Source: Bacteroidota bacterium (lineage in GTDB: Bacteria; Bacteroidota; Rhodothermia; Balneolales; HLUCCA01). Taken from it: 64,000 bases of DNA. The notes under the pieces are model-generated. The model saw nothing but the letters and a program-made list of their open reading frames with translations. It did not search any database and had not been told where the DNA came from. Of this stretch, positions 1 through 64,000 are shown piece after piece; the first letter of the stretch is position 1; each line of letters begins with the position of its first letter. Made by a program: the position numbers and the translations under genes. Location of the stretch: positions 1 to 64,000 of the forward strand of contig JAFIEZ010000017.1 in the NCBI GenBank assembly GCA_020832235.1, read 5' to 3'.

Positions 1-11
1 TGATAAGGTGA
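1..11 (+). CDS. 3' end of a third T9SS-sorted secreted paralogue (partial)
   Basis: The first eleven bases read as the final codons L-I-R-stop. The DNA that follows (to about 250) matches, base for base over long stretches, the DNA just after the two complete secreted paralogues at 2526-3602 and 4759-5868, which also end in L-T-L-I-R. The window therefore opens at the very end of another member of the same family. Nothing can be said of its body. Confidence 0.7.
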
Positions 12-250
12 CGCAAACCTGAAAAAACCAGGAAACTTACCCTGATCAAGTGAGGTGAACTTGGATATACCCACAAACCTACCCTGATAAGGTCACGCTT
101 ACTTCTCAAACCGAACCATCCTCTCTGGCACACTATTGAACATGTGCTACCCAAACTCCATTTGAAATAACCTCCGCAAACATGGTATGCCTTCAAGCAA
201 ATCGACTACTCAGCTAGCGTTGAACGATATGGAGCATAATATTTAGTTAT
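1..250 (+). repeat. Downstream conserved element, copy 1
   Basis: About 250 bp of non-coding DNA repeated after each member of the secreted family (other copies about 3582-3800 and 5848-6060). It begins with tandem copies of the gene's own last codons: the terminal codons at 1-14, a degenerate copy at about 33-56, and a third at 75-98. A run shared by all copies follows (around 110-240: a 'cgaaccatc' block, then 'ctccatttgaaataacct', then 'catggt'). A toxin-antitoxin-like pair begins about 90 bp after it ends, as after the other two copies. Confidence 0.8.
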
Positions 251-338
251 TTGTTTAAAGATGCAAGCTAAAGAAATTTAGTCTCATTTGTTGCGAATGC
301 ACAGAATATGTATTATGAGTATATATATAGATACTCAA

Positions 339-575
339 ATGAATAAAACCCTTCTCAATAGAATTACGCGTAACGCTGAAATCTGCCATGGCAGACCAAC
401 CATACGTGGACTTAGGTATCCTGTGGACATGATTTTAGATCTAATGGCCTCTGGAATGACCCACCAAGAGATTCTTGTCGATTACCCTGATTTGCAAGAA
501 GAGGATCTTTTGGCTTGTTTATACTTCGCGGCTAAAATCACACATTCAAAGTCCGCTTTTAAAATTGCTCTATGA
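339..575 (+). CDS. DUF433 family antitoxin
   Basis: A 78-residue protein of the DUF433 family, small winged-helix-like proteins that usually pair with DUF5615 PIN-like toxins. The family core C-H-G-R-P-T-I-R-G (residues 16-24) and the following Y-P-V are present. The C-terminal half holds the G-M-T-x-x-E-I-L-x-D-Y-P-D-L helix pair typical of the family. I chose the ATG at 339 because it gives the usual family length; an in-frame ATG at 288 would add 17 residues with no family match. Its last four bases overlap the start of the next gene (ATGA), so the two are probably translationally coupled. The role as antitoxin is inferred from family and neighbour. Confidence 0.8.
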   Translation: MNKTLLNRITRNAEICHGRPTIRGLRYPVDMILDLMASGMTHQEILVDYPDLQEEDLLACLYFAAKITHSKSAFKIAL

Positions 576-925
576 AAGTACTTGTAGATGCTCAATTGCC
601 GAAAAAGTTGGCAAACCTACTTGCACTTAACTCCATAGATTCCATTCACACATTGGATTTGCCCGAACAAAATCGCACATCCGACAGTCGAATTAGCCAA
701 ATTGCAGATGAACAGGGAAGAATTGTAATCACAAAAGATAGCGATTTTCTGGATGGTTATATTTTGAATGGAAAGCCAAAATACATTTTAATCGTTACAG
801 TTGGGAACGTGAAAAATGCGGCTTTACTTGCTATTTTCGAAAAGAATATTGGCACATTAAAGCGTCTATTTAGACACCATAAAGTTATCGAGCTTACTAA
901 CGATGAGATTGTGGTCCATTTTTAA
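572..925 (+). CDS. DUF5615 PIN-like toxin
   Basis: A 117-residue DUF5615 (PIN-like, Mut7-C related) protein, the standard partner of DUF433. The N-terminal strand carries the conserved aspartate of V-D-A-Q-L-P (D6), and the I-T-K-D-S-D-F motif (residues 53-59) supplies two more acidic residues of a presumed metal site. Proteins of this fold are predicted ribonucleases; activity here is inferred. It starts inside the stop of the DUF433 gene. About 120 bp after its stop lies a long imperfect inverted repeat resembling an integron attC site, so the pair may be a mobile cassette. Confidence 0.8.
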   Translation: MKVLVDAQLPKKLANLLALNSIDSIHTLDLPEQNRTSDSRISQIADEQGRIVITKDSDFLDGYILNGKPKYILIVTVGNVKNAALLAIFEKNIGTLKRLFRHHKVIELTNDEIVVHF

Positions 926-1044
926 CCTACAACAGTAGATCAGTTCTTTGAGAGTCATCATAATATATATCGTTAATACTGGTCTCTAGAATAGTAGGTT
1001 CTTATTTTTAAATCATTCTTGGTAACTGATTGCTACGCTCGACT

Positions 1045-1155
1045 CGCTAACAACGGTTTCTACTTCGTGGCTTTCAGCTCGTGCTGACAGGTGCTTGTTT
1101 CGATACTTTAGCAGAGTTGGCATCCCCTGCAGTACAAACCGAAAGCCGTTATGCG
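1045..1155 (+). repeat. attC-like recombination site 1
   Basis: An imperfect inverted repeat of about 110 bp with integron attC architecture. The left end has a GCTAAC core (1046-1051) followed by AACGGTTTC. The right end reads GAAAGCCGTT and then GTTATGC (1148-1154). AACGG-TTTC pairs with GAAAGCCGTT except for one unpaired extra base, as in the extrahelical bases of attC sites. An inner arm CGGTTTCTACT also pairs with AGTACAAACCG. It follows the DUF433/DUF5615 pair at the distance expected of a cassette. No integrase gene is in the window, so the call rests on structure alone. Confidence 0.5.
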
Positions 1156-1178
1156 ACACGATTCGAGACCACTAATAC

Positions 1179-1556
1179 TTACTCATCCGGCAATTCAGAT
1201 AATTTAATTCGAGTATAGGCACCTGACTTTTTATCCTCTGGGTGTGGTTCAATCCCTAAAATTGTAATTTCCATACGGTTTGGACCATATGCCCAGTATA
1301 AACGACGTGCAGTTTTTCCTTGATCCAAATACGATTGCCATATTTTCATGTCATATTTCTTGGACAGTGGCTTAATTTCATGGGTTTTCAAACCGGGGTG
1401 TTTGGGATTTGCACTTAAATTCTGGATGGCCTTACCAAAACGGGTAAACAACTCCAATTCATCAGAGTTTAATGCATCAGACCTTTTCCTTTCCAGCAAA
1501 TCTTGCCAAAACGCTTCCATTTCCGGAATACCCATTCGAATAGTATAGGTAGGCAT
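1179..1556 (-). CDS. RelE/ParE-like toxin
   Basis: A 125-residue basic protein whose C-terminal half resembles the RelE superfamily: a strand rich in basic and aromatic residues (T-A-R-R-L-Y-W-A-Y-G) followed by I-T-I-L-G-I-E-P-H-P-E-D-K. The N-terminal half is helical and longer than in minimal RelE proteins, closer to larger HigB/ParE-like relatives. It lies directly downstream of an 85-residue acidic-tailed partner: that gene's stop codon abuts this gene's ATG. The pair runs antisense to its neighbours and sits between two attC-like sites, a common arrangement for toxin-antitoxin cassettes that carry their own promoter. The family call is by resemblance, not a firm match. Confidence 0.6.
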   Translation of the reverse strand: MPTYTIRMGIPEMEAFWQDLLERKRSDALNSDELELFTRFGKAIQNLSANPKHPGLKTHEIKPLSKKYDMKIWQSYLDQGKTARRLYWAYGPNRMEITILGIEPHPEDKKSGAYTRIKLSELPDE

Positions 1557-1814
1557 TTAGTCCAGCAATTTGTCTAATTCATCCAGATCCACAGCTTTGG
1601 ACGCTTTACCCTTTTTCAAGTTAGCAATAGATTGGTCAATCGTGGCTAACGTTTTTGCCGAGATTTCGTCCGGGTGTACTAAAACTCGCGGACTTAATTC
1701 GATGGTTCCATCATCTTTCTCGCGTACACGATAAAACATCGTTTTAGCTCCACGAAGGGTAATTCGCTTTTTGGCATCTAAGCGAGCGTCATATTCTTTG
1801 ATTGATTGTGCCAT
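1557..1814 (-). CDS. Putative antitoxin of the RelE-like pair
   Basis: An 85-residue protein. Its N-terminal part (A-Q-S-I-K-E-Y-D-A-R-L-D-A-K-K-R-I-T-L) looks like a short DNA-binding strand region of an AbrB/MazE or ribbon-helix-helix type. The C-terminal part is acidic (V-D-L-D-E-L-D-K-L-L-D), as expected for an antitoxin tail that wraps a toxin. It is the first gene of a two-gene minus-strand operon with the RelE-like gene at 1179-1556. I do not recognise a named family. The upstream DNA (1815-1920) contains 'atagccataagtgggatatcccacaatgaatatggctat', which holds the palindrome TGGGATATCCCA, a plausible operator. Confidence 0.6.
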   Translation of the reverse strand: MAQSIKEYDARLDAKKRITLRGAKTMFYRVREKDDGTIELSPRVLVHPDEISAKTLATIDQSIANLKKGKASKAVDLDELDKLLD

Positions 1815-1867
1815 GATAAATTGCTTGGAATGTAGTGTTTACAGTTGCAATATAGCCATAAGTGGGA

Positions 1868-1879
1868 TATCCCACAATG
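1868..1879. promoter_or_regulatory. Palindrome upstream of the RelE-like operon
   Basis: A perfect 12-bp palindrome TGGGATATCCCA lies about 55-65 bp upstream of the antitoxin start, flanked by an outer inverted pair (ATAGCCAT ... ATGGCTAT). Autoregulated toxin-antitoxin operons commonly have such operators; that role is inferred. Confidence 0.4.
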
Positions 1880-1936
1880 AATATGGCTATACTATCGTGA
1901 ATATATTATAGCCAGTAAAGCAAACATTTAAGTGTG

Positions 1937-2028
1937 GCATAACAAGGCGCTCCATGCTGACCGGTGGAAGTTTGGATGGTTTTGGTTAGATTCGAATACC
2001 CGGTAGCATAAACGCTGAGCCGTTACAG
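1937..2028 (+). repeat. attC-like recombination site 2
   Basis: The left end GCATAACAAGGCGCTCC (from 1937) is very close to the 5' side of many chromosomal-integron attC sites. Its first seven bases are the exact reverse complement of the right core GTTATGC of the site at 1148-1154. The right half reads GGTAGCAT ... CGCTGAGCCGTTAC (to 2026). ATGCTGACCGG on the left pairs with CCGGTAGCAT on the right with one unpaired base. Together with site 1 it brackets an 0.8 kb cassette holding the antisense toxin-antitoxin pair. Confidence 0.55.
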
Positions 2029-2085
2029 TGCAGTAGGTTACCCTAAAAACGAACAGAGGTAATTAATCCGTTCTTTTACACTCAT

Positions 2086-2163
2086 TTTTATAACGAGAGT
2101 AATTTTGCTCAATGTTTACCCATATCATTAAAACGAAGGTAAAGATTACACTCGTTATTAAAA
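2086..2163. repeat. Long inverted repeat in intergenic region
   Basis: Arms at 2086-2103 and 2145-2163 (TAACGAGAGTAAT against ATTACACTCGTTA) pair with two differences over about 18 bp, around a 41-base loop. A second, perfect hairpin (CCGTTAG-ttc-CTAACGG) lies at 2202-2218 with no following T-run. The stretch 1815-2525 has no convincing gene; it holds the palindrome, the attC-like site, these hairpins and the promoter region of the next gene. Function unknown. Confidence 0.6.
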
Positions 2164-2410
2164 CCATGTTTAGAGCAGATACCCCTTACAACGAACTCCC
2201 CCCGTTAGTTCCTAACGGAGATCTTGAAACGCAGCTTGTCCGTAGATTGTAACGGATGTGCCCCCCTCACAATAGCGCAATTGGCACTAACTATAGCCAT
2301 TACATTACATTCCTTTAGATGATACACAGCGTCGTTTTTGGTCGAAGTGTATAGAAATTTTGGAATACGTATCGACATCATTGTGATTCCGGCCAATTCA
2401 GATTAGATTC

Positions 2411-2525
2411 ACCCATCAAATCATGTATATTTTTGTTTAGTGCAATTTTAACTTGTCGGAAACCTTTTTTTTTATAGACTTATAGAACGACGGATTTCTC
2501 CCCCTTTTACTAATCAGCGCACCTC
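2411..2525 (+). repeat. Upstream conserved element, copy A
   Basis: About 115 bp before the ATG of the secreted paralogue, nearly identical to 4640-4758 before the second paralogue and, in its first half, to 6790-6870 before the subtilase gene. Shared landmarks are 'aaatcat', 'gtgcaatt', 'aacttgtcgg' and a T-run followed by 'atagactta'. Confidence 0.8.
2453..2482 (+). promoter_or_regulatory. Bacteroidota-type -33/-7 promoter, copy A
   Basis: TTG (2453-2455), 19 bases, then TAGACTTA (2475-2482), close to the Bacteroidota consensus TTG-N19-TAnnTTTG. The same two boxes with the same 19-base spacing occur at 4682-4711 before the paralogous gene, despite changes nearby. Transcription would start some 35-40 bp before the ATG at 2526. 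Confidence 0.5.
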
Positions 2526-3602
2526 ATGACTTCCCTGAAACGATCTTCCCTATTACTGGCAATAATTGTTGCCTTCATATGCATCCATAACAGCAACGTT
2601 TACGCCCAGTATTACGACCTATCTGTTGGTACCGAACGTTTTTTTGATGAAGATTCCTTTTCTGATGCCAGAATAAGAATTGATATAGGCGAAAATAACA
2701 CACGTGCCATCGAGAGGGTTATTGATGAAGTGGTAGTGGACGGAGTTACATGGGCTATCGTTGAGTGGACGAAGTGGACTCAAATTGTGCAACCATCCGG
2801 TACACACCTCATAATCAGTTCAGATACACTTTATTATCGAATGGATGGTTCAATTTTATACGAATACTCAAACGGTGCTGAAATACCGGTTTTCGATTTC
2901 CACATCGAACTCGGCGATTCCTTATTTACTCGTTTTCAGCCTTTTATGTCTGACAACCTGCTTCAACAGTTTCAGGAATTAGGGGATCGTGGAGGCGTAC
3001 TACTAGCTGACACCACCATTACGTTTCCCGGAGGGAGTCAGCTCCGTATGTTATGGGGAGATGGCACAGCGATAGATTGGTATCAAATACCGTCTGCGAA
3101 GGTATTTGTTGAAGAAATTTTGATCGAAAGGGAGGGATGGTTATACCCATACAATTCAGACAAGTCCGATGTGTATAATCCTTTTATGGCTTTTTTTCAT
3201 GTTGAAGATTTTGGCAGTCTTTACTCGGTATTCAATCATCGAGAAATGTTTATGTCAGGATTTAAATCACTGGATGGAAGAGCATTTGGTCGTTCTTATG
3301 AGGTTCCCACTTCTCTGAATGAAGTAAATCAGATTCCGGTAGCCCATATTTTGCATCAAAACTACCCCAATCCGTTTAATCCAACTACGCAGATTCGGTT
3401 CTCCTTACCGATGGAATCAGCGGTGGAGCTGGATGTGTACACAATCACTGGTCAGCATGTAGCTAACTTGGTGAGTGAAGTCCGCCCGGCCGGAACCCAT
3501 CAGGTTACCTTCGATGCTTCTGACCTGGCCTCGGGCGTGTACATGTACCGCATCCGCGCGGGGAATTACATCGAGACCCGCAAACTGACCTTGATTAGGT
3601 GA
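2526..3602 (+). CDS. T9SS-sorted secreted protein, paralogue A
   Basis: 358 residues. It has a signal peptide (K-R near the start, hydrophobic run, cleavage probably after V-Y-A at about residue 27), then a body of roughly 245 residues predicted to be mostly beta strand and matching no family I recognise. The C-terminal type IX secretion sorting domain of about 80 residues starts at Q-N-Y-P-N-P-F-N-P and ends K-L-T-L-I-R. The mature protein should be exported by T9SS and anchored or released at the surface. The N-terminal about 40 residues and the sorting domain are nearly identical to paralogue B (4759-5868), but the body between them is strongly diverged. The gene lies between conserved upstream and downstream DNA elements. 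Confidence 0.85.
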   Translation: MTSLKRSSLLLAIIVAFICIHNSNVYAQYYDLSVGTERFFDEDSFSDARIRIDIGENNTRAIERVIDEVVVDGVTWAIVEWTKWTQIVQPSGTHLIISSDTLYYRMDGSILYEYSNGAEIPVFDFHIELGDSLFTRFQPFMSDNLLQQFQELGDRGGVLLADTTITFPGGSQLRMLWGDGTAIDWYQIPSAKVFVEEILIEREGWLYPYNSDKSDVYNPFMAFFHVEDFGSLYSVFNHREMFMSGFKSLDGRAFGRSYEVPTSLNEVNQIPVAHILHQNYPNPFNPTTQIRFSLPMESAVELDVYTITGQHVANLVSEVRPAGTHQVTFDASDLASGVYMYRIRAGNYIETRKLTLIR

Positions 3603-3800
3603 TGCAATCTTGGATAAACCAATAAACTGACCTTGATAAGGTGATGCTCATTTCTGAAACCGAACCATCTATTCCGGCACATTATTGATTGTGTGTTACC
3701 GTAACTCCATTTGAAATAACCTCCACAAACATGGTGTACCTTCAAATAAATCGCCTACCAAGCTAGAGTCAAACGATTTGGAGCATAACTTTTAGTTAAT
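3582..3800 (+). repeat. Downstream conserved element, copy 2
   Basis: Second copy of the element found at 1-250 and 5848-6060. It includes two 24-bp copies of the gene tail: 3582-3605, spanning the real stop codon, and 3624-3647, 22-23 of 24 bases the same. A shared non-coding stretch follows to about 3800. The MNT/HEPN pair starts 80 bp further on. Confidence 0.85.
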
Positions 3801-3879
3801 GGCACTTTACACTTGTACCAGCCTGAAAGTTAAATTCCCGTTTCTTTTGCTATATTGATTGTAATGAAAAATTAGAATC

Positions 3880-4161
3880 ATGAATGACCTCGGACACATA
3901 AAAAAGAAAATCAGGCCAATCCTCAAAAAGTACGGCATCAAAAAAGCCGGTATCTTCGGCTCATCTGCACGAGGTGAGGCTGTAGTGAATGATTTGGACC
4001 TGCTTGTCAAAATCGATAAAAAAATCAGCCTTTTGGAGTTTATTGGTATTCAGCAGGAATTAGAGGATAAATTGGGAATGAAGGTGGATCTTGTTGAATA
4101 TGACGCAATCAAGCCTGCTTTAAAGGATGATATCCTGAGGGAAGAAGAACCTGTGATATGA
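3880..4161 (+). CDS. mntA: MNT-domain nucleotidyltransferase, antitoxin of MNT/HEPN pair
   Basis: A 93-residue minimal nucleotidyltransferase. The fold's signature is present: G-S-S-A-R-G-E-A (about residues 27-34), then D-L-D-L-L-V, the two metal-binding aspartates, and later K-V-D-L-V-E-Y. The stretch between G-S and D-x-D is one residue shorter than the usual G-S-x10-D-x-D. MntA-type proteins neutralise their HEPN partner by adding AMP to it; that is family knowledge, not shown here. Its stop overlaps the ATG of the HEPN gene by four bases. Confidence 0.85.
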   Translation: MNDLGHIKKKIRPILKKYGIKKAGIFGSSARGEAVVNDLDLLVKIDKKISLLEFIGIQQELEDKLGMKVDLVEYDAIKPALKDDILREEEPVI

Positions 4162-4502
4162 GCAAGAGAAAACCTGACGTCTATCTGCAGGATATTTTAG
4201 AGAGTATTGATCACATCCAAAGGTTTCTTGATGGCGTGTCTGAAGAGAATTTTTATGAAAATGTAGAGAAGCAAGATGCCGTTCTGCGCAGGCTTGAAAT
4301 TATCGGGGAAGCCGTTAAACATCTGCCTGAAGAAATTCGCGAGAAACACCCCGATATTCCCTGGCGACAGATTGCTGGCATGAGAGATATCATTATTCAT
4401 GAATATTTTGGCGTGACTTTAGGCATGATTTGGGTAGTTGCCACAGAAGATATTCATGATCTTAAAGCAAAAGTTGAAGAGATCATCGAATCAAACCAAT
4501 AA
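4158..4502 (+). CDS. hepT: HEPN (DUF86/HepT) ribonuclease toxin
   Basis: A 114-residue all-alpha HepT protein. The catalytic R-x4-H motif is intact as R-D-I-I-I-H-E-Y near residues 77-84, preceded by the family sequences R-L-E-I-I-G-E-A and I-P-W-R-Q-I-A-G-M. HEPN proteins of this kind are tRNA/mRNA-cleaving toxins controlled by an adjacent MNT protein, which here overlaps it upstream. The pair sits between the downstream element of one secreted paralogue and the upstream element of the next. Confidence 0.88.
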   Translation: MSKRKPDVYLQDILESIDHIQRFLDGVSEENFYENVEKQDAVLRRLEIIGEAVKHLPEEIREKHPDIPWRQIAGMRDIIIHEYFGVTLGMIWVVATEDIHDLKAKVEEIIESNQ

Positions 4503-4596
4503 TCGGATCGGCCATTAACCAGTGTTTCCTGCTGATAGGTATATGTTTCTTGCCGAACATTCATGATGATTGTCCGGCCGCAGAAACACCAAACCC

Positions 4597-4758
4597 TTAC
4601 ACGGTCAGCCAACGCTCCAGATAGGTATTATCTTTGAGATACCACCGAATCATATATATTGTTGTTAAGTGCAATTCTAACTTGTCGGAAATCTTTTTTT
4701 TTATAGACTTATAAAACGACAGATTTCGCCCGCCCCCTTTTACTAATCATCGCACCTC
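4597..4758 (+). repeat. Upstream conserved element, copy B
   Basis: Matches 2411-2525 and 6752-6870. It starts at 'ttacacggtcagccaacg' (also present at 6753) and runs to the ATG of paralogue B. Just before it, GTGTTTCCTGC (4521-4531) pairs with GCAGAAACAC (4581-4590) with one unpaired base. Confidence 0.8.
4682..4711 (+). promoter_or_regulatory. Bacteroidota-type -33/-7 promoter, copy B
   Basis: TTG (4682-4684), 19 bases, TAGACTTA (4704-4711): same boxes and spacing as before paralogue A. Confidence 0.5.
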
Positions 4759-5868
4759 ATGACTTCACTGAAACGAACCTCCCTGCTACTGGCAATGATT
4801 GTTGCCTTCACAAGCATCCATAACAGCAATTTATACGCCCAGTATTACGACCTCAGCGTGGGTACCGAACGGCATTTTTATAACTGTTACGGAGTTACAT
4901 CAAATTGTGATCTGCCACTACCGGGAGAACAAACGGTCGGTTTAGAGCGGGTTACCGACGAAATCACCGTAGATGGAAAGCAATGGGCGGTAGTAACATT
5001 CATGTTATGGCCAGATTTTTTTGAAAAAAAACCATCCTATTTTGTAGAAGAAAATGCATCAATCACAGAGAATCTATACCGAATGGAGGGATCTGTACTG
5101 ATTGAGTTTGTAGATGGAAATGAAGTCCCCATTTTTGACTTTGAAATCGATCCCAATCAGCCACTTTCCGAGCATTTCGCACCATTCCCTCGCGCGAATC
5201 CCTTTGATCCAACTCCTTATAATGCCGAGAACCTTGGGAGGGATTTCGAGCTGTCGTCGCAGGTATTATTAGACACCACAATCGCTTTCCCTGATATGTC
5301 ACAGCGCCGGATTATCTGGGCCGATAATCCACTGGAACCTGGTTTTGACGTCCCGGAGCATCTGATTGGGACGGTTTTTGTGAACGAAATTCTTTTTGAG
5401 GACATGGGGACGCTGAAAATCAGACAAACCTCGAATTACACGCCCTATCAACCCTATTTTTACGTTCAGGATACAGGTGTGATGTTTACGCCTATCAACC
5501 ATCGGGGCTACATCATGGTAGGCTACACATCTTCTGATGGTAAATCGATTGGCTGGCAAGTACCAGTGCCAAGTTCTATTGATTTTGGTGGGTCTGAACA
5601 TCCAGATAAAGCTGAGTTGCATCAAAACTACCCCAATCCGTTTAATCCAACTACGCAGATTCGCTTTTCCTTACCGATGGAATCAGCGGTGGAGCTGGAT
5701 GTGTACACAGTCACAGGTCGGCATGTAGCCAACTTGGTGAACGAAGTCCGCCCGGCCGGAACCCATCAGGTTACCTTCGATGCTTCTGACCTGGCCTCGG
5801 GCGTGTATATGTATCGCATCCGCGCGGGGAATTTCATCGAGAACCGCAAACTGACCCTGATAAGGTGA
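4759..5868 (+). CDS. T9SS-sorted secreted protein, paralogue B
   Basis: 369 residues. Signal peptide to about residue 27 (ending L-Y-A), an unrecognised body, and a C-terminal type IX sorting domain (Q-N-Y-P-N-P-F-N-P to K-L-T-L-I-R). Compared with paralogue A, the first 38 residues and last 85 differ at only a few positions, while the middle aligns poorly and differs in length. A few anchors persist (V-T-D-E-x-x-V-D-G, L-L-D-T-T-I-x-F, and an F-N/I-N-H-R element before the sorting domain). The DNA of the 3' block (5617 onward) is almost the same as 3351 onward in paralogue A, and this similarity continues past the stop codon. That pattern suggests recombination or gene conversion between copies. 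Confidence 0.85.
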   Translation: MTSLKRTSLLLAMIVAFTSIHNSNLYAQYYDLSVGTERHFYNCYGVTSNCDLPLPGEQTVGLERVTDEITVDGKQWAVVTFMLWPDFFEKKPSYFVEENASITENLYRMEGSVLIEFVDGNEVPIFDFEIDPNQPLSEHFAPFPRANPFDPTPYNAENLGRDFELSSQVLLDTTIAFPDMSQRRIIWADNPLEPGFDVPEHLIGTVFVNEILFEDMGTLKIRQTSNYTPYQPYFYVQDTGVMFTPINHRGYIMVGYTSSDGKSIGWQVPVPSSIDFGGSEHPDKAELHQNYPNPFNPTTQIRFSLPMESAVELDVYTVTGRHVANLVNEVRPAGTHQVTFDASDLASGVYMYRIRAGNFIENRKLTLIR

Positions 5869-6060
5869 CGCAAACTTGGGTAAATCCACAAACTGATCTT
5901 GATAAGGTCACGCTTACTTCTCAAACCGAACCATCCACTCTGGCACACTATTGAACTTTTCTTACCCAAACTCCATTTGAAATAACCTTCGAAAACATGG
6001 TATGCTTTCAAATAAATCGACTAATCAGGTTGAGTCAACCGATTTGGAACATCTCATTTA
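5848..6060 (+). repeat. Downstream conserved element, copy 3
   Basis: Third copy. It contains a 24-bp gene-tail unit at 5848-5871 spanning the stop codon and a second at 5890-5913, then the shared non-coding run. Similarity fades at about 6060, and the RelB/YafQ pair starts at 6153. Confidence 0.85.
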
Positions 6061-6108
6061 AAAACACATCAGATTTGATACTAATCATTCGAATTTGCCG
6101 TTGTATTT

Positions 6109-6126
6109 GTAGCACACATGTGCTAC
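6109..6126. promoter_or_regulatory. Inverted-repeat operator before RelB/YafQ
   Basis: GTAGCACA-ca-TGTGCTAC, a perfect 8-bp inverted repeat with a 2-bp centre, 27 bp before the RelB ATG. RelB/DinJ-family ribbon-helix-helix proteins repress their own operons through such sites; assignment is by position. Confidence 0.6.
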
Positions 6127-6152
6127 ATTTTGTTTAACTAATTCCATTTATT

Positions 6153-6416
6153 ATGTCGAACAAAACTACAACGGTACGGGCAAGACTCGAGCCGGACTTG
6201 AAAGAAGAAACCGAATTAATTTTCGAACAACTTGGGTTGAGTACAACCGAAGCAATTCGCATCTTTTTTAAGCAGGTTCAGCTTCAGCAAGGGTTACCTT
6301 TTGACTTAAAACTCCCAAACGAAACCACCAAAAAGGCTATTGCAGAGGCCCAAGCACGAAAGCAATTAAAATCCGTGGATTCTGCACAAGAAGTATTTGA
6401 CGATCTCGACATTTAA
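6153..6416 (+). CDS. RelB/DinJ family antitoxin
   Basis: An 87-residue ribbon-helix-helix antitoxin. The N-terminal strand T-T-V-R-A-R-L-E-P-D-L-K and the following helix (L-S-T-T-E-A-I-R-I-F-F-K-Q-V) are the DinJ/RelB DNA-binding unit, and the common L-P-F-D-L block follows at about residues 52-56. The acidic C-terminus ends V-F-D-D-L-D-I. The last base of its stop is the first base of the YafQ start (TAATG), so translation is likely coupled. An inverted repeat at 6109-6126 is the probable operator. Confidence 0.88.
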   Translation: MSNKTTTVRARLEPDLKEETELIFEQLGLSTTEAIRIFFKQVQLQQGLPFDLKLPNETTKKAIAEAQARKQLKSVDSAQEVFDDLDI

Positions 6417-6685
6417 TGAAAACTATTTCCAGAACAACCCGCTTTGAGAAGGACGTGAAGAAGATGAAAAAGCGGGGGAAGTCGTTTTCAGTTTTTAAGC
6501 AAGTGATTACAAATCTGGCGAATAACGAGATTCTTGAGCCAAAGTTTAAAGATCACAAGTTAGTGGGAAACTATGCCGATACCCGAGAGTCTCACATTGA
6601 GCCGGATTGGCTGCTTATCTACATCAACAACGAAGATGAATTAATGTTGGTCAGGACGGGTACACACGCCGACTTGTTTGGGTAA
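6416..6685 (+). CDS. YafQ family mRNA interferase toxin
   Basis: An 89-residue RelE-superfamily toxin of the YafQ type. It shows the F-E-K-D-V-K-K-M-K-K-R-G start, the D-H-K-L-x-G-N-Y-A-D-T-R-E-S-H-I-E-P-D-W-L-L-I-Y block (about residues 45-69) and the R-T-G-T-H-A-D-L-F end. The histidines and aspartate of the known YafQ active site lie in these blocks. Together with its antitoxin it fills the spacer between a downstream element and an upstream element of the secreted-protein array. Confidence 0.88.
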   Translation: MKTISRTTRFEKDVKKMKKRGKSFSVFKQVITNLANNEILEPKFKDHKLVGNYADTRESHIEPDWLLIYINNEDELMLVRTGTHADLFG

Positions 6686-6751
6686 ATTTAAATCGAGTCA
6701 TTATGGTGTAACACGCGGTTCATGCAGCTTCGCAATGATAATCGCCCCAGA

Positions 6752-6870
6752 ATTACACGGTCAGCCAACGGTCCTGATGGGTGTTTTTCTTTGGGTTACC
6801 ACCAAATCATGCATATTGTTGCTACCTACAAATCCAACTTGTCGCAAATCTTTTTTTTATCTAAGTTAGC
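6752..6870 (+). repeat. Upstream conserved element, copy C, before the subtilase
   Basis: Matches 4597-4700 and 2411-2470 through the 'aacttgtcg' TTG box and the T-run, then diverges. A TTG (6839-6841) is followed after 20 bases by TAAGTTAG (6862-6869), a possible -7 box. The downstream gene is a subtilase, not a member of the paralogous family, so this promoter region appears shared or captured. The rest of the 347-bp gap 6686-7032 shows no gene. Confidence 0.65.
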
Positions 6871-7032
6871 ATCGAAGCATGAGTTAATTGTTAATACTAT
6901 TCTTCTGTGCTTTGCATTCTTTGAATGTAGCATCGGTGAGAGACAAGCCTCTTGTTTACGTTTTTGAAGTTAGTCAGTCAAATAAACCTCTCTTGTGTGC
7001 GGGGTATTCATTCATTTATAACTAGTCATTTT

Positions 7033-9231
7033 ATGTTACGTTTATTTTCAGCCAAAACTGCGGGTTTACTGGTTTTAATTTTAGGTTTGAGCCTGGCAGG
7101 TGTTAGTCAGCCTTTTACATCTCCCTCAAACAACGCTGTTATGGATGCACGGGTAAGTATGCTTATGCATCAATCCATGCAAAAAAATATCCATGGTGAG
7201 CAGCGCCAATCTCGTCTCCTGGAGGGACTTGTGCACAGTCGCGACCAGCAGCAACGCACATTGGTTCATGTATTTATTGGTACCAATAACAGGGGCGCCG
7301 GTCTTAACACTATTGAAGGACTGCAAATTACAGGATCTTATGGAGATATTATCAGCGCCCGGGTGCCGGTTGAACAGCTTCATGAGCTTTCGCAGCTCCC
7401 ATCTGTACAACGCGTTGAGGCTATGCACCGCCTCAGACCAGCCAACGATAATGCCAACGAAGATACGGGCGTCACCTTGTTGCATAATGTGCAGAATGAT
7501 GACTTCCCCCAAGGCTACAAAGGGCAAGGCGTAATTGTTGGAGTAATTGATACCGGTATCGATATAGCGCATCAGGATTTTCGCGACGATAACGGTACAC
7601 GTATTATATATCTGAGAGAGACCGATGATGAAGGAACAACATCGGTATGGTCGGCCGCCGATATTGATACAAATCCCTCATCTGTGAGTCAGCGGGATGA
7701 AGACGGGCATGGAACACATGTTACCGGAACCGCTGCGGGTAACAATCCTGACTTCCCTGGTGTAGCACCAAAATCAAGTATAATAGCAGTGAAAACAAAT
7801 TTTTCGGACGGTGATATCGTAGCTGGTGTTGAATTTGTTTTTAATAAAGCCGACAGTCTGAATATGCCCGCCGTTGCAAACCTGAGCCTCGGCGGCCATT
7901 TTGGTCCACACGATGGTACATCGTTATCGGATATAGCTTTGTCTTCCCTAACCGGTCCAGGAAAGGTAATCGTGGCCGCAGCAGGTAACGAAGGAAGCGA
8001 CCTCATCCATACATCACACGCAGTGCAGGGTAATTCGCCCGAGACAGGAACGTATACCATGCTCAATTACGAGGATGGCTATTCGGTTATCGCCGCCTAT
8101 TTCGACGATCCATCGCAAGTTCATATTGGTATACATGTTTTTTACGATGGAGAAGAGTATTATTCCGACTCATGGGGTGCCGGCGATCCTTATAATGAGG
8201 TAGATATTACGATAAGTAACAGCTTTTCCGTTTCTGTTATAGGTGAAACTTCGTCCAGCAATGGTATTCATGAAATTGTTCTGGAAACTGATTATGAAAT
8301 AACAGAAGGCTCTGGTATAAACCCAGACAATCTGGAGGTCTACTTGTATGCCTATGGCAGTGGGAGTTTTAACGCGTGGGTGGTTCAGGGCGACTGGTTT
8401 AGTGACACGGAAGATACCGACTTCCGCATCATAGCAGGAAACACCAATTTGACAGTGGGTCAACCAGCCACGTCACACGATGTGATAGCTGTGGGTTCGT
8501 ATGTAACCAGAAACACCTGGCAAAATTTCGCGGGAGATACCTACGCGAAAGGTGAAACACTCCATGATATTTCATCTTTTAGCAGTATAGGTCCATCACG
8601 CGATGGCAGAATTTTACCCCATATTACTGCACCCGGCGATTTGATTGCCTCGGCACTATCGAGCGATGTTCCGGAAGAAAGTCGCGATAATGCACGCATC
8701 CTTGCCGGTGGAGAGCATATTTTATATGAAGGAACCAGCATGGCCACACCACACATTGCCGGCATTGCAGCACTCATCCTACAGGTAAATCCTAATCTAA
8801 GTTCCGTTGAAGTTCGTGATATTTTGCAGCAGACGGCGCGAAGTGACGACTTCACAGGTACGAATTTACCCAATAGCACCTGGGGTGCCGGTAAAGTAAA
8901 TGCTTATGCTGCATTGATGTATTCAATAACGTCCATTGACGATAGCTACTTCGAAACAACGCCGGTCACTACGAGACTTTATCCAAATTATCCGAATCCG
9001 TTTAATCCGTCTACTGTGATTCATTACGATATTGATACGATGGGCGAAGTTAACCTGATGGTGTTTAATTCTATTGGTCAACACGTGGCAACATTGGTAT
9101 CCGGTAGTGTACAGGCCCCAGGTTCTTATCGAATTGCATTTGATGGGAGCGCATTGAGCAGTGGCATTTATATTGTGAGGCTCCAGACTCCCGGTGGTAT
9201 ACAAACTCAAACTATGACATTGCTTAAATAA
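7033..9231 (+). CDS. T9SS-sorted subtilisin-like serine protease (S8)
   Basis: 732 residues from the ATG at 7033; an in-frame ATG at 6952 would put 27 unrelated residues before the signal peptide. Domains in order: signal peptide (about 1-25), an I9-like prodomain ending near residue 135, the S8 catalytic domain, and a type IX sorting domain from Y-P-N-Y-P-N-P-F-N-P. The catalytic triad is complete: D173 in V-I-D-T-G-I-D, H226 in D-G-H-G-T-H-V, S569 in G-T-S-M-A-T-P-H. The oxyanion asparagine is N319 in A-A-G-N-E-G. An insert of about 200 residues separates the N and S motifs. The product should be a cell-surface or released protease. A lipoprotein gene follows after two bases and probably shares its transcript. 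Confidence 0.9.
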   Translation: MLRLFSAKTAGLLVLILGLSLAGVSQPFTSPSNNAVMDARVSMLMHQSMQKNIHGEQRQSRLLEGLVHSRDQQQRTLVHVFIGTNNRGAGLNTIEGLQITGSYGDIISARVPVEQLHELSQLPSVQRVEAMHRLRPANDNANEDTGVTLLHNVQNDDFPQGYKGQGVIVGVIDTGIDIAHQDFRDDNGTRIIYLRETDDEGTTSVWSAADIDTNPSSVSQRDEDGHGTHVTGTAAGNNPDFPGVAPKSSIIAVKTNFSDGDIVAGVEFVFNKADSLNMPAVANLSLGGHFGPHDGTSLSDIALSSLTGPGKVIVAAAGNEGSDLIHTSHAVQGNSPETGTYTMLNYEDGYSVIAAYFDDPSQVHIGIHVFYDGEEYYSDSWGAGDPYNEVDITISNSFSVSVIGETSSSNGIHEIVLETDYEITEGSGINPDNLEVYLYAYGSGSFNAWVVQGDWFSDTEDTDFRIIAGNTNLTVGQPATSHDVIAVGSYVTRNTWQNFAGDTYAKGETLHDISSFSSIGPSRDGRILPHITAPGDLIASALSSDVPEESRDNARILAGGEHILYEGTSMATPHIAGIAALILQVNPNLSSVEVRDILQQTARSDDFTGTNLPNSTWGAGKVNAYAALMYSITSIDDSYFETTPVTTRLYPNYPNPFNPSTVIHYDIDTMGEVNLMVFNSIGQHVATLVSGSVQAPGSYRIAFDGSALSSGIYIVRLQTPGGIQTQTMTLLK

Positions 9232-9233
9232 CT

Positions 9234-9602
9234 ATGAACATTTCAAGAGTACTTCTAGCTTGTGTTGGCATTTTGCTGATTTCGCTGACGCTGCAATCAT
9301 GCACACAAAAAAATGAATCTGCTATGCGTAATGATAGTAACTGGGACAAAATGGATACGGCACTTCGATCTGAACTCCGAAGTAAAATAGAGCAGGAGAG
9401 TGACGATCGTGTAGTCATTTTTGTTGAGGTAAGCGAGAATAGCGATGCATACGCAACCGAACTGGAGTCTATGGGTATACAAGTACAGACACGTACCGGT
9501 ACTATCTGGACGTTACGCGGGAATGCAGCTTTACTGGCTGAAGCATCGTCAAAGGATTACATCAAACGTATGGAGTTAAGCCAACAGCGCCGGGTACCTT
9601 GA
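9234..9602 (+). CDS. Small lipoprotein resembling a subtilase prodomain/inhibitor
   Basis: 122 residues with a lipoprotein signal (hydrophobic run, then L-T-L-Q-S-C, lipidated C23). The rest is a compact domain of about 95 residues. Its order of elements (a strand V-V-I-F-V-E-V, a helix, 'G-I-Q-V-Q-T-R-T-G-T-I-W-T-L', a helix, then 'Y-I-K-R-M-E-L') parallels the prodomain of the protease just upstream ('V-H-V-F-I-G', 'L-Q-I-T-G-S-Y-G-D-I-I-S-A-R-V', 'S-V-Q-R-V-E-A'). Stand-alone I9-type domains inhibit or help fold subtilases. I infer that this lipoprotein acts on the protease encoded two bases before it, on the periplasmic side of a membrane. The likeness is by eye and identity is low. Confidence 0.6.
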   Translation: MNISRVLLACVGILLISLTLQSCTQKNESAMRNDSNWDKMDTALRSELRSKIEQESDDRVVIFVEVSENSDAYATELESMGIQVQTRTGTIWTLRGNAALLAEASSKDYIKRMELSQQRRVP

Positions 9603-9625
9603 TATGCCGGTTACCTTGATATGCT
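9593..9625 (+). repeat. Tandem copy of gene tail spanning the stop codon
   Basis: GGTACCTTGATATGCC (9593-9608, containing the stop TGA at 9600-9602) is followed at once by GGTTACCTTGATATGCT (9609-9625). The second copy keeps the TGA. The remaining gap to 9843 shows no gene. Confidence 0.75.
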
Positions 9626-9843
9626 GAATCTTTATCGGTTCTAACGGTCTGAGAACAATCCAATATTATTCATCAAGATGTTCTCCATTTCCCGATAAAA
9701 AGCTCTATATAGGCGCATTTTGGCACGTTTGCGCAGATGATTGGCAAACCTGCGCACATGGGTTTCAGTACATTTAAGTAAATCTTTAGCTAGAATTCCA
9801 AGCGGTTCAGTCTATAAGTAAAGTCCGTTCCATATTCTAACCG

Positions 9844-10644
9844 ATGCCTGTCAGCTATAAAACCTTACTGCTCTATGCCACAAGCGGGTGCCTGCTGGGA
9901 CTGTCCATATTGCCTGCTGGCACAGTGCCTTTGTCGCCCCTGGCCTGGGTAGCTTTCATACCTATGTTTTTTGCTTTCAAAGAACCGGTGTCGCGAGGGA
10001 CTCATCTTCTGGGTGCCTACTTCTTCAGCATAATCAAAGTATTTCTCACACTCTTCTCATTTGTAACGGTTTATGCCCTGCCCGGCCTGATTCTAATTTT
10101 TCTGGGAGGACTCGTTTACAGTATCCCCTTGTGGATATACCACCTGCTGCAGTGCCGCATCGGATGGGATAAATCGTTGTTTGTTTTACCCTTCTTATGG
10201 ACGGCCTACATCACGCACATATCAGACGGATTGCTGGCCCTGCCTATCCTGAGTTTTTCGCTTAGTCAGGCCGCATTACCCTGGCTTATTCAATACATCG
10301 ATATCACCGGAAACACCGCCATCATATTCTGGCTGGTGTTGCTGAATGTACTGTTTACGAAATCCATCCACTCGTGGTATCAGCACAGAAAGACCGTCAA
10401 AAGTACATCCCACGAGAGCGTATATCTTGCAAAACGGGTAAGCCTCATTGTTCTTTGTATGTTCCTCCCTCCGCTGCTGTATGCCGTTTACACCGTTCAG
10501 GTTCTGCCACAACACTTTACCGGGCAAATTCAGGTAGGACTTGTGCAACCGGGGTTCACTGCAGATGAAACGTCAGGCGAGGATTTTGGCACAGAACTAT
10601 TCTACAGTCAAATTGCGCTGAGCGACTCCATGACAACCCGTTAA
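9844..10644 (+). pseudogene. lnt: Apolipoprotein N-acyltransferase, N-terminal part, interrupted by TAA
   Basis: 266 codons covering the membrane domain of Lnt (about seven hydrophobic segments; opening G-L-L-x-x-L-S-I-L-P-A-G, P-L-S-P-L-A-W-V-A-F-I-P). Lnt adds the third acyl chain to lipoproteins in the inner membrane. The frame stops at TAA 10642-10644 but continues without shift as E-V-D-L-V-V-W-S-E-S-A-M-P, which is the family's nitrilase-domain start with the catalytic glutamate. The break is thus a single nonsense codon, explicable as CAA to TAA or AAA to TAA. With the second stop at 11320 the whole gene spans 9844-11502. A sequencing error is possible at either site. Confidence 0.75.
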
Positions 10645-10677
10645 GAGGTAGATCTTGTTGTATGGTCTGAGAGTGCC

Positions 10678-11322
10678 ATGCCTTTCGTACTTCTTGAGAG
10701 TCCAGACGCCGTTCGGGCTGTATTCGGAAGTGTACTGCGCTGGGGCACCCCTATGCTAACCGGTACCTTCGACAGAGCGTTTTACGCCAGCGACGAGGAG
10801 ATCCCGAACCTGCAACGGTATTTAGGGCGGAATTACGCCCTGTACAACTCCGCCATGATGATTACCCCTCAGCTGGCATGGATGCACCTTCGCGAAAACC
10901 TACCCCTCAGTTCGGTGAGGATGTACCACAAAACACATCTGATGCCTTTTACTGAGTATGTTCCCTTGTCAGACAGGTTTCCTCGTTTTTCTTACGCCTC
11001 GGTTTTTAACGACGAATTCAGCCATTTCAGTAAAGGCAATGCATTGGAGTACCTCAGCTTTGCTGCTCGCAACCAGGTCGTTCACAGAGTGAGTCCTATT
11101 ATCTGCTGGGATTTGCTTTCTGCGAGAAGCTCCAGACTCGCTGTAGGTACCGGGGCACAATTCATTGCGGCATTGACGAACGAAAGTGCTTTAGGAGACC
11201 GCTTCCGTGTTACCGTACATCAGATGGAATCGTACAGCCGGTTTCGTAGCATCGAATCGAGAAGATCCATTGCAAAGGCCGCTCTCACCGGATACAGCCT
11301 GTTTACCAATCCGTTTGGCTAA
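10678..11322 (+). pseudogene. lnt: Apolipoprotein N-acyltransferase, C-terminal nitrilase part, ended early by a second TAA
   Basis: Continues the Lnt frame after the first stop; the ATG at 10678 is an internal methionine, not a true start. It carries the catalytic lysine context Y-H-K-T-H-L-M-P-F-T-E-Y-V-P and the catalytic cysteine in I-I-C-W-D, where most relatives have C-Y-E. A second in-frame TAA (11320-11322) follows N-P-F-G, yet the frame goes on with V-Y-G-R-V-P-W-W and a final hydrophobic segment L-L-N-L-L-G-L-A-V-A-L to a TAG at 11500-11502, the normal Lnt C-terminus. Two nonsense codons in an otherwise intact frame mean recent inactivation. Other genes here end in TAA, so reassignment is not the explanation. 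Confidence 0.75.
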
Positions 11323-11506
11323 GTATATGGCCGTGTACCGTGGTGGTCATCCGAGATCAGTGTAGGTCCCGTGATTCTAACCGACTACGAGAGCCCGTTC
11401 ACCCGGTACCCTCACGCCTATCCCTTGTTAAATCTGCTCGGACTAGCCGTAGCACTCACGTTAACATTAAGACCATCAACAACTCACAACCAAGAGAACT
11501 AGATAC

Positions 11507-13528
11507 ATGAAACACATATACATACTTCGCAGCGTATTACTGCTACTAATAGCAATACTTTACGGAGTAAGCGCTACAGCCTCTCCGATTTTTTGCGCCA
11601 ATACGAATCCCAAGATATTGCCTGATGGTGAAATCCTTTCTTGCTTTATGAAACCCGTTATCGCCGCGGAATCTTCAGATGCATTTCAGAATCCGATGCC
11701 TTTCGGAATGGATAATCCGGAATTACTGAATATGAAGGTTAATCCGGAAGTTGCCGGCATCCAATTCACCGGAGTACACAGCTTCGGATCCGATGCGGTT
11801 ACACAAATTGGCCGCATGGTAACCGATGCATTTGGGAACTCCTATTTCACGGGTGGTTTTAGCGGAACGATGACCCTTGGGAGTGATGTGCTGGTAAGTA
11901 CCTCAGGATATGATTTTTTCATTGCCAAATTCGATCCGAATAGCAATCCTGTCTGGGCCAGAATGGCACATGGCATCACGCTGGATGATGAAAACCTTTC
12001 ACTCGATGGTGGTTTGGCCCTGGCCATAGACAACGATGGCAATCTGTACGCCGGAGGAAGCTTCGTAAAATCACTTACTTTCCTGGATGAAAACGGGGAT
12101 GTTGCGGCGCAGTTAACCGACGGCAGAGACGATGATTTGCTGAATCTCGAGCTTTTCGTAGTTAAATACGATAACGACGGAAACCTGCTTTGGACATTAG
12201 GCGGAGAAAGCGGAAGCCCAGCAGGTGAAAATAGCATCGCCCAGGGAATCAACACCGTAAATGATCTTGTATTGGGTGCTGATGACTTCCCTTATATCGT
12301 GGGACGATTTTCCGGAACCAATTTCATGGGTGAGGAAGTCAGTTTAATTGGTGAAAGTGATGCCTATATAGCCTCCCTCGACAAAGATGGAGAGTACTTA
12401 TACTGGGTTTCAACGACGGGTACCCCTACCATTGACATCGCCATGGCGGCCTCTGCAGATAATCTTGGGTACATCAATGTAATAGGCACGATAGGTGCCG
12501 GAAGAATGGAATTGCCCGATTCTGACTTGTTCTGGGACAATAATACAGGAGCCAACGATACCTTTATTATCAGTTATGATGTAAACGGAGAATGGTATTT
12601 TGCCAGCTTCCTGGGCGCAGGCGAACAAGTGACTGGTAACGCAATAGCCTCTGCCGAATTAGGAGAATTCTTTGTGACCGGATTTTTCGAAGATGAAGCG
12701 TCCTTCGACGGATCGGATATCATTCTGGAAATGAAGGGTATGCTGTACGATGGATTTCTTGCTAAATACGATCTCAATGGAAATGCACTCTGGGCGGTAC
12801 AATTCGGTGGCAATACTGCAGAAGGACAGCGTATTGTACTGGATGAAAACGAAAATGTTTATGTACTCGGATCGTACACCGGACATGCTATCTTTGGTGC
12901 AGAAACCGACTCCCCGGTAGCGTTGACAACGGACTCTCCAAGTCAGATGTTTATCGCAAAATATGATACCGAGGGTGTATTTCAATGGGTGAAGCAGATT
13001 GAAGGAGATGGCCGTGAAAGTCGTTCCCCCGAGTTTATGAATTCTGGCAGTTTCCCATTTACGGTAATACCTTTAGATATACAATTATCACAAAACAACC
13101 CTGATGAGCTGCTTATTGTGGGTGACTTTGATGGCACCATTAGTCTGGATGAAATTCAGGCCATCTCGCCAACAGGTGCACGACTCGGTTTTGCAGCAGG
13201 ACTAAATATATCGGGTGAAATTGGACCCGTCAGTGTGAATCCCTCGGCTAACGGTACACTCCCTGTGAGCGCTGAGCTCCTGCAAAACTTTCCGAATCCG
13301 TTTAACCCCAGCACAAGCATCCGCTTTTCGCTTCCACAGGCGAGTGATGTCAGGCTGGATGTCTATGATATGACCGGTCGACTGGTAAGAACACTGGTAA
13401 ACGAGAATCGTCAGGCTGGCAGCCATGAGGTTGTTTTTGAAGCCGGCAATCTTGCATCAGGGGTATATACATACAACCTGAAAGTCGGGAGCGAGGTCAT
13501 TACGCGACGACTCACGCTGATTAAATAA
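11507..13528 (+). CDS. T9SS-sorted SBBP/beta-propeller repeat protein
   Basis: 673 residues: signal peptide (about 1-26), then some ten repeats of the SBBP/NHL-like kind. The repeats follow the pattern 'A-x-D-x-x-G-N-x-Y-x-x-G-x-F-x-G-x-x-x-F' and 'F-x-A-K-Y-D-x-x-G-N-x-L-W-x-x-x-x-G', for example near residues 105-165, 175-240, 410-440 and 445-490. A beta-propeller is expected. The last about 85 residues are a type IX sorting domain (Q-N-F-P-N-P-F-N-P to R-R-L-T-L-I-K). It starts five bases after the broken lnt gene. Function is unknown; such surface propellers are usually structural or binding proteins. Confidence 0.85.
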   Translation: MKHIYILRSVLLLLIAILYGVSATASPIFCANTNPKILPDGEILSCFMKPVIAAESSDAFQNPMPFGMDNPELLNMKVNPEVAGIQFTGVHSFGSDAVTQIGRMVTDAFGNSYFTGGFSGTMTLGSDVLVSTSGYDFFIAKFDPNSNPVWARMAHGITLDDENLSLDGGLALAIDNDGNLYAGGSFVKSLTFLDENGDVAAQLTDGRDDDLLNLELFVVKYDNDGNLLWTLGGESGSPAGENSIAQGINTVNDLVLGADDFPYIVGRFSGTNFMGEEVSLIGESDAYIASLDKDGEYLYWVSTTGTPTIDIAMAASADNLGYINVIGTIGAGRMELPDSDLFWDNNTGANDTFIISYDVNGEWYFASFLGAGEQVTGNAIASAELGEFFVTGFFEDEASFDGSDIILEMKGMLYDGFLAKYDLNGNALWAVQFGGNTAEGQRIVLDENENVYVLGSYTGHAIFGAETDSPVALTTDSPSQMFIAKYDTEGVFQWVKQIEGDGRESRSPEFMNSGSFPFTVIPLDIQLSQNNPDELLIVGDFDGTISLDEIQAISPTGARLGFAAGLNISGEIGPVSVNPSANGTLPVSAELLQNFPNPFNPSTSIRFSLPQASDVRLDVYDMTGRLVRTLVNENRQAGSHEVVFEAGNLASGVYTYNLKVGSEVITRRLTLIK

Positions 13529-13539
13529 TTGCACGAATG

Positions 13540-13569
13540 CATGCTGCCGGGAACACACCCGGTGGCATG
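13540..13569 (+). terminator. Terminator-like hairpin
   Basis: Twelve-pair stem CATGCTGCCGGG / CCCGGTGGCATG (two G-U pairs) with loop AACACA, starting 12 bp after the propeller gene's stop. It is very stable but not followed by a clear T-run, so it may act as an mRNA 3'-end stabiliser instead. Confidence 0.55.
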
Positions 13570-13666
13570 TACTCTTAAGCCGGAGTTGATCTGTTAATAG
13601 CTATTTTAGAGAAATCGACCGATATTAGCAGCCTATTCACATTTGACATTCATACTCCGCTTTAAC

Positions 13667-14200
13667 ATGTTATATATCGCCTCTCTTTTACTTGCTGCAG
13701 CTGTGCTGTACTATTTTTTCCGGGTGTCGGCACCCAAACAATCCCTCGGTGAAATGCTGGAATCTGAAGCCGATGGACATCCCGAAGGTACCACGGAAGC
13801 CCTGAGCCATGTTACGACCATCCTTCGCAATCAGATTATCGCCACCTGCGACGATCAGCCGCTTCCCGAGCGGGCCTTCACGAATTACTCTCTCGGGTAT
13901 ATCAATGGACTGCTCAAAGGCGCCCTCGATCATGCCGGTATTGAGGAATCCGAAACCGCCATTTTTGGCATGAAATACTGTTATCAGGCTATTTTTGGCA
14001 GCGAGCACACCTACGGCCTCATCAAACACACCTCCTCCCTGCTAAAACACGGCGAGGATGATTTTACCGATGGCGTGAATCATGGACTCACCGAATATGA
14101 GCGTTACACCGATGGCGAAATCAAAGCACCCATCGGCTGGATTCACTACGTTTTTAACCGGCCGTTGCCTGAGGATGATCACATTAGCGCAAACATGTGA
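13667..14200 (+). CDS. Membrane-anchored protein of unknown function
   Basis: 177 residues from the ATG at 13667; a TTG at 13643 is possible but adds eight residues before the membrane segment. One N-terminal transmembrane helix (L-Y-I-A-S-L-L-L-A-A-A-V-L-Y-Y-F-F), then a soluble, mostly helical domain containing E-R-A-F-T-N-Y-S-L-G-Y-I-N-G-L-L, repeated tyrosines and acidic residues, and G-W-I-H-Y-V-F near the end. I do not recognise a family. It is convergent with the oxidoreductase gene, with two bases between the stops. Confidence 0.65.
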   Translation: MLYIASLLLAAAVLYYFFRVSAPKQSLGEMLESEADGHPEGTTEALSHVTTILRNQIIATCDDQPLPERAFTNYSLGYINGLLKGALDHAGIEESETAIFGMKYCYQAIFGSEHTYGLIKHTSSLLKHGEDDFTDGVNHGLTEYERYTDGEIKAPIGWIHYVFNRPLPEDDHISANM

Positions 14201-14202
14201 TG

Positions 14203-15192
14203 CTATAACAGAACCGTTCGGCGCTCTTTATCGCTGATAAACATCGCATCGATTACAGCCATGTTAGCTACAGCATCGTGAAGCGGAGTCGGTACTGCAG
14301 TAGTATCGATAATGGCCTGTCCGAATAGATCGACTTGTTGCTGATATTGATCCACAGCGGGAATTTCAATCGTTTCGCGTTGGCCGTTTTTTGTTAGATG
14401 GATGTAAGCAGGCTGATTGGGCGGGGGATTAAACGGCCTGTCCATCTCGATGAGACCTTCCTTCCCAAAAACAACCACGTTCTGATAGTTTTGCAGACGG
14501 GTAGAGCAGGTAAACGTAGCTGTCTTCTCACCGAAAGTAAGTATACCCGATGCCTTCCAGTCCACTCCGAGACTGGGCTCTATTTCCAGCTGTCCGGTGA
14601 CAGATTCCGGCTCTTCGCCGTACAGAAACCGGGATAACGAAATGCAATAACATCCGATATCCATCAGTCCCCCACCTCCCATAGCGGCACTATTCCGAAT
14701 ATTTGCGGGATCGTCGTTGAAATACGTAAACACCGACTGTATGGATGACACCTTCCCAATAGCTCCGTTCTGCACCAGCGATCGGACCTGTATCCATTGT
14801 GGATGAAAACGATACATAAAGGCCTCCATCACCTTCAAATGAGGAAATTCAAGGCTCTTTTGCAGCAGGCGTTCCGCTTCGGTTCGACTTAAGGCGATGG
14901 GTTTCTCACACAGAACATGCTTCCCGGCTTCCAGGGCTTTGATGGTCCACGGAACGTGCAGGTGATTGGGAAGAGGATTATAAATAGCGTCGATGGTTTC
15001 ATCGGTCAGGAGCTCCTCATAACTGCCGTAACTCTTGGGAATATGCAGCCTTTCTGCGGTTGCTGCCGCATGTTGTGTATTTCGAGAGGCTATAGCCTGC
15101 ACGGTACCCGTTCGACTCCTACCAATGGCGGGAATGATGTGGTTGATGCCGAATTTGGAGGTACTTAAGACCCCCCATTTAATGTGTTTCAT
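14203..15192 (-). CDS. Gfo/Idh/MocA family NAD(P)-dependent oxidoreductase
   Basis: 329 residues. N-terminal Rossmann domain (I-K-W-G-V-L-S-T-S-K-F-G in place of the usual G-x-G-x-x-G, then S-R-N at the end of strand 2), the Y-N-P-L-P-N-H-L-H segment (71-79) and the family hallmark E-K-P (96-98) with the catalytic lysine K97. The C-terminal alpha/beta domain includes G-G-G-L-M-D-I-G-C-Y, the usual place of the catalytic acid and histidine/tyrosine. It resembles the trans-1,2-dihydrobenzene-1,2-diol/D-xylose dehydrogenase branch. Substrate unknown, probably a sugar or cyclitol. Cytoplasmic. Confidence 0.88.
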   Translation of the reverse strand: MKHIKWGVLSTSKFGINHIIPAIGRSRTGTVQAIASRNTQHAAATAERLHIPKSYGSYEELLTDETIDAIYNPLPNHLHVPWTIKALEAGKHVLCEKPIALSRTEAERLLQKSLEFPHLKVMEAFMYRFHPQWIQVRSLVQNGAIGKVSSIQSVFTYFNDDPANIRNSAAMGGGGLMDIGCYCISLSRFLYGEEPESVTGQLEIEPSLGVDWKASGILTFGEKTATFTCSTRLQNYQNVVVFGKEGLIEMDRPFNPPPNQPAYIHLTKNGQRETIEIPAVDQYQQQVDLFGQAIIDTTAVPTPLHDAVANMAVIDAMFISDKERRTVLL

Positions 15193-15312
15193 AGTTTAAT
15201 GTACGTAGTACTTGTGTAGGTGACAAAAGTCAATATCTCCTTCTCTATCTTTGATTCTTAATCGTCAGTCCCTATCATACAACCCTATTTGCTGTGCTAA
15301 ACCATACACTTT

Positions 15313-15702
15313 ATGACTGAAATCTTCCTGGTTGCTATCGGTGGAGCCATCGGAGCCGTGCTGCGCTATACAACCGGTTTACTAACCCTGCGCATTGCCG
15401 GCAATTCGAAGGTTTTGACCGGAACCGTAATCGCGAATTCCATCGGATGTCTGCTTGCGGGCATCCTGCTGGGATGGTTTACGGCAATGGAACACCCGGG
15501 CGACGGCATTGCGCTATTCCTCACGGTTGGCATCCTGGGCTCATATACCACATTTTCAACCTTTTCACTTGAGCTATCCAGGCTGATGAAGGAGTCGTGG
15601 CGCAGGCTGATCACCTACCTGTTCCTGCAACTGGTGATGGCCATAACGCTATGCGGAGCCGGTTACGCCGTTACGATGTGGCTGGCGGGAGGGATGTTAT
15701 GA
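15313..15702 (+). CDS. crcB: Fluoride channel subunit CrcB/FluC (first of pair)
   Basis: 129 residues, four transmembrane helices. The FluC marks are present: G-G-A-I-G-A-V-L-R-Y (10-19), the conserved asparagine segment A-N-S-I-G-C, and G-S-Y-T-T-F-S-T-F-S with the phenylalanine box and sodium-site backbone. FluC exports toxic fluoride as an antiparallel dimer. A second, diverged subunit follows at 15839; such pairs are known to make heterodimers. The stop overlaps the ATG of a 46-codon frame that in turn overlaps the second subunit. Confidence 0.9.
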   Translation: MTEIFLVAIGGAIGAVLRYTTGLLTLRIAGNSKVLTGTVIANSIGCLLAGILLGWFTAMEHPGDGIALFLTVGILGSYTTFSTFSLELSRLMKESWRRLITYLFLQLVMAITLCGAGYAVTMWLAGGML

Positions 15703-15839
15703 GTGCACATAACCCCGGACGAGAAGTTCATCCTACAGCTACAACTCATTCCTGTGAAGCTGAAACAGGATGTGATCTGCCAGAAACGCCTAATTTAGAC
15801 AGCAACTTACGGCACAAATTGAAATCGGAGGTGCTGTAA
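15699..15839 (+). CDS. Small frame linking the two fluoride channel genes
   Basis: 46 codons. Its ATG overlaps the first crcB stop (ATGA), and its TAA overlaps the second crcB start (TAATG). It is hydrophilic, rich in H, T and E, with two cysteines, and resembles nothing I know. The exact fit between both genes suggests it is translated, at least as a coupling leader for the second subunit. It could equally be the remnant of a longer gene. Confidence 0.4.
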   Translation: MSAHNPGREVHPTATTHSCEAETGCDLPETPNLDSNLRHKLKSEVL

Positions 15840-16246
15840 TGTCGAGAATTAAGCAGCACCTGTCCGCTTTAGGCTGGGTCGCCGCAGGCGGCATGATCGG
15901 AGCGCTGCTCCGCCACGGGACCAATCAACTGGTTATTACCGCTTTCGGCATGCAGTGGATATACCTATCGACCTCCTTCGAGAACATCTTCGGCAGTTTT
16001 CTGATGGGATTTCTGTTCACGCGTCTCACCGGTTCCGGACATAAACGCGACTGGCTCGGACACTTCCTGCTCGTAGGTATGATTGGCAGCTACACCACGT
16101 ACTCGGGCTTCGGTGTGCAAAGCATCACACTGATACAGGAATCAGCCCCCCTTTTCCTGCTCTACTTTTTCGGTCAGGTTTTCGGCGGACTCATCGCCGT
16201 TCTCGGCGGTATCAGACTGGCAGAACAGCTCAAATCCGCAGATTAA
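15839..16246 (+). CDS. crcB: Fluoride channel subunit CrcB/FluC (second of pair)
   Basis: 135 residues, four transmembrane helices. It keeps G-G-M-I-G-A-L-L-R, N-I-F-G-S-F-L-M-G and G-S-Y-T-T-Y-S-G-F-G. The last differs from the first subunit's T-T-F-S-T-F-S, since one phenylalanine of the box is tyrosine and a threonine is glycine. Asymmetric loss of pore residues is typical of heterodimeric two-gene FluC systems, so the two products probably work together. It is convergent with the gene at 16259. Confidence 0.88.
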   Translation: MSRIKQHLSALGWVAAGGMIGALLRHGTNQLVITAFGMQWIYLSTSFENIFGSFLMGFLFTRLTGSGHKRDWLGHFLLVGMIGSYTTYSGFGVQSITLIQESAPLFLLYFFGQVFGGLIAVLGGIRLAEQLKSAD

Positions 16247-16258
16247 GCGCAAATAGGC

Positions 16259-16660
16259 TCACCGCAGGTTTCTTCCCGCGCGTTTGAGCCGCTCCTGACG
16301 TATTTTCAACTCAAACATTTCCAACTCAATCCACTCGTTCACCTTGGGTCGCAAAAACATCATGAAAAGTACCAGGGCGAGTACGGTAAAATGTATGATT
16401 AGTGATCCTTTCAGGGATAGTATGGATACCATTCCGGCATTCATCGCCACTGCCGCCACTAGTAAGGACACAAAAAACAGTACCCATCGCCATTTCTTCA
16501 TCTGAAACAACAAATACAGCACATAGGGTGTGCATAACACATTGAGAATTATGACGAAAGAAACGGCATGCCGCCAAAGCACCGGCATATTGAACGCATC
16601 TTCCACAATGGGTGGGGGTGATAAATTCAATACCCGATAGAGCTTGTTGAGGTTTGTCAT
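16259..16660 (-). CDS. Small membrane protein of unknown function
   Basis: 133 residues with three hydrophobic segments (about 32-52, 57-77, 83-100) and a charged C-terminal helix (E-W-I-E-L-E-M-F-E-L-K-I-R-Q-E-R). No family recognised. It lies 15 bp downstream of the sugar dehydrogenase gene on the same strand and may be co-transcribed with it. Confidence 0.6.
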   Translation of the reverse strand: MTNLNKLYRVLNLSPPPIVEDAFNMPVLWRHAVSFVIILNVLCTPYVLYLLFQMKKWRWVLFFVSLLVAAVAMNAGMVSILSLKGSLIIHFTVLALVLFMMFLRPKVNEWIELEMFELKIRQERLKRAGRNLR

Positions 16661-16675
16661 GGTGGGATGCAGATG

Positions 16676-17968
16676 TTAATCCGGTACAATACGCAGCAAT
16701 CGACCGTTCGATTCGTCGGTGAGCACATACAAATATCCGTCGGGACCTTCGCGCACATCACGCACCCGGGCTCCGATCGTGAGTTTTTCCTCGCCGACAA
16801 CCGAGGTTTCATTGAGGATGATACGGCGAACCTCGCCACTTGCCAAACCACCGCTGAAAAGATTCCCCTGCCACTGCGGGAACGCCTCCCCATGATAAAC
16901 GGTGAGTCCGCTGGGAGCCTGAGCGGGCGTCCAGACCAGGTGTGGATCTACCATGCCCGCTTTGGATGTCCGACGCGTAATGCGGGTATAATGATATTCC
17001 CGGCTATACGTCACTTCCGGCCAGCCGTAGTTGCCTCCGGCAACCAGCAGATTAAGTTCGTCTCCACCCCGCGCGCCGTGTTCGTTAGCCCACACATGGC
17101 CCGTCACCGGATCAACAGTGAGACCCTGAATATTACGATGTCCGTAGGTCCAGATTTCGGGGAGAGCGCTTAATTCCGGAGTGCTTCCTGCATTTGTTGT
17201 CGATTCAGCCGACGGACCACTGCCCGCAATAACGGCCCCGGATGCCTGCTGCGATGCATCCCCAGCTTCAGACTGCGGCAAGTTGGTTGAACCACTAATT
17301 AGAGGAACCAATAGGTTGTCACCCTCCGATGCAGCAAGGACTGGTCGACCATCTTCGGTGAGGCGCACCACCGTGCCCAGGTGGTTATCGTTGTTTTGAG
17401 CCTGTTCGCGTATCCATCCCCCATCGAAACGAATGTAGTTCCCCCCGTCCGCAACGCTCACGAGCATGGTCGTGTCGGGAAGCCAGGCCATGCGCGAGCC
17501 AAAATGTTGGTTTCCGCTCTTGGCCACGTTCGTTTCAAACAGCACCTGAACATCGCTCAACGCCCCATCCGAAAACATCCCACGGGCAAGCGTGGTTCGA
17601 TTAGCATCATCGTTGCCGGCGGCATAGGTGAGGTAAACGAATCCGTTTTCGGCAAAATCAGGATGGATGGTGACATCCAGCAGCCCGGCTTGTCCATCAG
17701 CAAACACAGCCGGCACACCGCTCACAGGTTCTCGCTGCAACTCTCCATCACGCACCCATCGAAGCCTGCCCGGACGTTCGGTAATGAGCATATCGGTGTC
17801 ATTCAGCCAAACCACCGCCCACGGATGTTCAAGTCCGTCGAGCACCGTTTCCACCTGCCAGCCCGAGGCTTCGGGAACATCACCCGACACGCGTGCCGGT
17901 CCCTCGGGAGCTTTGCAGGCCGTAATGGTTAACAAGAGAATGAACAAGGCGGTATACAGGATTTTCAT
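16676..17968 (-). CDS. PQQ-dependent sugar dehydrogenase-like lipoprotein
   Basis: 430 residues from the ATG at 17968, chosen because it places a lipoprotein signal at the start (L-L-L-T-I-T-A-C, C18). The remainder is the glucose/sorbosone dehydrogenase six-bladed propeller: L-E-H-P-W-A-V-V-W-L near the start, R-P-G-R-L-R-W-V, H-P-D-F-A-E-N-G-F-V-Y, the catalytic-histidine region N-Q-H-F-G-S-R-M, Y-G-H-R-N-I-Q-G-L and N-E-H-G-A-R-G-G-D-E-L-N. Relatives oxidise aldoses in the periplasm using PQQ. A low-complexity insert rich in S, A and G (about 45 residues) interrupts the propeller between N-L-L-V-P-L and L-P-E-I-W-T-Y-G-H-R, a likely surface loop. Confidence 0.88.
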   Translation of the reverse strand: MKILYTALFILLLTITACKAPEGPARVSGDVPEASGWQVETVLDGLEHPWAVVWLNDTDMLITERPGRLRWVRDGELQREPVSGVPAVFADGQAGLLDVTIHPDFAENGFVYLTYAAGNDDANRTTLARGMFSDGALSDVQVLFETNVAKSGNQHFGSRMAWLPDTTMLVSVADGGNYIRFDGGWIREQAQNNDNHLGTVVRLTEDGRPVLAASEGDNLLVPLISGSTNLPQSEAGDASQQASGAVIAGSGPSAESTTNAGSTPELSALPEIWTYGHRNIQGLTVDPVTGHVWANEHGARGGDELNLLVAGGNYGWPEVTYSREYHYTRITRRTSKAGMVDPHLVWTPAQAPSGLTVYHGEAFPQWQGNLFSGGLASGEVRRIILNETSVVGEEKLTIGARVRDVREGPDGYLYVLTDESNGRLLRIVPD

Positions 17969-18082
17969 AGGATTGGAGGGGTTTACCATGTCAATTTGAC
18001 TACGTTTACTTCACTAAATTAAAAGAATATATTGCTACGAAGTTAACGTAAAAAACGCACCCATACATTCCACTCCGGAACC

Positions 18083-18259
18083 ATGAACCTTGAAATCCTC
18101 CGCGATTTCTGTCTTTCACTGCCGGAAACCGAAGAAAAACTGCCGTTCGATGAAAATACATTGGTTTTCTACGTAGCCGGCAAGATGTTCTGCGCAACCG
18201 ACATCAACGATTTCGAAAGCATCAATGTGAAGGGTCTTTTTTTACGGCAAAATCAATAA
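18083..18259 (+). pseudogene. Truncated MmcQ/YjbR family protein
   Basis: 58 codons matching the start of MmcQ/YjbR (DUF419) proteins: M-N-L-E-I-L-R-D-F-C-L-S-L-P, P-F-D-E-N-T-L-V-F-Y-V, K-M-F-C-A-T-D-I-N-D-F-E-S-I-N-V-K. The family normally continues for about 60 more residues (C-D-P-E and onward). Here the match ends at a T-run (18236-18243) and the frame stops soon after; the missing half is not found downstream. A 5' gene remnant, probably non-functional. Confidence 0.65.
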
Positions 18260-18306
18260 CCTCTGGATGTGACTCCGGCGCAGATTTCTTGCAAAGAAAG
18301 CTAAAT

Positions 18307-18347
18307 ATGACTACCCTTTATAGTCATCACATGAAATAAATAGTCAT
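18307..18347. promoter_or_regulatory. Operator-like repeats before Phd/VapC
   Basis: ATGACTA (18307-18313) and TAGTCAT (18321-18327) form a perfect inverted repeat with 7-bp spacing. A third half-site TAGTCAT (18341-18347) lies just before the antitoxin ATG. Phd-type antitoxins bind such sites in their own promoters. Confidence 0.55.
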
Positions 18348-18348
18348 T

Positions 18349-18576
18349 ATGAAGAAAACCGTATCTGTAACCGAATTTAAAGCGCACTGTCTCGAAATCA
18401 TTCGCGAGGTACAGGAGGAAGCTGTTTCATACGCTATTACCAAACACAATAAGGTTGTTGCCGAATTGAACAAACCTGCTGAGTCTGAAAAAACGGAGAA
18501 CAAGCTCAAGAACTCCATCATCTATGAGGGTGATCTTATTAGTCCAATCGAGGATGAATGGGAGGCGAATGCGTGA
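18349..18576 (+). CDS. Phd/YefM family antitoxin
   Basis: 75 residues. The N-terminal Phd fold is clear: V-S-V-T-E-F-K-A-H-C-L-E-I-I-R-E-V, then the I-T-K-H-N-K-V-V-A-E-L strand. The C-terminal tail is short and acidic (I-E-D-E-W-E). It should bind DNA near its own start and neutralise the VapC toxin, whose GTG start overlaps its stop by four bases (GTGA). Confidence 0.88.
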   Translation: MKKTVSVTEFKAHCLEIIREVQEEAVSYAITKHNKVVAELNKPAESEKTENKLKNSIIYEGDLISPIEDEWEANA

Positions 18577-18968
18577 ATAGTACGGTAATTTTAGACACAC
18601 ATGTCCTACTTTGGCATGTTTCAGAATCTGAGAAGTTATCCCCCGCTGCAATCACAACAATCGGAGCCGCACAAACTATCGCCGTAAGTACGATATCGGC
18701 ATGGGAGGTTGGTATGTTGGTGGAAAAAGGCAGATTATCGCTTTCATATGATATATCGGACTGGGTCGAAATAGCAGGTACATTACCCCGAATTCAATGG
18801 ATTCCGGTTGATACCAAAATTGCTTTGCGATCAACAAGGTTACCTGGATTATTTCATAAAGATCCGGCTGACCGAATAATTACAGCCACAGCATTGACGT
18901 TGGGTGCAAAACTCATCACCGCTGACTCGAAACTCCACGAATATATGCACATTCAGACGGTCTGGTGA
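18573..18968 (+). CDS. VapC-like PIN-domain toxin
   Basis: 131 residues from a GTG at 18573, preferred over the ATG at 18558 because it gives the usual PIN start V-I-L-D-T-H-V-L-L-W. The acidic metal-binding positions are present: D8 in L-D-T-H, E in S-A-W-E-V-G, D in D-P-A-D-R-I-I and D in I-T-A-D-S. These proteins cleave tRNA or mRNA. It is the fifth toxin-antitoxin-like pair in the first 19 kb, and the only one outside the secreted-protein array. Confidence 0.88.
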   Translation: MNSTVILDTHVLLWHVSESEKLSPAAITTIGAAQTIAVSTISAWEVGMLVEKGRLSLSYDISDWVEIAGTLPRIQWIPVDTKIALRSTRLPGLFHKDPADRIITATALTLGAKLITADSKLHEYMHIQTVW

Positions 18969-18982
18969 CCCGGCACCCTTAA

Positions 18983-21679
18983 TTAGTCTGCCTTAAACCT
19001 CCCAATAATCCACTTCTCCAGCTCTACGGCAAAGAAAACGGCCACCCCTGCAGCCAGCGGATACATCCATCCTATAAGCCCCGGGGCTTCGGTTGCGAAG
19101 AAGGTGTTCATGAAGGGTGCATACACGAAGGCCAGTTGCAGCAGGATTAATCCCCCGGCTGCCATGAAGGCATAACGGTTGGCAAAGAATCCTTTGCTTA
19201 AACTCGGCAGCTGAATGCGTCGACAGTTAAACAGGTAGAATAGCTGTCCCGCCACCAGGGTATTCACTCCGACCGTTCTGGCCGCAGCTTCGCTCATCCC
19301 CGCATCTTTCATCATGGTGAACATCCACAGGGTGAGTCCACCAATAATTACCGAAACAAAGGTAATCCTCCACATGAACAACCCTCCCAAAATGGGCTCG
19401 TCGTTGCCGCGGGGACGGCGTTTCATGACGTCGTTTTCCATGGGCTCGAAGGATAGGGCCAGGGCCAGGGTAACGGCGGTGACCATATTTACCCAGAGTA
19501 TCTGTGCGGGAGTGATCGGCATCACAATCCCCAAAAGCACCGCGGCCATAAGCACCAGGGCTTCGGCGCCGTTTGTGGGCAAAATGAACAGCAAGGCCTT
19601 GCGTATGTTGTCATACACGGTTCGACCTTCCTCGATGGCGTTTACGATGGAGGCAAAGTTGTCGTCGGCAAGAACCATTTCGGAGGCGTCTTTGGTGACT
19701 TCCGTTCCCTTGATGCCCATCGCGATGCCGATGTTGGCTTTTTTCAGGGCGGGAGCGTCGTTCACGCCGTCGCCGGTCATGGCTACGAGCTTGCCGTTGG
19801 CCTGAATAGCTGTCACGAGCCGGAGCTTGTGCTCGGGACTGGTTCGGGCGTACACGTCGTATTCATCTACGATGTTACGCAGTTCTTCGTCGCTCATATC
19901 TTGAAGTTCGGCGCCGGTGATGGCTTTTTCTCCGTCGCCGATGCCGATTTCCTTGCCTATGGCCCGGGCGGTGATGGCATGGTCTCCGGTGATCATTTTA
20001 ACGGTCACCCCGGCTTCATGGCACTCCCGCACCGCGTCGATGACTTCATCCCGCGGTGGATCAATAATTCCGACTACGCCAAGGAATATTTTGCGCTGTT
20101 CGATGTCTTCTTTGCGGAGCTCTTGCCGGTCGCTGGGGGCATATGCCACGCCGAGTAAACGCTGCCCTTTGCCGGCGATTTCATCCATTTTCGCCTCCCA
20201 GTAGCTGCGGTCGATAGACGCTTCGCCCTCGCCGGTGAGCTGACGGTCGCACATGTCCATTACCCGCTCGGGAGCACCGGTCATGAATACGAATCGCTCT
20301 CCGTCGGCATCGTTCAGGGTGGCCATATATTTATGGTCCGACTCAAACGGAATGGTATCAATACGTTTGGGCTTGAAATCCCCGAATCCGCCTTTGCGGC
20401 TGAGGGCGAGCATGGCTCCCTCGGTTGGTGCGCCGGTGAGTATCCAGCTGCCGGACTCATCTTTCGTGATTTCGGCGTTGTTGCTGGCACGTGCGGCGCG
20501 AAGCAGCTGACTCAAAACGGTGTCTTCCTCAGGGTTCACCGTTTCGCCATCGATTAGAATAGATCCTTCCGGTGCATAACCTGTGCCCTCAATCGTGTAT
20601 AGACGGTCGGCGGTGAGGATGGTGCGGGCGGTCATCTCGTTGCGGGTGAGGGTTCCGGTTTTATCGGAGCAAATGACGTTTACCGCGCCCAGGGTTTCTA
20701 CCGAAGGCAGCCTCCGAATAATGGCATTGCGCGATGCCATACGCTGCACCCCGATGGCCAGGGTGATGGTCATAATAGCGGGAAGTCCCTCCGGGATGGA
20801 GGCAACGACCAGTCCGATGGCGATGAGGAAGAGCTCGTCAATGGCGTAATCCCGGAAATAGTAGCCGAAGGCGAAAAAGGCGCCGGTTACGCCGAGAATC
20901 ACCACCGACAGCCACTTGCCAAAGCGCTCAATTTGTTGCAGCAGCGGTGTGGTCATTTCTTCCACATCCGATATCATCTGGTTGATTTTGCCGATTTCGG
21001 TGTCGGCTCCGGTGGCAGTGACCACCCCGGTTCCTTTACCATAAATCACAACCGTGCCTGAGTAGGCCATGCTGAGACGGTCGCCCAGAACCGCGTTTTC
21101 ATCCACCGTATCGGGGGACTTCTCCACGGGCTCCGATTCGCCGGTAAGCGGGGCTTCTTCCACGCGGAAATCGCGGGACTCGATAATGCGGAGGTCGGCC
21201 GGCACTTTGTCGCCCGATTTCAGTAAAACAATATCGCCGGGGACCAGCTCCTCGGCCGGAACCGTCTGTTTTTTCCCGTCGCGCAGCACAATGGCTTCCA
21301 GCGAGAGCATATTTCGAATACTATCGAGGGCTTTCTCGGCCTTGCCCTCCTGTACAAATCCGATCGCGGCGTTGATGATAATCACCGCCAGAATCACCCA
21401 GGTATCAATCCAATGTCCGAGCAGGGCCGTAATCACGGCTGCTACCATGAGCACGTAAATCAGCACATTATGAAACTGGGAGAGCAGGCGTTGCAAGGTG
21501 GTGCGTTGCTTGCCTTGCGGAATTTCGTTGCGACCGTACGTTTCTATGCGTTTGCCGGCTTCCTCCTTGCTGATCCCCTTCTCGCCGTCTGATTTCAGAT
21601 CGCGTAGCACATCCTGTGTGGATTGTGCGTGCCAGTTCGTTTTTTCGGATGTACTTGATGATTCTGTCTTGCTGCTCAT
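18983..21679 (-). CDS. P2-type cation-transporting ATPase
   Basis: 898 residues with the full P-type layout: N-terminal cytosolic cation-ATPase domain (W-H-A-Q-S-T-Q-D-V), membrane helices 1-2, the actuator motif L-T-G-E-S, the helix-4 ion motif P-E-G-L-P, the phosphorylation site D-K-T-G-T-L-T with D336, T-G-D-H and M-T-G-D-G-V-N-D-A-P in the P domain, and a C-terminal six-helix unit. The size and motifs fit the P2A/P2B calcium pump group (PacL-like); P-E-G-L-P and N-x-x-T-A in helix 6 agree, but sodium or other cations cannot be excluded. Encoded alone, with no regulator beside it. Confidence 0.9.
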   Translation of the reverse strand: MSSKTESSSTSEKTNWHAQSTQDVLRDLKSDGEKGISKEEAGKRIETYGRNEIPQGKQRTTLQRLLSQFHNVLIYVLMVAAVITALLGHWIDTWVILAVIIINAAIGFVQEGKAEKALDSIRNMLSLEAIVLRDGKKQTVPAEELVPGDIVLLKSGDKVPADLRIIESRDFRVEEAPLTGESEPVEKSPDTVDENAVLGDRLSMAYSGTVVIYGKGTGVVTATGADTEIGKINQMISDVEEMTTPLLQQIERFGKWLSVVILGVTGAFFAFGYYFRDYAIDELFLIAIGLVVASIPEGLPAIMTITLAIGVQRMASRNAIIRRLPSVETLGAVNVICSDKTGTLTRNEMTARTILTADRLYTIEGTGYAPEGSILIDGETVNPEEDTVLSQLLRAARASNNAEITKDESGSWILTGAPTEGAMLALSRKGGFGDFKPKRIDTIPFESDHKYMATLNDADGERFVFMTGAPERVMDMCDRQLTGEGEASIDRSYWEAKMDEIAGKGQRLLGVAYAPSDRQELRKEDIEQRKIFLGVVGIIDPPRDEVIDAVRECHEAGVTVKMITGDHAITARAIGKEIGIGDGEKAITGAELQDMSDEELRNIVDEYDVYARTSPEHKLRLVTAIQANGKLVAMTGDGVNDAPALKKANIGIAMGIKGTEVTKDASEMVLADDNFASIVNAIEEGRTVYDNIRKALLFILPTNGAEALVLMAAVLLGIVMPITPAQILWVNMVTAVTLALALSFEPMENDVMKRRPRGNDEPILGGLFMWRITFVSVIIGGLTLWMFTMMKDAGMSEAAARTVGVNTLVAGQLFYLFNCRRIQLPSLSKGFFANRYAFMAAGGLILLQLAFVYAPFMNTFFATEAPGLIGWMYPLAAGVAVFFAVELEKWIIGRFKAD

Positions 21680-21841
21680 GCTAATAGTAATGGGTACCTG
21701 AGTGTTAATACCTTAAAATATATAACCATTATTTTGCAGTAAATGTTGTGTTTCAGGGAATTTCAGTCGATTCGACGGAGTTGATAGGTATGTTCAATAG
21801 ATCATGTGTTGTTCTTATAGACTCTCCACGATACTTCATCC

Positions 21842-24238
21842 ATGCCAATCCAAAACCGCATTTACCTCGACGCTACTACACTATGCGCCACGCACAGCGG
21901 TACAGGTGTGTACACACAACACATGCTTCATTATTTGCAAAGCCGGGAGGATGTTGACCTAGAAATAGGACTTCGCAGCAGCTATGTGAAATCCTCCGGA
22001 ATCAACTTGCAAGGTCCAGACACCACGATTTTTCCACTACCCGAAAATCCTCACATTGCGCTGAATGCCAGTCTGGCCGGTAACCGCATTCGCTCCCGGG
22101 CTTCAGCGGCCATATTTCCGAATTATTTCATGCCTCCCAGCTGGCCAACACCCGCGGCTGTAACTATACATGACGTGTCGTTTATTACCCATCCGCAGTT
22201 TTACAGCCGAAAAATGCGTTGGTGGTATACATCCCGCATACGCCATACCGTGAACAACGCCTCACTTATTCTTACCGTGAGCGAAGCTTCAAAATCACTC
22301 ATTAATAAGCACTTGGGCATCTCCCGCGACCGTATCATGGTGCATCCGCCCACACCCGCACGCGAGCTTAACGCCCGAAACTACCCCTCCTCCCCCCATC
22401 CGCGACCTTACCTCCTGTATATCGGCAATCTGGAGCCCAAAAAGAACATTCTGAACATGCTGGAGGCGTTCGAAATGGCACATGCGCCCGAATTCGACCT
22501 TATTCTAATCGGGAAAATCCATGCCGGCACACCCGAGTGGCGAAATAAATTACAGTCTACTATTGATGCAAACCCCCGAATTCACCATGCCGGATATCTT
22601 GAAGCACGCCTGCGCGACAACTATCTCTGTAACGCTGCGGGATTGCTGCAATGTTCGCACGTCGAAGGATTTGGCATAACCCTGCTGGATGCACAGGCCA
22701 ATGGTATTCCGGTAATTATTTCCAGGGATACCGCAATGCAGGAAGTTTCCGGCGGATTCGCCCTCACCGTGGATGAAACCCGTCCAACCGCCATTGCAGA
22801 CGGGATTTCAGCGCTGATTGCAGATCGCGATCCATCAACCCGCCCGTGCGTTAAGCTCGCCCATTCTCATGCTATAAACACATATGCGCATATCCGAATA
22901 AACGAAAATCTTCACGAAATTACCGATCGACTGCTCCGGCACCAACACGTTGCGTTTCCTTACGGTAATTATGCTGCTACAGGCACATTCGTTAAATCAG
23001 CACGTAATAATGAAATCTTCGAAAAACCGAACGTTTCCTGTACGACTCGTGCAATCAATAGAAGAGATGCATCGGCTGGGTTTGAAATAAATACTCCAAA
23101 GCAATCCAGCATTCCGCATGAAGCCAGCAATGAACAACATGCCATTACCTCGGCCATAGCATACTCGGCGGTTTTCGGTGGACCGGTGGGCATTGACAAA
23201 CTCCATCAGTCCGTGCCATTTCAGCAAATACAGCGCGATCGTTTTGATGAAGTTTTGCAACATGTGCTGTTATCCTTGTTTCCGCTGGTCAGAAAGCGAG
23301 GTGTACAACTTCACTTCACTCCTCTGATACGCGCCTGGCGAGGAGACCGCGATTCTGACGAATCTACCGTGGAAGTCAGGCCTCGGAGAGGGGCTGGTCA
23401 TACCCTACGTACGAAACACGCTTCACATACCCGAGGAGACAAATACTCAGTTACTACTCATGTAACAGACAATGAATTCACCGAAGAAGCCTGCATCATC
23501 CGTAAAAGACATCATACCTTGTTGCGTCGACTCGGAAGCCTGCCCTGGATCAAAGCCCTGTACTATTCCGGAGGCACGGCGCATCAGCAGTCCGGCACCC
23601 CGCGTGAAGACCTCGACATATTTGTAGTCGCCGCCCGAAACCGGGTCTGGCTGGCGTGGCTGAGCACAAAGCTTCTCGGTGGCACTTCCACAACTACCCG
23701 CTTGTGTGCCAACTATTTGGTGGATGAAGATGCCCAGGAAATCACCTGGCAGCAGGACTTCTATACGGCTCATCAGCTGTTGTTTTTGAGACAAATTGTG
23801 CGAAAGCCCGGGGTTCAGCACATCCGTGAAGCAAACGATTTCGTGTACGAGTACTTCCCGAATGTTCCGAGATTCACCAGCAATCTGACGAGTCAAAACC
23901 TGGCAAAAACAGGCACGGATATCAATAGTTCTTCAGGTGCACGAGATATCAACAGGGCTTCAAGTGCACGAGATAAAGGTATCATAGCCCGCATCGGTAG
24001 CGCCATTAACACCTTTATTTTCGCACTTACCCATCTCTGGTGGAAAACCACCCATCGAAACAGTGGTTACGGAGGCATGTTGTGGGACTTGCATCGCATC
24101 AAGCTGCATACAAACGACCATCGACCGGCTATCTACAAGCGCTACAGTCAGTTGTTGCATCAATGTGAGGAGCTCACCGGGTCTCCGGAACGAGATCAGA
24201 GGCGTCGCGCCAGCCAAAAATACTATCAGAACGTCTGA
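21842..24238 (+). CDS. Fusion of GT4-type glycosyltransferase and nucleotidyltransferase-like protein
   Basis: 798 residues. Residues about 1-370 are a GT-B glycosyltransferase of family 4: I-Y-L-D-A-T at the start, S-G-T-G-V-Y, I-H-D-V-S-F, Y-I-G-N-L-E-P-K-K-N-I, G-Y-L-E, and the donor-site stretch C-S-H-V-E-G-F-G-I-T-L-L-D-A-Q-A-N-G-I-P-V. A variable linker follows. From about 440 comes a second protein type: a helical region (A-Y-S-A-V-F-G-G-P-V-G-I-D-K-L-H) and a nucleotidyltransferase-like motif G-G-T-A-H, then E-D-L-D-I-F-V-V (about 590-597). In relatives I know of, these are usually separate proteins. Cytoplasmic; likely acts in surface polysaccharide or glycolipid synthesis. The role of the second half is unknown. 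Confidence 0.75.
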   Translation: MPIQNRIYLDATTLCATHSGTGVYTQHMLHYLQSREDVDLEIGLRSSYVKSSGINLQGPDTTIFPLPENPHIALNASLAGNRIRSRASAAIFPNYFMPPSWPTPAAVTIHDVSFITHPQFYSRKMRWWYTSRIRHTVNNASLILTVSEASKSLINKHLGISRDRIMVHPPTPARELNARNYPSSPHPRPYLLYIGNLEPKKNILNMLEAFEMAHAPEFDLILIGKIHAGTPEWRNKLQSTIDANPRIHHAGYLEARLRDNYLCNAAGLLQCSHVEGFGITLLDAQANGIPVIISRDTAMQEVSGGFALTVDETRPTAIADGISALIADRDPSTRPCVKLAHSHAINTYAHIRINENLHEITDRLLRHQHVAFPYGNYAATGTFVKSARNNEIFEKPNVSCTTRAINRRDASAGFEINTPKQSSIPHEASNEQHAITSAIAYSAVFGGPVGIDKLHQSVPFQQIQRDRFDEVLQHVLLSLFPLVRKRGVQLHFTPLIRAWRGDRDSDESTVEVRPRRGAGHTLRTKHASHTRGDKYSVTTHVTDNEFTEEACIIRKRHHTLLRRLGSLPWIKALYYSGGTAHQQSGTPREDLDIFVVAARNRVWLAWLSTKLLGGTSTTTRLCANYLVDEDAQEITWQQDFYTAHQLLFLRQIVRKPGVQHIREANDFVYEYFPNVPRFTSNLTSQNLAKTGTDINSSSGARDINRASSARDKGIIARIGSAINTFIFALTHLWWKTTHRNSGYGGMLWDLHRIKLHTNDHRPAIYKRYSQLLHQCEELTGSPERDQRRRASQKYYQNV

Positions 24239-24330
24239 GGGGACCTTGAAGAGGTCGCCAATAGAATAAGGCGCACCCGCCGTGATAGCTTCGGAGATAT
24301 ACTAACTCATAAGCCGTCATAGTCGTAACC

Positions 24331-24407
24331 AAGCCTCCTTAAGCGGTCCTTACCAGAGCTTCCTTGTGCGGGCCTTATCAAAACGTCATTATGCGGCCCC
24401 TACCAAA
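24331..24407. repeat. 26-bp degenerate tandem repeats at the 3' end of the kinase gene
   Basis: Units at 24331-24356, 24357-24382 and 24383-24407. Read on the minus strand each has the form 'TGGTA(A/G)GG-CCGC', and the first on that strand contains the kinase gene's own stop codon (TTTGGTAG). The following units carry TGATAAGG and TGGTAAGG at the same place. This is the same kind of stop-spanning duplication seen after several other genes here. Confidence 0.65.
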
Positions 24408-25209
24408 GTGCTCGAAGTGCGCGAAGTACCGAGCCCGTCCATTTCAACGGTCGACCGGAGCGCAGTCCCATAAAAACAATCACTCTGAAGACCACATAAA
24501 TCTTTATGATTCGCGGGATGTAAACGTTGACCGATTGCAGCAGCTGCAGCCATTTCCAGGCCGTCTCTTCCATCGATTTGGGGGACAACGACGGATGTTC
24601 TCCCACCGAAATCGTAAAGAGCAACACATCCTGAAATACCCCCCGCTCAAATCGCGTTCGATGCGGAGTCACATCAATAATCCAAAGTCGCTCATCGGCA
24701 GCCGACCACAGAATGTTGCCCAAATGTAAGTCCCCGTGAAGCACCGGTTCAGCAACATCAACCGAGACCGCTTTTATATTTTCATCCCCCTGATAAGCCG
24801 TAAGGTTGTCGACATCTGCCCCGTCTTGATGCGCCTGAAAATTATCCCGTTTTGAAATTTCAACTCCTTCAGTTTGTTTAGGCGAATGTGGATGCATATC
24901 CGTCTCCTTTGGGGCACCCCCTCCCAAAACCACCGCATACCAGTGCTGAATGCGGTGAATCAATCGATTTAACAGCTCCACATCATGAATTTCCTGCAGA
25001 TTCGGTGCATCCAGTCGGGGGAAGGTAGCCGTGAGCGAATCGATTACCTGCAACGGCTGCAACGTGCGTACCTCGTCATTATCGAAGGCTTTCAACGCCC
25101 GTGTTGCATGCAGACATCGCTGATGCTGCGCCTCTGATGCATAGGTTTTCACAAAGGATGCAGCTCCTTCGAAAACGTTTGCGCCGGAACCGGGGTTAGT
25201 GTATTTCAT
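24400..25209 (-). CDS. APH/choline-kinase-like phosphotransferase
   Basis: 269 residues from the ATG at 25209, chosen because a longer form (to 25344) would run across the start of the divergent epimerase gene and adds nothing family-like. The Brenner motif is V-L-H-G-D-L-H-L-G-N-I-L-W (about residue 155-167), and the metal-binding aspartate lies in W-I-I-D-V-T-P-H-R. The N-lobe is very short, so the protein may be a degenerate or N-terminally trimmed kinase. Substrate unknown; neighbours suggest small-molecule or glycan chemistry. Confidence 0.7.
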   Translation of the reverse strand: MKYTNPGSGANVFEGAASFVKTYASEAQHQRCLHATRALKAFDNDEVRTLQPLQVIDSLTATFPRLDAPNLQEIHDVELLNRLIHRIQHWYAVVLGGGAPKETDMHPHSPKQTEGVEISKRDNFQAHQDGADVDNLTAYQGDENIKAVSVDVAEPVLHGDLHLGNILWSAADERLWIIDVTPHRTRFERGVFQDVLLFTISVGEHPSLSPKSMEETAWKWLQLLQSVNVYIPRIIKIYVVFRVIVFMGLRSGRPLKWTGSVLRALRALW

Positions 25210-25250
25210 AGCTTTAGTATAATCATCCGCCGTTGAGTTAATCCCACAAT

Positions 25251-26369
25251 ATGATGACATCTGCATCCCATAACCGCATTCCATCGATTTTCGTGCTTGG
25301 CGCCAGTGGATTTGTCGGACAACAGGTCTGGAAACTGGGTGCACAGGAACAGGTGACCCTCACGGCACTACGTCGGCGCGGACAGGTTGATGAGACCCTG
25401 GGGAAAGTGATTCAGGGTGATATGGCTTCCTTTGATTGGTCCAGCCTCAGCGCGCAGCCTCCCGATGCGATCATTCACACGGCGCGTATTTCGGGGAGGA
25501 CAGCTCCGGAACGCTACCTGGCCGGATGGCGCGGCTGGCTGGCGAATCGGTCGTTGGAGCGGTGGCGGACCAGCATAAACCACACAAAGGATGATTCACG
25601 GCTACATCTTCCGCATAGCGAAGCGCGGGCAAGCATGAACCACACTGAGAATGATTCACGGCTGCATCTTCCGCATAGCGAAGCGCGGGCAAGCATGAAC
25701 ACCCGTGCAAACCACGCAGATGATGGGGAAAGGCTCTCACAAACGCATAGCGGGGAGCGGCTTCACACCCCTACTCGACTGGTATTTGCATCGGGATCAT
25801 TGGTGTACGGCGATTGCGGAACGACACCGGTTTACGAGTCGAGCCCATTGCATCCGATTGCGTTCCAGCGAAGTTATGTCCGCGCCGAAAAACCCTTCCT
25901 GAAACGCGCGCATCAGTCCGACGCCGCACTGTGCATCGCACGCTTACCGTGGATTTACGGGGCGGGATCGTGGTTTGCCCAGTTTTACATCCGAACAGCC
26001 CGGCGGGATGGATATGTGACCCAGTACGGGTCGGGCAAGCAGCTCATGAGCCTGATTCATGTAGAAGATGCGGCGGGAATGATGCTGTCTTTGGCTACCA
26101 ACACCACCGCTTCGGGAGTCTACAACCTTGTTGGCGGTCCAGCTGTGAGCCACGGGGATTTTTGCCGGCTGGTAGCCCGGGAGCTCGGACTACCCGTGAA
26201 AGAAATGCCCGAAACGCAGGTCTGGTCGAAATTCGGCAAAACTGTGGCGGAGGCCCTTACATTCAGCAGCGATGTGCGCACCGAGCGGGAGGAGTTGCAG
26301 TCCTACATTTTGAAACACCCGAGCCTGGAGACCAGCATTCGCGACGTGATTACAGCGCTGGACCGGTGA
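25251..26369 (+). CDS. NAD-dependent epimerase/dehydratase with tandem-repeat insertion
   Basis: 372 residues of the extended SDR type: G-A-S-G-F-V-G (17-23) binds NAD(P), S-G-S-L-V-Y-G is the catalytic serine region, and Y-V-R-A-E-K holds the catalytic tyrosine and lysine (Y-x3-K). Between the helix after residue 100 and the strand R-L-V-F-A-S-G lies an insert of about 65 residues. It consists of two nearly identical 20-residue repeats (DNA 25572-25691) and a degenerate third. SDR relatives have a short helix there, so the insert is probably a surface loop of recent origin. Substrate unknown, possibly a nucleotide sugar. Confidence 0.8.
   Translation: MMTSASHNRIPSIFVLGASGFVGQQVWKLGAQEQVTLTALRRRGQVDETLGKVIQGDMASFDWSSLSAQPPDAIIHTARISGRTAPERYLAGWRGWLANRSLERWRTSINHTKDDSRLHLPHSEARASMNHTENDSRLHLPHSEARASMNTRANHADDGERLSQTHSGERLHTPTRLVFASGSLVYGDCGTTPVYESSPLHPIAFQRSYVRAEKPFLKRAHQSDAALCIARLPWIYGAGSWFAQFYIRTARRDGYVTQYGSGKQLMSLIHVEDAAGMMLSLATNTTASGVYNLVGGPAVSHGDFCRLVARELGLPVKEMPETQVWSKFGKTVAEALTFSSDVRTEREELQSYILKHPSLETSIRDVITALDR
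25572..25691 (+). repeat. Two in-frame 60-bp tandem repeats inside the epimerase gene
   Basis: Units 25572-25631 and 25632-25691 differ at only a handful of bases. The peptide contains S-R-L-H-L-P-H-S-E-A-R-A in both copies. A third, degraded copy follows to about 25770 (A-D-D-G-E-R-L-S-Q-T-H-S-G-E-R). The length is a multiple of three, so the frame is kept. Confidence 0.9.
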
Positions 26370-26454
26370 AATCAGCATCTATCACGTAACCCTTCGCTTA
26401 AAAAACCGTTCAAGTCGGCCTAGCCGCCACCGGTGAAATCAGAGTCCATTACGT
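26362..26454 (+). repeat. Repeated tail of the epimerase gene
   Basis: ACCGGTGAAATCAG at 26362-26375 contains the epimerase stop TGA (26367-26369) and recurs exactly at 26429-26442. The following 20 bases are also similar (atctatcacgt against gtccattacgt). The second copy ends at the stop of the convergent methyltransferase gene. Confidence 0.6.
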
Positions 26455-27258
26455 TTATCTTCCCTTCACTTTCATCGTATACAGACTATACTCGCCCATG
26501 TTCCAGAACGGCGTACGACTCAAAAAGGCATCGATATTCCACAGTTTTTCGGCGGAGTTTCCGAGTTTTTTGAGCAGGTGTGAGCGGTACCAGGCCGGAT
26601 AAAACAGACTGTAACCGCGACGATATGTTATATCTGCTACCGGCTCAAAGGCTTTATGAATATCGCGGGAGGAATAAGGTCGACTCGGAATTTTCCGGTG
26701 GTCGGAATACCCTCGCCAGCGATTGTTTACCCGCTCGAAGGCTTTATCGAACCTACCGTTTGCCAGCCAAAGCGGAATCTCGGTGAGGTAATATCGATTC
26801 ACAAAGGTAAGTACCAGTGTTGCTCCGGGAGTACACTGCTCTGCAATGTGACGCGCAGCCAGACCAAGGTCTTCCACGGTGTTAAGTCCACCGAAATACA
26901 CATACACCAGATCGAATCGGGTATCGGGAAAGGCCGAAGCCAGCTGCTCCACCGATCCAACCGCGAAGGAGGTGTTCGAAAGGCCGGCCTCCTTCACCTT
27001 TCGACTTGCCAGATGTATCATTTCGGGGGAAACATCGATGGCGGCAATGTGCCGGTCGGGATACGTTTGTGCGAAATACTCCACATCAAATCCCGGTCCG
27101 CAACCGATTTCAAGGGCGCGTGAGAAGGTATGCTGTTCGGTGACGCGACGAAAATCACCACGGATTCGTTGCAAAACGGGATTCACTTCGTATCGTTGCT
27201 CGAAATCACGGGCATCATCGTCGTAATAGGAAGCGACTTCTTTATAATATGTACTCAT
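26455..27258 (-). CDS. Class I SAM-dependent methyltransferase
   Basis: 267 residues from the ATG at 27258 (M-S-T-Y-Y-K-E-V-A-S-Y-Y-D). Motif I is A-L-E-I-G-C-G-P-G-F-D (48-58), the acidic end of strand 2 is A-A-I-D-V-S, and F-D-L-V-Y-V-Y-F-G is the post-motif strand. This is the ubiquinone/menaquinone (UbiE-like) Methyltransf_11/25 type. The C-terminal part (R-P-Y-S-S-R-D-I, Y-R-R-G-Y-S-L-F-Y-P-A-W-Y-R) is specific to a subfamily I cannot name. Convergent with the epimerase gene; methyl acceptor unknown. Confidence 0.85.
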   Translation of the reverse strand: MSTYYKEVASYYDDDARDFEQRYEVNPVLQRIRGDFRRVTEQHTFSRALEIGCGPGFDVEYFAQTYPDRHIAAIDVSPEMIHLASRKVKEAGLSNTSFAVGSVEQLASAFPDTRFDLVYVYFGGLNTVEDLGLAARHIAEQCTPGATLVLTFVNRYYLTEIPLWLANGRFDKAFERVNNRWRGYSDHRKIPSRPYSSRDIHKAFEPVADITYRRGYSLFYPAWYRSHLLKKLGNSAEKLWNIDAFLSRTPFWNMGEYSLYTMKVKGR

Positions 27259-27685
27259 ACAGCGCCTAACCGTTTTGTGCGCCAAATCATTCGTTAAACC
27301 AATTTAGATAAGTCCCGTTTTTTTTAATTTGAATTAGTTAAGTTGCAGCAAATCACTGTCTCTTGTGCATGGCCTTGGTCAGGATGGTACAAATAATCTT
27401 TTTGTGCAAGTTTCGATCCTATTTTTTCATTTTTGGTGCATATCGTTGTACAAACGGTCGATATAGCTCTATGAGGTAAGCCTGAAGAATACACCATAAT
27501 GGTCACGTAAGCGTTGAATTCGTAGTTGAGGATATTCATGGGTCACGCTTCCGAAACAAACACTTAAATACATGTTATCTTAGTAGTCATCAGCATCTGG
27601 GTTGTAGCACTCTTCACACGGGCTATTTTTGATGTTATCCGATTTATTCAAACAAAGGTAGCATATAACAGACCTTTAAAAGACT
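27259..27685. other. 427-bp intergenic region without a convincing gene
   Basis: AT-rich DNA between divergent genes. A 71-codon minus-strand frame (27324-27539) has no family features and unusual composition, so I do not call it. No repeats or strong hairpins were seen. It must hold the promoters of both flanking genes; 'gcatataacag' near 27661 is a possible promoter end for the DoxX gene. Confidence 0.5.
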
Positions 27686-28165
27686 ATGAACAAGCTTGAG
27701 TCTTACTTATTAACTGACACCTCCAGGACCACCATTCTGATTCGTTTTCTGGTTGGTATTGTATTCGTAACTGAGGGTATTCAGAAATTTTTATACCCGG
27801 CCATTCGTGGGGCTGGTCGATTTGAGTCTATTGGCATCCCTTTTCCGGAATTCAACGGCTATTTTGTAGGTGCTTCAGAGATCATATTCGGTGCGATGGT
27901 ACTCGTCGGAATATGCACCCGTTTTGCGGCCATTCCTCTCATCATCATTATGCTGGTTGCCATGTTTACCACAAAGCTTCCCATTTTGCTGGGTACAGGT
28001 TTCTGGGGATTCAGCCTGCGGGAGTTGCAGTATTACGGATTTTTAAGCATGATGCACGAGTCCCGCAACGATCTGGCCATGCTTATAGGAAGTATATTTC
28101 TTCTCATCAAAGGTGGTGGGTATTGGTCGATGGATTTGAAGCTTTGGGGTAAACGAAACGCCTAA
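27686..28165 (+). CDS. DoxX family membrane protein
   Basis: 159 residues with four transmembrane helices. The family's opening R-F-L-V-G-I-V-F-V-T-E-G-I-Q-K-F-L-Y-P (25-43) and the second-helix G-A-S-E-I-I-F-G-A-M-V-L-V-G are clear. DoxX proteins are small quinone- or redox-linked membrane proteins, and the exact reaction is unsettled. A double CDGSH iron-sulfur protein is encoded 130 bp downstream on the same strand, which fits a redox or stress role. Confidence 0.85.
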   Translation: MNKLESYLLTDTSRTTILIRFLVGIVFVTEGIQKFLYPAIRGAGRFESIGIPFPEFNGYFVGASEIIFGAMVLVGICTRFAAIPLIIIMLVAMFTTKLPILLGTGFWGFSLRELQYYGFLSMMHESRNDLAMLIGSIFLLIKGGGYWSMDLKLWGKRNA

Positions 28166-28297
28166 TTTTTTGTAAGAAGGGAACCACAAATCGTTTCTTT
28201 TGCCTTATTATAATATCCATGTAGGCACGGCACGTTTTTCAAGCAGCCATGTCTGGTAAAAACAAAACAGGTCATCAAACAACGTAACATAGTTATT

Positions 28298-28546
28298 ATG
28301 CAAACACCCGAAATTGGCGGAAGAAAGCCCATTAAAGTAGAAGAAGAAATTGGAGCAGAATATTACTGGTGCTCCTGTGGTAAGAGTAAAAATCAGCCTT
28401 TTTGCGATGGATCGCACGCGGGATCAGGTTTTGAACCCATGAAAATTGTACCGGAGAAAGAAGGTCGGGCATTCTTATGCACCTGTAAGCAGACTGCCAA
28501 CCCGCCGTATTGCGACGGTGCTCACAAGCATTTACCCACTGAGTAA
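28298..28546 (+). CDS. Double CDGSH iron-sulfur protein
   Basis: 82 residues carrying two complete mitoNEET-type sites: C25-x-C27-x8-C36-D-G-S-H40 and C61-x-C63-x8-C72-D-G-A-H76. Each should bind one 2Fe-2S cluster through three cysteines and one histidine. Bacterial two-site CDGSH proteins are soluble and take part in iron-sulfur or redox transfer. No membrane anchor is present. Likely in the same transcription direction as DoxX. Confidence 0.9.
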   Translation: MQTPEIGGRKPIKVEEEIGAEYYWCSCGKSKNQPFCDGSHAGSGFEPMKIVPEKEGRAFLCTCKQTANPPYCDGAHKHLPTE

Positions 28547-28551
28547 TGGTG

Positions 28552-28740
28552 ATTTGCCAGACATCATATAATGTCTGGACACTCGATAACGGCAAATCGC
28601 GGATTGAACTTGGTTACTATCTAGTCAAGTTCAATCCGGTTATCTGCTTAAACCAAGATGTACTATTGCCAATTTCACTTTCATGCTGGCAAATCGGATG
28701 TGTGGTAATACATCACACATACCGATGTGTGGCAAACTGC
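28552..28740. repeat. Cluster of strong inverted repeats between convergent genes
   Basis: Nested perfect hairpins fill this 190-bp gap. CCAGACAT/ATGTCTGG lies at 28557-28578. A 12-bp stem GGATTGAACTTG/CAAGTTCAATCC lies at 28601-28637. ATGTGTG/CACACAT lies at 28698-28720. A long-range pair ATTTGCCAG (28552-28560)/CTGGCAAAT (28686-28694) encloses the first two. 'ggcaaatcg' occurs at 28591 and 28688. The region separates the CDGSH gene from the minus-strand ABC operon and could terminate both, but the order and nesting exceed a simple terminator. Confidence 0.75.
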
Positions 28741-28776
28741 TTTAACAAATCTAAAACGGACTTCAAGCTGAGGTGA

Positions 28777-29988
28777 TTAATTTGTTTCTCCATCAGTTCC
28801 CTTCACCATCCAGCGTAGCATCTCACGCCAGTCGGGCTCCTTGCCGTACATCATCATGCCCGCTGCAAAGATGCGTCCGGCCATCACGCGCAAAAACCAG
28901 GCTGTTGCGGCAAGCAATATCAGAGCCACTACCGGTTCCCACCACGCTACACTGGTAAGCACCATACGTGCAGGCAACACAGCGTATGAGGTAATGGGAA
29001 AAATTCCGAGGATCTTCATAGCAAGGGTATCGGGATTTACCAATGCCAGAAATGCCAGCATTACCGGAAACATGGGTGCAACCATAAGACCGGATTTGGC
29101 TGAGGTATTCGGGTCGTCTATGGTCGCGGCAACTCCGGCTAAAAAGGCGTTCCACATAAGGATACCTAACAGTGCCATGAGTAAGAACGTGAGTACAAAG
29201 ACTGGATTTACCAAGGCGAGGGTCTGATGCACAGGTACACCAACATAAGACAGCGCCAGCATCGCAAAAATACCGATGGCCCCATAAAAGGCCACATAGG
29301 CAAGCCCCACACCGGTAATACCAAGAATTTTTCCGTCAATCCAGGTTTGTGGAGATATGGCAGAAAGTACTTGTTCGGTAATGCGCTGCTGTTTTTCGGC
29401 TGTTATGGCGGTAAATTGGTAGGCAAACCCCATGAATACAGCCATCAGAAGCAAAGCGATGGCTCCTCCGGCCAGCACCTTGTCGACCACAGAAGATACC
29501 TCACCCGAATCGAATAATCGCTCCAGATTGACCTGAGCGGTTAAATCATCGTAGACCTGTAGTTCCAGTCCCAGCTCATCGAGTTTATAGCTAACCCGAA
29601 GTTCGTTTAGCTTTTGCTCGAGCTGTATTAGCCAGGCTCGATCGCTGTTGACCCTGATGGATGCAGTGTTTACATCGTGTATTTCCAAAACGGCATCAAA
29701 GCGGCCCTCCGCATAGAATATCTGCGTGGAATCGGCTGGTAACAACGTGGCATCGGTAAATCGGATAAATCCCTCCGTGAAGTCGCCTGAACTAAAGGGA
29801 CCATAATGCGTAACAGCTACAACGGGTGCTTTGGAGGCCTGGGACCCCGCCCACGACCCAACCACCCCGCCTATGAGTCCGAAGAAGCCGAAAAAGAGTA
29901 ACCCTTTTACCAAGTCCATCCATTTAAAAAAGCGATTGAACTCCCAAACGGTCACATTTTTGGTGATATCAAAGATATTACGATGCAT
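28777..29988 (-). CDS. ABC-2 type transporter permease (NatB-like)
   Basis: 403 residues from the ATG at 29988; an upstream ATG at 30012 would overlap the ATPase gene further. One N-terminal transmembrane helix follows the positively charged start (L-L-F-F-G-F-F-G-L-I-G-G-V-V-G), then a periplasmic domain of about 170 residues, then six hydrophobic segments (about 175 onward) of the ABC-2 membrane domain. This is the layout of NatB, the permease of sodium exporters. The ATPase gene overlaps it upstream by 11 bases. Substrate unknown. Confidence 0.85.
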   Translation of the reverse strand: MHRNIFDITKNVTVWEFNRFFKWMDLVKGLLFFGFFGLIGGVVGSWAGSQASKAPVVAVTHYGPFSSGDFTEGFIRFTDATLLPADSTQIFYAEGRFDAVLEIHDVNTASIRVNSDRAWLIQLEQKLNELRVSYKLDELGLELQVYDDLTAQVNLERLFDSGEVSSVVDKVLAGGAIALLLMAVFMGFAYQFTAITAEKQQRITEQVLSAISPQTWIDGKILGITGVGLAYVAFYGAIGIFAMLALSYVGVPVHQTLALVNPVFVLTFLLMALLGILMWNAFLAGVAATIDDPNTSAKSGLMVAPMFPVMLAFLALVNPDTLAMKILGIFPITSYAVLPARMVLTSVAWWEPVVALILLAATAWFLRVMAGRIFAAGMMMYGKEPDWREMLRWMVKGTDGETN

Positions 29989-30907
29989 GGTTGCCTCCGT
30001 TTGTTGTGCCAAAACTCTGAATGAAAATATCGTGCAAGTTAGCCTGCGCTGTTCGAAGGGTTTCGATACGGCCGGCTTGCGTCAATACCTGAAGCGCATC
30101 ATTAAGAGGAACGCCTGGTCGAGGCAACACTTGCCACATTCCGGTAGCAGTATCTTCACGCGCATCCAGCAAAGACGATTCAACAAGCAACGAAGGACTT
30201 GTCAAGGCGCTGAATTGCACTTCGAGTTTTTGTCCGTCGCCCATTTTGCGTCGAAGCTCCAGCATGGTTCCGCTCATAAGTTCACGACCATCCGAGAGCA
30301 GCAGTAATCGGTCGGCAATACGTTCTACCAGCAGCATCTGATGAGCACTGAGCAGGATGGTAGTACCCTGCTCACGTAATCCGCGAATCATATCGGAGAT
30401 GACCTCCTGATTGATAGGATCGAATCCGGAGAATGGCTCATCGAGTATGGCAAATTCCGGGCCGTGCATGATGGAGGCAATAAACTGAATTTTTTGTTGG
30501 TTGCCTTTTGATAATGTGGAGACCTTGTCGGCTGCGCGGTCGGCTATTTCGAAACGTTCTAACCACTCCATCGCGCTTTTACGCGCATCACTTGTCGGCA
30601 TTCCACGTAATGATGCCAGATAAACCAGTGTTTTCAGGATGGGAGTATCCTGATAAATTCCCCTTTCTTCGGGCAGATAACCAATGCGTGTGCGTTCGAG
30701 CTTGCCTTCGGTAAGCAATGATTCGCTGTACCGAATTGCCCCTTCGTCGGGATTGATGAGTTGCAGGAGCATGCGCAGGGAGGTGGTTTTACCGGCGCCA
30801 TTCGGACCGAGCAGGGCAAAAATCTCGCCCTGATTAACGGTAAATGAGAGTTCGTTGACGGCACGAACTCGACTAAACTGCTTAGTGACCTTCGAAAATG
30901 TAATCAT
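29978..30907 (-). CDS. ABC transporter ATP-binding protein (NatA-like)
   Basis: 309 residues from the ATG at 30907. Walker A is G-P-N-G-A-G-K-T-T (34-42), the signature is L-S-K-G-N-Q-Q-K-I-Q-F (about 130-140), and Walker B is F-A-I-L-D-E-P-F-S-G-F-D-P. A C-terminal domain (DUF4162-like, about 85 residues: L-E-V-Q-F-S-A-L, G-R-I-E-T-L) follows, as in NatA-type exporters. First gene of a two-gene operon with the permease at 28777. Confidence 0.9.
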   Translation of the reverse strand: MITFSKVTKQFSRVRAVNELSFTVNQGEIFALLGPNGAGKTTSLRMLLQLINPDEGAIRYSESLLTEGKLERTRIGYLPEERGIYQDTPILKTLVYLASLRGMPTSDARKSAMEWLERFEIADRAADKVSTLSKGNQQKIQFIASIMHGPEFAILDEPFSGFDPINQEVISDMIRGLREQGTTILLSAHQMLLVERIADRLLLLSDGRELMSGTMLELRRKMGDGQKLEVQFSALTSPSLLVESSLLDAREDTATGMWQVLPRPGVPLNDALQVLTQAGRIETLRTAQANLHDIFIQSFGTTNGGNHAS

Positions 30908-30988
30908 ATGACTTCTTTGGTTCGGAAGTTGGACGTTGTACTGCGGTATGTACGCATTCAAAAACTAAATGTTTTGCGATATACGTAG

Positions 30989-31025
30989 AAAAAAAGGCTC
31001 CACCGCGATCAACAGTGGAGCCTTT
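30989..31025 (-). terminator. Rho-independent terminator for the TonB receptor gene
   Basis: On the minus strand AAAGGCTCCAC, an 11-base loop, GTGGAGCCTTT, then a run of Ts (the A-run 30989-30995 on the plus strand). A perfect 11-bp stem with a U-tract: a textbook terminator for transcripts from the gene at 31245-34397. It lies beyond a second, shared 3' element at 31136-31220. Confidence 0.85.
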
Positions 31026-31135
31026 GAGGTCTTTACGTCTTAGTCATAAGTATATTCGCCGATTGAAATGGCGATTAAGTGCTACTTTGACCAGTTTAAT
31101 TGGTCAACCGGGCGATGAAGTAACACATTGGCGAC

Positions 31136-31220
31136 TAGCATTACAGGCACCGGAGCTCTACTTTCTCCGACGCCCTATGTTACCTACGGTATGTTATGTG
31201 CACATAGCCATACTGTTACT
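31136..31220 (-). repeat. Shared 3' untranslated element, copy 1
   Basis: About 85 bp nearly identical to 34556-34640 (only a few differences). On the minus strand it begins about 25 bp after the stop of the TonB receptor gene; the other copy begins about 38 bp after the stop of the phosphoesterase gene. It can fold into a hairpin GCGTCGGAG/CTCCGGTGC and an upstream stem CTATGT/ACATAG. Confidence 0.85.
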
Positions 31221-31244
31221 AATGCTTTTTACCAATCAATCAAC

Positions 31245-34200
31245 TTAAAAGAACAAACGTGCTGAAACCTGCAGCTGCCAAGGGTTTCCACCCGGATTGG
31301 CAACACCCACGTTCTGATTCACCTGATAGATGTACTCCTGGGCAACTGGATCGAAACCACGGATATTTAACAGGTTTTGATTCGCCAGGTTTCGCGTAGC
31401 ACCCCAGTCACGATTCAATAGGTTCGCTACGTTGAACAGGTCAAGCGAAAGCTCAAGTCCTGTAGTACTAACCGGTGAGAACTGAAATTTTCGAGCTACC
31501 CGAATGTCCCACACTCCGTAGAATCCGTTTTCACAGCCATTTCGGGCTGCAACACTACCCATGTACTGCTCAATACAACTACGAGCGCGATTATCGGGAT
31601 TCGCCAATACAGCGTTCATTCCTTCAGCAACAGCGGCACTGGTATTCGGATTATTCGGATCAAACACAAAGGCCAGATCGTTCGAGCTCACAAAGTCACC
31701 GTTCACGTTTCCATTTACGCGTAGTGAATATCGGCTTCCTCCCATACCTGAGTAGCGTACACCAACCGTCACACCATAAATAGAAGGCAAGGTACCGTAA
31801 AGCACCACTTTATTACGAAAATGTACGTTTGAATAGCTCATGGTGCTCAGGTCACGTGGGTCATCTACAACCATCTGAAACAGTGTAGCACTGTTGGCTA
31901 CGTTACCATTGTAAGAGGTATTGTCTTTCGACTCATTCCAGGTGTAACTGGCCGTCAGGATTCCATCACGCAGGTAATTCCAGGTACCATCCACCACAAC
32001 GGTGTAGGTGTTGTTTTTTCCATCGGAAACCAGTTCCAGCACTCGACCAACCTGATCGGTTTTACGTCCTTGTGTCCAGTCGGCCGACCCGTTATTGGTG
32101 TTAATCGTATTGGCAGGCACAAACACGCCACGGTTATCTTCATTCGCCAATCGGAAAAACGGCTCATCTGCCATGTTTCGGTCGATGTACATGTAGTTAT
32201 TTCGTGCAAACGATGCGATGAAATTCACCCCCAATCGCAAACTGGAACCAAAGAACCGGTTATAGCTTACGTTTCCTTTATACACGGTTGGTACACGGAT
32301 GTCGGCACTGTTCATGTTGATGGTGGTAAGCGGCTCCACACCATCGAGGTCGAACAGCTCGGCACCGGGCGCCGTAGAGGGGTCGTTACGGTAGCTGGTA
32401 AAGTCCGGGGTAGGAACATTGTCGCCACGTACATCCACCGCAAAGATTTTGGTTCCGTTGAACTGCAGGTTATTCACATCCGAATAGTTGTTAAGTGCCG
32501 AACCGAATACGCCTCCACCAATTTTCACGAAGTCGGTATTGCGTGCGGCTACGTTCCAAACCATCTGAAAGCGTGGCTGCAGCTGAAATCCACTGGCCGA
32601 CTGATCGGTGCGCAGTCCCAACTCGTTGAAAACGACCTGATTAAACTCCGGGGCATTTAAATACCGGGTATAATCACCACGAAGTCCGAGCGTAAGATTT
32701 ACCGATCTGCTTAGATCCATTTCAGCCTGTGCATATACCCCGGATGCCAGTACCAGCTGGGTTACTTCCGGATCACTGATGGCGACCTCACGTGCATATC
32801 GGTAGGGTGTGAGGTTCTCAAAGTTATCCAGACCAGTGAAAAAGAACCGACCATTAAACTCACTGGTTGCCAGTGAAGAGAGGTTATTGAGCAGCACATC
32901 GGCTCCAAACGTGTAGTTAATACCACGCTGCGACGAATAATATACATTGTTCACAACCTGAAACACATTGCTTTCGAAGGTTTCCGGCAGGTAACGCTGA
33001 CCACCCAGCTGGATGGTGGTGTTAAAGGTTCTCCCGTCGATGGTAGACTGTACGTTCTCTACAATGGCACGTGGAATGTTCTGAGAGGGCAACAAGGAGC
33101 TGGGTCGACCATCATCCAACGTGTATAAATGCTGCACTTTCAGCTCATTTGTCATATTCGATGCGATGTTGGTACGCAGCGATGCCATAAAACTATTGGC
33201 CATGGAAAGGTGGGTTCCGTACACCTCGTACAAGTTGATGCGGCTGTTGTCTCTTACACCCTGGTTGTTCATGTCGCGGGTGAAATTATTACGGAATGTG
33301 AGCAGGTTACGGTTATCCAGCTGCCAGTCGACCCGACCAAAGAACGTATTGGTAACCCGGCGGCGATCAAAACTGCCGGTTTGGTTGTCGGCTGAAACAC
33401 CATACAAATCGCGGGATATCTGCAGGTAACGGTCCAGTGATTCGCGCGACAGACCAAGAGCAATCTGATCTTGTGTGGTCTGGATGTCGGCAATAAGTAA
33501 CGGACGGGCATCAAGCTGACCATCGTAGGTCATGAAGAAGTGAATCTTATCTTGTACGATGGGTCCGCCGAGAGAAAATCCATACTGCGAAATCGAGAAA
33601 TCATCGCTTCGGCGGTTGCCTCGCATATCGAACTGACTGGAAAGGAAGTCGGCACGGTTGTAGAAAAACCCGCTTCCTTCAAACTGGTTGGTTCCGGACC
33701 GGGTCACGGCGCTAACCAGTCCACCACCGCTTCGGCCAACGGTCACATCGTAGCTGTTGGTAACGACTTCGAACTCACGAATGGCTTCAATCGAAATCGA
33801 GAACGGGCCACGGTTGGTAGTACCGCTTGAGAGCGGGCTCCGATTGGTCATCCCGTCGATGGTATAGTTGGTAGATGAAAAAAGCTGTCCGAGCAAGTTG
33901 TTGCCTCTGCTCACCGGGGAAAGGTCGATGAGGCTTACGAAGTTTCTGCCGTTTACGGGCAGGGTTTCCAGATCGTTTCGAGAAACGGAGGTACGCGAAC
34001 CCATACGGTCTACCACCACCTGAAATCCGTCGGCTACAACCACAACTTCATCGAGGAGCTCGGTAGACTCTTGCAGGGTGAAGTTGATACGCAGCTGATC
34101 GCCCTGGTTAAACGCCTGGCGTTCGAGTCGTTGTGTGATGAATCCGGTGTAAGACACCGTAATGGTATAGTTGCTTCCCAGAGGAATTTGCTGGATGAGG

Positions 34201-34397
34201 AAGTTACCGGTGAGTCCGGAGGTAGTTCCGGTGGTAAAGCCGGTTTCCTCATTTCGAATCATGATGGTTGCACCGGTAAGGGTTTCTCCGCGGGTATCAG
34301 TGATGGTGCCCGACAGGCTGGTATTGGTTCCTTGAGCGTGGAGTGCCAGCGGAATCAGGGTTACCAGGGCCAGACATAACAGTATCAGTTTTTTCAT
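31245..34397 (-). CDS. TonB-dependent receptor with carboxypeptidase-like domain (Oar-like)
   Basis: 1050 residues from the ATG at 34397 (M-K-K-L-I-L-L signal peptide to about residue 22, ending L-H-A). Domains: carboxypeptidase-like regulatory domain (about 28-110, S-G-T-I-T-D, G-A-T-I-M-I-R), plug domain (about 115-240, P-V-N-G-R-N-F-V-S-L, the phrase of the Oar family), then a 22-strand barrel ending in phenylalanine (S-A-R-L-F-F). Oar-like receptors are abundant outer-membrane proteins of this phylum, and some export or import proteins and peptides. No SusD partner is adjacent. The two strand-rich loops with N and G runs suggest large extracellular loops. Confidence 0.9.
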   Translation of the reverse strand: MKKLILLCLALVTLIPLALHAQGTNTSLSGTITDTRGETLTGATIMIRNEETGFTTGTTSGLTGNFLIQQIPLGSNYTITVSYTGFITQRLERQAFNQGDQLRINFTLQESTELLDEVVVVADGFQVVVDRMGSRTSVSRNDLETLPVNGRNFVSLIDLSPVSRGNNLLGQLFSSTNYTIDGMTNRSPLSSGTTNRGPFSISIEAIREFEVVTNSYDVTVGRSGGGLVSAVTRSGTNQFEGSGFFYNRADFLSSQFDMRGNRRSDDFSISQYGFSLGGPIVQDKIHFFMTYDGQLDARPLLIADIQTTQDQIALGLSRESLDRYLQISRDLYGVSADNQTGSFDRRRVTNTFFGRVDWQLDNRNLLTFRNNFTRDMNNQGVRDNSRINLYEVYGTHLSMANSFMASLRTNIASNMTNELKVQHLYTLDDGRPSSLLPSQNIPRAIVENVQSTIDGRTFNTTIQLGGQRYLPETFESNVFQVVNNVYYSSQRGINYTFGADVLLNNLSSLATSEFNGRFFFTGLDNFENLTPYRYAREVAISDPEVTQLVLASGVYAQAEMDLSRSVNLTLGLRGDYTRYLNAPEFNQVVFNELGLRTDQSASGFQLQPRFQMVWNVAARNTDFVKIGGGVFGSALNNYSDVNNLQFNGTKIFAVDVRGDNVPTPDFTSYRNDPSTAPGAELFDLDGVEPLTTINMNSADIRVPTVYKGNVSYNRFFGSSLRLGVNFIASFARNNYMYIDRNMADEPFFRLANEDNRGVFVPANTINTNNGSADWTQGRKTDQVGRVLELVSDGKNNTYTVVVDGTWNYLRDGILTASYTWNESKDNTSYNGNVANSATLFQMVVDDPRDLSTMSYSNVHFRNKVVLYGTLPSIYGVTVGVRYSGMGGSRYSLRVNGNVNGDFVSSNDLAFVFDPNNPNTSAAVAEGMNAVLANPDNRARSCIEQYMGSVAARNGCENGFYGVWDIRVARKFQFSPVSTTGLELSLDLFNVANLLNRDWGATRNLANQNLLNIRGFDPVAQEYIYQVNQNVGVANPGGNPWQLQVSARLFF

Positions 34398-34555
34398 ACT
34401 AGGTTTGAATAGGGTTTGAAAAAAATCAACCTGTATTGGGGGCACTGTCTGGTTTATCAAATGCAAGCATTGAGGGTTTTAAATCCTCATCAGGGGAATG
34501 TATCTGTTGTTGAGACACTCCCTGTAAGCTTGCTGCTGATATACACAGTGGCTGT

Positions 34556-34640
34556 TAGCAATACAGGCGCCGGAGCTCTACTTTCTCCGACGCCCTATGT
34601 TACCTACGGTATGTTATGAGAACATAGCCGTACTGTTATC
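34556..34640 (-). repeat. Shared 3' untranslated element, copy 2
   Basis: Second copy of the element at 31136-31220, located after the phosphoesterase gene and before the TonB receptor gene. The stem in this copy is GGCGTCGGAG/CTCCGGCGCC with one G-U pair, so base pairing is kept despite a substitution. No T-run follows. The rest of the 280-bp gap shows no gene. Confidence 0.85.
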
Positions 34641-34677
34641 CATTTGTGAAGTATCTGTTAACTCATTGTTAAGTCAG

Positions 34678-36711
34678 TTAACGCCAAAGCTCACTTCGCC
34701 AATGTTTGGGCGGGCGCTCGGTACGAACCTCAACGGTAATCACATCCGTGTAGGTTTGACCATTTCGGTCGGTGGAGGTCACCCGTATCGGATATACGCC
34801 CGGCTGTAACTCAGGAAGCTGAACGCGCCACAGATGCATGTTACGATCCGATATAGAAGACTGGGGCATGGGCGCTGTAGGACCAAGTTGTCGGCCACGG
34901 AATACCTCAAACCCCTGGGCTTTTTCATCGCCCGATTCGCTGATAATGCCATGCCGGGCCACGGTTAGCTGACGCATAGTAGCAAACGGGTCGGCCCACT
35001 CCGCTCCAATTCGGGCAGCCTCCCCTTCACCCTGCTGGGTGCGCTGCAGCTCAAGAACACGTCCATCAGGCATGGTGGCATGTACGCGTGTTTCAACAGA
35101 TCCCATCCATACATTCGCGGTTAACCAAACGCCTCCATCGCGGTTGAAATCAGCCGGTACAAGCAACTGCGGGTCTGGCAAATCGTGTACCGATCGTGGG
35201 GGAACATCCCCGCGCTGCGCAGCGGGCGTTCTCCACCAGCCCATGATTTCATCGAACCAGCTGCGGAACTCAGGAGTATTTAAACTCACCCACTGTCCCC
35301 GATGCTCGCCCAGACGCGACCCTACGTAGCGCTCGGTGTATCGCGTTCCGGTAAACTCCAAGTTCAGATACCCCATGGGGGCTCCCATGCGCTGCAGCGC
35401 CATTGGAACACCATCAACGTTGAAATCCCCCTGATACCAGGCACCCGATGCAGCTCCTACTACGATATGGCGAAACGGCAATGAGCTTACCCCAACCGCT
35501 TCATTCCATCCCTCAAACACCTGTCCGGGAGCATGGTTTTCAATGGTATGGGTATGTCCGGAGAGCGATAGCACCTCGCGACCTTCCAGCATGGCATAAA
35601 TACGGGGCAATTCGTCGGTCTGATGCTGATTGCTGGTTGCATCCACAAAGGAGACAAACGGAATGTGATGACTCAATACAATGAGTCGGTCTTCGGGGGT
35701 TTCGTTGATGAGCGCCTCTAACCATTGCAGCTGTGTTTCGGTAAGACGACCGTTGTAGGATGGATTTCGGGAAGGATCACAATTCATGCGTCCGCGCTCA
35801 AAATCTTCCCGGGTGCAGGGATAAAACACATTATCAAGCACAACGAAGAGCACATTTCCCTGCTCAAAGGCATAATAATTTGGACCAAATATCCTTCTCC
35901 AGGAATCGGCTTTATCGTCGTTGCTGCGCGCGTCGAAGTCCACATCGTGGTTACCCAAAACCAACCATTGCGGCGCACCTATCCCGGCACCGAGCTCCAG
36001 TAAACGATCCAAAAGTCCAAGGTCGTCGCCTACCACGTCGCCCACATAGATGAGGCAGTCGGATGTCGTTAATCCTCGTTGTTTGAGGTCGTTAAACACC
36101 CCGTCGCGCAGAAAACCAAGCTGTTCGTTTGAATAGGTCTGCGGGTCGCCCATGGCGATACAGGTAAAGTCATCGCCGGCTGCGCCCGAACGGGTGAGGG
36201 GGAAATTGATGGTTGCCGGAGCCGGACCTGTAGGAGGAAGTCCTCCGAATCGCATCTCGTATCCGGTGCCCTCGGGTTTGTGGATGTAGAAAAACTGTGG
36301 CACCATGCGTTCGTCGGTTGGAACCCTCCAGCCGGATGGCTGCACGATAGTAAGATCGTGGTTGGGAATGAGCTCGATGGTGTAGGAGCCATCGGACCCG
36401 GTTCGCACGAAGCTCAGTCCGTTCGATACCAATACACCGGCAACGCCCGGCTCCCCGGCATCACGCACCCCGTTTTGATTTCGGTCGTCGAATACCACAC
36501 CACTTACCGTTACGTTTTCGGTTTGGGCAGCACTCGACTGTTCTGCAGTGATTCCGGTCGAATTCTTGGTTACATCTGAGGAATAACGGCTGAGTCCATA
36601 AACCGAACTCAGCCAGCCGGCCAGCAATAAAATAGTGAGGATAAGTACCCGGTAACCGGCTTCTTCTACCCAAATCCGGAGTTTGTTGGAGTTGTACTGC
36701 GATGCGTGCAT
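34678..36711 (-). CDS. Calcineurin-like metallophosphoesterase with N- and C-terminal accessory domains
   Basis: 677 residues. An N-terminal signal-anchor (L-I-L-T-I-L-L-L-A-G-W-L) is followed by an SdrD-B/MetallophosN-like beta domain (V-F-D-D-R-N-Q-N-G-V-R-D-A-G-E-P-G, calcium-binding type). The phosphoesterase core has M-G-D-P-Q (about 183), Y-V-G-D-V-V-G-D-D (about 225), G-N-H-D (about 252), S-H-H-I-P (about 350) and S-G-H-T-H (about 384). A C-terminal beta domain (about 500-677) ends it. The first metal motif has D-P-Q in place of D-x-H, as in this subfamily. Exported; likely hydrolyses phosphate esters outside the cytoplasm. Confidence 0.88.
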   Translation of the reverse strand: MHASQYNSNKLRIWVEEAGYRVLILTILLLAGWLSSVYGLSRYSSDVTKNSTGITAEQSSAAQTENVTVSGVVFDDRNQNGVRDAGEPGVAGVLVSNGLSFVRTGSDGSYTIELIPNHDLTIVQPSGWRVPTDERMVPQFFYIHKPEGTGYEMRFGGLPPTGPAPATINFPLTRSGAAGDDFTCIAMGDPQTYSNEQLGFLRDGVFNDLKQRGLTTSDCLIYVGDVVGDDLGLLDRLLELGAGIGAPQWLVLGNHDVDFDARSNDDKADSWRRIFGPNYYAFEQGNVLFVVLDNVFYPCTREDFERGRMNCDPSRNPSYNGRLTETQLQWLEALINETPEDRLIVLSHHIPFVSFVDATSNQHQTDELPRIYAMLEGREVLSLSGHTHTIENHAPGQVFEGWNEAVGVSSLPFRHIVVGAASGAWYQGDFNVDGVPMALQRMGAPMGYLNLEFTGTRYTERYVGSRLGEHRGQWVSLNTPEFRSWFDEIMGWWRTPAAQRGDVPPRSVHDLPDPQLLVPADFNRDGGVWLTANVWMGSVETRVHATMPDGRVLELQRTQQGEGEAARIGAEWADPFATMRQLTVARHGIISESGDEKAQGFEVFRGRQLGPTAPMPQSSISDRNMHLWRVQLPELQPGVYPIRVTSTDRNGQTYTDVITVEVRTERPPKHWRSELWR

Positions 36712-36780
36712 ATAATCCCTTTGTTAGCGTTTTGAATGAGGTGGTTTAAGGACTAAAGTTAACCAACTCCTTTGGCCCTC

Positions 36781-36965
36781 AGATTACGATAATGTAAATA
36801 TTCGAAATCTGGCACCACCTAAGGGCTGGCGATTCATTCAAATTACGGTGAGTTCATATTCAAAAGCTGGCACCACCTAAAAGCCGGTGAATCACTCCGA
36901 TTACGATAATGCAATACTCGAATGCTTGCCCGAGGGGATCACCAAGGGGTTGGTGAATCACTCAG
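36781..36965. repeat. Three degenerate tandem repeats of about 60 bp
   Basis: Units of roughly 58-66 bp begin at about 36781, 36839 and 36898. Each runs from 'gattacg' through 'ggcaccacctaa' (degenerate in the third) to 'ggtgaatcactc' or a close variant. Inside each, CACC and GGTG can pair as a small hairpin. The repeats fill the gap 36712-37005 between two minus-strand genes. Confidence 0.75.
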
Positions 36966-37005
36966 ATTATAATTCGTGAGCGATGGAAACGCGTACCTAC
37001 GCATG

Positions 37006-38289
37006 CTAAACTGTTGGCTGTATCCGTCTGGCAACCGCATGCCAGATAAGTCCGACAGCTATACACGCCAGTCCCGGCAGCCAGATCGACATTTCGATAA
37101 ATCCGGTCAGGAATAAACATCCGAACAGTCCCAGGACAGGAATAATACGCGGATACAAACGCTGATCTTCGGGCAGCATCAACGCCGATAAATTAGTGAT
37201 AGCATAATAGATAAGCACGGTAAACGCACTAAACGACCAGGTAAACACCACATCGCCGCTCATCACCAGTACGGCAATAATAGCGCCGGTAACCCATACT
37301 GCGGCGACCGGACTCCCCGACGCATTGTTTATTACAGCCAACCCTGAGGGGACATCCTTTCTGCGCCCCATACCCAGTAATACGCGCGATAGTCCGAGCA
37401 GGAGATTGAGCAAAACACCCAACATGGCCGTGATCGCCGCAATGGTCACAATCCACCCGATAACAGGCAATTCAAGCGCCTGGGCTGCAATCACCAGCGG
37501 CGCCGCATCCCCACCCAATGTATTGCCAAAGGCCTCGGCGCCCAGGAGATGGATGGCCGTAAGCGACACACTCAAATACAACAACACAATGCACACCATC
37601 GCCAAAATAATGGCACGAGGAATGGTTTTGCGCGGCTCGGCAACTTCCTCGCCCAAGGTGGCAATTCTCCCGTAGCCCGTGTACGCCACAAACATCAGAG
37701 CTGATGCATACAAGATGGCATTCCAGGAAGTGTCGGATAACGCATGCGTGATGGGCTCTACGGGCAAGCCTTTCATGAAAAGTCCGGCAATGACAAAAAC
37801 CGCCAGTCCGACAAGTGTGATGCCCACAATGACTTTATTGGCTGTATTGCTGCGTGAAATTCCCCTGGAAACCATCCAGGTCATGAGGAATAACAATATA
37901 AGTCCCATCAATATCTGCATCCCTGCCGAAAGTTGCAGCTGCAGGGCATACGAGAGATACGCGATGGTTCCCAGTACAGCTGTTGCGGCCGAAGCCGACT
38001 TGGCGATCATGAACATCCATCCCGCGGTAAAGCCAAACCAGGAGTTCAGGAAGCGGTAACCGTACGCATACGTACCTCCACTCACCGGATGGGCCGCCGC
38101 AAGCTGCGCACTGCTGAGTCCGTTAAAGGTCGCCAAAAGGGCCACGATGCCTATAGCAACGATGATACCCGATCCCGCCACCTGCGTGGCAATGGCAATA
38201 CTCACGAAAATTCCGGTGCCCACAATGGACCCAAGGCCCATTAAAATGGCGCCCGGTGTTCGAATATCACGGCGAAGGGATGCTTCCAT
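37006..38289 (-). CDS. APC superfamily amino acid permease
   Basis: 427 residues with about twelve transmembrane helices. The first helix shows the APC signature G-L-G-S-I-V-G-T-G-I-F-V, where the G-x-G break binds the substrate carboxylate. Helix 6 region A-L-M-F-V-A-Y-T-G-Y-G-R-I follows, then the A-E-P-R-K-T-I-P-R-A-I cytosolic loop typical of basic/broad amino acid transporters (YfnA/CAT-like). Cytoplasmic membrane. Encoded alone; substrate not predictable. Confidence 0.88.
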   Translation of the reverse strand: MEASLRRDIRTPGAILMGLGSIVGTGIFVSIAIATQVAGSGIIVAIGIVALLATFNGLSSAQLAAAHPVSGGTYAYGYRFLNSWFGFTAGWMFMIAKSASAATAVLGTIAYLSYALQLQLSAGMQILMGLILLFLMTWMVSRGISRSNTANKVIVGITLVGLAVFVIAGLFMKGLPVEPITHALSDTSWNAILYASALMFVAYTGYGRIATLGEEVAEPRKTIPRAIILAMVCIVLLYLSVSLTAIHLLGAEAFGNTLGGDAAPLVIAAQALELPVIGWIVTIAAITAMLGVLLNLLLGLSRVLLGMGRRKDVPSGLAVINNASGSPVAAVWVTGAIIAVLVMSGDVVFTWSFSAFTVLIYYAITNLSALMLPEDQRLYPRIIPVLGLFGCLFLTGFIEMSIWLPGLACIAVGLIWHAVARRIQPTV

Positions 38290-38434
38290 GACGAAGGGTT
38301 TTTACTTATTTTCGGCGACGGGGGGGCATTTCAAGCAATTACTTTACAAAATAAAGCAAATACTTGAACGAACTATTAGCGCCATCAGGGATGGAATAAC
38401 CGAACCGTCAGAATACAGGGTATGGTACGATCTG

Positions 38435-39373
38435 TTAATACACTTCCTCTACAAGCAGCCGATGCAGGAATTCGTGATACAGCGGACTATGATTCATACC
38501 GTTGTGTCCGTGACGGGGGAAGATAACAAATGTATCATCGGGTTTCAGGTAGGCCGACAAAGCTTTACCATGACTCAAGGGTATGATTTCATCTGCATCT
38601 CCGTGGAGCAGGTGCACCGGAGCGGTAATTTCTGGCAGGAAGCCGGCATTATTGAGCTCATACCGCAGCAAAAATCCGGGCAAGATTCGGTAATGCGTAC
38701 GTTTTAGTTTTCGGGCGCTATATAAAGGGGCCTTCAATACCACTGCGGCCGGACTCCCCTCAGCGCCGATCATCGCCGCAGGAACCGTCCCAACAGAGTA
38801 ACCAATCACGATGATATTGGTCTCCTCATAATGTCTGAGCGCCCACTGCCATACCTCACGCATATCGTTTAAAAACCTATATTCACTGCGAATACGTCCT
38901 GAACTTTTCCCAAATCCACGATAATCGGGAATAAACAAATCGTGACCTTTACCCAGATAATTCCCTGCGATGGTACCCCATCCCTGCAGCGAACCTGCAT
39001 TCCCATGCAAATAAAGAATGAGTTTGCGGGAGCGGTCAGCAGGTAGTTCGTTTACGGTTTCTTCATCATGCAGACCATCAGCCGCGCCAATTCCATCACC
39101 AGAATCAACCTGATGCACAACCGTATGTCCCTCCTCCGCGGCTACCCTCTCATCAGCAGGAAACCATAAACCGTGAATCTGCTCACCATCAGACATCGTG
39201 ATAAAAACCTGCAGATGGGGGTATTCCAGCGCGGCAAAGCTGTAGTCTTGCGGCAGTGACTGCGGGATAAAAATCAGTCGCTCCTGTTGCCAGTAAACCA
39301 GAATGCAGATAACAAGATACGCTGCAAACCCCGGTAATATCAGCCATTTGAAAATAAGTTCCAACGCATTCAT
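38435..39373 (-). CDS. Alpha/beta hydrolase, BEM46-like, membrane-anchored
   Basis: 312 residues from the ATG at 39373 (M-N-A-L-E-L-I-F-K-W). One N-terminal membrane helix, then the hydrolase: oxyanion region Y-L-H-G-N-A-G-S-L-Q-G-W-G, nucleophile elbow I-G-Y-S-V-G-T, acid in L-L-H-G-D-A-D-E-I-I-P, histidine in P-R-H-G-H-N-G. That is a complete triad. A hydrophilic insert with repeated D and G (about residues 90-125) lies before the oxyanion strand and is longer than in most relatives. Probably faces the periplasm; substrate unknown. Confidence 0.85.
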   Translation of the reverse strand: MNALELIFKWLILPGFAAYLVICILVYWQQERLIFIPQSLPQDYSFAALEYPHLQVFITMSDGEQIHGLWFPADERVAAEEGHTVVHQVDSGDGIGAADGLHDEETVNELPADRSRKLILYLHGNAGSLQGWGTIAGNYLGKGHDLFIPDYRGFGKSSGRIRSEYRFLNDMREVWQWALRHYEETNIIVIGYSVGTVPAAMIGAEGSPAAVVLKAPLYSARKLKRTHYRILPGFLLRYELNNAGFLPEITAPVHLLHGDADEIIPLSHGKALSAYLKPDDTFVIFPRHGHNGMNHSPLYHEFLHRLLVEEVY

Positions 39374-39568
39374 ATGATGTGCCACTGTAAATATTGATAA
39401 CGCCACGAAACCCGATATGAAACATTATGTGGACTGGCAGAGTGAGGCTTCAGGCAGAAACCCGGTACCCATTACAATCGGTATATGGCACATTAAAGAA
39501 CCATATACCGCGTTACTCCGTATAATTTTGGAAAATTATGATACATTTCCGAACGTTCGTCGTTATTT

Positions 39569-42478
39569 CTACTCAACCAGATCAAATCCCTGATTCACAC
39601 CTTTTTCTACAGCCGGAACCCCGTATTTCATCCACACCGGCATAGGAGCATCCATCAGGTAGTGGTCAAAAAACTGCTGCATCCTGCGGGAGAGATCTTT
39701 TCGGTTAACGCGTTCCCGCAAGTTATGCGCCTCACCGTTGTAATTGAGCATCCAAACAGGCTGATCAAGTCGTTTAAGTGCTACGAAAAACTCGATCCCC
39801 TGGTACCAGGGCACTGCTCCATCTGCATCGTTATGCATCATCAGCAAGGGTGTGCGAACCCGGTCGGCAAAGAATATGGGTGAATTTTCGATGTAATACA
39901 TGGGCCGCTCCCACAAGGTACCACCAATACGGCTCTGTGTTCGTTCATACTGAAACTGACGATTCAGTCCACTCGCCCATCGGATTCCGCCATAGGCACT
40001 GATCATATTTGACACCGGTGCACCAGCCATAGCCGCAGCAAACATATCGGTACGGGTGATGATATGTGCTATCTGGTACCCGCCCCAACTTTGACCCTGC
40101 AGGCCGATACGCTCACGATCCACAAATCCTCTGTCAAGCAGGTGCAGGGTCATTCCGATGACGGCATCTTCCGCACTTCTTCCCGGATTCCCCTCTTTGT
40201 AAACGATGTCTGGCATGGCCACAATATACCCCCTGCTGGTGTAGAATGCCGGGGTAATGGTAGAAGCAGAGGGCGCTGGAGCCCGGTAATTATGCAGGCG
40301 ATTGGAGGTACGCTCGTAAAAGTACACTATCATAGGATAGGTACGGGAAGGATCAAAATTTTCTGGGGTGTACAGCAGTCCCTCCAATTTTACCCCATCC
40401 AGACTGTTAAAGGTAAACAGCTCAACATCACCCCAGAGGTATTGATCTTGCTGGGGATTGGCGTGGGTAACTTTGTTGAATCGGTTGAACCGGCTGTCGG
40501 TTATGTACACATCCGGGAATCGCTGAAATGTACCCTTTCGTATAGTCCATACATCCGCATTCCGGGCTTTGGCAATACCTGAAGCTGAAACATCATCCCG
40601 CCAGAGCCTGGTCGGTAATGGCTCGTTTGCAGGCGTGCCCTCATCCGTGAAACGTACGCGGTATACCCCGGCCGACTTATCTTCATCGTAGAACGCGCTC
40701 AAATAAAGCGTTCCATGTGGAATATGGCGCCCATCTTCCGTGATATCGATGGTACGAAATACGACCTGCTGCGATCGACCCAATCCGCCCGTAAGACGGT
40801 ACGATGCGGCACTACCAGATGGATCAACCACCCAGATATCATATCGATCTCGCAGTAATACCCGACTATCATCACGCGCCCACCCTTCAATTCCATACGG
40901 CCGAGGATGATTCGGCACATCGTTAAGCTCATTACCGAAAGGAACATCTATCGTACGGGTAAGATCGCGATGCTCTCCTGTGGCGAATTCAAAACTCATC
41001 CACCGTTGCTGTTCTAAGTCAAACCAGAGCAAAAACCGTCCCTCCGGCGACAACTGTGTAAAAGCGCGTACCTCAGCAGCAATGGGCGTTCGCTCACCGC
41101 TGCGAATATTTACCCTGTACCAGTCGGCCGCTACCGGAGCACCTTCCCATTGAATCCGGTGCATGTAATGTCGGTTCTGCACGCCAAATCCGTAGGATGC
41201 ATCTCCACGATCGGGAACGGTTACGTTTTCCAACGTGGCGTCTTCCAGAGGTACGAAGCGATTATCGTTAATATGATACACCACCTGATGGGTTTGCCTT
41301 CTCGACTGATTTAACTGAACAAGCTGCACCGTCTGGAGGGTGTGATCTTGCCAGTTCCAGATATCTACATCAGCAACATCAATAGAGGCTACCGTGGTAT
41401 CTCGACGTAATGGGATGTTCGCTGTACCAAAAAACAACCGCTCACCGGAGTGAGAAAAGTTTGGTCGGGCATGTTGGTTTATCATCTGGCCGGCCGGGAA
41501 CCAGGAGGCAGACGTATCGGCAAGAACTTCGGCCTGGTTCATGCCATCGGACCAGTAAAACAGGCTGTAAAAGGAGGGTTCATCATTATTGCTGCGACGA
41601 TTTCCGCGGGATGTGGCCCCTGAACGAGATTGATTCTGACTCGAATCTACGGCACTGGTATCGGCAGGAGCAGCCGGCATGGCGAGAAAAGCGATGCGGG
41701 TTGCCGTGGAGTCCATGGCCAATGAACGGTACGACTGCAGCCCGGCGCTGATTGTGGTACGCTCGCGCGTTGATAAATCGAGCACGTGCACTCCGGGAGC
41801 CTGAAGGGAATCTTTATCCAAAGTCGTGTACACCAGTCGCTCACCGAAACGGGTAAAAAAATATTCATCCACATAATGGATAGTCCACTGATCGCCTGAC
41901 GGCAAATGATACACTATCAGATCGTTTTCCGTGACGAGCGCGGCCGCTTCCGATCCGTTCGATACCTCTACAGAATCTTTGGCCGATGAATCCAGCTTTC
42001 GATCGAACCTGAAGGCAAGCCACTCACCGGATCGCTCCGGCATTTTATACGAGTCGATTTCAGCAAACAGTTCCATCCCACCCGTGGGTATATGATAGAC
42101 TACAAGCGTATCGTCAAACACTTCAGAAAGCCGTTTGCCGTCTATACGTGCCTGTCGCTGGTCAGCATAGGGAGCATCAATCAGGTAAATTAGATGGGTT
42201 CCAGTGTAGTTGAGGCGGAAGGATTTCCCCCGCTCCAAAAAGGTTTCGCCACGATTGGCCAGATTCCGGACCATGATGCCTCCATCGCCCTCCTGCGGAT
42301 TGAGACCATATACCAGATGCGAGCCGTCGGGTGTGAGTACAGCACCGGAGATGGACTTCCACTGATCAAAGTCGGCATGGTCGAGCGCTCGTTTGGATTG
42401 CTGCGATGTAGACTGTCCAATTGCCGTGCAACTAATCGCGAATAAGAGAAAGGGTAGGATAAGGTAGTGTTTTAACAT
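39569..42478 (-). CDS. Secreted prolyl-oligopeptidase family serine peptidase (S9)
   Basis: 969 residues: signal peptide (about 1-21, ending A-I-G), a long beta-propeller region (about 30-700), and the S9 alpha/beta-hydrolase domain. The nucleophile is in G-L-Q-G-Q-S-W-G-G-Y (about S796), the acid in H-N-D-A-D-G-A-V-P-W (about D881) and the histidine in N-G-E-A-H-N-L (about H917), so the triad is complete. It resembles the DPP-IV/acylaminoacyl-peptidase side of the family. Periplasmic or surface peptide degradation is likely, in keeping with the subtilase and amino acid permeases elsewhere in the window. Confidence 0.92.
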   Translation of the reverse strand: MLKHYLILPFLLFAISCTAIGQSTSQQSKRALDHADFDQWKSISGAVLTPDGSHLVYGLNPQEGDGGIMVRNLANRGETFLERGKSFRLNYTGTHLIYLIDAPYADQRQARIDGKRLSEVFDDTLVVYHIPTGGMELFAEIDSYKMPERSGEWLAFRFDRKLDSSAKDSVEVSNGSEAAALVTENDLIVYHLPSGDQWTIHYVDEYFFTRFGERLVYTTLDKDSLQAPGVHVLDLSTRERTTISAGLQSYRSLAMDSTATRIAFLAMPAAPADTSAVDSSQNQSRSGATSRGNRRSNNDEPSFYSLFYWSDGMNQAEVLADTSASWFPAGQMINQHARPNFSHSGERLFFGTANIPLRRDTTVASIDVADVDIWNWQDHTLQTVQLVQLNQSRRQTHQVVYHINDNRFVPLEDATLENVTVPDRGDASYGFGVQNRHYMHRIQWEGAPVAADWYRVNIRSGERTPIAAEVRAFTQLSPEGRFLLWFDLEQQRWMSFEFATGEHRDLTRTIDVPFGNELNDVPNHPRPYGIEGWARDDSRVLLRDRYDIWVVDPSGSAASYRLTGGLGRSQQVVFRTIDITEDGRHIPHGTLYLSAFYDEDKSAGVYRVRFTDEGTPANEPLPTRLWRDDVSASGIAKARNADVWTIRKGTFQRFPDVYITDSRFNRFNKVTHANPQQDQYLWGDVELFTFNSLDGVKLEGLLYTPENFDPSRTYPMIVYFYERTSNRLHNYRAPAPSASTITPAFYTSRGYIVAMPDIVYKEGNPGRSAEDAVIGMTLHLLDRGFVDRERIGLQGQSWGGYQIAHIITRTDMFAAAMAGAPVSNMISAYGGIRWASGLNRQFQYERTQSRIGGTLWERPMYYIENSPIFFADRVRTPLLMMHNDADGAVPWYQGIEFFVALKRLDQPVWMLNYNGEAHNLRERVNRKDLSRRMQQFFDHYLMDAPMPVWMKYGVPAVEKGVNQGFDLVE

Positions 42479-42660
42479 AGAAAAATGCTTGAGGTTCGAT
42501 TAAAGCGACAATCTATCGGGCATATGGCAGTAAAGCAACCTAAATATGCTCACATTACATATTCAGTTAATGTAAATAATTAGTTATAATGCGATGTTAA
42601 GATTTTCGGATATCGAATTAGTGTAAATATCACTTTTTCAATTATTTAAACACATCAAGT

Positions 42661-43866
42661 ATGGCTGCATATATTCATCATATCGCTACCGCTGTTCCGA
42701 AGGATGCCTACACCCAAGAATTCCTGCGCGATATTAACTTGCACGTGCTGGGCGGAGACCGCCGAACAGCTATGATTTTGCGACGGGTGTATGGTCAGTC
42801 GGGCATTCATTCCCGACGAAGTGTAGTTCGTGAGCTCAAGTACGCCGCGGTTAGCGAAGAACCAGCTACGCCAGAAACATTCGCATCCTATTTCCCAAAC
42901 GACAATCCGGATTATACCAAAGGGGGTCCGTTTGAACCGACGGAACGGCTGCTGGTACATCCGGAAACCGGAGCCGTAGCCACTCCCGAGACCGGCGAGC
43001 GTAACATCCGCTATAAAAAAGAAGCCCGGGAGCTTTTTTTACGCGCTACACACAAACTTTTTGAGGAACGCCCCGATCTGGACGCAAAATCCATCACCCA
43101 CATCATCACGGTATCGTGTACTGGCTTCTATGCGCCGGGTCCCGATCTGGATATTCTCAACGATCTTGGTCTGCCCCTCACCACCCAGCGATTTCATATT
43201 GGGTTCATGAGTTGCTTTGCAGGTTTAGCAGGTATGCGCATGGCAAAAACCATTTGCGATAATGATCCCTCTGCAAATGTATTGCTGGTATCTACCGAAC
43301 TATGCACCCTGCACCTGCGCTTCCGCGACGATGTGAACAGTATTTTGTCGAACTCTGTGTTTGCCGATGGTTCGGCAGCTGTTTTCGTAAGTGCTTCGAA
43401 GCCGGCCAAAGGTACAACTGCCCTGGAGGTCGATACACTGGTCTGTACAGTGGCGCCAGAAGCGGCCGACAAAATGGAGTGGACCGTTGGGAACCACGGT
43501 TTCGACATGATTCTCTCCGCTGAAATTCCGGACCTCATCGAACAGAACATTGCCAATTCGATTGCTCCACTCATGCAACAAACCGGTGTGAAGCAAGAAG
43601 ACCTGGGGTGCTGGGCTGTGCACCCTGGAGGACGTGCCATTGTCGATAAAGTGGTAAAAGCCATGCATCTGGATGAGAAACTGGTAGCATCGTCGCGAAA
43701 AACCCTTAACGATTATGGAAATATGAGCAGTGCAACCATCTTTTTTGTATTAGCGCATGCCATGACCAATGCACACTTATATGAACGCCCTGAAGTACTG
43801 GCCATTACATTCGGTCCCGGACTTAGCGTAGAGACCGGGCTTATGCGCATTGTAAAGCCAGCGTAA
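42661..43866 (+). CDS. Type III polyketide synthase (chalcone-synthase-like)
   Basis: 401 residues with the thiolase-fold catalytic triad of type III PKS: C185 in M-S-C-F-A-G, H321 in W-A-V-H-P-G-G-R-A-I and N354 in Y-G-N-M-S-S-A-T. G-F-Y-A-P-G-P-D-L-D precedes the active cysteine as in bacterial enzymes. Such proteins condense an acyl-CoA starter with malonyl-CoA to pyrones, resorcinols or phloroglucinols. It is not followed by the methyltransferase or isoprenyltransferase genes that often accompany it, and the neighbours are unrelated, so the product cannot be named. Confidence 0.9.
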   Translation: MAAYIHHIATAVPKDAYTQEFLRDINLHVLGGDRRTAMILRRVYGQSGIHSRRSVVRELKYAAVSEEPATPETFASYFPNDNPDYTKGGPFEPTERLLVHPETGAVATPETGERNIRYKKEARELFLRATHKLFEERPDLDAKSITHIITVSCTGFYAPGPDLDILNDLGLPLTTQRFHIGFMSCFAGLAGMRMAKTICDNDPSANVLLVSTELCTLHLRFRDDVNSILSNSVFADGSAAVFVSASKPAKGTTALEVDTLVCTVAPEAADKMEWTVGNHGFDMILSAEIPDLIEQNIANSIAPLMQQTGVKQEDLGCWAVHPGGRAIVDKVVKAMHLDEKLVASSRKTLNDYGNMSSATIFFVLAHAMTNAHLYERPEVLAITFGPGLSVETGLMRIVKPA

Positions 43867-43979
43867 TCGATGGAGGCCTTTTAGCGGTTCAGAAAGGTGG
43901 GTAAAGCTTGGTATGTAGATGGACATACACAGAGGATTTGTGTACTATTCACCATCAATACACATCTACACTCCTCATT

Positions 43980-45137
43980 ATGCGCTTATTTATACTCGCA
44001 CTTATCCTGTTGAGTGGGACAATAAGTCCCATATTTCCACTTCATGATGCAAGCGCTCGTCATAAATCTTTCCAGAATTTACCCACCCGGGCCAGTGATG
44101 CCGCCACCGGATCGGAATTAGAAGCAATCCTACGGAGCTTGCCTTTGGTCGAGCGCGAGAACCGCATTTTCGCTGAAATTACCTCCGGAAACATCCCCGA
44201 TTTTTTGCGACAGCTTACCCCGGTCACTACCACACGTGTCGTGAACGGCACCGAATACACCATAACCTACCACGCAGCGCCCGATTATCTGGCTGTTGGC
44301 AGAGATGAAGACTATTTCCTCATGCCCATGACCCCGCTGCTGGCCCAGCGCCTCGCCAACGCCCTGGGCTTTACCATGCCCACCCGCCGGATGGTCGACC
44401 AGATCTGGCAGGCGGCTCCGCTCAAACTCAATCCCCAGCCCATACCCCCATCCGACCAAATGAACACCATTCCGGTGATGTTCACACACAACACCATGGT
44501 CCGAGAGCAGCGCGACACCCACATCCAGCAGCATCCGCCCGGCACCCTCGTTGCAGGACATAAAAAAGACGTCATTATTTCAAATCGAATATACACTACA
44601 GCCAACAGCGTGGTGATTTACGGATGGCATTACACCAACGGCAATCCGATTCAGCCCGTCTTTGCCGGACATGGCGAAACCTATGCCGATTACAGTCATG
44701 GTATCCGGGCCGTGGCCGACAGCGTATGGCTGAATGGCGAAACCGTACACATCCGACAGATAGTGCAACATCCCGACCTGCACGTCCTCCTCAGCGACGA
44801 AGGAGGTATTCCCGAACCCTATTATCACGTTGAAACCACATCCAGTAATCCCGTCGAAAACGATGAGTTACCGGAAGCAATCCTGCTGGAGCAGAACTTC
44901 CCCAACCCGTTTAATAATCAGACCCGATTTCGCTATCACCTCCCTCAAAGCGCATACGTTCAAGTAAGCATCTACACCATTGCAGGGCAACAAATAGAGA
45001 TGTTGGAAAATAGCTTTAGGGTCGCAGGGACTTACGAATTGGGTTGGGATGCAACCGGGCTGGCGAGCGGGGTTTACATCAGTTCACTCGCCGTTGAAGG
45101 AGAGCGGGTATCAAGAGCGATGTTACTAATTAAATAG
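43980..45137 (+). CDS. T9SS-sorted secreted protein of unknown function
   Basis: 385 residues from the ATG at 43980, where a signal peptide begins (M-R-L-F-I-L-A-L-I-L-L, cleavage near S-P-I-F-P-L or after D-A-S-A). The central domain (about 60-290) is not from the beta-rich families above. It contains Y-H-A-A-P-D-Y-L-A-V-G, M-P-T-R-R-M-V-D-Q-I-W, V-A-G-H-K-K-D-V and G-H-G-E-T-Y-A-D-Y-S-H-G-I-R, with several histidines that could bind metal. I have no name for it. The last 80 residues are a type IX sorting domain (Q-N-F-P-N-P-F-N-N-Q-T-R-F to A-M-L-L-I-K). Convergent with the ABC operon, with three bases between stops. Confidence 0.8.
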   Translation: MRLFILALILLSGTISPIFPLHDASARHKSFQNLPTRASDAATGSELEAILRSLPLVERENRIFAEITSGNIPDFLRQLTPVTTTRVVNGTEYTITYHAAPDYLAVGRDEDYFLMPMTPLLAQRLANALGFTMPTRRMVDQIWQAAPLKLNPQPIPPSDQMNTIPVMFTHNTMVREQRDTHIQQHPPGTLVAGHKKDVIISNRIYTTANSVVIYGWHYTNGNPIQPVFAGHGETYADYSHGIRAVADSVWLNGETVHIRQIVQHPDLHVLLSDEGGIPEPYYHVETTSSNPVENDELPEAILLEQNFPNPFNNQTRFRYHLPQSAYVQVSIYTIAGQQIEMLENSFRVAGTYELGWDATGLASGVYISSLAVEGERVSRAMLLIK

Positions 45138-45140
45138 TCT

Positions 45141-46445
45141 CTATTCAAAGCGCGGAATCTGTTGAATCTCTTCGGAAGTAAAGAAATCCAGCTGTCGAAA
45201 CCGTGGAATGAAATGCGCCTGCCACTCCTGCTGAAAAGCACGCATCTGCTCATCAAGCGTCTGAAGTCGGTCGGAGTCGGTGCCCGCAGTCTGCTGAAAC
45301 CAATGCTGCAAGTACATGGGCGGGGAAAGTAATCGTAAACGATTTATAAGTCCAGCCTGAGCATTTCGCGGAGTATTAAATCGATCTGCCGCTTCATCAA
45401 TCCGCTCTTGAATCATCTCGTTGGTGAGTAATCGCTGCAGCCAGGCCTGATAAAATATCGGTGTGTCGCCCTCAACCACTTCTTCGGGATGATCGGCCTT
45501 CCAGCTCTCAAACAACACATCTCGCTGCCTGTTCACCGACTGCTCAATGGCGCGCTGTTCGGTAACCCACATGGCTCGGGACGGAACAGGATGCTGCTTC
45601 CCGGCGTATAGCGTGATGAGAGCGGGAAGAATGAGCACAAAAAACACCCACAGTCCTGCCAGAATAATCGCATTCACCGCGGAGCGATCGCTGTACAGAT
45701 TGATGAGTACACACAAGCTAAACCAGAACGCGATATAAAGCAAAACGACCAAAACCACCTGCAATCCGCCGAAATTGAACAGCGGCACGCCAAACATGGC
45801 GCCAAAAAGAAGCAACGAACCTATCACGATTCCCGATATCACCAAAAACCGAAAGAGGGTTTTCAGGAGGAGGACATTCGCAATAGAGATCGGTTGGGAC
45901 TGAAGCAGCGCATACGTGCCCGACTCCTTCTCGCGGGATAATACATCATAACCGAGTACAATCACGAACAAGGGTATCAGCCAAACGAGTACAAAGGCGA
46001 AATCGAACTGTCCGGTTACCTGCATCACGGGATTTTCAAAGGCATTATCGCGCATGGCGACCCGGTTGGTGAGGGTAACTTTACCGTAGTAGGGGAATAA
46101 ATCAGACTGTCCGGCAGCCAATGCCGCCAGCGGTTTGGGATGCAGGATTACATGTCGACCAGCGTCTCCGAACTGTGCCAGCACGATGGGATTTGCAGGA
46201 TCCTGAAACCAGGCACCGACTTCATATTCGCCGCGTTCAATCAGGCGCAGGCGCTCTGCCATTTCGGCATAGAAGGTTTCTTCCAGGTCTTGTAGCACCT
46301 GTACATGCTGATGCTGGTCGGCCACCCGATTATGACCCAAATACACACTATAGGCAATTAAAAACGGGATAATAACAGCCGAAATCCGAAAACTCCAAGA
46401 TTTCCACAGCTGCATCCACTCGAAACGAAATAGGTGCGTAATCAT
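45141..46445 (-). CDS. ABC transporter permease (DUF3526 type), second subunit
   Basis: 434 residues: an N-terminal membrane helix, a periplasmic stretch of about 130 residues, then five hydrophobic helices and a long C-terminal soluble stretch. It fits the DUF3526 / ABC-2 permease family of Bacteroidota. The cytosolic loop R-E-K-E-S-G-T-Y-A-L-L-Q-S-Q-P matches the coupling region of the first permease (S-E-K-E-S-G-M-Y-R-F-L-M-A-Q-G), so the two are paralogues forming a heterodimer. Its ATG overlaps the previous stop by four bases. Confidence 0.82.
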   Translation of the reverse strand: MITHLFRFEWMQLWKSWSFRISAVIIPFLIAYSVYLGHNRVADQHQHVQVLQDLEETFYAEMAERLRLIERGEYEVGAWFQDPANPIVLAQFGDAGRHVILHPKPLAALAAGQSDLFPYYGKVTLTNRVAMRDNAFENPVMQVTGQFDFAFVLVWLIPLFVIVLGYDVLSREKESGTYALLQSQPISIANVLLLKTLFRFLVISGIVIGSLLLFGAMFGVPLFNFGGLQVVLVVLLYIAFWFSLCVLINLYSDRSAVNAIILAGLWVFFVLILPALITLYAGKQHPVPSRAMWVTEQRAIEQSVNRQRDVLFESWKADHPEEVVEGDTPIFYQAWLQRLLTNEMIQERIDEAADRFNTPRNAQAGLINRLRLLSPPMYLQHWFQQTAGTDSDRLQTLDEQMRAFQQEWQAHFIPRFRQLDFFTSEEIQQIPRFE

Positions 46446-47860
46446 ACGATTTCCTCCTTTTTCGCTGCCATTACGACAAATCCTGCCGATATCATGAGCC
46501 AGCCGAACAGGCTAACCATAAACGGAAGTGTTACCAATGGTGATAGCAATTGGGATGGTCGCTTATAGGTAAAGACCGGATTATCCGCGAAAAAGTCGTG
46601 CCCGGCTACGTATCCCACCGCGCGATCGCCCACCGCATTGTCGCGCAAATCGTGATTAAGCTCCCGCATCAGATTAATCCTGTACGCCTCGGCCTCTTGT
46701 GTGAAATGACGGAATGCATGTATATCGGTGCCGGCAATGTTCATCGCCGTCAACCGCATGGCCAGAGCCGGTGAGAGAACTGACCCCATGGAAAACGTCG
46801 CTAATTGCCTGTCGTGAATGGCGTGAATGCGCGCGAAATGCATGTCGTAGATGCGTTTTTCAAACTCCTCTGCCTCCTGCAGCATCATCCCCCTAAAGTT
46901 GAAGGGCAGCTCGTTAATGTCGGTGACACCGTGAGCGGACAAGACAGAATCCCGAAAGGCTAAGCTATGCTCGCTAAACGGATTATGACCATCAACGCCT
47001 TCGGTTAAATCCGTGCGAACAGCCTGATAAAACTCGGTTGTTGCGGGAACGGTGTGGCGGGAAGCAGCTGCATTGGTGACCAATCTGGGCAGCAGCAGTG
47101 ATCCCAGCATCCAGATGGCCAGCAACGTGACCATTGCTGTACCGGAATGCCGCACCAGCGATGAAACGCCAATCGTAAGATGAATCATCACACCGAAATA
47201 ACCCATCCACACAAGGGTCAGGAGCATGAACCGGGTCATATCGGATGTGACGCCGGATGTAAGCCCGGTAATGAGCAATCCCATGACAAAAAATGGCAAA
47301 AACAACAGCGCCGCTACGATCCACAGCGCCAGCGTTTTGCCAAAAACAAGCTGATTGCGACTCACCCCCTGCGCCATCAGAAAGCGATACATACCCGATT
47401 CCTTCTCGGAAACAACCATTCTGAATCCGGCAAAAATGATGAACAAGGGAAATAAATAGGTAAATATGAACGATGGGGTCAGCTCAGCGAAACGCAAGGA
47501 TGCATCGAGGTCCTCGGCCAGACTGTTCGAGGCGATGTTCTGTCGATGTCCCTCCAAAAACAAAGATACCCCGGTGTAACGGGTTACGCCCGGCTCGAAA
47601 ACCATGAGCACATTCACCGGCTTGAAAGCAAAGGTGCCATAATGTGCAGCGGAGTGCGGATTCTTCTCTCCTTGTTGCTCCCACTGCAGGCGCGATATGT
47701 ACTCGGCTTCGGACTGAGCACTGCTGAGCTGCTGATAATAACGCTCGCCAATCAGCACCGAAACGACGAGTAAGGTGAGGATGGTTACCGCGAGGGCAAG
47801 CACTACCCTGTCGCGAAACAACCGTGTTAATTCATTACTAACTATTTTACGGACAATCAT
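46442..47860 (-). CDS. ABC transporter permease (DUF3526 type), first subunit
   Basis: 472 residues with the same layout as the following gene: a membrane helix near the start (V-V-L-A-L-A-V-T-I-L-T-L-L-V-V-S-V-L), a periplasmic region, then five to six helices and a soluble region near 300-420. Shared coupling motif S-E-K-E-S-G-M-Y. Middle gene of a three-gene minus-strand operon: ATPase (47900-48601), this, then the second permease. Substrate not predictable; relatives export peptides or lipids or help copper assembly (NosFY-like). Confidence 0.82.
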   Translation of the reverse strand: MIVRKIVSNELTRLFRDRVVLALAVTILTLLVVSVLIGERYYQQLSSAQSEAEYISRLQWEQQGEKNPHSAAHYGTFAFKPVNVLMVFEPGVTRYTGVSLFLEGHRQNIASNSLAEDLDASLRFAELTPSFIFTYLFPLFIIFAGFRMVVSEKESGMYRFLMAQGVSRNQLVFGKTLALWIVAALLFLPFFVMGLLITGLTSGVTSDMTRFMLLTLVWMGYFGVMIHLTIGVSSLVRHSGTAMVTLLAIWMLGSLLLPRLVTNAAASRHTVPATTEFYQAVRTDLTEGVDGHNPFSEHSLAFRDSVLSAHGVTDINELPFNFRGMMLQEAEEFEKRIYDMHFARIHAIHDRQLATFSMGSVLSPALAMRLTAMNIAGTDIHAFRHFTQEAEAYRINLMRELNHDLRDNAVGDRAVGYVAGHDFFADNPVFTYKRPSQLLSPLVTLPFMVSLFGWLMISAGFVVMAAKKEEIV

Positions 47861-47899
47861 GGGAGGATGGATTATTGAATAGGATGGATGACCGAATGA

Positions 47900-48601
47900 T
47901 CAGGATTTCATATGGTTGAGGTAGACCTGCTCAAGATCGCTGTGCGATATATCTGCAGCGTTGAGTTCATCCATCAGCTTTCCCCGATTCATGATGCCTA
48001 TGCGCGTTCCGGTTTCTTTGGCGCGAAATAAATCGTGGGTTGCCATCAAAACCGCAGCACCACGGTCCTTCATGTGCTCAAGCAGGCGGGCAAAATCGTT
48101 GCTCGCAGCGGGATCTAGTCCGCTGGTGGGCTCATCCAGCAACAGCACATCCGACGAGCGGGCTATAGCCAGGGCCACGCCCACCTTCTGACGCATACCC
48201 TTGGAGTAGGTCTCTACCCGCTTGTGAATCGCTACGGGTTGAAGTCCGGCCTCGGTTAAATGGGCTTCCTGCTGGGCATTCGTGAGGTTGAGTCCCGACA
48301 AACCACAGAAAAAGCGAAGGTTTTCCGCTCCGGTTAAATTCGGATATAAAGCGAGGTTTTCGGGAATATAGGTGAGCCGTTTTTTGGTTTCGAGGGGGTT
48401 TTCGGTAACCGACATCCCGCCAATCATGGCTTTCCCTGCGCTGGGCGGAAAAACGTTGAGCAACATATTGATGGTGGTGGTTTTTCCGGCACCATTGGCT
48501 CCCAGGAGGCAGTAAATTTCGCCCGACGCAATGGTTAAATTGAGATCGTTCACTGCGGTTTGCCCGTTGAAATGTTTGGTCAGATTGATGGTTTTTAGCA
48601 T
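47900..48601 (-). CDS. ABC transporter ATP-binding protein
   Basis: 233 residues. Walker A L-G-A-N-G-A-G-K-T-T (33-42), signature Y-S-K-G-M-R-Q-K-V-G-V (about 133-143), Walker B V-L-L-L-D-E-P-T-S-G-L-D-P and the switch histidine in M-A-T-H-D. Single ATPase for the two DUF3526 permeases encoded just downstream (39 bp to the next start). Cytoplasmic face of the inner membrane. Confidence 0.92.
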   Translation of the reverse strand: MLKTINLTKHFNGQTAVNDLNLTIASGEIYCLLGANGAGKTTTINMLLNVFPPSAGKAMIGGMSVTENPLETKKRLTYIPENLALYPNLTGAENLRFFCGLSGLNLTNAQQEAHLTEAGLQPVAIHKRVETYSKGMRQKVGVALAIARSSDVLLLDEPTSGLDPAASNDFARLLEHMKDRGAAVLMATHDLFRAKETGTRIGIMNRGKLMDELNAADISHSDLEQVYLNHMKS

Positions 48602-48733
48602 GTCGATGGGGTGTGGTAGAAGTAAGGTTTCTCGATTATTGAGTGTTCAGCTAAGCTGATCCGTTCTCAGTTTAAGCGACCGATTTTAAGAAGGTTTTTC
48701 TTTTCATGGGATGATATTGGTTAATCGTGAATA

Positions 48734-49945
48734 TCAGTTAGACTCGACCTGTTCGCTCCAATTGGGCCAGGGATCCTCAAATGAATAGCCCGCATGGTAG
48801 CGAATGATCTCCTCGTCGGTACACAGGCAATCGAGCAACTGCTTGTGGATGTTGTTTTTCTGCATATCCTGACCGATGAGCACCAGTTCGTTGATGCGAT
48901 CTCCGAACTCTTTGGTCCACCTTCCCATAATGCGGTCTTCATTCGCCTGAAATGCCGGGTGCTGATTTCGCTCCATTTTCGTGAGGGAATCCCACCAGAC
49001 ACCGGCCTTGTCGGCATTGAACGACTTCCCGGCCTGACTCCAGTTCACGGCTATCTCCGGCTTCGAAGCCAACCATAACAATCCCTTCGAACGAATTACA
49101 TAATCGGGCCAGCGCTCAATGAGCGTCCACAAGCGCCGGGGATGAAACGGGCGCGTATCCCTGAATACAATCGAGCTTATGCCATATTCTTCGGTCTCGG
49201 GAATATGTTCATTTTCGAGCTCTTGAATCCATCCCGCCGATTGCGAGGTTCGGTCGAAATCGAACCGTCCGGTGTGCAGCACCTCCCGCAGATCGACGTT
49301 ACTGTGCGTGGTTCGTATGATTTTCGCCAGGGTATTGAGCTTGCGAATGGCGGACTCTACTTTATCGGCCACCTCCCGCGTAACCAGATCGGTTTTGTTT
49401 AGCAGGATGACATCAGCAAATTCAACCTGGTCTATAAGCAGATGGGCGATACTGCGTAAATCATCGTCGTTTTCGGCCCAGGAACGGTCCCTGAGGGACT
49501 CGATGGTCTGCAGATTGGCATAAAAAGAGGAGGCATCCACAACCGTAACCAGCGTGTCCAGGGTACTGATATCGGCCAGATTTATCTCAGCATCGGGCAT
49601 GTCGAAAAAGAAGGTCTGAGCCACAGGCAACGGTTCCGATATACCGGAGCTCTCAATCAACAGGTAATCGAAGCGGTCCTCCTGAGCCAGGCGCGCCACT
49701 TCCTCTATTAGATCTTCCCGAAGCGTACAGCAGATGCACCCGTTACTCATTTCAACAAGGCGTTCTTCGGTGCGCGACAAGGTTCCGGTTTCTTCCACAA
49801 GGCGGGCATCGATATTCAGCTCGCTCATGTCGTTAACAATGACAGCAACGCGAAGTCCTTCTTTATTGTGAAGAATATGATTGAGGAGGGTGGTTTTACC
49901 GGATCCTAAAAATCCGCTGAGGACCGTAACGGGCAGTTTTTTCAT
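48734..49945 (-). CDS. COG0523 (CobW-type) GTPase, putative zinc metallochaperone
   Basis: 403 residues. The G1 loop is G-F-L-G-S-G-K-T-T (11-19), and the metal-binding C-x-C-C is C70-I-C72-C73 in [11 protein letters not shown]. The switch region E-S-S-G-I-S-E-P and the base-specifying N-K-T-D follow. The C-terminal CobW_C domain spans about 250-375. COG0523 GTPases of the ZigA/ZagA/YeiR kind deliver zinc to client enzymes during zinc starvation and are classic Zur targets. Two copies of the operator TGCAAC-N3-GTTGCA lie in the divergent promoter region (50019-50033 and 50058-50072), supporting metal-responsive control. Confidence 0.88.
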
Positions 49946-50018
49946 ATCTGGGATGTGCTGTGCGTGGTGTTCCTGTTTTTTGCAGCTAAAGGGATTTCAA
50001 ATAAATCCATCTTTTTGA

Positions 50019-50033
50019 TGCAACTTTGTTGCA
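50019..50033. promoter_or_regulatory. TGCAAC-N3-GTTGCA operator 1
   Basis: Perfect palindrome TGCAAC-TTT-GTTGCA between the divergent GTPase gene (start 49945) and the FAD protein gene (start 50065). Its right arm overlaps TTGCAA (50029-50034), which with TATAAT at 50053-50058 could be a -35/-10 pair with 18-bp spacing. A bound repressor would block it. Confidence 0.75.
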
Positions 50034-50057
50034 ATTATAGAACAAACTCCCGTATAA

Positions 50058-50072
50058 TGCAACAATGTTGCA
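50058..50072. promoter_or_regulatory. TGCAAC-N3-GTTGCA operator 2, covering the start codon
   Basis: Perfect palindrome TGCAAC-AAT-GTTGCA, extended by one pair on each side (A50057/T50073). It begins on the last base of TATAAT and contains the ATG at 50065-50067 used as the start of the FAD protein. Confidence 0.75.
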
Positions 50073-51369
50073 TTTAAATAATTCATATTTGGGAACAAGC
50101 GCGCTACGAAGACCGGACTGGACCATCATTGGCGGAGGCATTCACGGTGTGCTGTTGGCGCGTCATCTGTTAGACACACAGGTAGCCACGCCGAAAACCC
50201 TGCGCATTCTGGATCCCAATCCATGGTTGCTGGATAACTGGAAAAGGATGACCGCTCGCATAGGCATGACACATTTACGCTCGCCTATGGTCCACCATCT
50301 GGATGGGGACCCGTTTTCACTACGCACCTTTGTGAACCGTTTTAAAAACTCCGATGTGGCCATGCAACAAAACGATGTGAAGCTCTTCATCGAACCGAAT
50401 AATCGTCCTTCCCTGGCACTGTTCAACGCCCATTGCGATGAAATCATAGAGCAGTACGACCTTCAATCCCTACATGTACAAACCTCGGTATACAAGGTTA
50501 CCCAGCTACAGGAGAACGCGGAGTGGTGGGTGCACCACACGCACGGTACACGTTGCACAGACAAGGTTGTACTTGCCACGGGACGAGCCTTGGCAATAAA
50601 GCCCGACTGGGCTAAACATGCTGAAATACAAGGCGTTCGGGTAGATCACGTACTGGGAGAGCACACGAATATCGACCATTTTCAGTCCGGCAGTACCCTA
50701 TTGGTAACCGGAGGCGGTCTTACCGCAGGACAAACAGCGCTCATGCTCATCGAACGCGGATTCAAGGTCATCATGGCATCCCGCCACAGCATTCGCTCCG
50801 AAGCCTACGATTCGGATCCGGGCTGGATGGGTCCGAAGTATCTGAATCGATTCTGGCGTTCATCGTATGGTGTGCGCAGAAGCATGATTCGAAAAGCGCG
50901 CAACCGCGGCACCGTAACCCCCGAAATTTTCATACAACTTCGAGCCGCACAAACAGCCTGCAAACTGAGCATAGTCAGAGCATCGGTATCGGCAATCGAT
51001 GTAGTTACCCCTGAGCTGATGATTGTCCGTTTTTCGGATGGTAGCAAACAGGTAATTGGCGGCATTCTACTTGCAACAGGACTGGAAACCACACGACCGG
51101 GAGGCGAATTAATAAACGACCTCATCAATTCAATGACCCTGCCAATCGGGCAGTGTGGTTTTCCGGCCCCTGGTGCATCACTTGAGTGGGCGCCGGGACT
51201 TTACGTGAGCGGTGCACTGGCGGAACTGGAGCTTGGTCCGACCGCCCCGAATATATCGGGTGCCCGGATGGCTGCCGAGCGAATCGTTTTAAATGAACGG
51301 CAAAAATCGATGCGTTTAAAACAGGAGTGTGACACCTCCGGTCAGGTACGTACGGCTTACGCTGTTTAG
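50065..51369 (+). CDS. FAD/NAD(P)-binding oxidoreductase
   Basis: 434 residues. Two dinucleotide-binding loops, I-I-G-G-G-I-H-G (21-28) for FAD and L-V-T-G-G-G-L-T-A-G (about 212-221) for NAD(P), and a closing A-T-G motif (G-I-L-L-A-T-G-L-E-T) identify a flavoprotein monooxygenase/FAD-NAD(P) binding fold of the SidA/HI0933-like kind. Target unknown. The operator palindromes it shares with the GTPase suggest induction under metal limitation, perhaps in metallophore or cofactor chemistry (inference). The ATG lies within an operator and 6 bases after a TATAAT, so the message may be leaderless, or the true start may be a downstream TTG (50089). Its last 54 bases overlap the convergent barrel gene. 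Confidence 0.75.
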   Translation: MLHLNNSYLGTSALRRPDWTIIGGGIHGVLLARHLLDTQVATPKTLRILDPNPWLLDNWKRMTARIGMTHLRSPMVHHLDGDPFSLRTFVNRFKNSDVAMQQNDVKLFIEPNNRPSLALFNAHCDEIIEQYDLQSLHVQTSVYKVTQLQENAEWWVHHTHGTRCTDKVVLATGRALAIKPDWAKHAEIQGVRVDHVLGEHTNIDHFQSGSTLLVTGGGLTAGQTALMLIERGFKVIMASRHSIRSEAYDSDPGWMGPKYLNRFWRSSYGVRRSMIRKARNRGTVTPEIFIQLRAAQTACKLSIVRASVSAIDVVTPELMIVRFSDGSKQVIGGILLATGLETTRPGGELINDLINSMTLPIGQCGFPAPGASLEWAPGLYVSGALAELELGPTAPNISGARMAAERIVLNERQKSMRLKQECDTSGQVRTAYAV

Positions 51370-52821
51370 GGTATCAGATCGCGTCACAATAGCATGTCGA
51401 CCTCCCACCTGAAATTGAACAATCTGCGTTGCAAACACGGTGGTGTACGATGCAAGAAGTTGTAATTCCATGAATGAAGCCATCATATACGCAATCTGAT
51501 GGTCGCTTACCGCTCGTGTAAAGAAATTCTCTCTCTGTCTGATGTATTCCCCCTGTACCTTCTCTGATCCGGAAACACCCAACGTAAGGTTTAAGTCACT
51601 ATTCGTTTCAAAGATTTCTAAATCGGCATAAAAACCATACAATAGATGATGGATATCGTATGATGCGAACCCCACAATATCTTCATTTGTAATTAACCGG
51701 TGTCCTGTTGTCACCGAAAATGACCGCAAATAACGTGTTTGTTCAAATCGCCTGTGATAGGTCACAACATTATTGAGCCCCATCATATTTACGTTAACCT
51801 GCCCGAATAATGGATCCGTGCCTTCGCTGTATGCAAGCTGGCTTTGTAGATGTAACGAGCTGCTGGTACCTAATCCGATGCTACCATCAGCAGCAAGCTC
51901 AAATCGACGCAGACTACCCGCAAACACCGGACTAGCGACTCCATCCTGATTGTCCTGTTCGCTATATCTGAGTTCAACAGATGTCTGCAGGTTGTTTTTA
52001 CGAAGGAAAAAACCCGTTTCATAACGGGACTCAGACCAGTTACGTGTAGCTCTTACCACGTTGGCTACGCTTACCGTAGCCAGACCACGAATGTAGAACA
52101 CGCGAGGATTTGTTGTGGAGAACACCCCTATTTCACTCTCTTCTACCGCGTTTGAATAGCCGATGTACCATCCGATTGTACCCTGAGATTCACTGGATGT
52201 ATTCATTCCGAGACGAATCCCATAGCGGGCATGCCGATACAGGGGGCGGGGGTCTTGGCGAGTAGCGCCCTGCTCAACGAGATGATGTAGTTTCAGAGCA
52301 CCTCTCCATCCACTACTTCGGAATTGAGGAGTTAATAACGCCCCTGAGAGTTGAACACCTCGGCGGGTCCAGTCAGCTGCAGATGAGTCGGCCCATTGGT
52401 AGGGCTGATTGAGCAGCATTGAAGATTGAGCAACCCACTCAACGGCTGTGTCTTGCTGTTGATGAACAGACATCGAACCGAACAACAACCAGTCAGCACG
52501 AGGCTGCATACCCCGGGCGTGTAGCCCATATCTGACAGAGGACTCCGGCTGCTGAATGGTATAGAATCTACCCCCAACGCCATCAAATCCTACTGCTACC
52601 TGATTAGGCAAACCATCAAAACCTAGTGCCGGGAATAGAGCGCTATCGGAAAAGACGGTGTTTGCATGACGGTTATTATGTAAGGTAGCTATGAAATCCT
52701 CTGTACTCGGTTCACCAATAAGCACGTCGGATTTCGTAACATACACATCACTCGAGAATAATGTGGCAGGGAGCATCATAAGCCCCCATACCACATGTAT
52801 TATGATTGCGAAAATGCGCAT
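51316..52821 (-). CDS. Outer-membrane beta-barrel protein (DUF6850-like, tentative)
   Basis: 501 residues with a signal peptide (about 1-23) and a long run of alternating hydrophobic strands ending in phenylalanine (T-G-G-V-T-L-L-F), as outer-membrane barrels do. The position after a DUF4876 lipoprotein and a TonB receptor matches the setting of DUF6850-family barrels, but my family call is from context. The ATG overlaps the DUF4876 stop by one base (TAATG). Third gene of a minus-strand operon. Its 3' end runs 54 bp into the convergent FAD protein gene. Confidence 0.65.
   Translation of the reverse strand: MRIFAIIIHVVWGLMMLPATLFSSDVYVTKSDVLIGEPSTEDFIATLHNNRHANTVFSDSALFPALGFDGLPNQVAVGFDGVGGRFYTIQQPESSVRYGLHARGMQPRADWLLFGSMSVHQQQDTAVEWVAQSSMLLNQPYQWADSSAADWTRRGVQLSGALLTPQFRSSGWRGALKLHHLVEQGATRQDPRPLYRHARYGIRLGMNTSSESQGTIGWYIGYSNAVEESEIGVFSTTNPRVFYIRGLATVSVANVVRATRNWSESRYETGFFLRKNNLQTSVELRYSEQDNQDGVASPVFAGSLRRFELAADGSIGLGTSSSLHLQSQLAYSEGTDPLFGQVNVNMMGLNNVVTYHRRFEQTRYLRSFSVTTGHRLITNEDIVGFASYDIHHLLYGFYADLEIFETNSDLNLTLGVSGSEKVQGEYIRQRENFFTRAVSDHQIAYMMASFMELQLLASYTTVFATQIVQFQVGGRHAIVTRSDTLNSVSRTYLTGGVTLLF
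51347..51372. repeat. 26-bp direct repeat, left copy
   Basis: TACGTACGGCTTACGCTGTT followed by TAGGGT; identical at 59187-59212. This copy includes the last codons and stop (TAG 51367-51369) of the FAD protein gene and, on the other strand, codons near the end of the barrel gene. Confidence 0.9.
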
Positions 52822-54017
52822 TAATCGAAAGTTCGGGGGGTCGGCGTTGAAATAATCTCAAAGTCGTTCCCGGTGTTATTGGTGTTCCGCAGAATACGTC
52901 GACCATCAATAAACCGTTCGGTAACCCGACGGGCACTTTCAGCTGTGTATGTACCGGAGGCATGGATAAAACCGGCATCCAACGAAGCAGGTATCCGTTT
53001 AAAGTTGCCATCCGCATCGCTGCGTAGTGCTTCAAATGCATCAATTACCAAATCAATTGGCAGCTTCACTCTTGGCGGGAAAGTTGGAGAAGCATCTGGT
53101 ACAGCTACTTTTTCGAGGGCATCAAAATCGTCGGTTCGGAAGATAACTAGTGCCGGACCAAAAACCGGAACCAACCAGGTAAATCCACCCGTAAAATATA
53201 CCCGCTCCATATTGGTCACATTTGGATTATCAATATCGCGGTCGTCATCACGCTGATTATAGGTTTCGAAATCTGCATTACCGAGGTTAACCGGGCTACC
53301 CGGATTACCATTGGGATCGGACTGGTGATTGAGGGCTGTCTGGGCAATCAGAATACTTCCTCCCGGTGCTATCGGATAATCGGTGCCGCTGCCAGGAACG
53401 CGCCAGACACTATTCAGATACACATGTTGTTGGTCGTCCTGAAATGGTGTAGGTGTAGTATTTGGATTGATTTGACCGGAGGCCCCGAAAATGTCTGCTA
53501 TGTATAAACCATCGGCATAAAGTGTATCGGTAGAATTGTTGTAAATCTCATGGAATTGATCCCAGAAATAATTCCCCCCAGCCGGAGTTCGAGAGCCGGT
53601 GTAATACACTTCCTTAAATACAAAGTTACCTACAACCGGACCGCGTAAACGAATGGGTATGGCCGCATCAGACTCACTTAACAGGTTCTGATTCAATAGT
53701 TGAGCCGAAAGGGTAACTTCTTCGGAAGTGCCGGTAAGCTCAAACGCCTGACCTGGCGTCAGGGTTAAAGTTGCAGCTATCGTGTAGGTTCCGGGTACGA
53801 TATCTTTAAATTGAATCAACCCGTTTTCGTCGGAGGTAGCCTGTTGTGTGAACTGGTCGGTTGTACTGGTTAAGGTAACCTCAACCCCGGGAGCAAACGA
53901 CTCGGCATAGGTTTCAGGAAATAACGTCTGGAAAGTGAGATCTAATCGGGTTGCTTTGTCACTGCTGCAGCTCCATAGCAACATTAAAGTGACACTAAGT
54001 AAGAGAATTCTTTTCAT
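52821..54017 (-). CDS. DUF4876 family lipoprotein
   Basis: 398 residues. Lipoprotein signal L-M-L-L-W-S-C (C17). An N-terminal carboxypeptidase-like beta domain (A-P-G-V-E-V-T-L-T, D-I-V-P-G-T-Y-T) is followed by the DUF4876 core: N-F-V-F-K-E-V-Y-Y-T-G-S (about 134-145), Y-F-W-D-Q-F-H-E-I-Y-N-N-S, P-I-A-P-G-G-S-I-L-I-A-Q. DUF4876 proteins are typically encoded beside a TonB receptor and are thought to be its surface lipoprotein partner. Here the receptor gene is 39 bp upstream in the same operon. Confidence 0.85.
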   Translation of the reverse strand: MKRILLLSVTLMLLWSCSSDKATRLDLTFQTLFPETYAESFAPGVEVTLTSTTDQFTQQATSDENGLIQFKDIVPGTYTIAATLTLTPGQAFELTGTSEEVTLSAQLLNQNLLSESDAAIPIRLRGPVVGNFVFKEVYYTGSRTPAGGNYFWDQFHEIYNNSTDTLYADGLYIADIFGASGQINPNTTPTPFQDDQQHVYLNSVWRVPGSGTDYPIAPGGSILIAQTALNHQSDPNGNPGSPVNLGNADFETYNQRDDDRDIDNPNVTNMERVYFTGGFTWLVPVFGPALVIFRTDDFDALEKVAVPDASPTFPPRVKLPIDLVIDAFEALRSDADGNFKRIPASLDAGFIHASGTYTAESARRVTERFIDGRRILRNTNNTGNDFEIISTPTPRTFD

Positions 54018-54056
54018 GGATGTGTTCTATTTATGGTTTTTGAACGGTAGGTGTGT

Positions 54057-56834
54057 TCAGTTGAATCGCCTGAGTTGAGCGGAAAAATCGAACCCGAAAA
54101 AGATGGGTTGATTACGCTGGATCAGAGTCTGGCTGCGAACCGACCGATAAGCTGGTCGACTGGCAAAAATATTATTGATGTAAACGGAGGTCTGCATGCC
54201 ACGCCCTAGTGACTTGCTCACTCGCAAATTGAAAAGCCATAAGGGTGGAGGAGATTCCTGTAAATCGAATCGTTCACCAAATTGGAGCTGAAGATCCGGT
54301 ATCCCATCCGGAGGAGTTTGCTGATCTCCCCAAAGCAACGTGTTACCGGCTCTGTCTACCACTCCTATAGGCTGTGTTTGAATCCGGGTTGGTTGGTTAC
54401 GATCCAGCCAAATAGTCTGTGCCAGAACAGTGAGAACCAATCCGGCATCGGGTAACTGACCAATCAACCGAACACTCGTAGTGAGTCGGTCGCGTTCGGT
54501 ATCGTAGTTACGGTATATGCCCAAAAATTCCGGAACAGTGGCTCCAAATAGCGGTGAGGTATTCACAAAGGTTCCGGTATCCCCTGCCCGGGAGTGAATC
54601 CATGCCGCTGATAGTTGTACTGAAATCGGTGACTGAAACATTCGGTCTGCCTCCGTTACCAATTCAACCCCGCGATTCGTAACAAAGCGTGTGTTGGCAG
54701 GCTGATCAACCATCCCTAAAAAAATTCGGGATTCAGGATTGTCGAAATCCACTTCAGGTGGACTTCCTGCCGGAAAAGCAACGGCGTGGTATCGGTCAAA
54801 CTGTAGTGGAACGACTATGCGGTCGGTACCATAGGCCCCATCAATCTCCTCAAAAAATACACTCATAAAGATATCGGCATTGCGCAACTGCCACTGCAGA
54901 CCTGTTTCATATTTGGTTGTGGTATACGCCGGCAAATTGGGCTGATTGGTATCTACCAGTCGGGTAGACAGTAGAACAAGGCGTTCATCGGGGTTTTCAG
55001 CATAGTAACTAAAACTAACGAGGTCAAAGTAACGCGTTCCGGGGAACAGATAGGATAAGGTGGGTGCTTTCGTCATTTTCCCATACCCACCGTGCAGATG
55101 GAGGTCGGGCAGGATCTCAATGGAGGCATTCACACGTGGTTGGAGGTACAGATCGTCGCGGGTTCGTTTTCTGCCGGATGTCTGAATAATATCGGCCCGA
55201 AGACCTACCTGCAGCATGGCAACCCTCCATCCTGCTTTCCCGGCAAGGCGATGATCGGCATACAGACCGACTTGAATGAGGGCCGGAATTTCGCTGAAGC
55301 TGCGCGGCCTGTCGCCTACATTATAATTTTGACGAGGCGGACGGAGTAAATCAAACTGACGACCAGTACCGGAGTTCGATTCATGCCGAATTTCACTACC
55401 CGCTACGGCCAGACCCTGCAAGCCAGTGGTGGCCCATCGACCCGAAATCTCAGCCCTTGCATAATGGCTTACGGGTCTGCCCTGAACGTTGGTTTGATTC
55501 AAATACTCTACAGGACCAAAATCTCCGGGTGCCAATGTATCCCTGATGGATGTTGAGAGGGGGAAAAGTCCACCCCGCGTGACTATCTCCTGAAAATAGC
55601 TGTCTTGCCAGTCCTGCTGCAGGCGGTACACGAGGCGTAGACGCAGGTCGTTTTCTTCTTTGAATGTGTGTTGATGCTGGACATTGAGACGTAACTGACG
55701 GTCACGCGAATAGCGCTCTCGCTGATAGCGAATATCGTCCGGATCTTTGCGGCGTTCATCCAATGTTCCCAGAAACGAAGCCGTAATGGTAGTAAACGTT
55801 GAAGGAGAGCTAAACCAGGGTTGTGTGTACGTAATTTGCTGATTCAGACGATAGTAATTCTGTAGCTCTTCGCGAGGATCCTGTTGCGCAGCGCTCAGGT
55901 TCGATGCAATGGATATCCCCCTGCGGCGAACACCATCTCCAAATCCGGTTCGAAACGAAGCTTCGGTCAGTGTAGGGGAGAAACGCACTTGTAACGCGGG
56001 ACGCATAGCGCCACCTCGTGTCTGTACCAGAATGGTTCCTGCGGCCACATCACCGTGTCGTGCTGAGGGAATACCACGAATGACCTCCACACGCTCGATG
56101 AGATCAGCCGGGATATCGCGGAGGTCTGTGCCACGCCCTGCCACGGAGCTGAATGGTGGAAGAGAACCGGGGGAGGCATTCAAGATGGTAACATCTTGCT
56201 GCAAATTGGCATTGTTGCTGACGGGAGCTCCGTCAAGTATGATACTGGTTCCCAAGGCATTATTTCGGGCCGCCTCAGCTGTAGTGGGGACTTGACGAAT
56301 GAGGGCTTGCTGTGCACCCGAAAGCCCGGGATTAACGGCCAACTGACCGGGAATTAACTGCAGGATATCAGCCAGACTGCTGGCTTGCAGGTGATCTATA
56401 GCGGCCCGTTCTACCACACTAACAGAGCCTGCCTCAGACGTGTTTCTTGACGAACGGGCCGTTACTCTAATTTCACCGAGTTCCAGCTCTTGCCACGCCA
56501 GGCGTATGTGAACGTGTGTCGTATCTCCCTGAACAACAATCACGGCCTGCGTGCTCCCATGATAGGCCAGATGCCGCACCGACATGGCAGATTGTCCTGC
56601 GGGTAGTGCTCTGCAAAAAAATCCGTCAGCATCTGTAACTGCTGCTCGTTCTGCAGGCTCAAACCATACCACAACTCCGGCAACCGGATCATTATTCTCT
56701 GCCAGAACAGCTTTGCCACAAACAACTCCCTGTTGCGTCTGTGCCACAAGAACCGGAACACGAATCAACACAATCAAGAGAAGAAGAAAAACAGACTTAT
56801 AAGAGAGTACAGTATATAAAATGTCGCGATACAT
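54057..56834 (-). CDS. TonB-dependent outer-membrane receptor
   Basis: 925 residues. Signal peptide (about 1-31, ending V-L-V-A), carboxypeptidase-like domain (about 35-115, with V-A-G-V-V-V-W-F and R-A-L-P-A-G), TonB plug (about 120-270: E-I-R-V-T-A-R-S, I-I-L-D-G-A-P-V, V-E-V-I-R-G-I-P-S-A-R-H-G-D-V-A-A-G) and a 22-strand barrel ending F-D-F-S-A-Q-L-R-R-F-N. First gene of the operon with DUF4876 and the barrel protein. Two operator palindromes lie 51-82 bp upstream of its ATG. With the COG0523 gene under the same operator, uptake of zinc or a zinc chelate is the best guess; the substrate is not shown by sequence. Confidence 0.9.
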   Translation of the reverse strand: MYRDILYTVLSYKSVFLLLLIVLIRVPVLVAQTQQGVVCGKAVLAENNDPVAGVVVWFEPAERAAVTDADGFFCRALPAGQSAMSVRHLAYHGSTQAVIVVQGDTTHVHIRLAWQELELGEIRVTARSSRNTSEAGSVSVVERAAIDHLQASSLADILQLIPGQLAVNPGLSGAQQALIRQVPTTAEAARNNALGTSIILDGAPVSNNANLQQDVTILNASPGSLPPFSSVAGRGTDLRDIPADLIERVEVIRGIPSARHGDVAAGTILVQTRGGAMRPALQVRFSPTLTEASFRTGFGDGVRRRGISIASNLSAAQQDPREELQNYYRLNQQITYTQPWFSSPSTFTTITASFLGTLDERRKDPDDIRYQRERYSRDRQLRLNVQHQHTFKEENDLRLRLVYRLQQDWQDSYFQEIVTRGGLFPLSTSIRDTLAPGDFGPVEYLNQTNVQGRPVSHYARAEISGRWATTGLQGLAVAGSEIRHESNSGTGRQFDLLRPPRQNYNVGDRPRSFSEIPALIQVGLYADHRLAGKAGWRVAMLQVGLRADIIQTSGRKRTRDDLYLQPRVNASIEILPDLHLHGGYGKMTKAPTLSYLFPGTRYFDLVSFSYYAENPDERLVLLSTRLVDTNQPNLPAYTTTKYETGLQWQLRNADIFMSVFFEEIDGAYGTDRIVVPLQFDRYHAVAFPAGSPPEVDFDNPESRIFLGMVDQPANTRFVTNRGVELVTEADRMFQSPISVQLSAAWIHSRAGDTGTFVNTSPLFGATVPEFLGIYRNYDTERDRLTTSVRLIGQLPDAGLVLTVLAQTIWLDRNQPTRIQTQPIGVVDRAGNTLLWGDQQTPPDGIPDLQLQFGERFDLQESPPPLWLFNLRVSKSLGRGMQTSVYINNIFASRPAYRSVRSQTLIQRNQPIFFGFDFSAQLRRFN

Positions 56835-56884
56835 AAATATGGGTTGCTTTAGGAAAACAAACTTACGTAAGTTACCGCATTAAT

Positions 56885-56899
56885 TGCAACAAAGTTGCA
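56885..56899. promoter_or_regulatory. TGCAAC-N3-GTTGCA operator 3
   Basis: Perfect palindrome TGCAAC-AAA-GTTGCA in the 100-bp divergent region between the TonB receptor (start 56834) and lipoprotein (start 56935) genes. Lies two bases before operator 4. Confidence 0.75.
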
Positions 56900-56901
56900 T
56901 A

Positions 56902-56916
56902 TGCAATTTTGTTGCA
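56902..56916. promoter_or_regulatory. TGCAAT-N3-GTTGCA operator 4
   Basis: Same palindrome with one changed base in the left arm (TGCAAT-TTT-GTTGCA). The centre-to-centre distance to operator 3 is 17 bp, so two dimers could bind nearly the same face of the DNA. Confidence 0.7.
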
Positions 56917-56934
56917 TCAACTAATCTACAAGTC

Positions 56935-57792
56935 ATGCAAAAACTATACGTTATAGGTTTATTGGTTCTTTTTGTGAGCGGATGCTCTTCAACTAAAAGC
57001 GTTCAGACGGAGGTACAGCACGCTGCTTCGGTCGGTGAAATCCGTTGTTTCAACCTGCTGCAGCTATCCGATCAGGATCAGATTCTAGCCCGTGAATTAC
57101 TTTGGGAAGCGCTGGATGAAGTTGGACTATACACTATTTTAGACACTTTGAAGGCAGTGAGTGATGTTCGCTCGTTTCGCGTTTCTGCTGTGGATGATTT
57201 TATACATGCTGATTCTTTGAGTAAGGTCAATGAGCGATTCGATTTTGACCAGATGCAACGCGTTGTGAACGCTTTGCAATGCGGAAACACAAGGTTCATC
57301 ATAACACCCTTTGCCGCAATACATGAAGAGCAGCGCTATTTTCAAATCCGAGTTGTCAACACATCTGTTCTCGATGAAGTGCTGCAAACCTACGCTGCAT
57401 TCTGGCAAAACTGGGGTTTTGTACCCGGCAGCGATGCAGAAACTATCGTGACCGTTATTGAGTACGAATCGAGATTCAACCGGTTCAGAGGATACGGTTA
57501 TCTGTATGGTTATCCGGCGCATGCTGTCGATTTTTTCGTAGAGGCTGCCAGAGTACAACAAGATACCGGCGATTTTGTAACCCGAGACTTTGTACAAATA
57601 CCGGCCTTTGTACGCGAAACAGGTATGTTCGTTTACGCGGTACCTAAGGGTCACGAATTAAATGCCATTGACCTCCAGCTGCGCGAGGCCGCCGTGCAAA
57701 CACTCGAGCGCTACAAGGTTTATCGAACTTCAAACACATTTACACACCCGGAGGAATTGATACGATACTGGCTTTCTGAGGATGGTAATTAG
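56935..57792 (+). CDS. Lipoprotein of unknown function in the operator-linked group
   Basis: 285 residues from the ATG at 56935, chosen since it opens a lipoprotein signal (L-L-V-L-F-V-S-G-C, C17). The mature part is mixed alpha/beta with no family I recognise. It has a region with alternating aromatic residues (F-R-G-Y-G-Y-L-Y-G-Y-P) around residue 190. Divergent from the TonB receptor and sharing its two operators, so it is probably expressed under the same condition. Its stop lies inside a hairpin shared with the convergent permease gene. Confidence 0.75.
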   Translation: MQKLYVIGLLVLFVSGCSSTKSVQTEVQHAASVGEIRCFNLLQLSDQDQILARELLWEALDEVGLYTILDTLKAVSDVRSFRVSAVDDFIHADSLSKVNERFDFDQMQRVVNALQCGNTRFIITPFAAIHEEQRYFQIRVVNTSVLDEVLQTYAAFWQNWGFVPGSDAETIVTVIEYESRFNRFRGYGYLYGYPAHAVDFFVEAARVQQDTGDFVTRDFVQIPAFVRETGMFVYAVPKGHELNAIDLQLREAAVQTLERYKVYRTSNTFTHPEELIRYWLSEDGN

Positions 57793-57817
57793 CAAGGTTA
57801 CATCAACTTACCTTGCT
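57791..57817. terminator. Hairpin between convergent genes
   Basis: AGCAAGGT (57791-57798) pairs perfectly with ACCTTGCT (57810-57817) around an 11-base loop. It covers the stop codons of both convergent genes. No clear T-run on either strand. Confidence 0.5.
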
Positions 57818-59109
57818 CGTTGTGTGAACCACCAAAAAGCAGTACCTACTGCGAGTACTATCAGACCGGCAATCACTTCAGCCGGTCTGATAAATACCAA
57901 AAATCCCATGAACCATACACTGACAAAAAGAAAAACAAGCTGCGGAATTGGATATAGCGGCGATTTAAATACATCTGACTGGTCAATGTTATCAATCGAA
58001 GCTGATGCACGTACCCGAATAACCACAACAGCAAAAACGGCCAGGGAGGCGAAGAACTGAAGTATAAGCCCGCTGTAGATCAATACCTGCTCAAACGTTC
58101 CAGTCAGTACATACAAACAAGCTATTGCTGCCTGAAACCATATTGCCCGTACCGGAACCTCACTACCGGGCGTGGTTCGTAGCCAGTTGAGGGCTTTATA
58201 ATCGCGTGCCATGACCTGAACCACACGCGGTCCGGCCCAGGTCATGGCACTGATGCTTGAAATTAGCATTACACCAATGGCAACACTCATCCACCGGCCA
58301 CCTGCTTGTCCAAACAGGGCCGTTCCGGTAAGCTGACCAATCTCCAAATTGCCTTGAAGCGCCTCAAGTGGATTATGACGTAAAAAAACAAGATTCAAAG
58401 CAATGTAGATAAGGCCAACAAACAGCGTGCCTCCCAAAATAGCTATCGGGATATTTCTACCCGGATTCTCAATCTCTTCGGTAATGTACGTGGCAGCATT
58501 CCAACCCGAGTACGAATAGGTTACATAGAGCAACGAAACGGCAAACGCTGAGGTAAACAACTCAGGCTTCCAGGTATCATCCCACAAAAGGGCAGATTCA
58601 GATGGTGAAATATAAAATCCGGCGGCGATTAGCAGCAGAATCAATATCACTTTGAGAACAGTAGTACCATTTTGCAACAAGCTGCTCTGTCGAATGGAAA
58701 CCGAATGTATCAGCGCGATAATCAGGATTACAGCTACTGCAACTACAGTACCGTTCATTCCGGTATACATGTGCGTGTACCCATGAAATGCCATAGCTGC
58801 AAGGGCGACCGGTGCGGCAAAACCAACGAACAGCGAAACCCAGCCCGACAGAAATCCCGGTAAGGGGTGATAAACATGGGTTAAAAACGCATACTCTCCT
58901 CCCGACCGCTTAACATGAGTTGCCAGTTCCGCATAGCTAACGGCTCCACACAATGCCAGAATCATCCCTAACACCCAGATCCATATAATGGACCATGTAT
59001 TGTGTATATCTACTACCTGATAACCCAGACTGGTAAATACACCGGTTCCTACCATGTTGGCAACCACAAGGCTGCCAGCTGTTACCCATCCAATTTTACT
59101 GCTCTTCAT
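57808..59109 (-). CDS. APC superfamily amino acid permease in the operator-linked group
   Basis: 433 residues, about twelve transmembrane helices. Helix 1 has V-A-N-M-V-G-T-G-V-F, the cytosolic loop after helix 6 has E-E-I-E-N-P-G-R-N-I-P, and helix 6 reads Y-S-Y-S-G-W-N-A-A. This is the LAT/YhdG-like branch. A perfect TGCAAC-N3-GTTGCA operator lies 36 bp upstream of the ATG. In Acinetobacter a zinc-starvation-induced transporter moves histidine with bound zinc; by analogy this permease may import an amino acid useful for metal uptake. That is inference. Confidence 0.85.
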   Translation of the reverse strand: MKSSKIGWVTAGSLVVANMVGTGVFTSLGYQVVDIHNTWSIIWIWVLGMILALCGAVSYAELATHVKRSGGEYAFLTHVYHPLPGFLSGWVSLFVGFAAPVALAAMAFHGYTHMYTGMNGTVVAVAVILIIALIHSVSIRQSSLLQNGTTVLKVILILLLIAAGFYISPSESALLWDDTWKPELFTSAFAVSLLYVTYSYSGWNAATYITEEIENPGRNIPIAILGGTLFVGLIYIALNLVFLRHNPLEALQGNLEIGQLTGTALFGQAGGRWMSVAIGVMLISSISAMTWAGPRVVQVMARDYKALNWLRTTPGSEVPVRAIWFQAAIACLYVLTGTFEQVLIYSGLILQFFASLAVFAVVVIRVRASASIDNIDQSDVFKSPLYPIPQLVFLFVSVWFMGFLVFIRPAEVIAGLIVLAVGTAFWWFTQRAR

Positions 59110-59144
59110 ATCGTATCATTAAAAATACGACAAGGTACAGCTAA

Positions 59145-59159
59145 TGCAACATAGTTGCA
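59145..59159. promoter_or_regulatory. TGCAAC-N3-GTTGCA operator 5
   Basis: Perfect palindrome TGCAAC-ATA-GTTGCA, 36 bp upstream of the permease ATG on the minus strand, where a repressor would overlap the promoter. Confidence 0.75.
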
Positions 59160-59186
59160 CTTATTTCTAAACCCACATCGCTGAGC

Positions 59187-59212
59187 TACGTACGGCTTAC
59201 GCTGTTTAGGGT
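59187..59212. repeat. 26-bp direct repeat, right copy
   Basis: Identical over 26 bp to 51347-51372. It lies in non-coding DNA, eight bases before the end of the chemoreceptor gene (stop at 59220-59222), and marks the right edge of the operator-linked block. Confidence 0.9.
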
Positions 59213-59219
59213 TTGGCTT

Positions 59220-61247
59220 TTAATTATGGTGAACATTTAAATCAACAGTGACCCGTTGATTTGGATTTTTATCCCCATCCATCTGATGATCATCTTCTTG
59301 TTTATTCTTCGCAGTTGAGGTGCTATGGCCGTTTGTCTCATACGAACGATGTGTATGGCCTCGGGTGTCGTTCACATCGTTATCATCACCATTAGAACCA
59401 CCATCAGCATACCGGTTACCAGCGGTATGCCGCCCATTTACAAGTTCATCCAGATGACTGGCTAAACGGGTAAGACGCTGTGCCTGTCCACGGACCTCAA
59501 CCGAAGAACTGGCCGTTTCTTCTGCGCTGGCCGCATTGGTTTGCGTTACGGTATCAATTTCGTCCATGGCTGTGGTTATGGCCTTGATATTTTCGTTCTG
59601 TTGATTAACACCCTGAACGGTTTCATCCAGAACGGTTTCAAGCCGTGAGGCCGTCTGTTGAATCTGAGCTAAAGCAGCGGCCACATCCGCACTTATAAGA
59701 ACACCCTCTTTTGATCGATTAACCCCATTTTTTATCTTGGATGCCGACTCACTGGCGGCCTGCTGGGTACGCTGTGCAAGTCTGCGAACCTCTTCGGCCA
59801 CAACGGAAAAACCTGCTCCTGCCTCTCCGGCCCGGGCAGCCTCTACCGCCGCATTCAAGGCCAGAATATTCGTCTGAAACGATATTTCATCAATAACGCG
59901 CATGATTTCGGCTATCTCAGCACTCGACTTCTCAATGGCTGTCATGGCTTCTGCCATGCGTTCAATTTGCTCGCCGCTCTTGCTTGCTGCAGTGCGTGTT
60001 TCTGCAGATAAACTGCGTGCCTGTTGAATATGACGCAGATTGGTAGCGCTGATGTCGGCTGTCATCTGCAAGGATGCGTTGGTTTCTTCCAGAGAAGCAG
60101 CCTGTTCGGTTGTAGCCCCCGCAAGCGCATCAGAGGCGTTCGCCAGCTGATGGGTAGACTCAATAATAATTCCGGCGCTATCGTCAAGATCGGTAGAAAC
60201 ATCACTAATCGACTTCACCGTGCGGGAAAGCATCCATACGATACCTGCCACAATAAACTGAGCCCCGATAAATATGCCAAATAGGAGCCAAAGCAGTCTG
60301 CTTTGCAGCGCAACCAGTTGATCGGCTGAGGAAGTAAGCGCAAGTACACCTACCGTTTTCCCAGAGAAATCCCGAATGGGAGTCATAGCCAGAAACTCAG
60401 AACCTACTCGCATAAAGGCATCATCTTCCAGGGCCATAGCCAGCACTTGCTCGTTCACTACCCGATTAAATAATGCAGGTTCGGATTCAATAACGGTAAT
60501 AAAGATATTGCCTACAGGTCGATTAACCGACTGATTTTGTAATTCACGGGCAAATTGAAGGTTTTCGGTAAGCATGTATACGGCGGCTTCATTGCCTTCT
60601 GTGGCCAGCAATCCGTTGAATACCGTACCAAACTCACCCAGAAACTCTGCGCTGCCCAGATGCTGACCTTCAGGACTGGAAACAGGAACAATTCCACGTA
60701 TGGCAAAGCCACCCACCCCAACTTCAATACCCCGTACCCCCTGAAACGGAGGTTGGTTCACCTGCACAACAGAGGCCCGAAATGCCCGCAAATCATCGGA
60801 ACGGGTTTGATTCGGATTCCACATCCGGGACAGACTACGCGCATCGGGCAGGTGAAAATGCACCGCAAACCGTTCACCGGTAACCTCGGTAAATCCACCC
60901 TCTGTAGAACTCAATTCCGAACGGAGGTACTGACGAGCTTCTTCATAATTGGGGTTATCTTCGCGGGAGTCTGCAAACCCTTCGGCTGCGATGAGGTAGG
61001 ACTCAATGACCCGCGAATCTCGGCTGACCATGGCCACCATACGGTAGGCCTGATTGGCCGTTTCGTCAATCTGAGTGTGAAAACGTTGTACATCGCTGAG
61101 AAGTTGCTGGCGGGCCTGCTGCTCGTAACTTCCGCTGATATTGGTGTAAACCACAAAAGCTATAATGCCAATAACAAACCAGAATCCGGCTACCGTTAAG
61201 ATGAGTGTTTTTCTGGTAAGAGAAAGGGACTTGAAATAAGAATTCAT
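59220..61247 (-). CDS. Methyl-accepting chemotaxis protein with double Cache sensor
   Basis: 675 residues from the ATG at 61247 ([13 protein letters not shown]). Membrane helix at about 14-36, periplasmic dCache_3-like sensor (about 40-305), second membrane helix ([17 protein letters not shown]), a short linker without a clear HAMP domain, and the signalling domain with the conserved tip [20 protein letters not shown]. The C-terminal 65 residues are hydrophilic, rich in H, N and D, and end V-D-L-N-V-H-H-N. It should signal to CheA/CheW; ligand unknown and no other chemotaxis gene is nearby. Confidence 0.92.
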
Positions 61248-61525
61248 AACCAATCCAATAGATGCTAACTGTATGATATAAGTATTAAATGCCGTGCAAG
61301 CACAAAACAAGCGGCGAGGTTCCACGCCATCCATCATCATTCAAAATATTTCCGTTTACGCTTACCGTAAGGTTATCGGCACAATACAAAAAAAGAATAA
61401 GTCAATATGAAATTTTAATTAGTCAGTACTAACACATTTTAAATTTTTAGCCGCAAATCACCTGCACGAAACCGATTATATTCGTGTAAAAAAGCCGTTT
61501 ATATGCGACATTTATTTAATTCAAT

Positions 61526-62194
61526 CTAACGCATCTGCATTTCCATCTGCTGCAGTATATCCGGATTCGTTACCCTCATTTCGAAACCCACATCGCTCAG
61601 GTGCGCAAGAGCATATTCATGGTAAAATCCCAGTACCAGCGGGATGATTTCCTTGTACAGATTAAACATGTGATGCACATCCTGAAGCCTGGTAAATCCG
61701 GCATCGGTGGCCGCTTTCCGCATCATGGCGTCATCAAGTCGCTCAACCAGGTTCTGAACATTATATAACTGGGCAAGGTCATCGGCCATTTCAAAATCGA
61801 AGTCCTTGAGAATGCCACTGTTAACAATCATTGTATACGATGATGAGCGCAGCAAGGGCGTCATCGCACCACGCCAGCCCCCTACCTGATATCCGTACTT
61901 GTCTTGCACCCTGAAATTCGGATTCGTTTCCACACTGTCTTGCAAGTTCGACAAAAACTCATCGTAGTAGGCATACATCATAATCATGCGCTCCTGATTG
62001 TACATGAGCTCACGCGACAAGCTCTGGCGGGCATTTTCAACAACGCCCTGGTTAATGCGTGATTCGCGCCACTGCGTGACCCAAAATCCCAACATTACGG
62101 CCAGTAGAATAGCGGCAAATTCGATGATGATGAGCGCCACAAGCGGGACGCTCTCGAGTTTCATGAACTCGCTGAATTTGAATAAACGTAGCAT
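61526..62194 (-). CDS. Membrane-anchored protein, DUF6090-like (tentative)
   Basis: 222 residues from the ATG at 62194 (M-L-R-L-F-K-F-S-E-F). One membrane helix (about 17-37: L-V-A-L-I-I-I-E-F-A-A-I-L-L-A-V-M-L-G-F) followed by W-V-T-Q-W-R-E-S-R, a pattern seen at the start of DUF6090-type proteins of Bacteroidota (helix, then N-x-W-N-E). The rest is a helical extracytoplasmic or cytoplasmic domain with many aromatic and methionine residues. Function unknown. Confidence 0.6.
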   Translation of the reverse strand: MLRLFKFSEFMKLESVPLVALIIIEFAAILLAVMLGFWVTQWRESRINQGVVENARQSLSRELMYNQERMIMMYAYYDEFLSNLQDSVETNPNFRVQDKYGYQVGGWRGAMTPLLRSSSYTMIVNSGILKDFDFEMADDLAQLYNVQNLVERLDDAMMRKAATDAGFTRLQDVHHMFNLYKEIIPLVLGFYHEYALAHLSDVGFEMRVTNPDILQQMEMQMR

Positions 62195-62367
62195 GACGAC
62201 TTCCGATTTTAGGTGATATACACGTTCAGGGAAACATAGGCTCGCCGTTCTTGGCAGAAACCATATTAAGTTGAGTCTAAACAGTAAATACCCACCCAAG
62301 ATATTGAATCTAAATAACTTACAAAACACCGCATATGCAAAGGATACGACAAAACCATTTGCACGAT

Positions 62368-62480
62368 TGAATTCAAGGCATTTACAAAACCCTGGACAAT
62401 CCGCCTGATCGCATCAAAAGCTTTTAATTCAAGGCGCCCACACAGCCCTACACAATCCGCCGAATTACATCAAAATACTT
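62368..62480 (-). repeat. Duplicated 3' end of the aldehyde dehydrogenase gene
   Basis: About 57 bp at 62425-62480, containing the last codons and the stop (62448-62450), is repeated imperfectly at 62368-62424. Shared blocks are 'attcaaggc', 'acaatccgcc' and 'catcaaaa'. Read on the minus strand the second copy still encodes F-D-A-I-R-R-I-V, against the gene's own F-D-V-I-R-R-I-V-stop, but with the stop changed to CAG. Confidence 0.8.
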
Positions 62481-63830
62481 AAACGGCGGATATCGGAAAA
62501 CGATGTCGACCAGCGTGGGTGTGTTCAGTACGCTGCGCTGATGGCTGAAAGCGAGGAAGCTCTCGCGCCCGTGATAGCGTCCCATACCGCTGTTGCCAAC
62601 CCCTCCGAACGGCAAATAGTGATTGGCAATATGCATGATGGTGTCGTTGATGCAGGCCCCGCCCGAGGAGGTATATCGCATAAACTGGTCCCCCCGCTCG
62701 GGATCACCAAAATAGTACAGCGCCAGCGGTTTTTCGCGCTTGTTCACGAATGCAACGGCTTCTTCGAGGGTGTCGTAGCCAATTACGGGCAGGATGGGAC
62801 CAAAGATTTCATCCTGCATTACCGCCGCATCCGGCGCAATATTGTCGAGAATGGTCGGCTGGATGTAGCGCTCGCCGGCATCCGTATCGCCGCCGAGCCG
62901 GATTGTCCCCTGCTCCAGGTACGAGGTGAGCCGCTCATACGCCGCATCGTGAATAATGCGTCCGTAATACGGACTCTGACGCATATCGGAACCATGCATT
63001 TCCTCCAGACTCACCCCAATGCGACGGATGAGGGACTCTTTGAGGTCCTTCTGCACCAGTACATAGTCCGGCGCGATGCAGGTTTGTCCGGCATTGATGG
63101 TCTTGCCCCAGGCTATACGCCGCGCCGCAACCGCCACATCGGCATGGGTATCTACAATACACGGGCTCTTACCGCCCAGCTCCAGCACCACCGGCGTGAG
63201 GTATTCAGCGGCCGCTTTCATCACCACCTTACCTACAGCCGAGCTGCCGGTAAAAAAGATAAGGTCGAACCGCTTACTCAGCAGGATTTCATTCGTGGGG
63301 CGGCCACCCTGCACCACTGCCACATGCCCCGGATCAAAAACTTCATCCACAATTTCTTCCACGATGCGGGCCGTGTGCGGAGCATCAGGGGAAGGCTTGA
63401 GTAAGGCGCAATTTCCGGCCGAAACAGCTCCGATCAAGGGATTCATCACCAGCTGAAAGGGATAATTCCACGGGGATATAATCAACGTTACCCCCAGAGG
63501 TTCGTACATCACCACACCGGTTGAAGGCAGCAGGTGCATGGGCGTAAGCGTACGTTTCGGACTGGACCAGCTTGCTAGATTCTTGCGATGCAGCTCGATT
63601 TCCTGCTGCACAATGCTGATTTCCGTGAGGTAACTCTCCTCCGACGACTTGCTAAGGTCACGTCGCAGGGCTCCGGCAATATCCTCCTTGCGCCGACGAA
63701 TTACCTCCGATAACAGAGCCAGTTTTTGCGTGCGAAACCGGATATCGCGCGTGTTGCGTCCGGCGAAAAAGGTGCGCTGAGCTTCAAGCAAGGTATCGAT
63801 GCGGGCTTCGCCGGTTTCGGAAATGATCAT
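62448..63830 (-). CDS. Aldehyde dehydrogenase, ALDH3 type
   Basis: 460 residues, the short ALDH3 length. P-W-N-Y-P (121-125) gives the oxyanion asparagine N122, F-F-T-G-S-S-A-V-G (192-200) binds the nucleotide, L-E-L-G-G-K-S-P holds the general-base E217, and G-Q-T-C is the nucleophile C251. G-A-C-I-N-D-T near the end and P-F-G-G-V-G-N-S-G-M-G-R-Y-H-G are typical of the fatty/aromatic aldehyde branch. It oxidises medium- or long-chain aldehydes with NAD(P). No strong N-terminal signal; relatives often attach to membranes by their C-terminus. The gene tail is duplicated downstream. Confidence 0.92.
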   Translation of the reverse strand: MIISETGEARIDTLLEAQRTFFAGRNTRDIRFRTQKLALLSEVIRRRKEDIAGALRRDLSKSSEESYLTEISIVQQEIELHRKNLASWSSPKRTLTPMHLLPSTGVVMYEPLGVTLIISPWNYPFQLVMNPLIGAVSAGNCALLKPSPDAPHTARIVEEIVDEVFDPGHVAVVQGGRPTNEILLSKRFDLIFFTGSSAVGKVVMKAAAEYLTPVVLELGGKSPCIVDTHADVAVAARRIAWGKTINAGQTCIAPDYVLVQKDLKESLIRRIGVSLEEMHGSDMRQSPYYGRIIHDAAYERLTSYLEQGTIRLGGDTDAGERYIQPTILDNIAPDAAVMQDEIFGPILPVIGYDTLEEAVAFVNKREKPLALYYFGDPERGDQFMRYTSSGGACINDTIMHIANHYLPFGGVGNSGMGRYHGRESFLAFSHQRSVLNTPTLVDIVFRYPPFKYFDVIRRIV

Positions 63831-64000
63831 GAGCAGGGTAATGTGTTCTGATTATGTTCGGGTTGTGGAGGGTGTTTCGTTACCGGTATGATTGGGTTCA
63901 CCCTGGTATGTACCTTTGGTGGCCTCGTGCGTTGATTCAACCGTACTATCGAGCCCATCAGTTAACCGATTCGGACATTGCGATGGATTGGTTTGTCCTT

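Follow-up and report, generated by a model that had tools for sequence, protein, structure and literature searches.

The question raised by positions 1045-2028 of this DNA is whether two sites enclosing a pair of small genes are attC sites of an integron, as a sequence-only reading had proposed. The window, i.e., the whole stretch analysed, is 64 kb long and corresponds to bases 1-64000 of contig C5 of a 3.38-Mb genome in 20 contigs. The contig begins at window base 1, which places the region at a contig end, and the break hides the integrase neighbourhood of the sites. Within the window, no integron integrase gene was present, no tRNA or tmRNA was found, and Rfam returned zero matches, so an attC model specific to the lineage was made. 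With this model and the comparisons described below, we find it very probable that 1045-2028 holds one cassette of a chromosomal integron, lying between the attC of the preceding cassette and its own attC (Table 1).

Table 1. Coordinates of cassettes, genes and attC sites in the window
Feature	Position	Strand	Details
attC site 1	1045..1154	+	R'' CGCTAAC, R' GTTATGC; R1 32.6 bits, E 4.7e-5
Gene cassette, 874 bp	1149..2022	+ (array direction; genes on -)	cuts G^TT at 1148/1149 and 2022/2023
125-aa RelE/YoeB-fold toxin-like protein	1179..1556	-	predicted fold
85-aa partner, putative antitoxin	1557..1814	-	directly upstream of toxin gene
Nested palindrome, operator-like	1851..1891	.	10-bp arms TATAGCCATA/TATGGCTATA around TGGGATATCCCA; read from sequence
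attC site 2	1937..2028	+	R'' GGCATAAC, R' GTTAC; R1 33.5 bits, E 3.1e-5
Second complete cassette, 801 bp, MNT/HepT pair	3796..4596	+	start GTTAATGGC at 3795
MNT nucleotidyltransferase gene, antitoxin-type	3880..4161	+	Pfam PF18765, PF01909
HepT-like ribonuclease gene	4158..4502	+	Pfam PF01934, 105.4 bits
attC site 3, decayed	4513..4602	+	R1 29.7 bits, E 2.1e-4; cleavage G -> C (CCCTTACAC)
Probable fourth attC remnant, 5' half kept	6709..6752	+	after RelB/YafQ pair 6153-6685; below R1 threshold

attC sites and cassette edges

In integrons, the integrase IntI binds the folded bottom strands of attC sites and cuts them between G and TT; the piece between two cuts is excised or inserted as a circle. 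Each cassette extends from the TT that follows the G of one site up to the G of the following site, and closure of the circle requires that the cassette start pair with the cassette's own R''.

The attC model was built from integrons of the same order, where a search with TIGR02249 placed IntI above the cut-off in 30 of 59 genomes, among them this genome, and in none of 14 controls. Twenty stretches were taken for the attC search, and a script looking for TAAC...GTTA sites with paired arms left 85 candidates with CGTTA ends, which share a single orientation per locus with one exception in locus L062. The model, R1, aligns 35 dissimilar sites drawn from 76 candidates outside this genus, with a structure drawn by hand that has R and L boxes, with the unpaired bases placed on the 5' side, an arrangement that we take to be the attC architecture. 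In the alignment, 96.6% of the cells are paired and 10 of the 17 pairs are changed on both sides, giving 73 cells changed on both sides vs. 15.7 in shuffles; when the partner is shifted by 1-3 columns, pairing falls to 30-38%. Nine loci off the arrays (L090 and L102-L109, about 142 kb), searched with default filters, gave 0 matches at E <= 5, and R1 has matches in 47 of 59 relatives. One further locus off the arrays, L091, gave a single weak match of 24.7 bits with default filters, which lies away from contig ends at G000:C18:137468-137588 (L091 7469-7589). This match has 65-77-nt stretches of 75-78% identity in common with attC of G001:C17, and it could be another stray site.

With filters off, R1 found exactly three matches at E <= 5 in the entire 64-kb window, all on the + strand. 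Two of them are the sites that the sequence-only reading had placed at the borders of 1045-2028; the sequences that it described are there, and the outer R1 borders agree with it to the base. Site 1 is the 3' end of the preceding cassette, and site 2 is the own attC of the cassette at 1149-2022. In sites 1-3 the R and L boxes pair and the cores are conserved, with moderate scores, site 3 being without the cleavage G. At 30-34 bits the window sites reach about half the score of intact sites; in the sister species G001, eight sites score 51-70 bits and one scores 30.4 bits, the counterpart of site 2 reaching 51.2 bits. Site 1 carries an 18-nt insertion in its L'' arm that leaves six modelled pairs unformed, and the low-scoring attC of the sister species (on G001:C11), 91% identical to site 1 over 104 nt, has the 18-nt insertion too. 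Site 1 also shares 89% identity with attC of G001:C14 and G025:C210 over 73-75 nt, and its score is raised by a training site from another family (L063) that is 89% identical to it over 75 nt. Judged by their sequences, the window sites look partly worn.

The low scores bear on the alternative that the sites are hairpins, arisen by chance or from repeats, and not attC at all. Single-strand DNA folding of the bottom strand, a check that the sequence-only reading had suggested, gave a divided answer: site 3 is stabler than shuffles (z -3.1), and sites 1 and 2 are no stabler than shuffles (z -0.97 and 0.26), so that fold energy fails as a discriminator for these two. This result and scores at about half those of intact sites are what a chance hairpin would give, but the three R1 matches share one orientation with E values of 3e-5 to 2e-4 in the window, homologous cassettes elsewhere are bracketed by attC of 40-65 bits, and both the closure of the cassette and its edges in the sister integron contradict hairpins of this kind, which we regard as highly improbable. 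The reading had also called for an attC covariance model; under R1, sites 1 and 2, at E 3.1e-5 to 4.7e-5, do not score as background, and further sites were found in the genome.

The strongest point of that reading was the reverse complementarity of the two cores, and it is borne out by the closure of the cassette. The cassette start that follows site 1, GTTATGCGACAC, and the R'' side of site 2, GTGTGGCATAAC, are complementary at 7 of the 8 bases beyond GTTA, which is the best closure among the 209 GTTA in the window; in the G001 copy of the cassette, the closure is 8/8. In related arrays, 49 of 56 adjacent site pairs agree at the first three outer bases, vs. 54 of 520 other pairs, and matching stays high up to the seventh base beyond GTTA. 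Site 3 likewise has its best complement among the 209 GTTA in the start at 3795, with 9 bases including GTTA, which closes the second cassette. For site 1, the window holds no cassette start complementary to its R'', and the DUF433/DUF5615 pair (348-925) was therefore dropped as the cassette of site 1. Complementarity between the start and the cassette's own R'' in this order reaches about 11 bases, whereas the attC core is 7 bases and thus shorter. As a distant comparison for this length, a search of genome contigs with IntI gave only two distant loci, in which a relaxed pattern finder saw no recognisable array.

Downstream of site 2, a hairpin-containing stretch at 2053-2194 has a second copy, 85% identical, at G000:C11:115143-115283 and looks like a small mobile repeat.

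The cassette in related genomes and its cargo

The sister species G001 has the same cassette at a length of 873 bp, with 808 identities over 874 columns (65 mismatches and 1 gap). At the left cut, window and G001 are identical at 57 of 60 positions just inside and 13 of 30 just outside. At the right cut, 46 of 60 positions are identical inside; outside, the counts are 9 in the first 10 bases and 11 in the first 30. Homology thus ends at both cuts save for about 10 common bases on the right. The G001 copy lies in an array beside a truncated intI. The cassette adjoining the toxin-antitoxin cassette in that array seems to be interrupted by an IS-like insertion with two genes (L061 ~1740-4260), presumably of the IS21-like family.

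In two further relatives, G005 and G011, the cassettes that carry the gene pair measure 894 and 890 bp and have closures of 11-12 bases. Nine relatives (L042-L050) match most of the pair; in six of these, attC lies on at least one side within the limited flanks available, and no attC was detected in the limited flanks of the other three (L043, L045 and L048). The genes run opposite to the array direction in the window and in 6/6 of the attC-linked relatives. Across the class, 26 of the 244 genomes contain a match to the toxin gene.

The sequence-only reading had called the cargo an antisense toxin-antitoxin cassette, and the pair does look like a toxin-antitoxin pair with its genes opposite to the array. 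The 125-aa product matched no Pfam, NCBIfam or PADLOC family at usual thresholds. Its AlphaFold model, made with 18 homologs, has a pLDDT of 79.1 and a pTM of 0.73, with low confidence for residues 109-125. The best-ranked Foldseek matches of this model are YoeB and RelE toxins, with a best E value of 2.4e-3 and none below 0.001, and VIA-align, whose high-scoring matches are toxins of the RelE/ParE kind, aligned it to YoeB (7v6w_F) with a Z score of 10.0 over 88 residues at an rmsd of 2.9. On this predicted model, the product would have the RelE/ParE fold of type II toxins. The 85-aa partner has no family match in Pfam or NCBIfam and no likeness to known antitoxins in the searches made, and its structure model is too poor to place; a family outside the fold lists may also fit it. 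The partner gene stands next to the toxin match in most of the related loci read, as an antitoxin gene would. The palindrome at 1851-1891 lies upstream of the pair.

We propose that the cassette encodes a type II toxin-antitoxin-like pair, in which the protein with the predicted RelE/YoeB fold would be the toxin and the product of the gene upstream of it the putative antitoxin. Because the pair runs opposite to the array direction, it must use its own promoter, from which it would be expressed; a sigma-70 scan gave fewer promoter-like sites than shuffles, and we therefore claim no particular promoter. The piece at 1149-2022 would be excised or inserted by IntI, and its most likely role may be that of a self-expressed toxin-antitoxin cassette that travels in cassette arrays and may help to keep them.

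Integrase, further cassettes and the history of the region

The sequence-only reading had taken the region to be integron-derived and had likened it to orphan attC clusters without an integrase. The first part is upheld by the attC sites, the cassette edges and the intI gene that it had proposed to look for; the second is not, as this genome has one IntI above the cut-off, on another contig than the window (C17:2195-3139, TIGR02249 407.6 bits vs. a cut-off of 265), with no stop. It aligns over its full length with the Vibrio cholerae IntI 2a3v (269 bits), and the alignment has the conserved R, HxxR, H and Y positions, which we take to be catalytic. An attC of 63 bits lies at C17:588-677. A faster genome-wide search with R1 at E <= 1, which misses the site at C5:4513, found sites on C17 (1), C8 (2), C11 (1) and C5 (2) as well as the weak match on C18, and the sites on C17, C8, C11 and C5 lie near contig ends. 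Their direction suggests that arrays start on C17 and C8 and that ends enter C11 and C5.

In G001, the truncated intI aligns to positions 1-244 of the profile and no further; sequence homologous to C17 picks up again about 100 bases on, at a part of C17 that lies beyond intI, so that the G001 gene has lost its 3' part. G001:C17 matches the end region of C11, and an 880-bp block of it is 94% identical to C8:912-1791, whereas the flanks of the array on G001:C11 match C8 and C3 of this genome. These array and flank matches indicate that cassette positions have changed between the two species. The contig of the second G001 array has no IntI match. A stretch common to L061 ~7230 and L062 ~1613, TAACTCATTATTGAGTAGC, lies near the start of both G001 arrays and may be an attI-like site. 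We also weighed and set aside a join between C4 and C5: the right end of C4 is 95.8% identical over 189 nt to window positions 1-189, which looks like a repeat copy and not an overlap.

The sequence-only reading had seen two sites and one cassette, both of which hold; it had not seen the third site or the second complete cassette, nor the wear of its two sites, nor that the region may be a disturbed end of an array or a place of strays. Site 3 shares 77% identity over 84 nt with an attC in L080, and the probable fourth remnant matches the attC L062:11125-11214 at 22 of 25 nt in register (E 0.001 among 106 queries). A gene with a T9SS tail and without an attC stands between sites 2 and 3. Two repeat families flank genes with such tails, one at 33-245, 3582-3794 and 5848-6060, with more copies at the right end of C4 and on C8, and the other at 2399-2472, 4628-4701 and 6785-6858. 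Between the repeat units lie toxin-antitoxin pairs of the DUF433/DUF5615, RelE-like, MNT/HepT and RelB/YafQ kinds. The units at 33-245, 3582-3794 and 5848-6060 were set aside as attC, as R1 has no match there. A 33-nt repeat (4597-4629 and 6753-6785) follows both site 3 and the site 4 remnant, starting in each case exactly at the predicted cut base.

How the cassettes came to lie in this setting can be explained in two ways, both of which leave them integron cassettes. The first is that the C5 segment represents the far, worn end of an ordinary chromosomal array split by the draft assembly, with the T9SS-tailed genes brought in by later rearrangement, a case that we judge evenly balanced. The sites of C17, C8, C11 and C5 are close to contig ends, and the usual model places older cassettes at a distance from attI. 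Integrons are known to become broken up in draft assemblies, according to the portion of PMC9024848 that was available. Such an array end fits poorly with the lack of attC in the approximately 1 kb left of site 1 and in the 1.77 kb between sites 2 and 3, and no homologous array end was found beside this flank in G001.

The second explanation, which we hold to be somewhat doubtful, is that the cassettes of C5 are strays that IntI put into secondary attG-like sites among the repeated T9SS-tailed genes, after which their attC decayed. The T9SS-tailed gene without attC between sites 2 and 3 is what scattered insertion would leave, as are the solitary position of the MNT/HepT cassette between repeat units, the start of the repeats at 4597 and 6753 exactly at the predicted cut base, and a collinear region of G001:C7 without an attC match. 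Insertion into attG is described for IntI1 in the available part of PMC12901181, whose reference list has Loot et al. 2024. Against strays, C5 stops at window base 1, so that the array may run on across the contig break; the two array starts (C17 and C8) and two entries (C11 and C5) fit split arrays; and no empty site was found. An extended form of this explanation, that the integrase scattered toxin-antitoxin cassettes from arrays into a row of repeated genes for T9SS-secreted proteins, that attC decay (the insertion in site 1, the base change in site 3 and the half deletion of site 4) fixed them there, and that the pairs alternating with the row may stabilise it, seems to us rather unlikely.

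Whichever route was taken, the reading of 1045-2028 as an integron cassette draws on the covariation of attC, the R1 matches at the borders, the closure, the edges in G001, the G005 and G011 cassettes, the intI gene, the further attC sites and the predicted toxin fold. Against it stand the low window scores, the insertion in site 1, the shuffle-like folding of sites 1 and 2, the lack of a start for the R'' of site 1, the location of IntI on another contig and the three of nine relatives without a detected attC. As the window sites look partly worn, the present mobility of the window cassettes is doubtful.

Relation to known integrons and meaning

The element resembles the sedentary chromosomal integrons of the Vibrio cholerae superintegron type in having an IntI of the TIGR02249 family and attC with R and L boxes and unpaired bases, as well as small cassettes that share one direction within an array. 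A further likeness, toxin-antitoxin cassettes that carry their own promoters, is already known, as the accessible text of PMC11023631 describes. Unlike those integrons, it has few cassettes spread over several contigs, worn attC in the window, a closure of about 11 bases and a gene pair without a named family. The toxin-like protein resembles RelE/YoeB type II toxins in its predicted fold and in the small partner gene directly upstream, but at 125 aa it is longer than YoeB (84-88 aa) and matched no Pfam, NCBIfam or PADLOC family, and its partner, unlike those of known RelE/YoeB systems, resembles no known antitoxin in the searches made.

Bacteroidota are counted among the phyla with integrons in the available portions of PMC8618304 and PMC9668308, and Bacteroidetes go unnamed in the accessible text on the attC models of PMC8352920. 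The accessible part of the IntegronFinder 2.0 paper (PMC9024848) gives Salinibacter ruber M1 as one complete integron beyond earlier cases in Chlorobi and Ignavibacteriae; this member of the Bacteroidetes group is, on taxonomy, probably the nearest reported relative. Among the top-ranked literature matches, we found no published work on integrons of this order; the T9SS sorting tails suggest that the genome lies near Balneolales.

The integron system of this organism looks workable, with an intact intI gene, structured attC and a cassette common to two species. The type of element is itself already known, and a moderate significance comes from how common integrons look in the class. IntI is above the cut-off in 105 of its 244 genomes, which, together with the R1 matches among the relatives, suggests that the lineage may be a large and little-studied reservoir of cassettes. 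The cassette at 1149-2022 adds a new example of a toxin-antitoxin-like cassette that is kept antisense, both in the window and in each of the six relatives with linked attC, and the series of attC from intact to worn offers a place where the loss of mobility can be tested.

Follow-up and report, generated by a model that had tools for sequence, protein, structure and literature searches.

Why should unrelated genes of one bacterial genome be followed by imperfect copies of their own last codons, stop codon included? The window analysed here, a stretch of 64 kb, is the first part of the 105.8-kb contig C5 in a draft genome of 3.38 Mb and 20 contigs. A preliminary description of it had cited seven gene tails of this kind, and had proposed either a genome-wide mutational process or a functional back-up for termination. 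We therefore set out to establish whether these repeats are real, whether they exceed chance, whether the stop codon is their target and which mechanism may account for them.

Gene-tail repeats of the window

Of the seven cited repeats, six proved to be tandem and to span the stop of a called gene; their periods are 42, 42, 17, 25, 67 and 56 bp. The seventh (1-98) has no visible gene in front of it, because contig C5 begins within the repeat. These features, together with two further repeats of the window, are as follows.

1-98, plus strand: 42-bp tandem units of an array-gene tail, at the contig edge, with the gene body outside the window
3582-3647, plus strand: 42-bp unit duplicated in tandem over the stop (3600-3602) of gene 2526-3602 (lag 42, score 21.5)
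5844-5919, plus strand: 42-bp unit duplicated in tandem over the stop of the paralogue 4759-5868
9589-9624, plus strand: 17-bp unit in 2.1 tandem copies, spanning the stop of a small lipoprotein-like gene (9234-9602)
24332-24407, minus strand: 25-bp unit in about three copies, from the stop onward, of a phosphotransferase-like gene (24400-25209 or longer)
26362-26454, plus strand: 67-bp duplication across the stop of an NAD-dependent epimerase gene (25251-26369)
62367-62475, minus strand: 56-bp duplication across the stop of an aldehyde dehydrogenase gene (62448-63830)
36798-36905, no strand: 58-bp tandem duplication, wholly intergenic, of the same kind as the tail repeats but without a stop codon
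25565-25700, plus strand: 60-bp tandem repeat, 2.3 copies, within the epimerase reading frame, its period a multiple of 3

The phosphotransferase-like gene on the minus strand has a weak APH match. The epimerase array ends at the stop of a convergent methyltransferase gene (26455-27258), and in the aldehyde dehydrogenase array the second copy lacks a stop (TAG to CAG). The in-frame 60-bp repeat lies upstream of the part of the epimerase that best matches the Epimerase profile. At 9844-11322, an apolipoprotein N-acyltransferase is apparently split by an in-frame stop into LNT_N and CN_hydrolase pieces in the same frame, and appears to be either a pseudogene or an assembly error.

Some of the genes concerned are related. 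The first 189 bp of C5 (1-189) match the end of contig C4 with 95.8% identity, and there the array of 1-98 stands behind a gene (C4:12985-14043). The C4 tail is paralogous to both array-gene tails inside the window; all three share a 3' flank of about 200 bp and a 5' flank of about 130-230 bp, and they therefore count as one event, in which one such tail would have been copied together with a paralogous secreted-protein gene. Five independent cases are thus left in the window. Both array genes of the window (2526-3602 and 4759-5868) end in a type IX secretion sorting domain (Por_Secre_tail). Small gene pairs resembling toxin-antitoxin systems (DUF433/DUF5615, nucleotidyltransferase/HepT and RelB/YafQ) alternate across 288-6685 with the two secreted-protein paralogues and with the edge repeat (1-98); the flanks of the paralogues are conserved while their middles differ.

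Frequency and placement of the duplications

To assess whether such tails exceed chance, we sampled about 1.4 Mb of the 3.4-Mb genome in stretches, with genes called by a frame-specific Markov model over 0.86-1.42 Mb. The comparison of gene tails with downstream DNA against shuffled pairings, run on 1.2 Mb, revealed a real excess. When the last 60 bp of 601 genes were compared with the next 150 bp, four matches scored at least 28 against 0.05 expected from shuffled pairings, and three of these four strong matches fall in the window. In a lag-based test in which the repeat must include the stop (score at least 14), 17 of 835 genes were positive against 0.17 expected from shuffled pairs. Order-3 random sequence modelled on intergenic DNA gave one array in 400 kb. 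A chance origin of the stop-spanning duplications is excluded.

The excess is patchy. Stop-spanning duplications occur at 7 of 70 genes on C5 compared with 0 of 289 on a 400-kb stretch of contig C10, and both departures are significant when the test is limited to genes whose downstream space is 60 bp or longer (Fisher, C5 versus the rest P 5e-5; C10 versus the rest P 0.016). In genes with arrays the gap that follows is longer, and GC3 is slightly higher. In the C10 stretch (C10:1-400000, GC 0.439), about 43 kb of DNA between genes contains just two tandem arrays; the figure for contig C11 is 15-17 in about 29 kb. Thus, the proposed genome-wide mutational process stands in so far as a process is at work beyond the shuffled expectation; it is uneven across the genome and, as the placement of the arrays indicates, not centred on stops.

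Indeed, the stop codon is not the target of duplication. Tandem-array coverage is 0.1% within gene ends and 1.3% in the last 25 bp of the gene; it reaches 2.6% at 0-25 bp past the stop and about 5% at +50 to +275 bp, while the 50 bp before start codons show 0.3-0.7%. Over 1.42 Mb, 17 arrays cross a stop, one crosses a start and 43 are intergenic. We compared these counts with a placement model in which a unit is dropped at random and kept unless it falls wholly inside one gene; the model predicts a share of about 18% crossing a stop and a similar share crossing a start. The observed stop-crossing share is 17 of 60 (P 0.03), or 15 of 58 with paralogues collapsed (P 0.08), that is 26-28% against the predicted 18% or so. 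Stops are therefore enriched at most about 1.5-fold, and starts are strongly depleted. Within genes, the repeat period is divisible by 3 in all 52 of 52 repeats, compared with 41 of 96 for all other repeats.

Comparison with related genomes

Among the genomes compared, the nearest relatives include the metagenome-assembled genome HLUCCA01 and, probably, Balneolales PBR18_bin42, both names being assigned from hits and coordinates. Stop-spanning arrays number 1.77 per 100 genes in this genome and 1.03 in HLUCCA01; two members of the order that are less closely related have 0.41 and 0. A 350-kb stretch of E. coli K-12 contained 17 intergenic arrays and no stop-spanning array.

Individual arrays, however, are not shared between orthologues. 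Behind the GSDH gene, a 41-bp tail array is present in HLUCCA01 but absent from the orthologue in the window (16676-17989), while the lipoprotein gene has an array in the window and a single tail in the HLUCCA01 orthologue. A RibD-like gene on contig C8 has an array here and none in HLUCCA01, and an M14 peptidase gene has single tails at two relatives' loci. Array presence thus varies between species of one genus and, judged from these sequence comparisons, the tail arrays are lineage-specific rather than conserved at orthologous genes.

Two blocks of the window, 47898-59180 and 62429-64691 (the latter running on past the window's end), are 94% and 88.6% identical to HLUCCA01, respectively, compared with about 71-80% over most of the contig, and they probably reflect recent inter-species exchange. 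Between them, 59180-62429 comprises about 3.2 kb including an MCP-type gene, where HLUCCA01 has about 140 bp; HLUCCA01 retains a 178-bp piece of 61569-61746 directly behind its aldehyde dehydrogenase. On this alignment the difference is read as an insertion or deletion at the end of the aldehyde dehydrogenase gene.

Tolerated duplication as the probable account, and its rivals

We consider it probable that the gene-tail copies are ordinary short tandem duplications, of about 15-95 bp, that were kept where they did no harm. The copies are adjacent, head-to-tail and at one period, as in duplications of minisatellite type, and their locations follow what a genome would tolerate, being in frame within genes, free between genes and rare at starts. 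Such duplications would originate through replication slippage or unequal recombination. They would arise everywhere, at a rate that may be high in this genus and that would differ along the chromosome, and selection would then remove those that break a frame or disturb the region before a start, so that the remainder would resemble a habit of copying gene tails. A duplication that crosses the stop leaves the gene intact because the first copy keeps the complete end and its stop; since stop-crossing duplications are harmless and start-crossing ones are not, gene ends collect copies of themselves. In this respect the arrays are like the minisatellites or VNTR loci of bacterial intergenic DNA, which also consist of head-to-tail units of tens of bp with locus-specific sequence, are lineage-specific and are in frame when within genes. 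They differ in the unusual share that crosses a stop codon in this genus.

Three observations count against this account. GC and intergenic length relate only loosely to the regional bias between C5 and C10, a slightly larger fraction of arrays crosses a stop than neutrality predicts, and synonymous differences are somewhat more frequent than simple duplication predicts. Among 19 independent pairs of tail and copy there are 58 differences, 32 of which are synonymous in the frame of the gene. With the coding copy under constraint and the second copy free to drift, the model gives 20-25 under most settings (P from below 0.003 to 0.04), and intergenic arrays read in arbitrary frames give 27% synonymous. 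If both copies had been coding under strong constraint (omega 0-0.1), 39-56 would be expected, and this model is rejected, while weak constraint on both copies (omega 0.3) fits the observed 32 of 58. In this small set, the synonymous bias lies between neutral and fully coding divergence.

Such a bias would be explained if some downstream copies came from another allele or a paralogue of the gene: homologous DNA from outside would have joined just before the old tail and left it behind the new stop. A known parallel is found at the attL/attR boundaries of elements that integrate at gene ends, where the old and new gene tails differ mainly at silent positions; in contrast to these displaced tails, the copies described here abut without an element between them and often number more than two. 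Consistent with displacement, 34 synonymous differences stand against 29 others over about 106 and 332 sites, and silent changes are prominent in an SBP_bac_3-type gene (C11:207032-207964; GGC/GGT, GTG/GTA, CTG/CTC, GAT/GAC, CAA/CAG) and in the RibD-like gene (C8:41895-42524; GTT/GTA, TTT/TTC, ATC/ATT). The M14 peptidase gene (C11:100049-101272) is trailed by two diverged tails, that is, two copies of its C-terminal codons (EVLK.EQ; SISLMREVLKLE) whose differences are mostly silent. The probable inter-species exchange in the window is also in keeping with this reading. However, three or more copies at an exact period (39, 41, 44 or 35 bp) occur in many arrays, as expected of tandem expansion, and nonsynonymous changes are too numerous for a purely coding origin under strong constraint. 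In the DNA-level set, moreover, the upstream homology never reaches more than about 20 codons into the gene, and in the aldehyde dehydrogenase it is the coding copy, not the second, that resembles the relative. We therefore regard displacement as an unlikely source even for some of the copies, and think it doubtful, too, that a share of the gene tails in this genus is trailed by fossil tails of other alleles through repeated recombination with diverged relatives. Two further origins were rejected. A purely coding origin of all copies fails in simulation at low dN/dS, and truncated tandem paralogues are not a general source, since a protein-level search behind the genes recovered hardly any pieces of genes apart from tails (eight hits with scores of at least 46, compared with six in shuffled pairs).

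No function was found for the copies. The proposal of a back-up for termination holds that a second stop behind the first catches read-through ribosomes, and many copies do include a stop codon, which they share with the fail-safe additional (tandem) stops described elsewhere. Reading frame, lost stops and the distance to the next stop nevertheless all point the other way, and we find this function scarcely credible. The period is in frame in only 7 of 17 arrays (5 of 15 with paralogues counted once), and the second stop is mutated in several copies (for example TAG to CAG and TAG to TCG). The next in-frame stop lies at a median of 17 codons in genes with arrays compared with 11 in other genes, so that, unlike fail-safe stops, the copies are enriched neither for in-frame placement nor for nearness of the next stop. 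Ho and Hurst likewise detected no selection for extra stops in eubacteria (PMC6764699).

The repeats might instead be RNA elements, such as terminators, mRNA stabilisers or protein-binding repeats, selected at the 3' ends of transcripts. Arrays are indeed denser at 3' ends and in convergent gaps (0.33-0.51 per kb) than in divergent gaps (0.15), and the array-gene unit holds a small palindrome (ACCTTGATAAGGT). Nevertheless, this too is very unlikely, as the units of different genes have no common sequence and the arrays are not conserved between orthologues. Folding leads us to reject a structured RNA or terminator, as the six arrays folded were no more stable than their shuffles (z -0.42 to +1.15). 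A motif that seemed to join the lipoprotein tail with the array tails (TTACCTTGATA) was also rejected: this shared motif (TTACCTTGATAWGG, with one mismatch allowed) occurs at five places in 3.4 Mb against three for a reversed control, which gives no family with a shared motif. TAACTGA direct repeats, which are intergenic and also present in some Bacteroidetes, carry the same motif genome-wide and lie mostly upstream of starts (PMC4679880). The present arrays resemble these repeats and the REP/BIME elements in lying between genes, but here the unit is particular to each locus and is a copy from the gene at that locus.

To conclude, the gene-tail repeats of this genome form a real pattern with strong statistical backing. 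They are best read as small tandem duplications that are tolerated, and neither as directed at stops nor as a functional system; their kind is ordinary, their number mildly unusual and their distribution over the genome uneven. They illustrate that a purely tolerated type of mutation can mimic a functional pattern. If gene tails in this genus were instead trailed by fossil tails of other alleles, stop-spanning repeats would record allele replacement in intergenic DNA, and should the synonymous excess be confirmed in further genomes, earlier replacements of alleles could be read from the copies.
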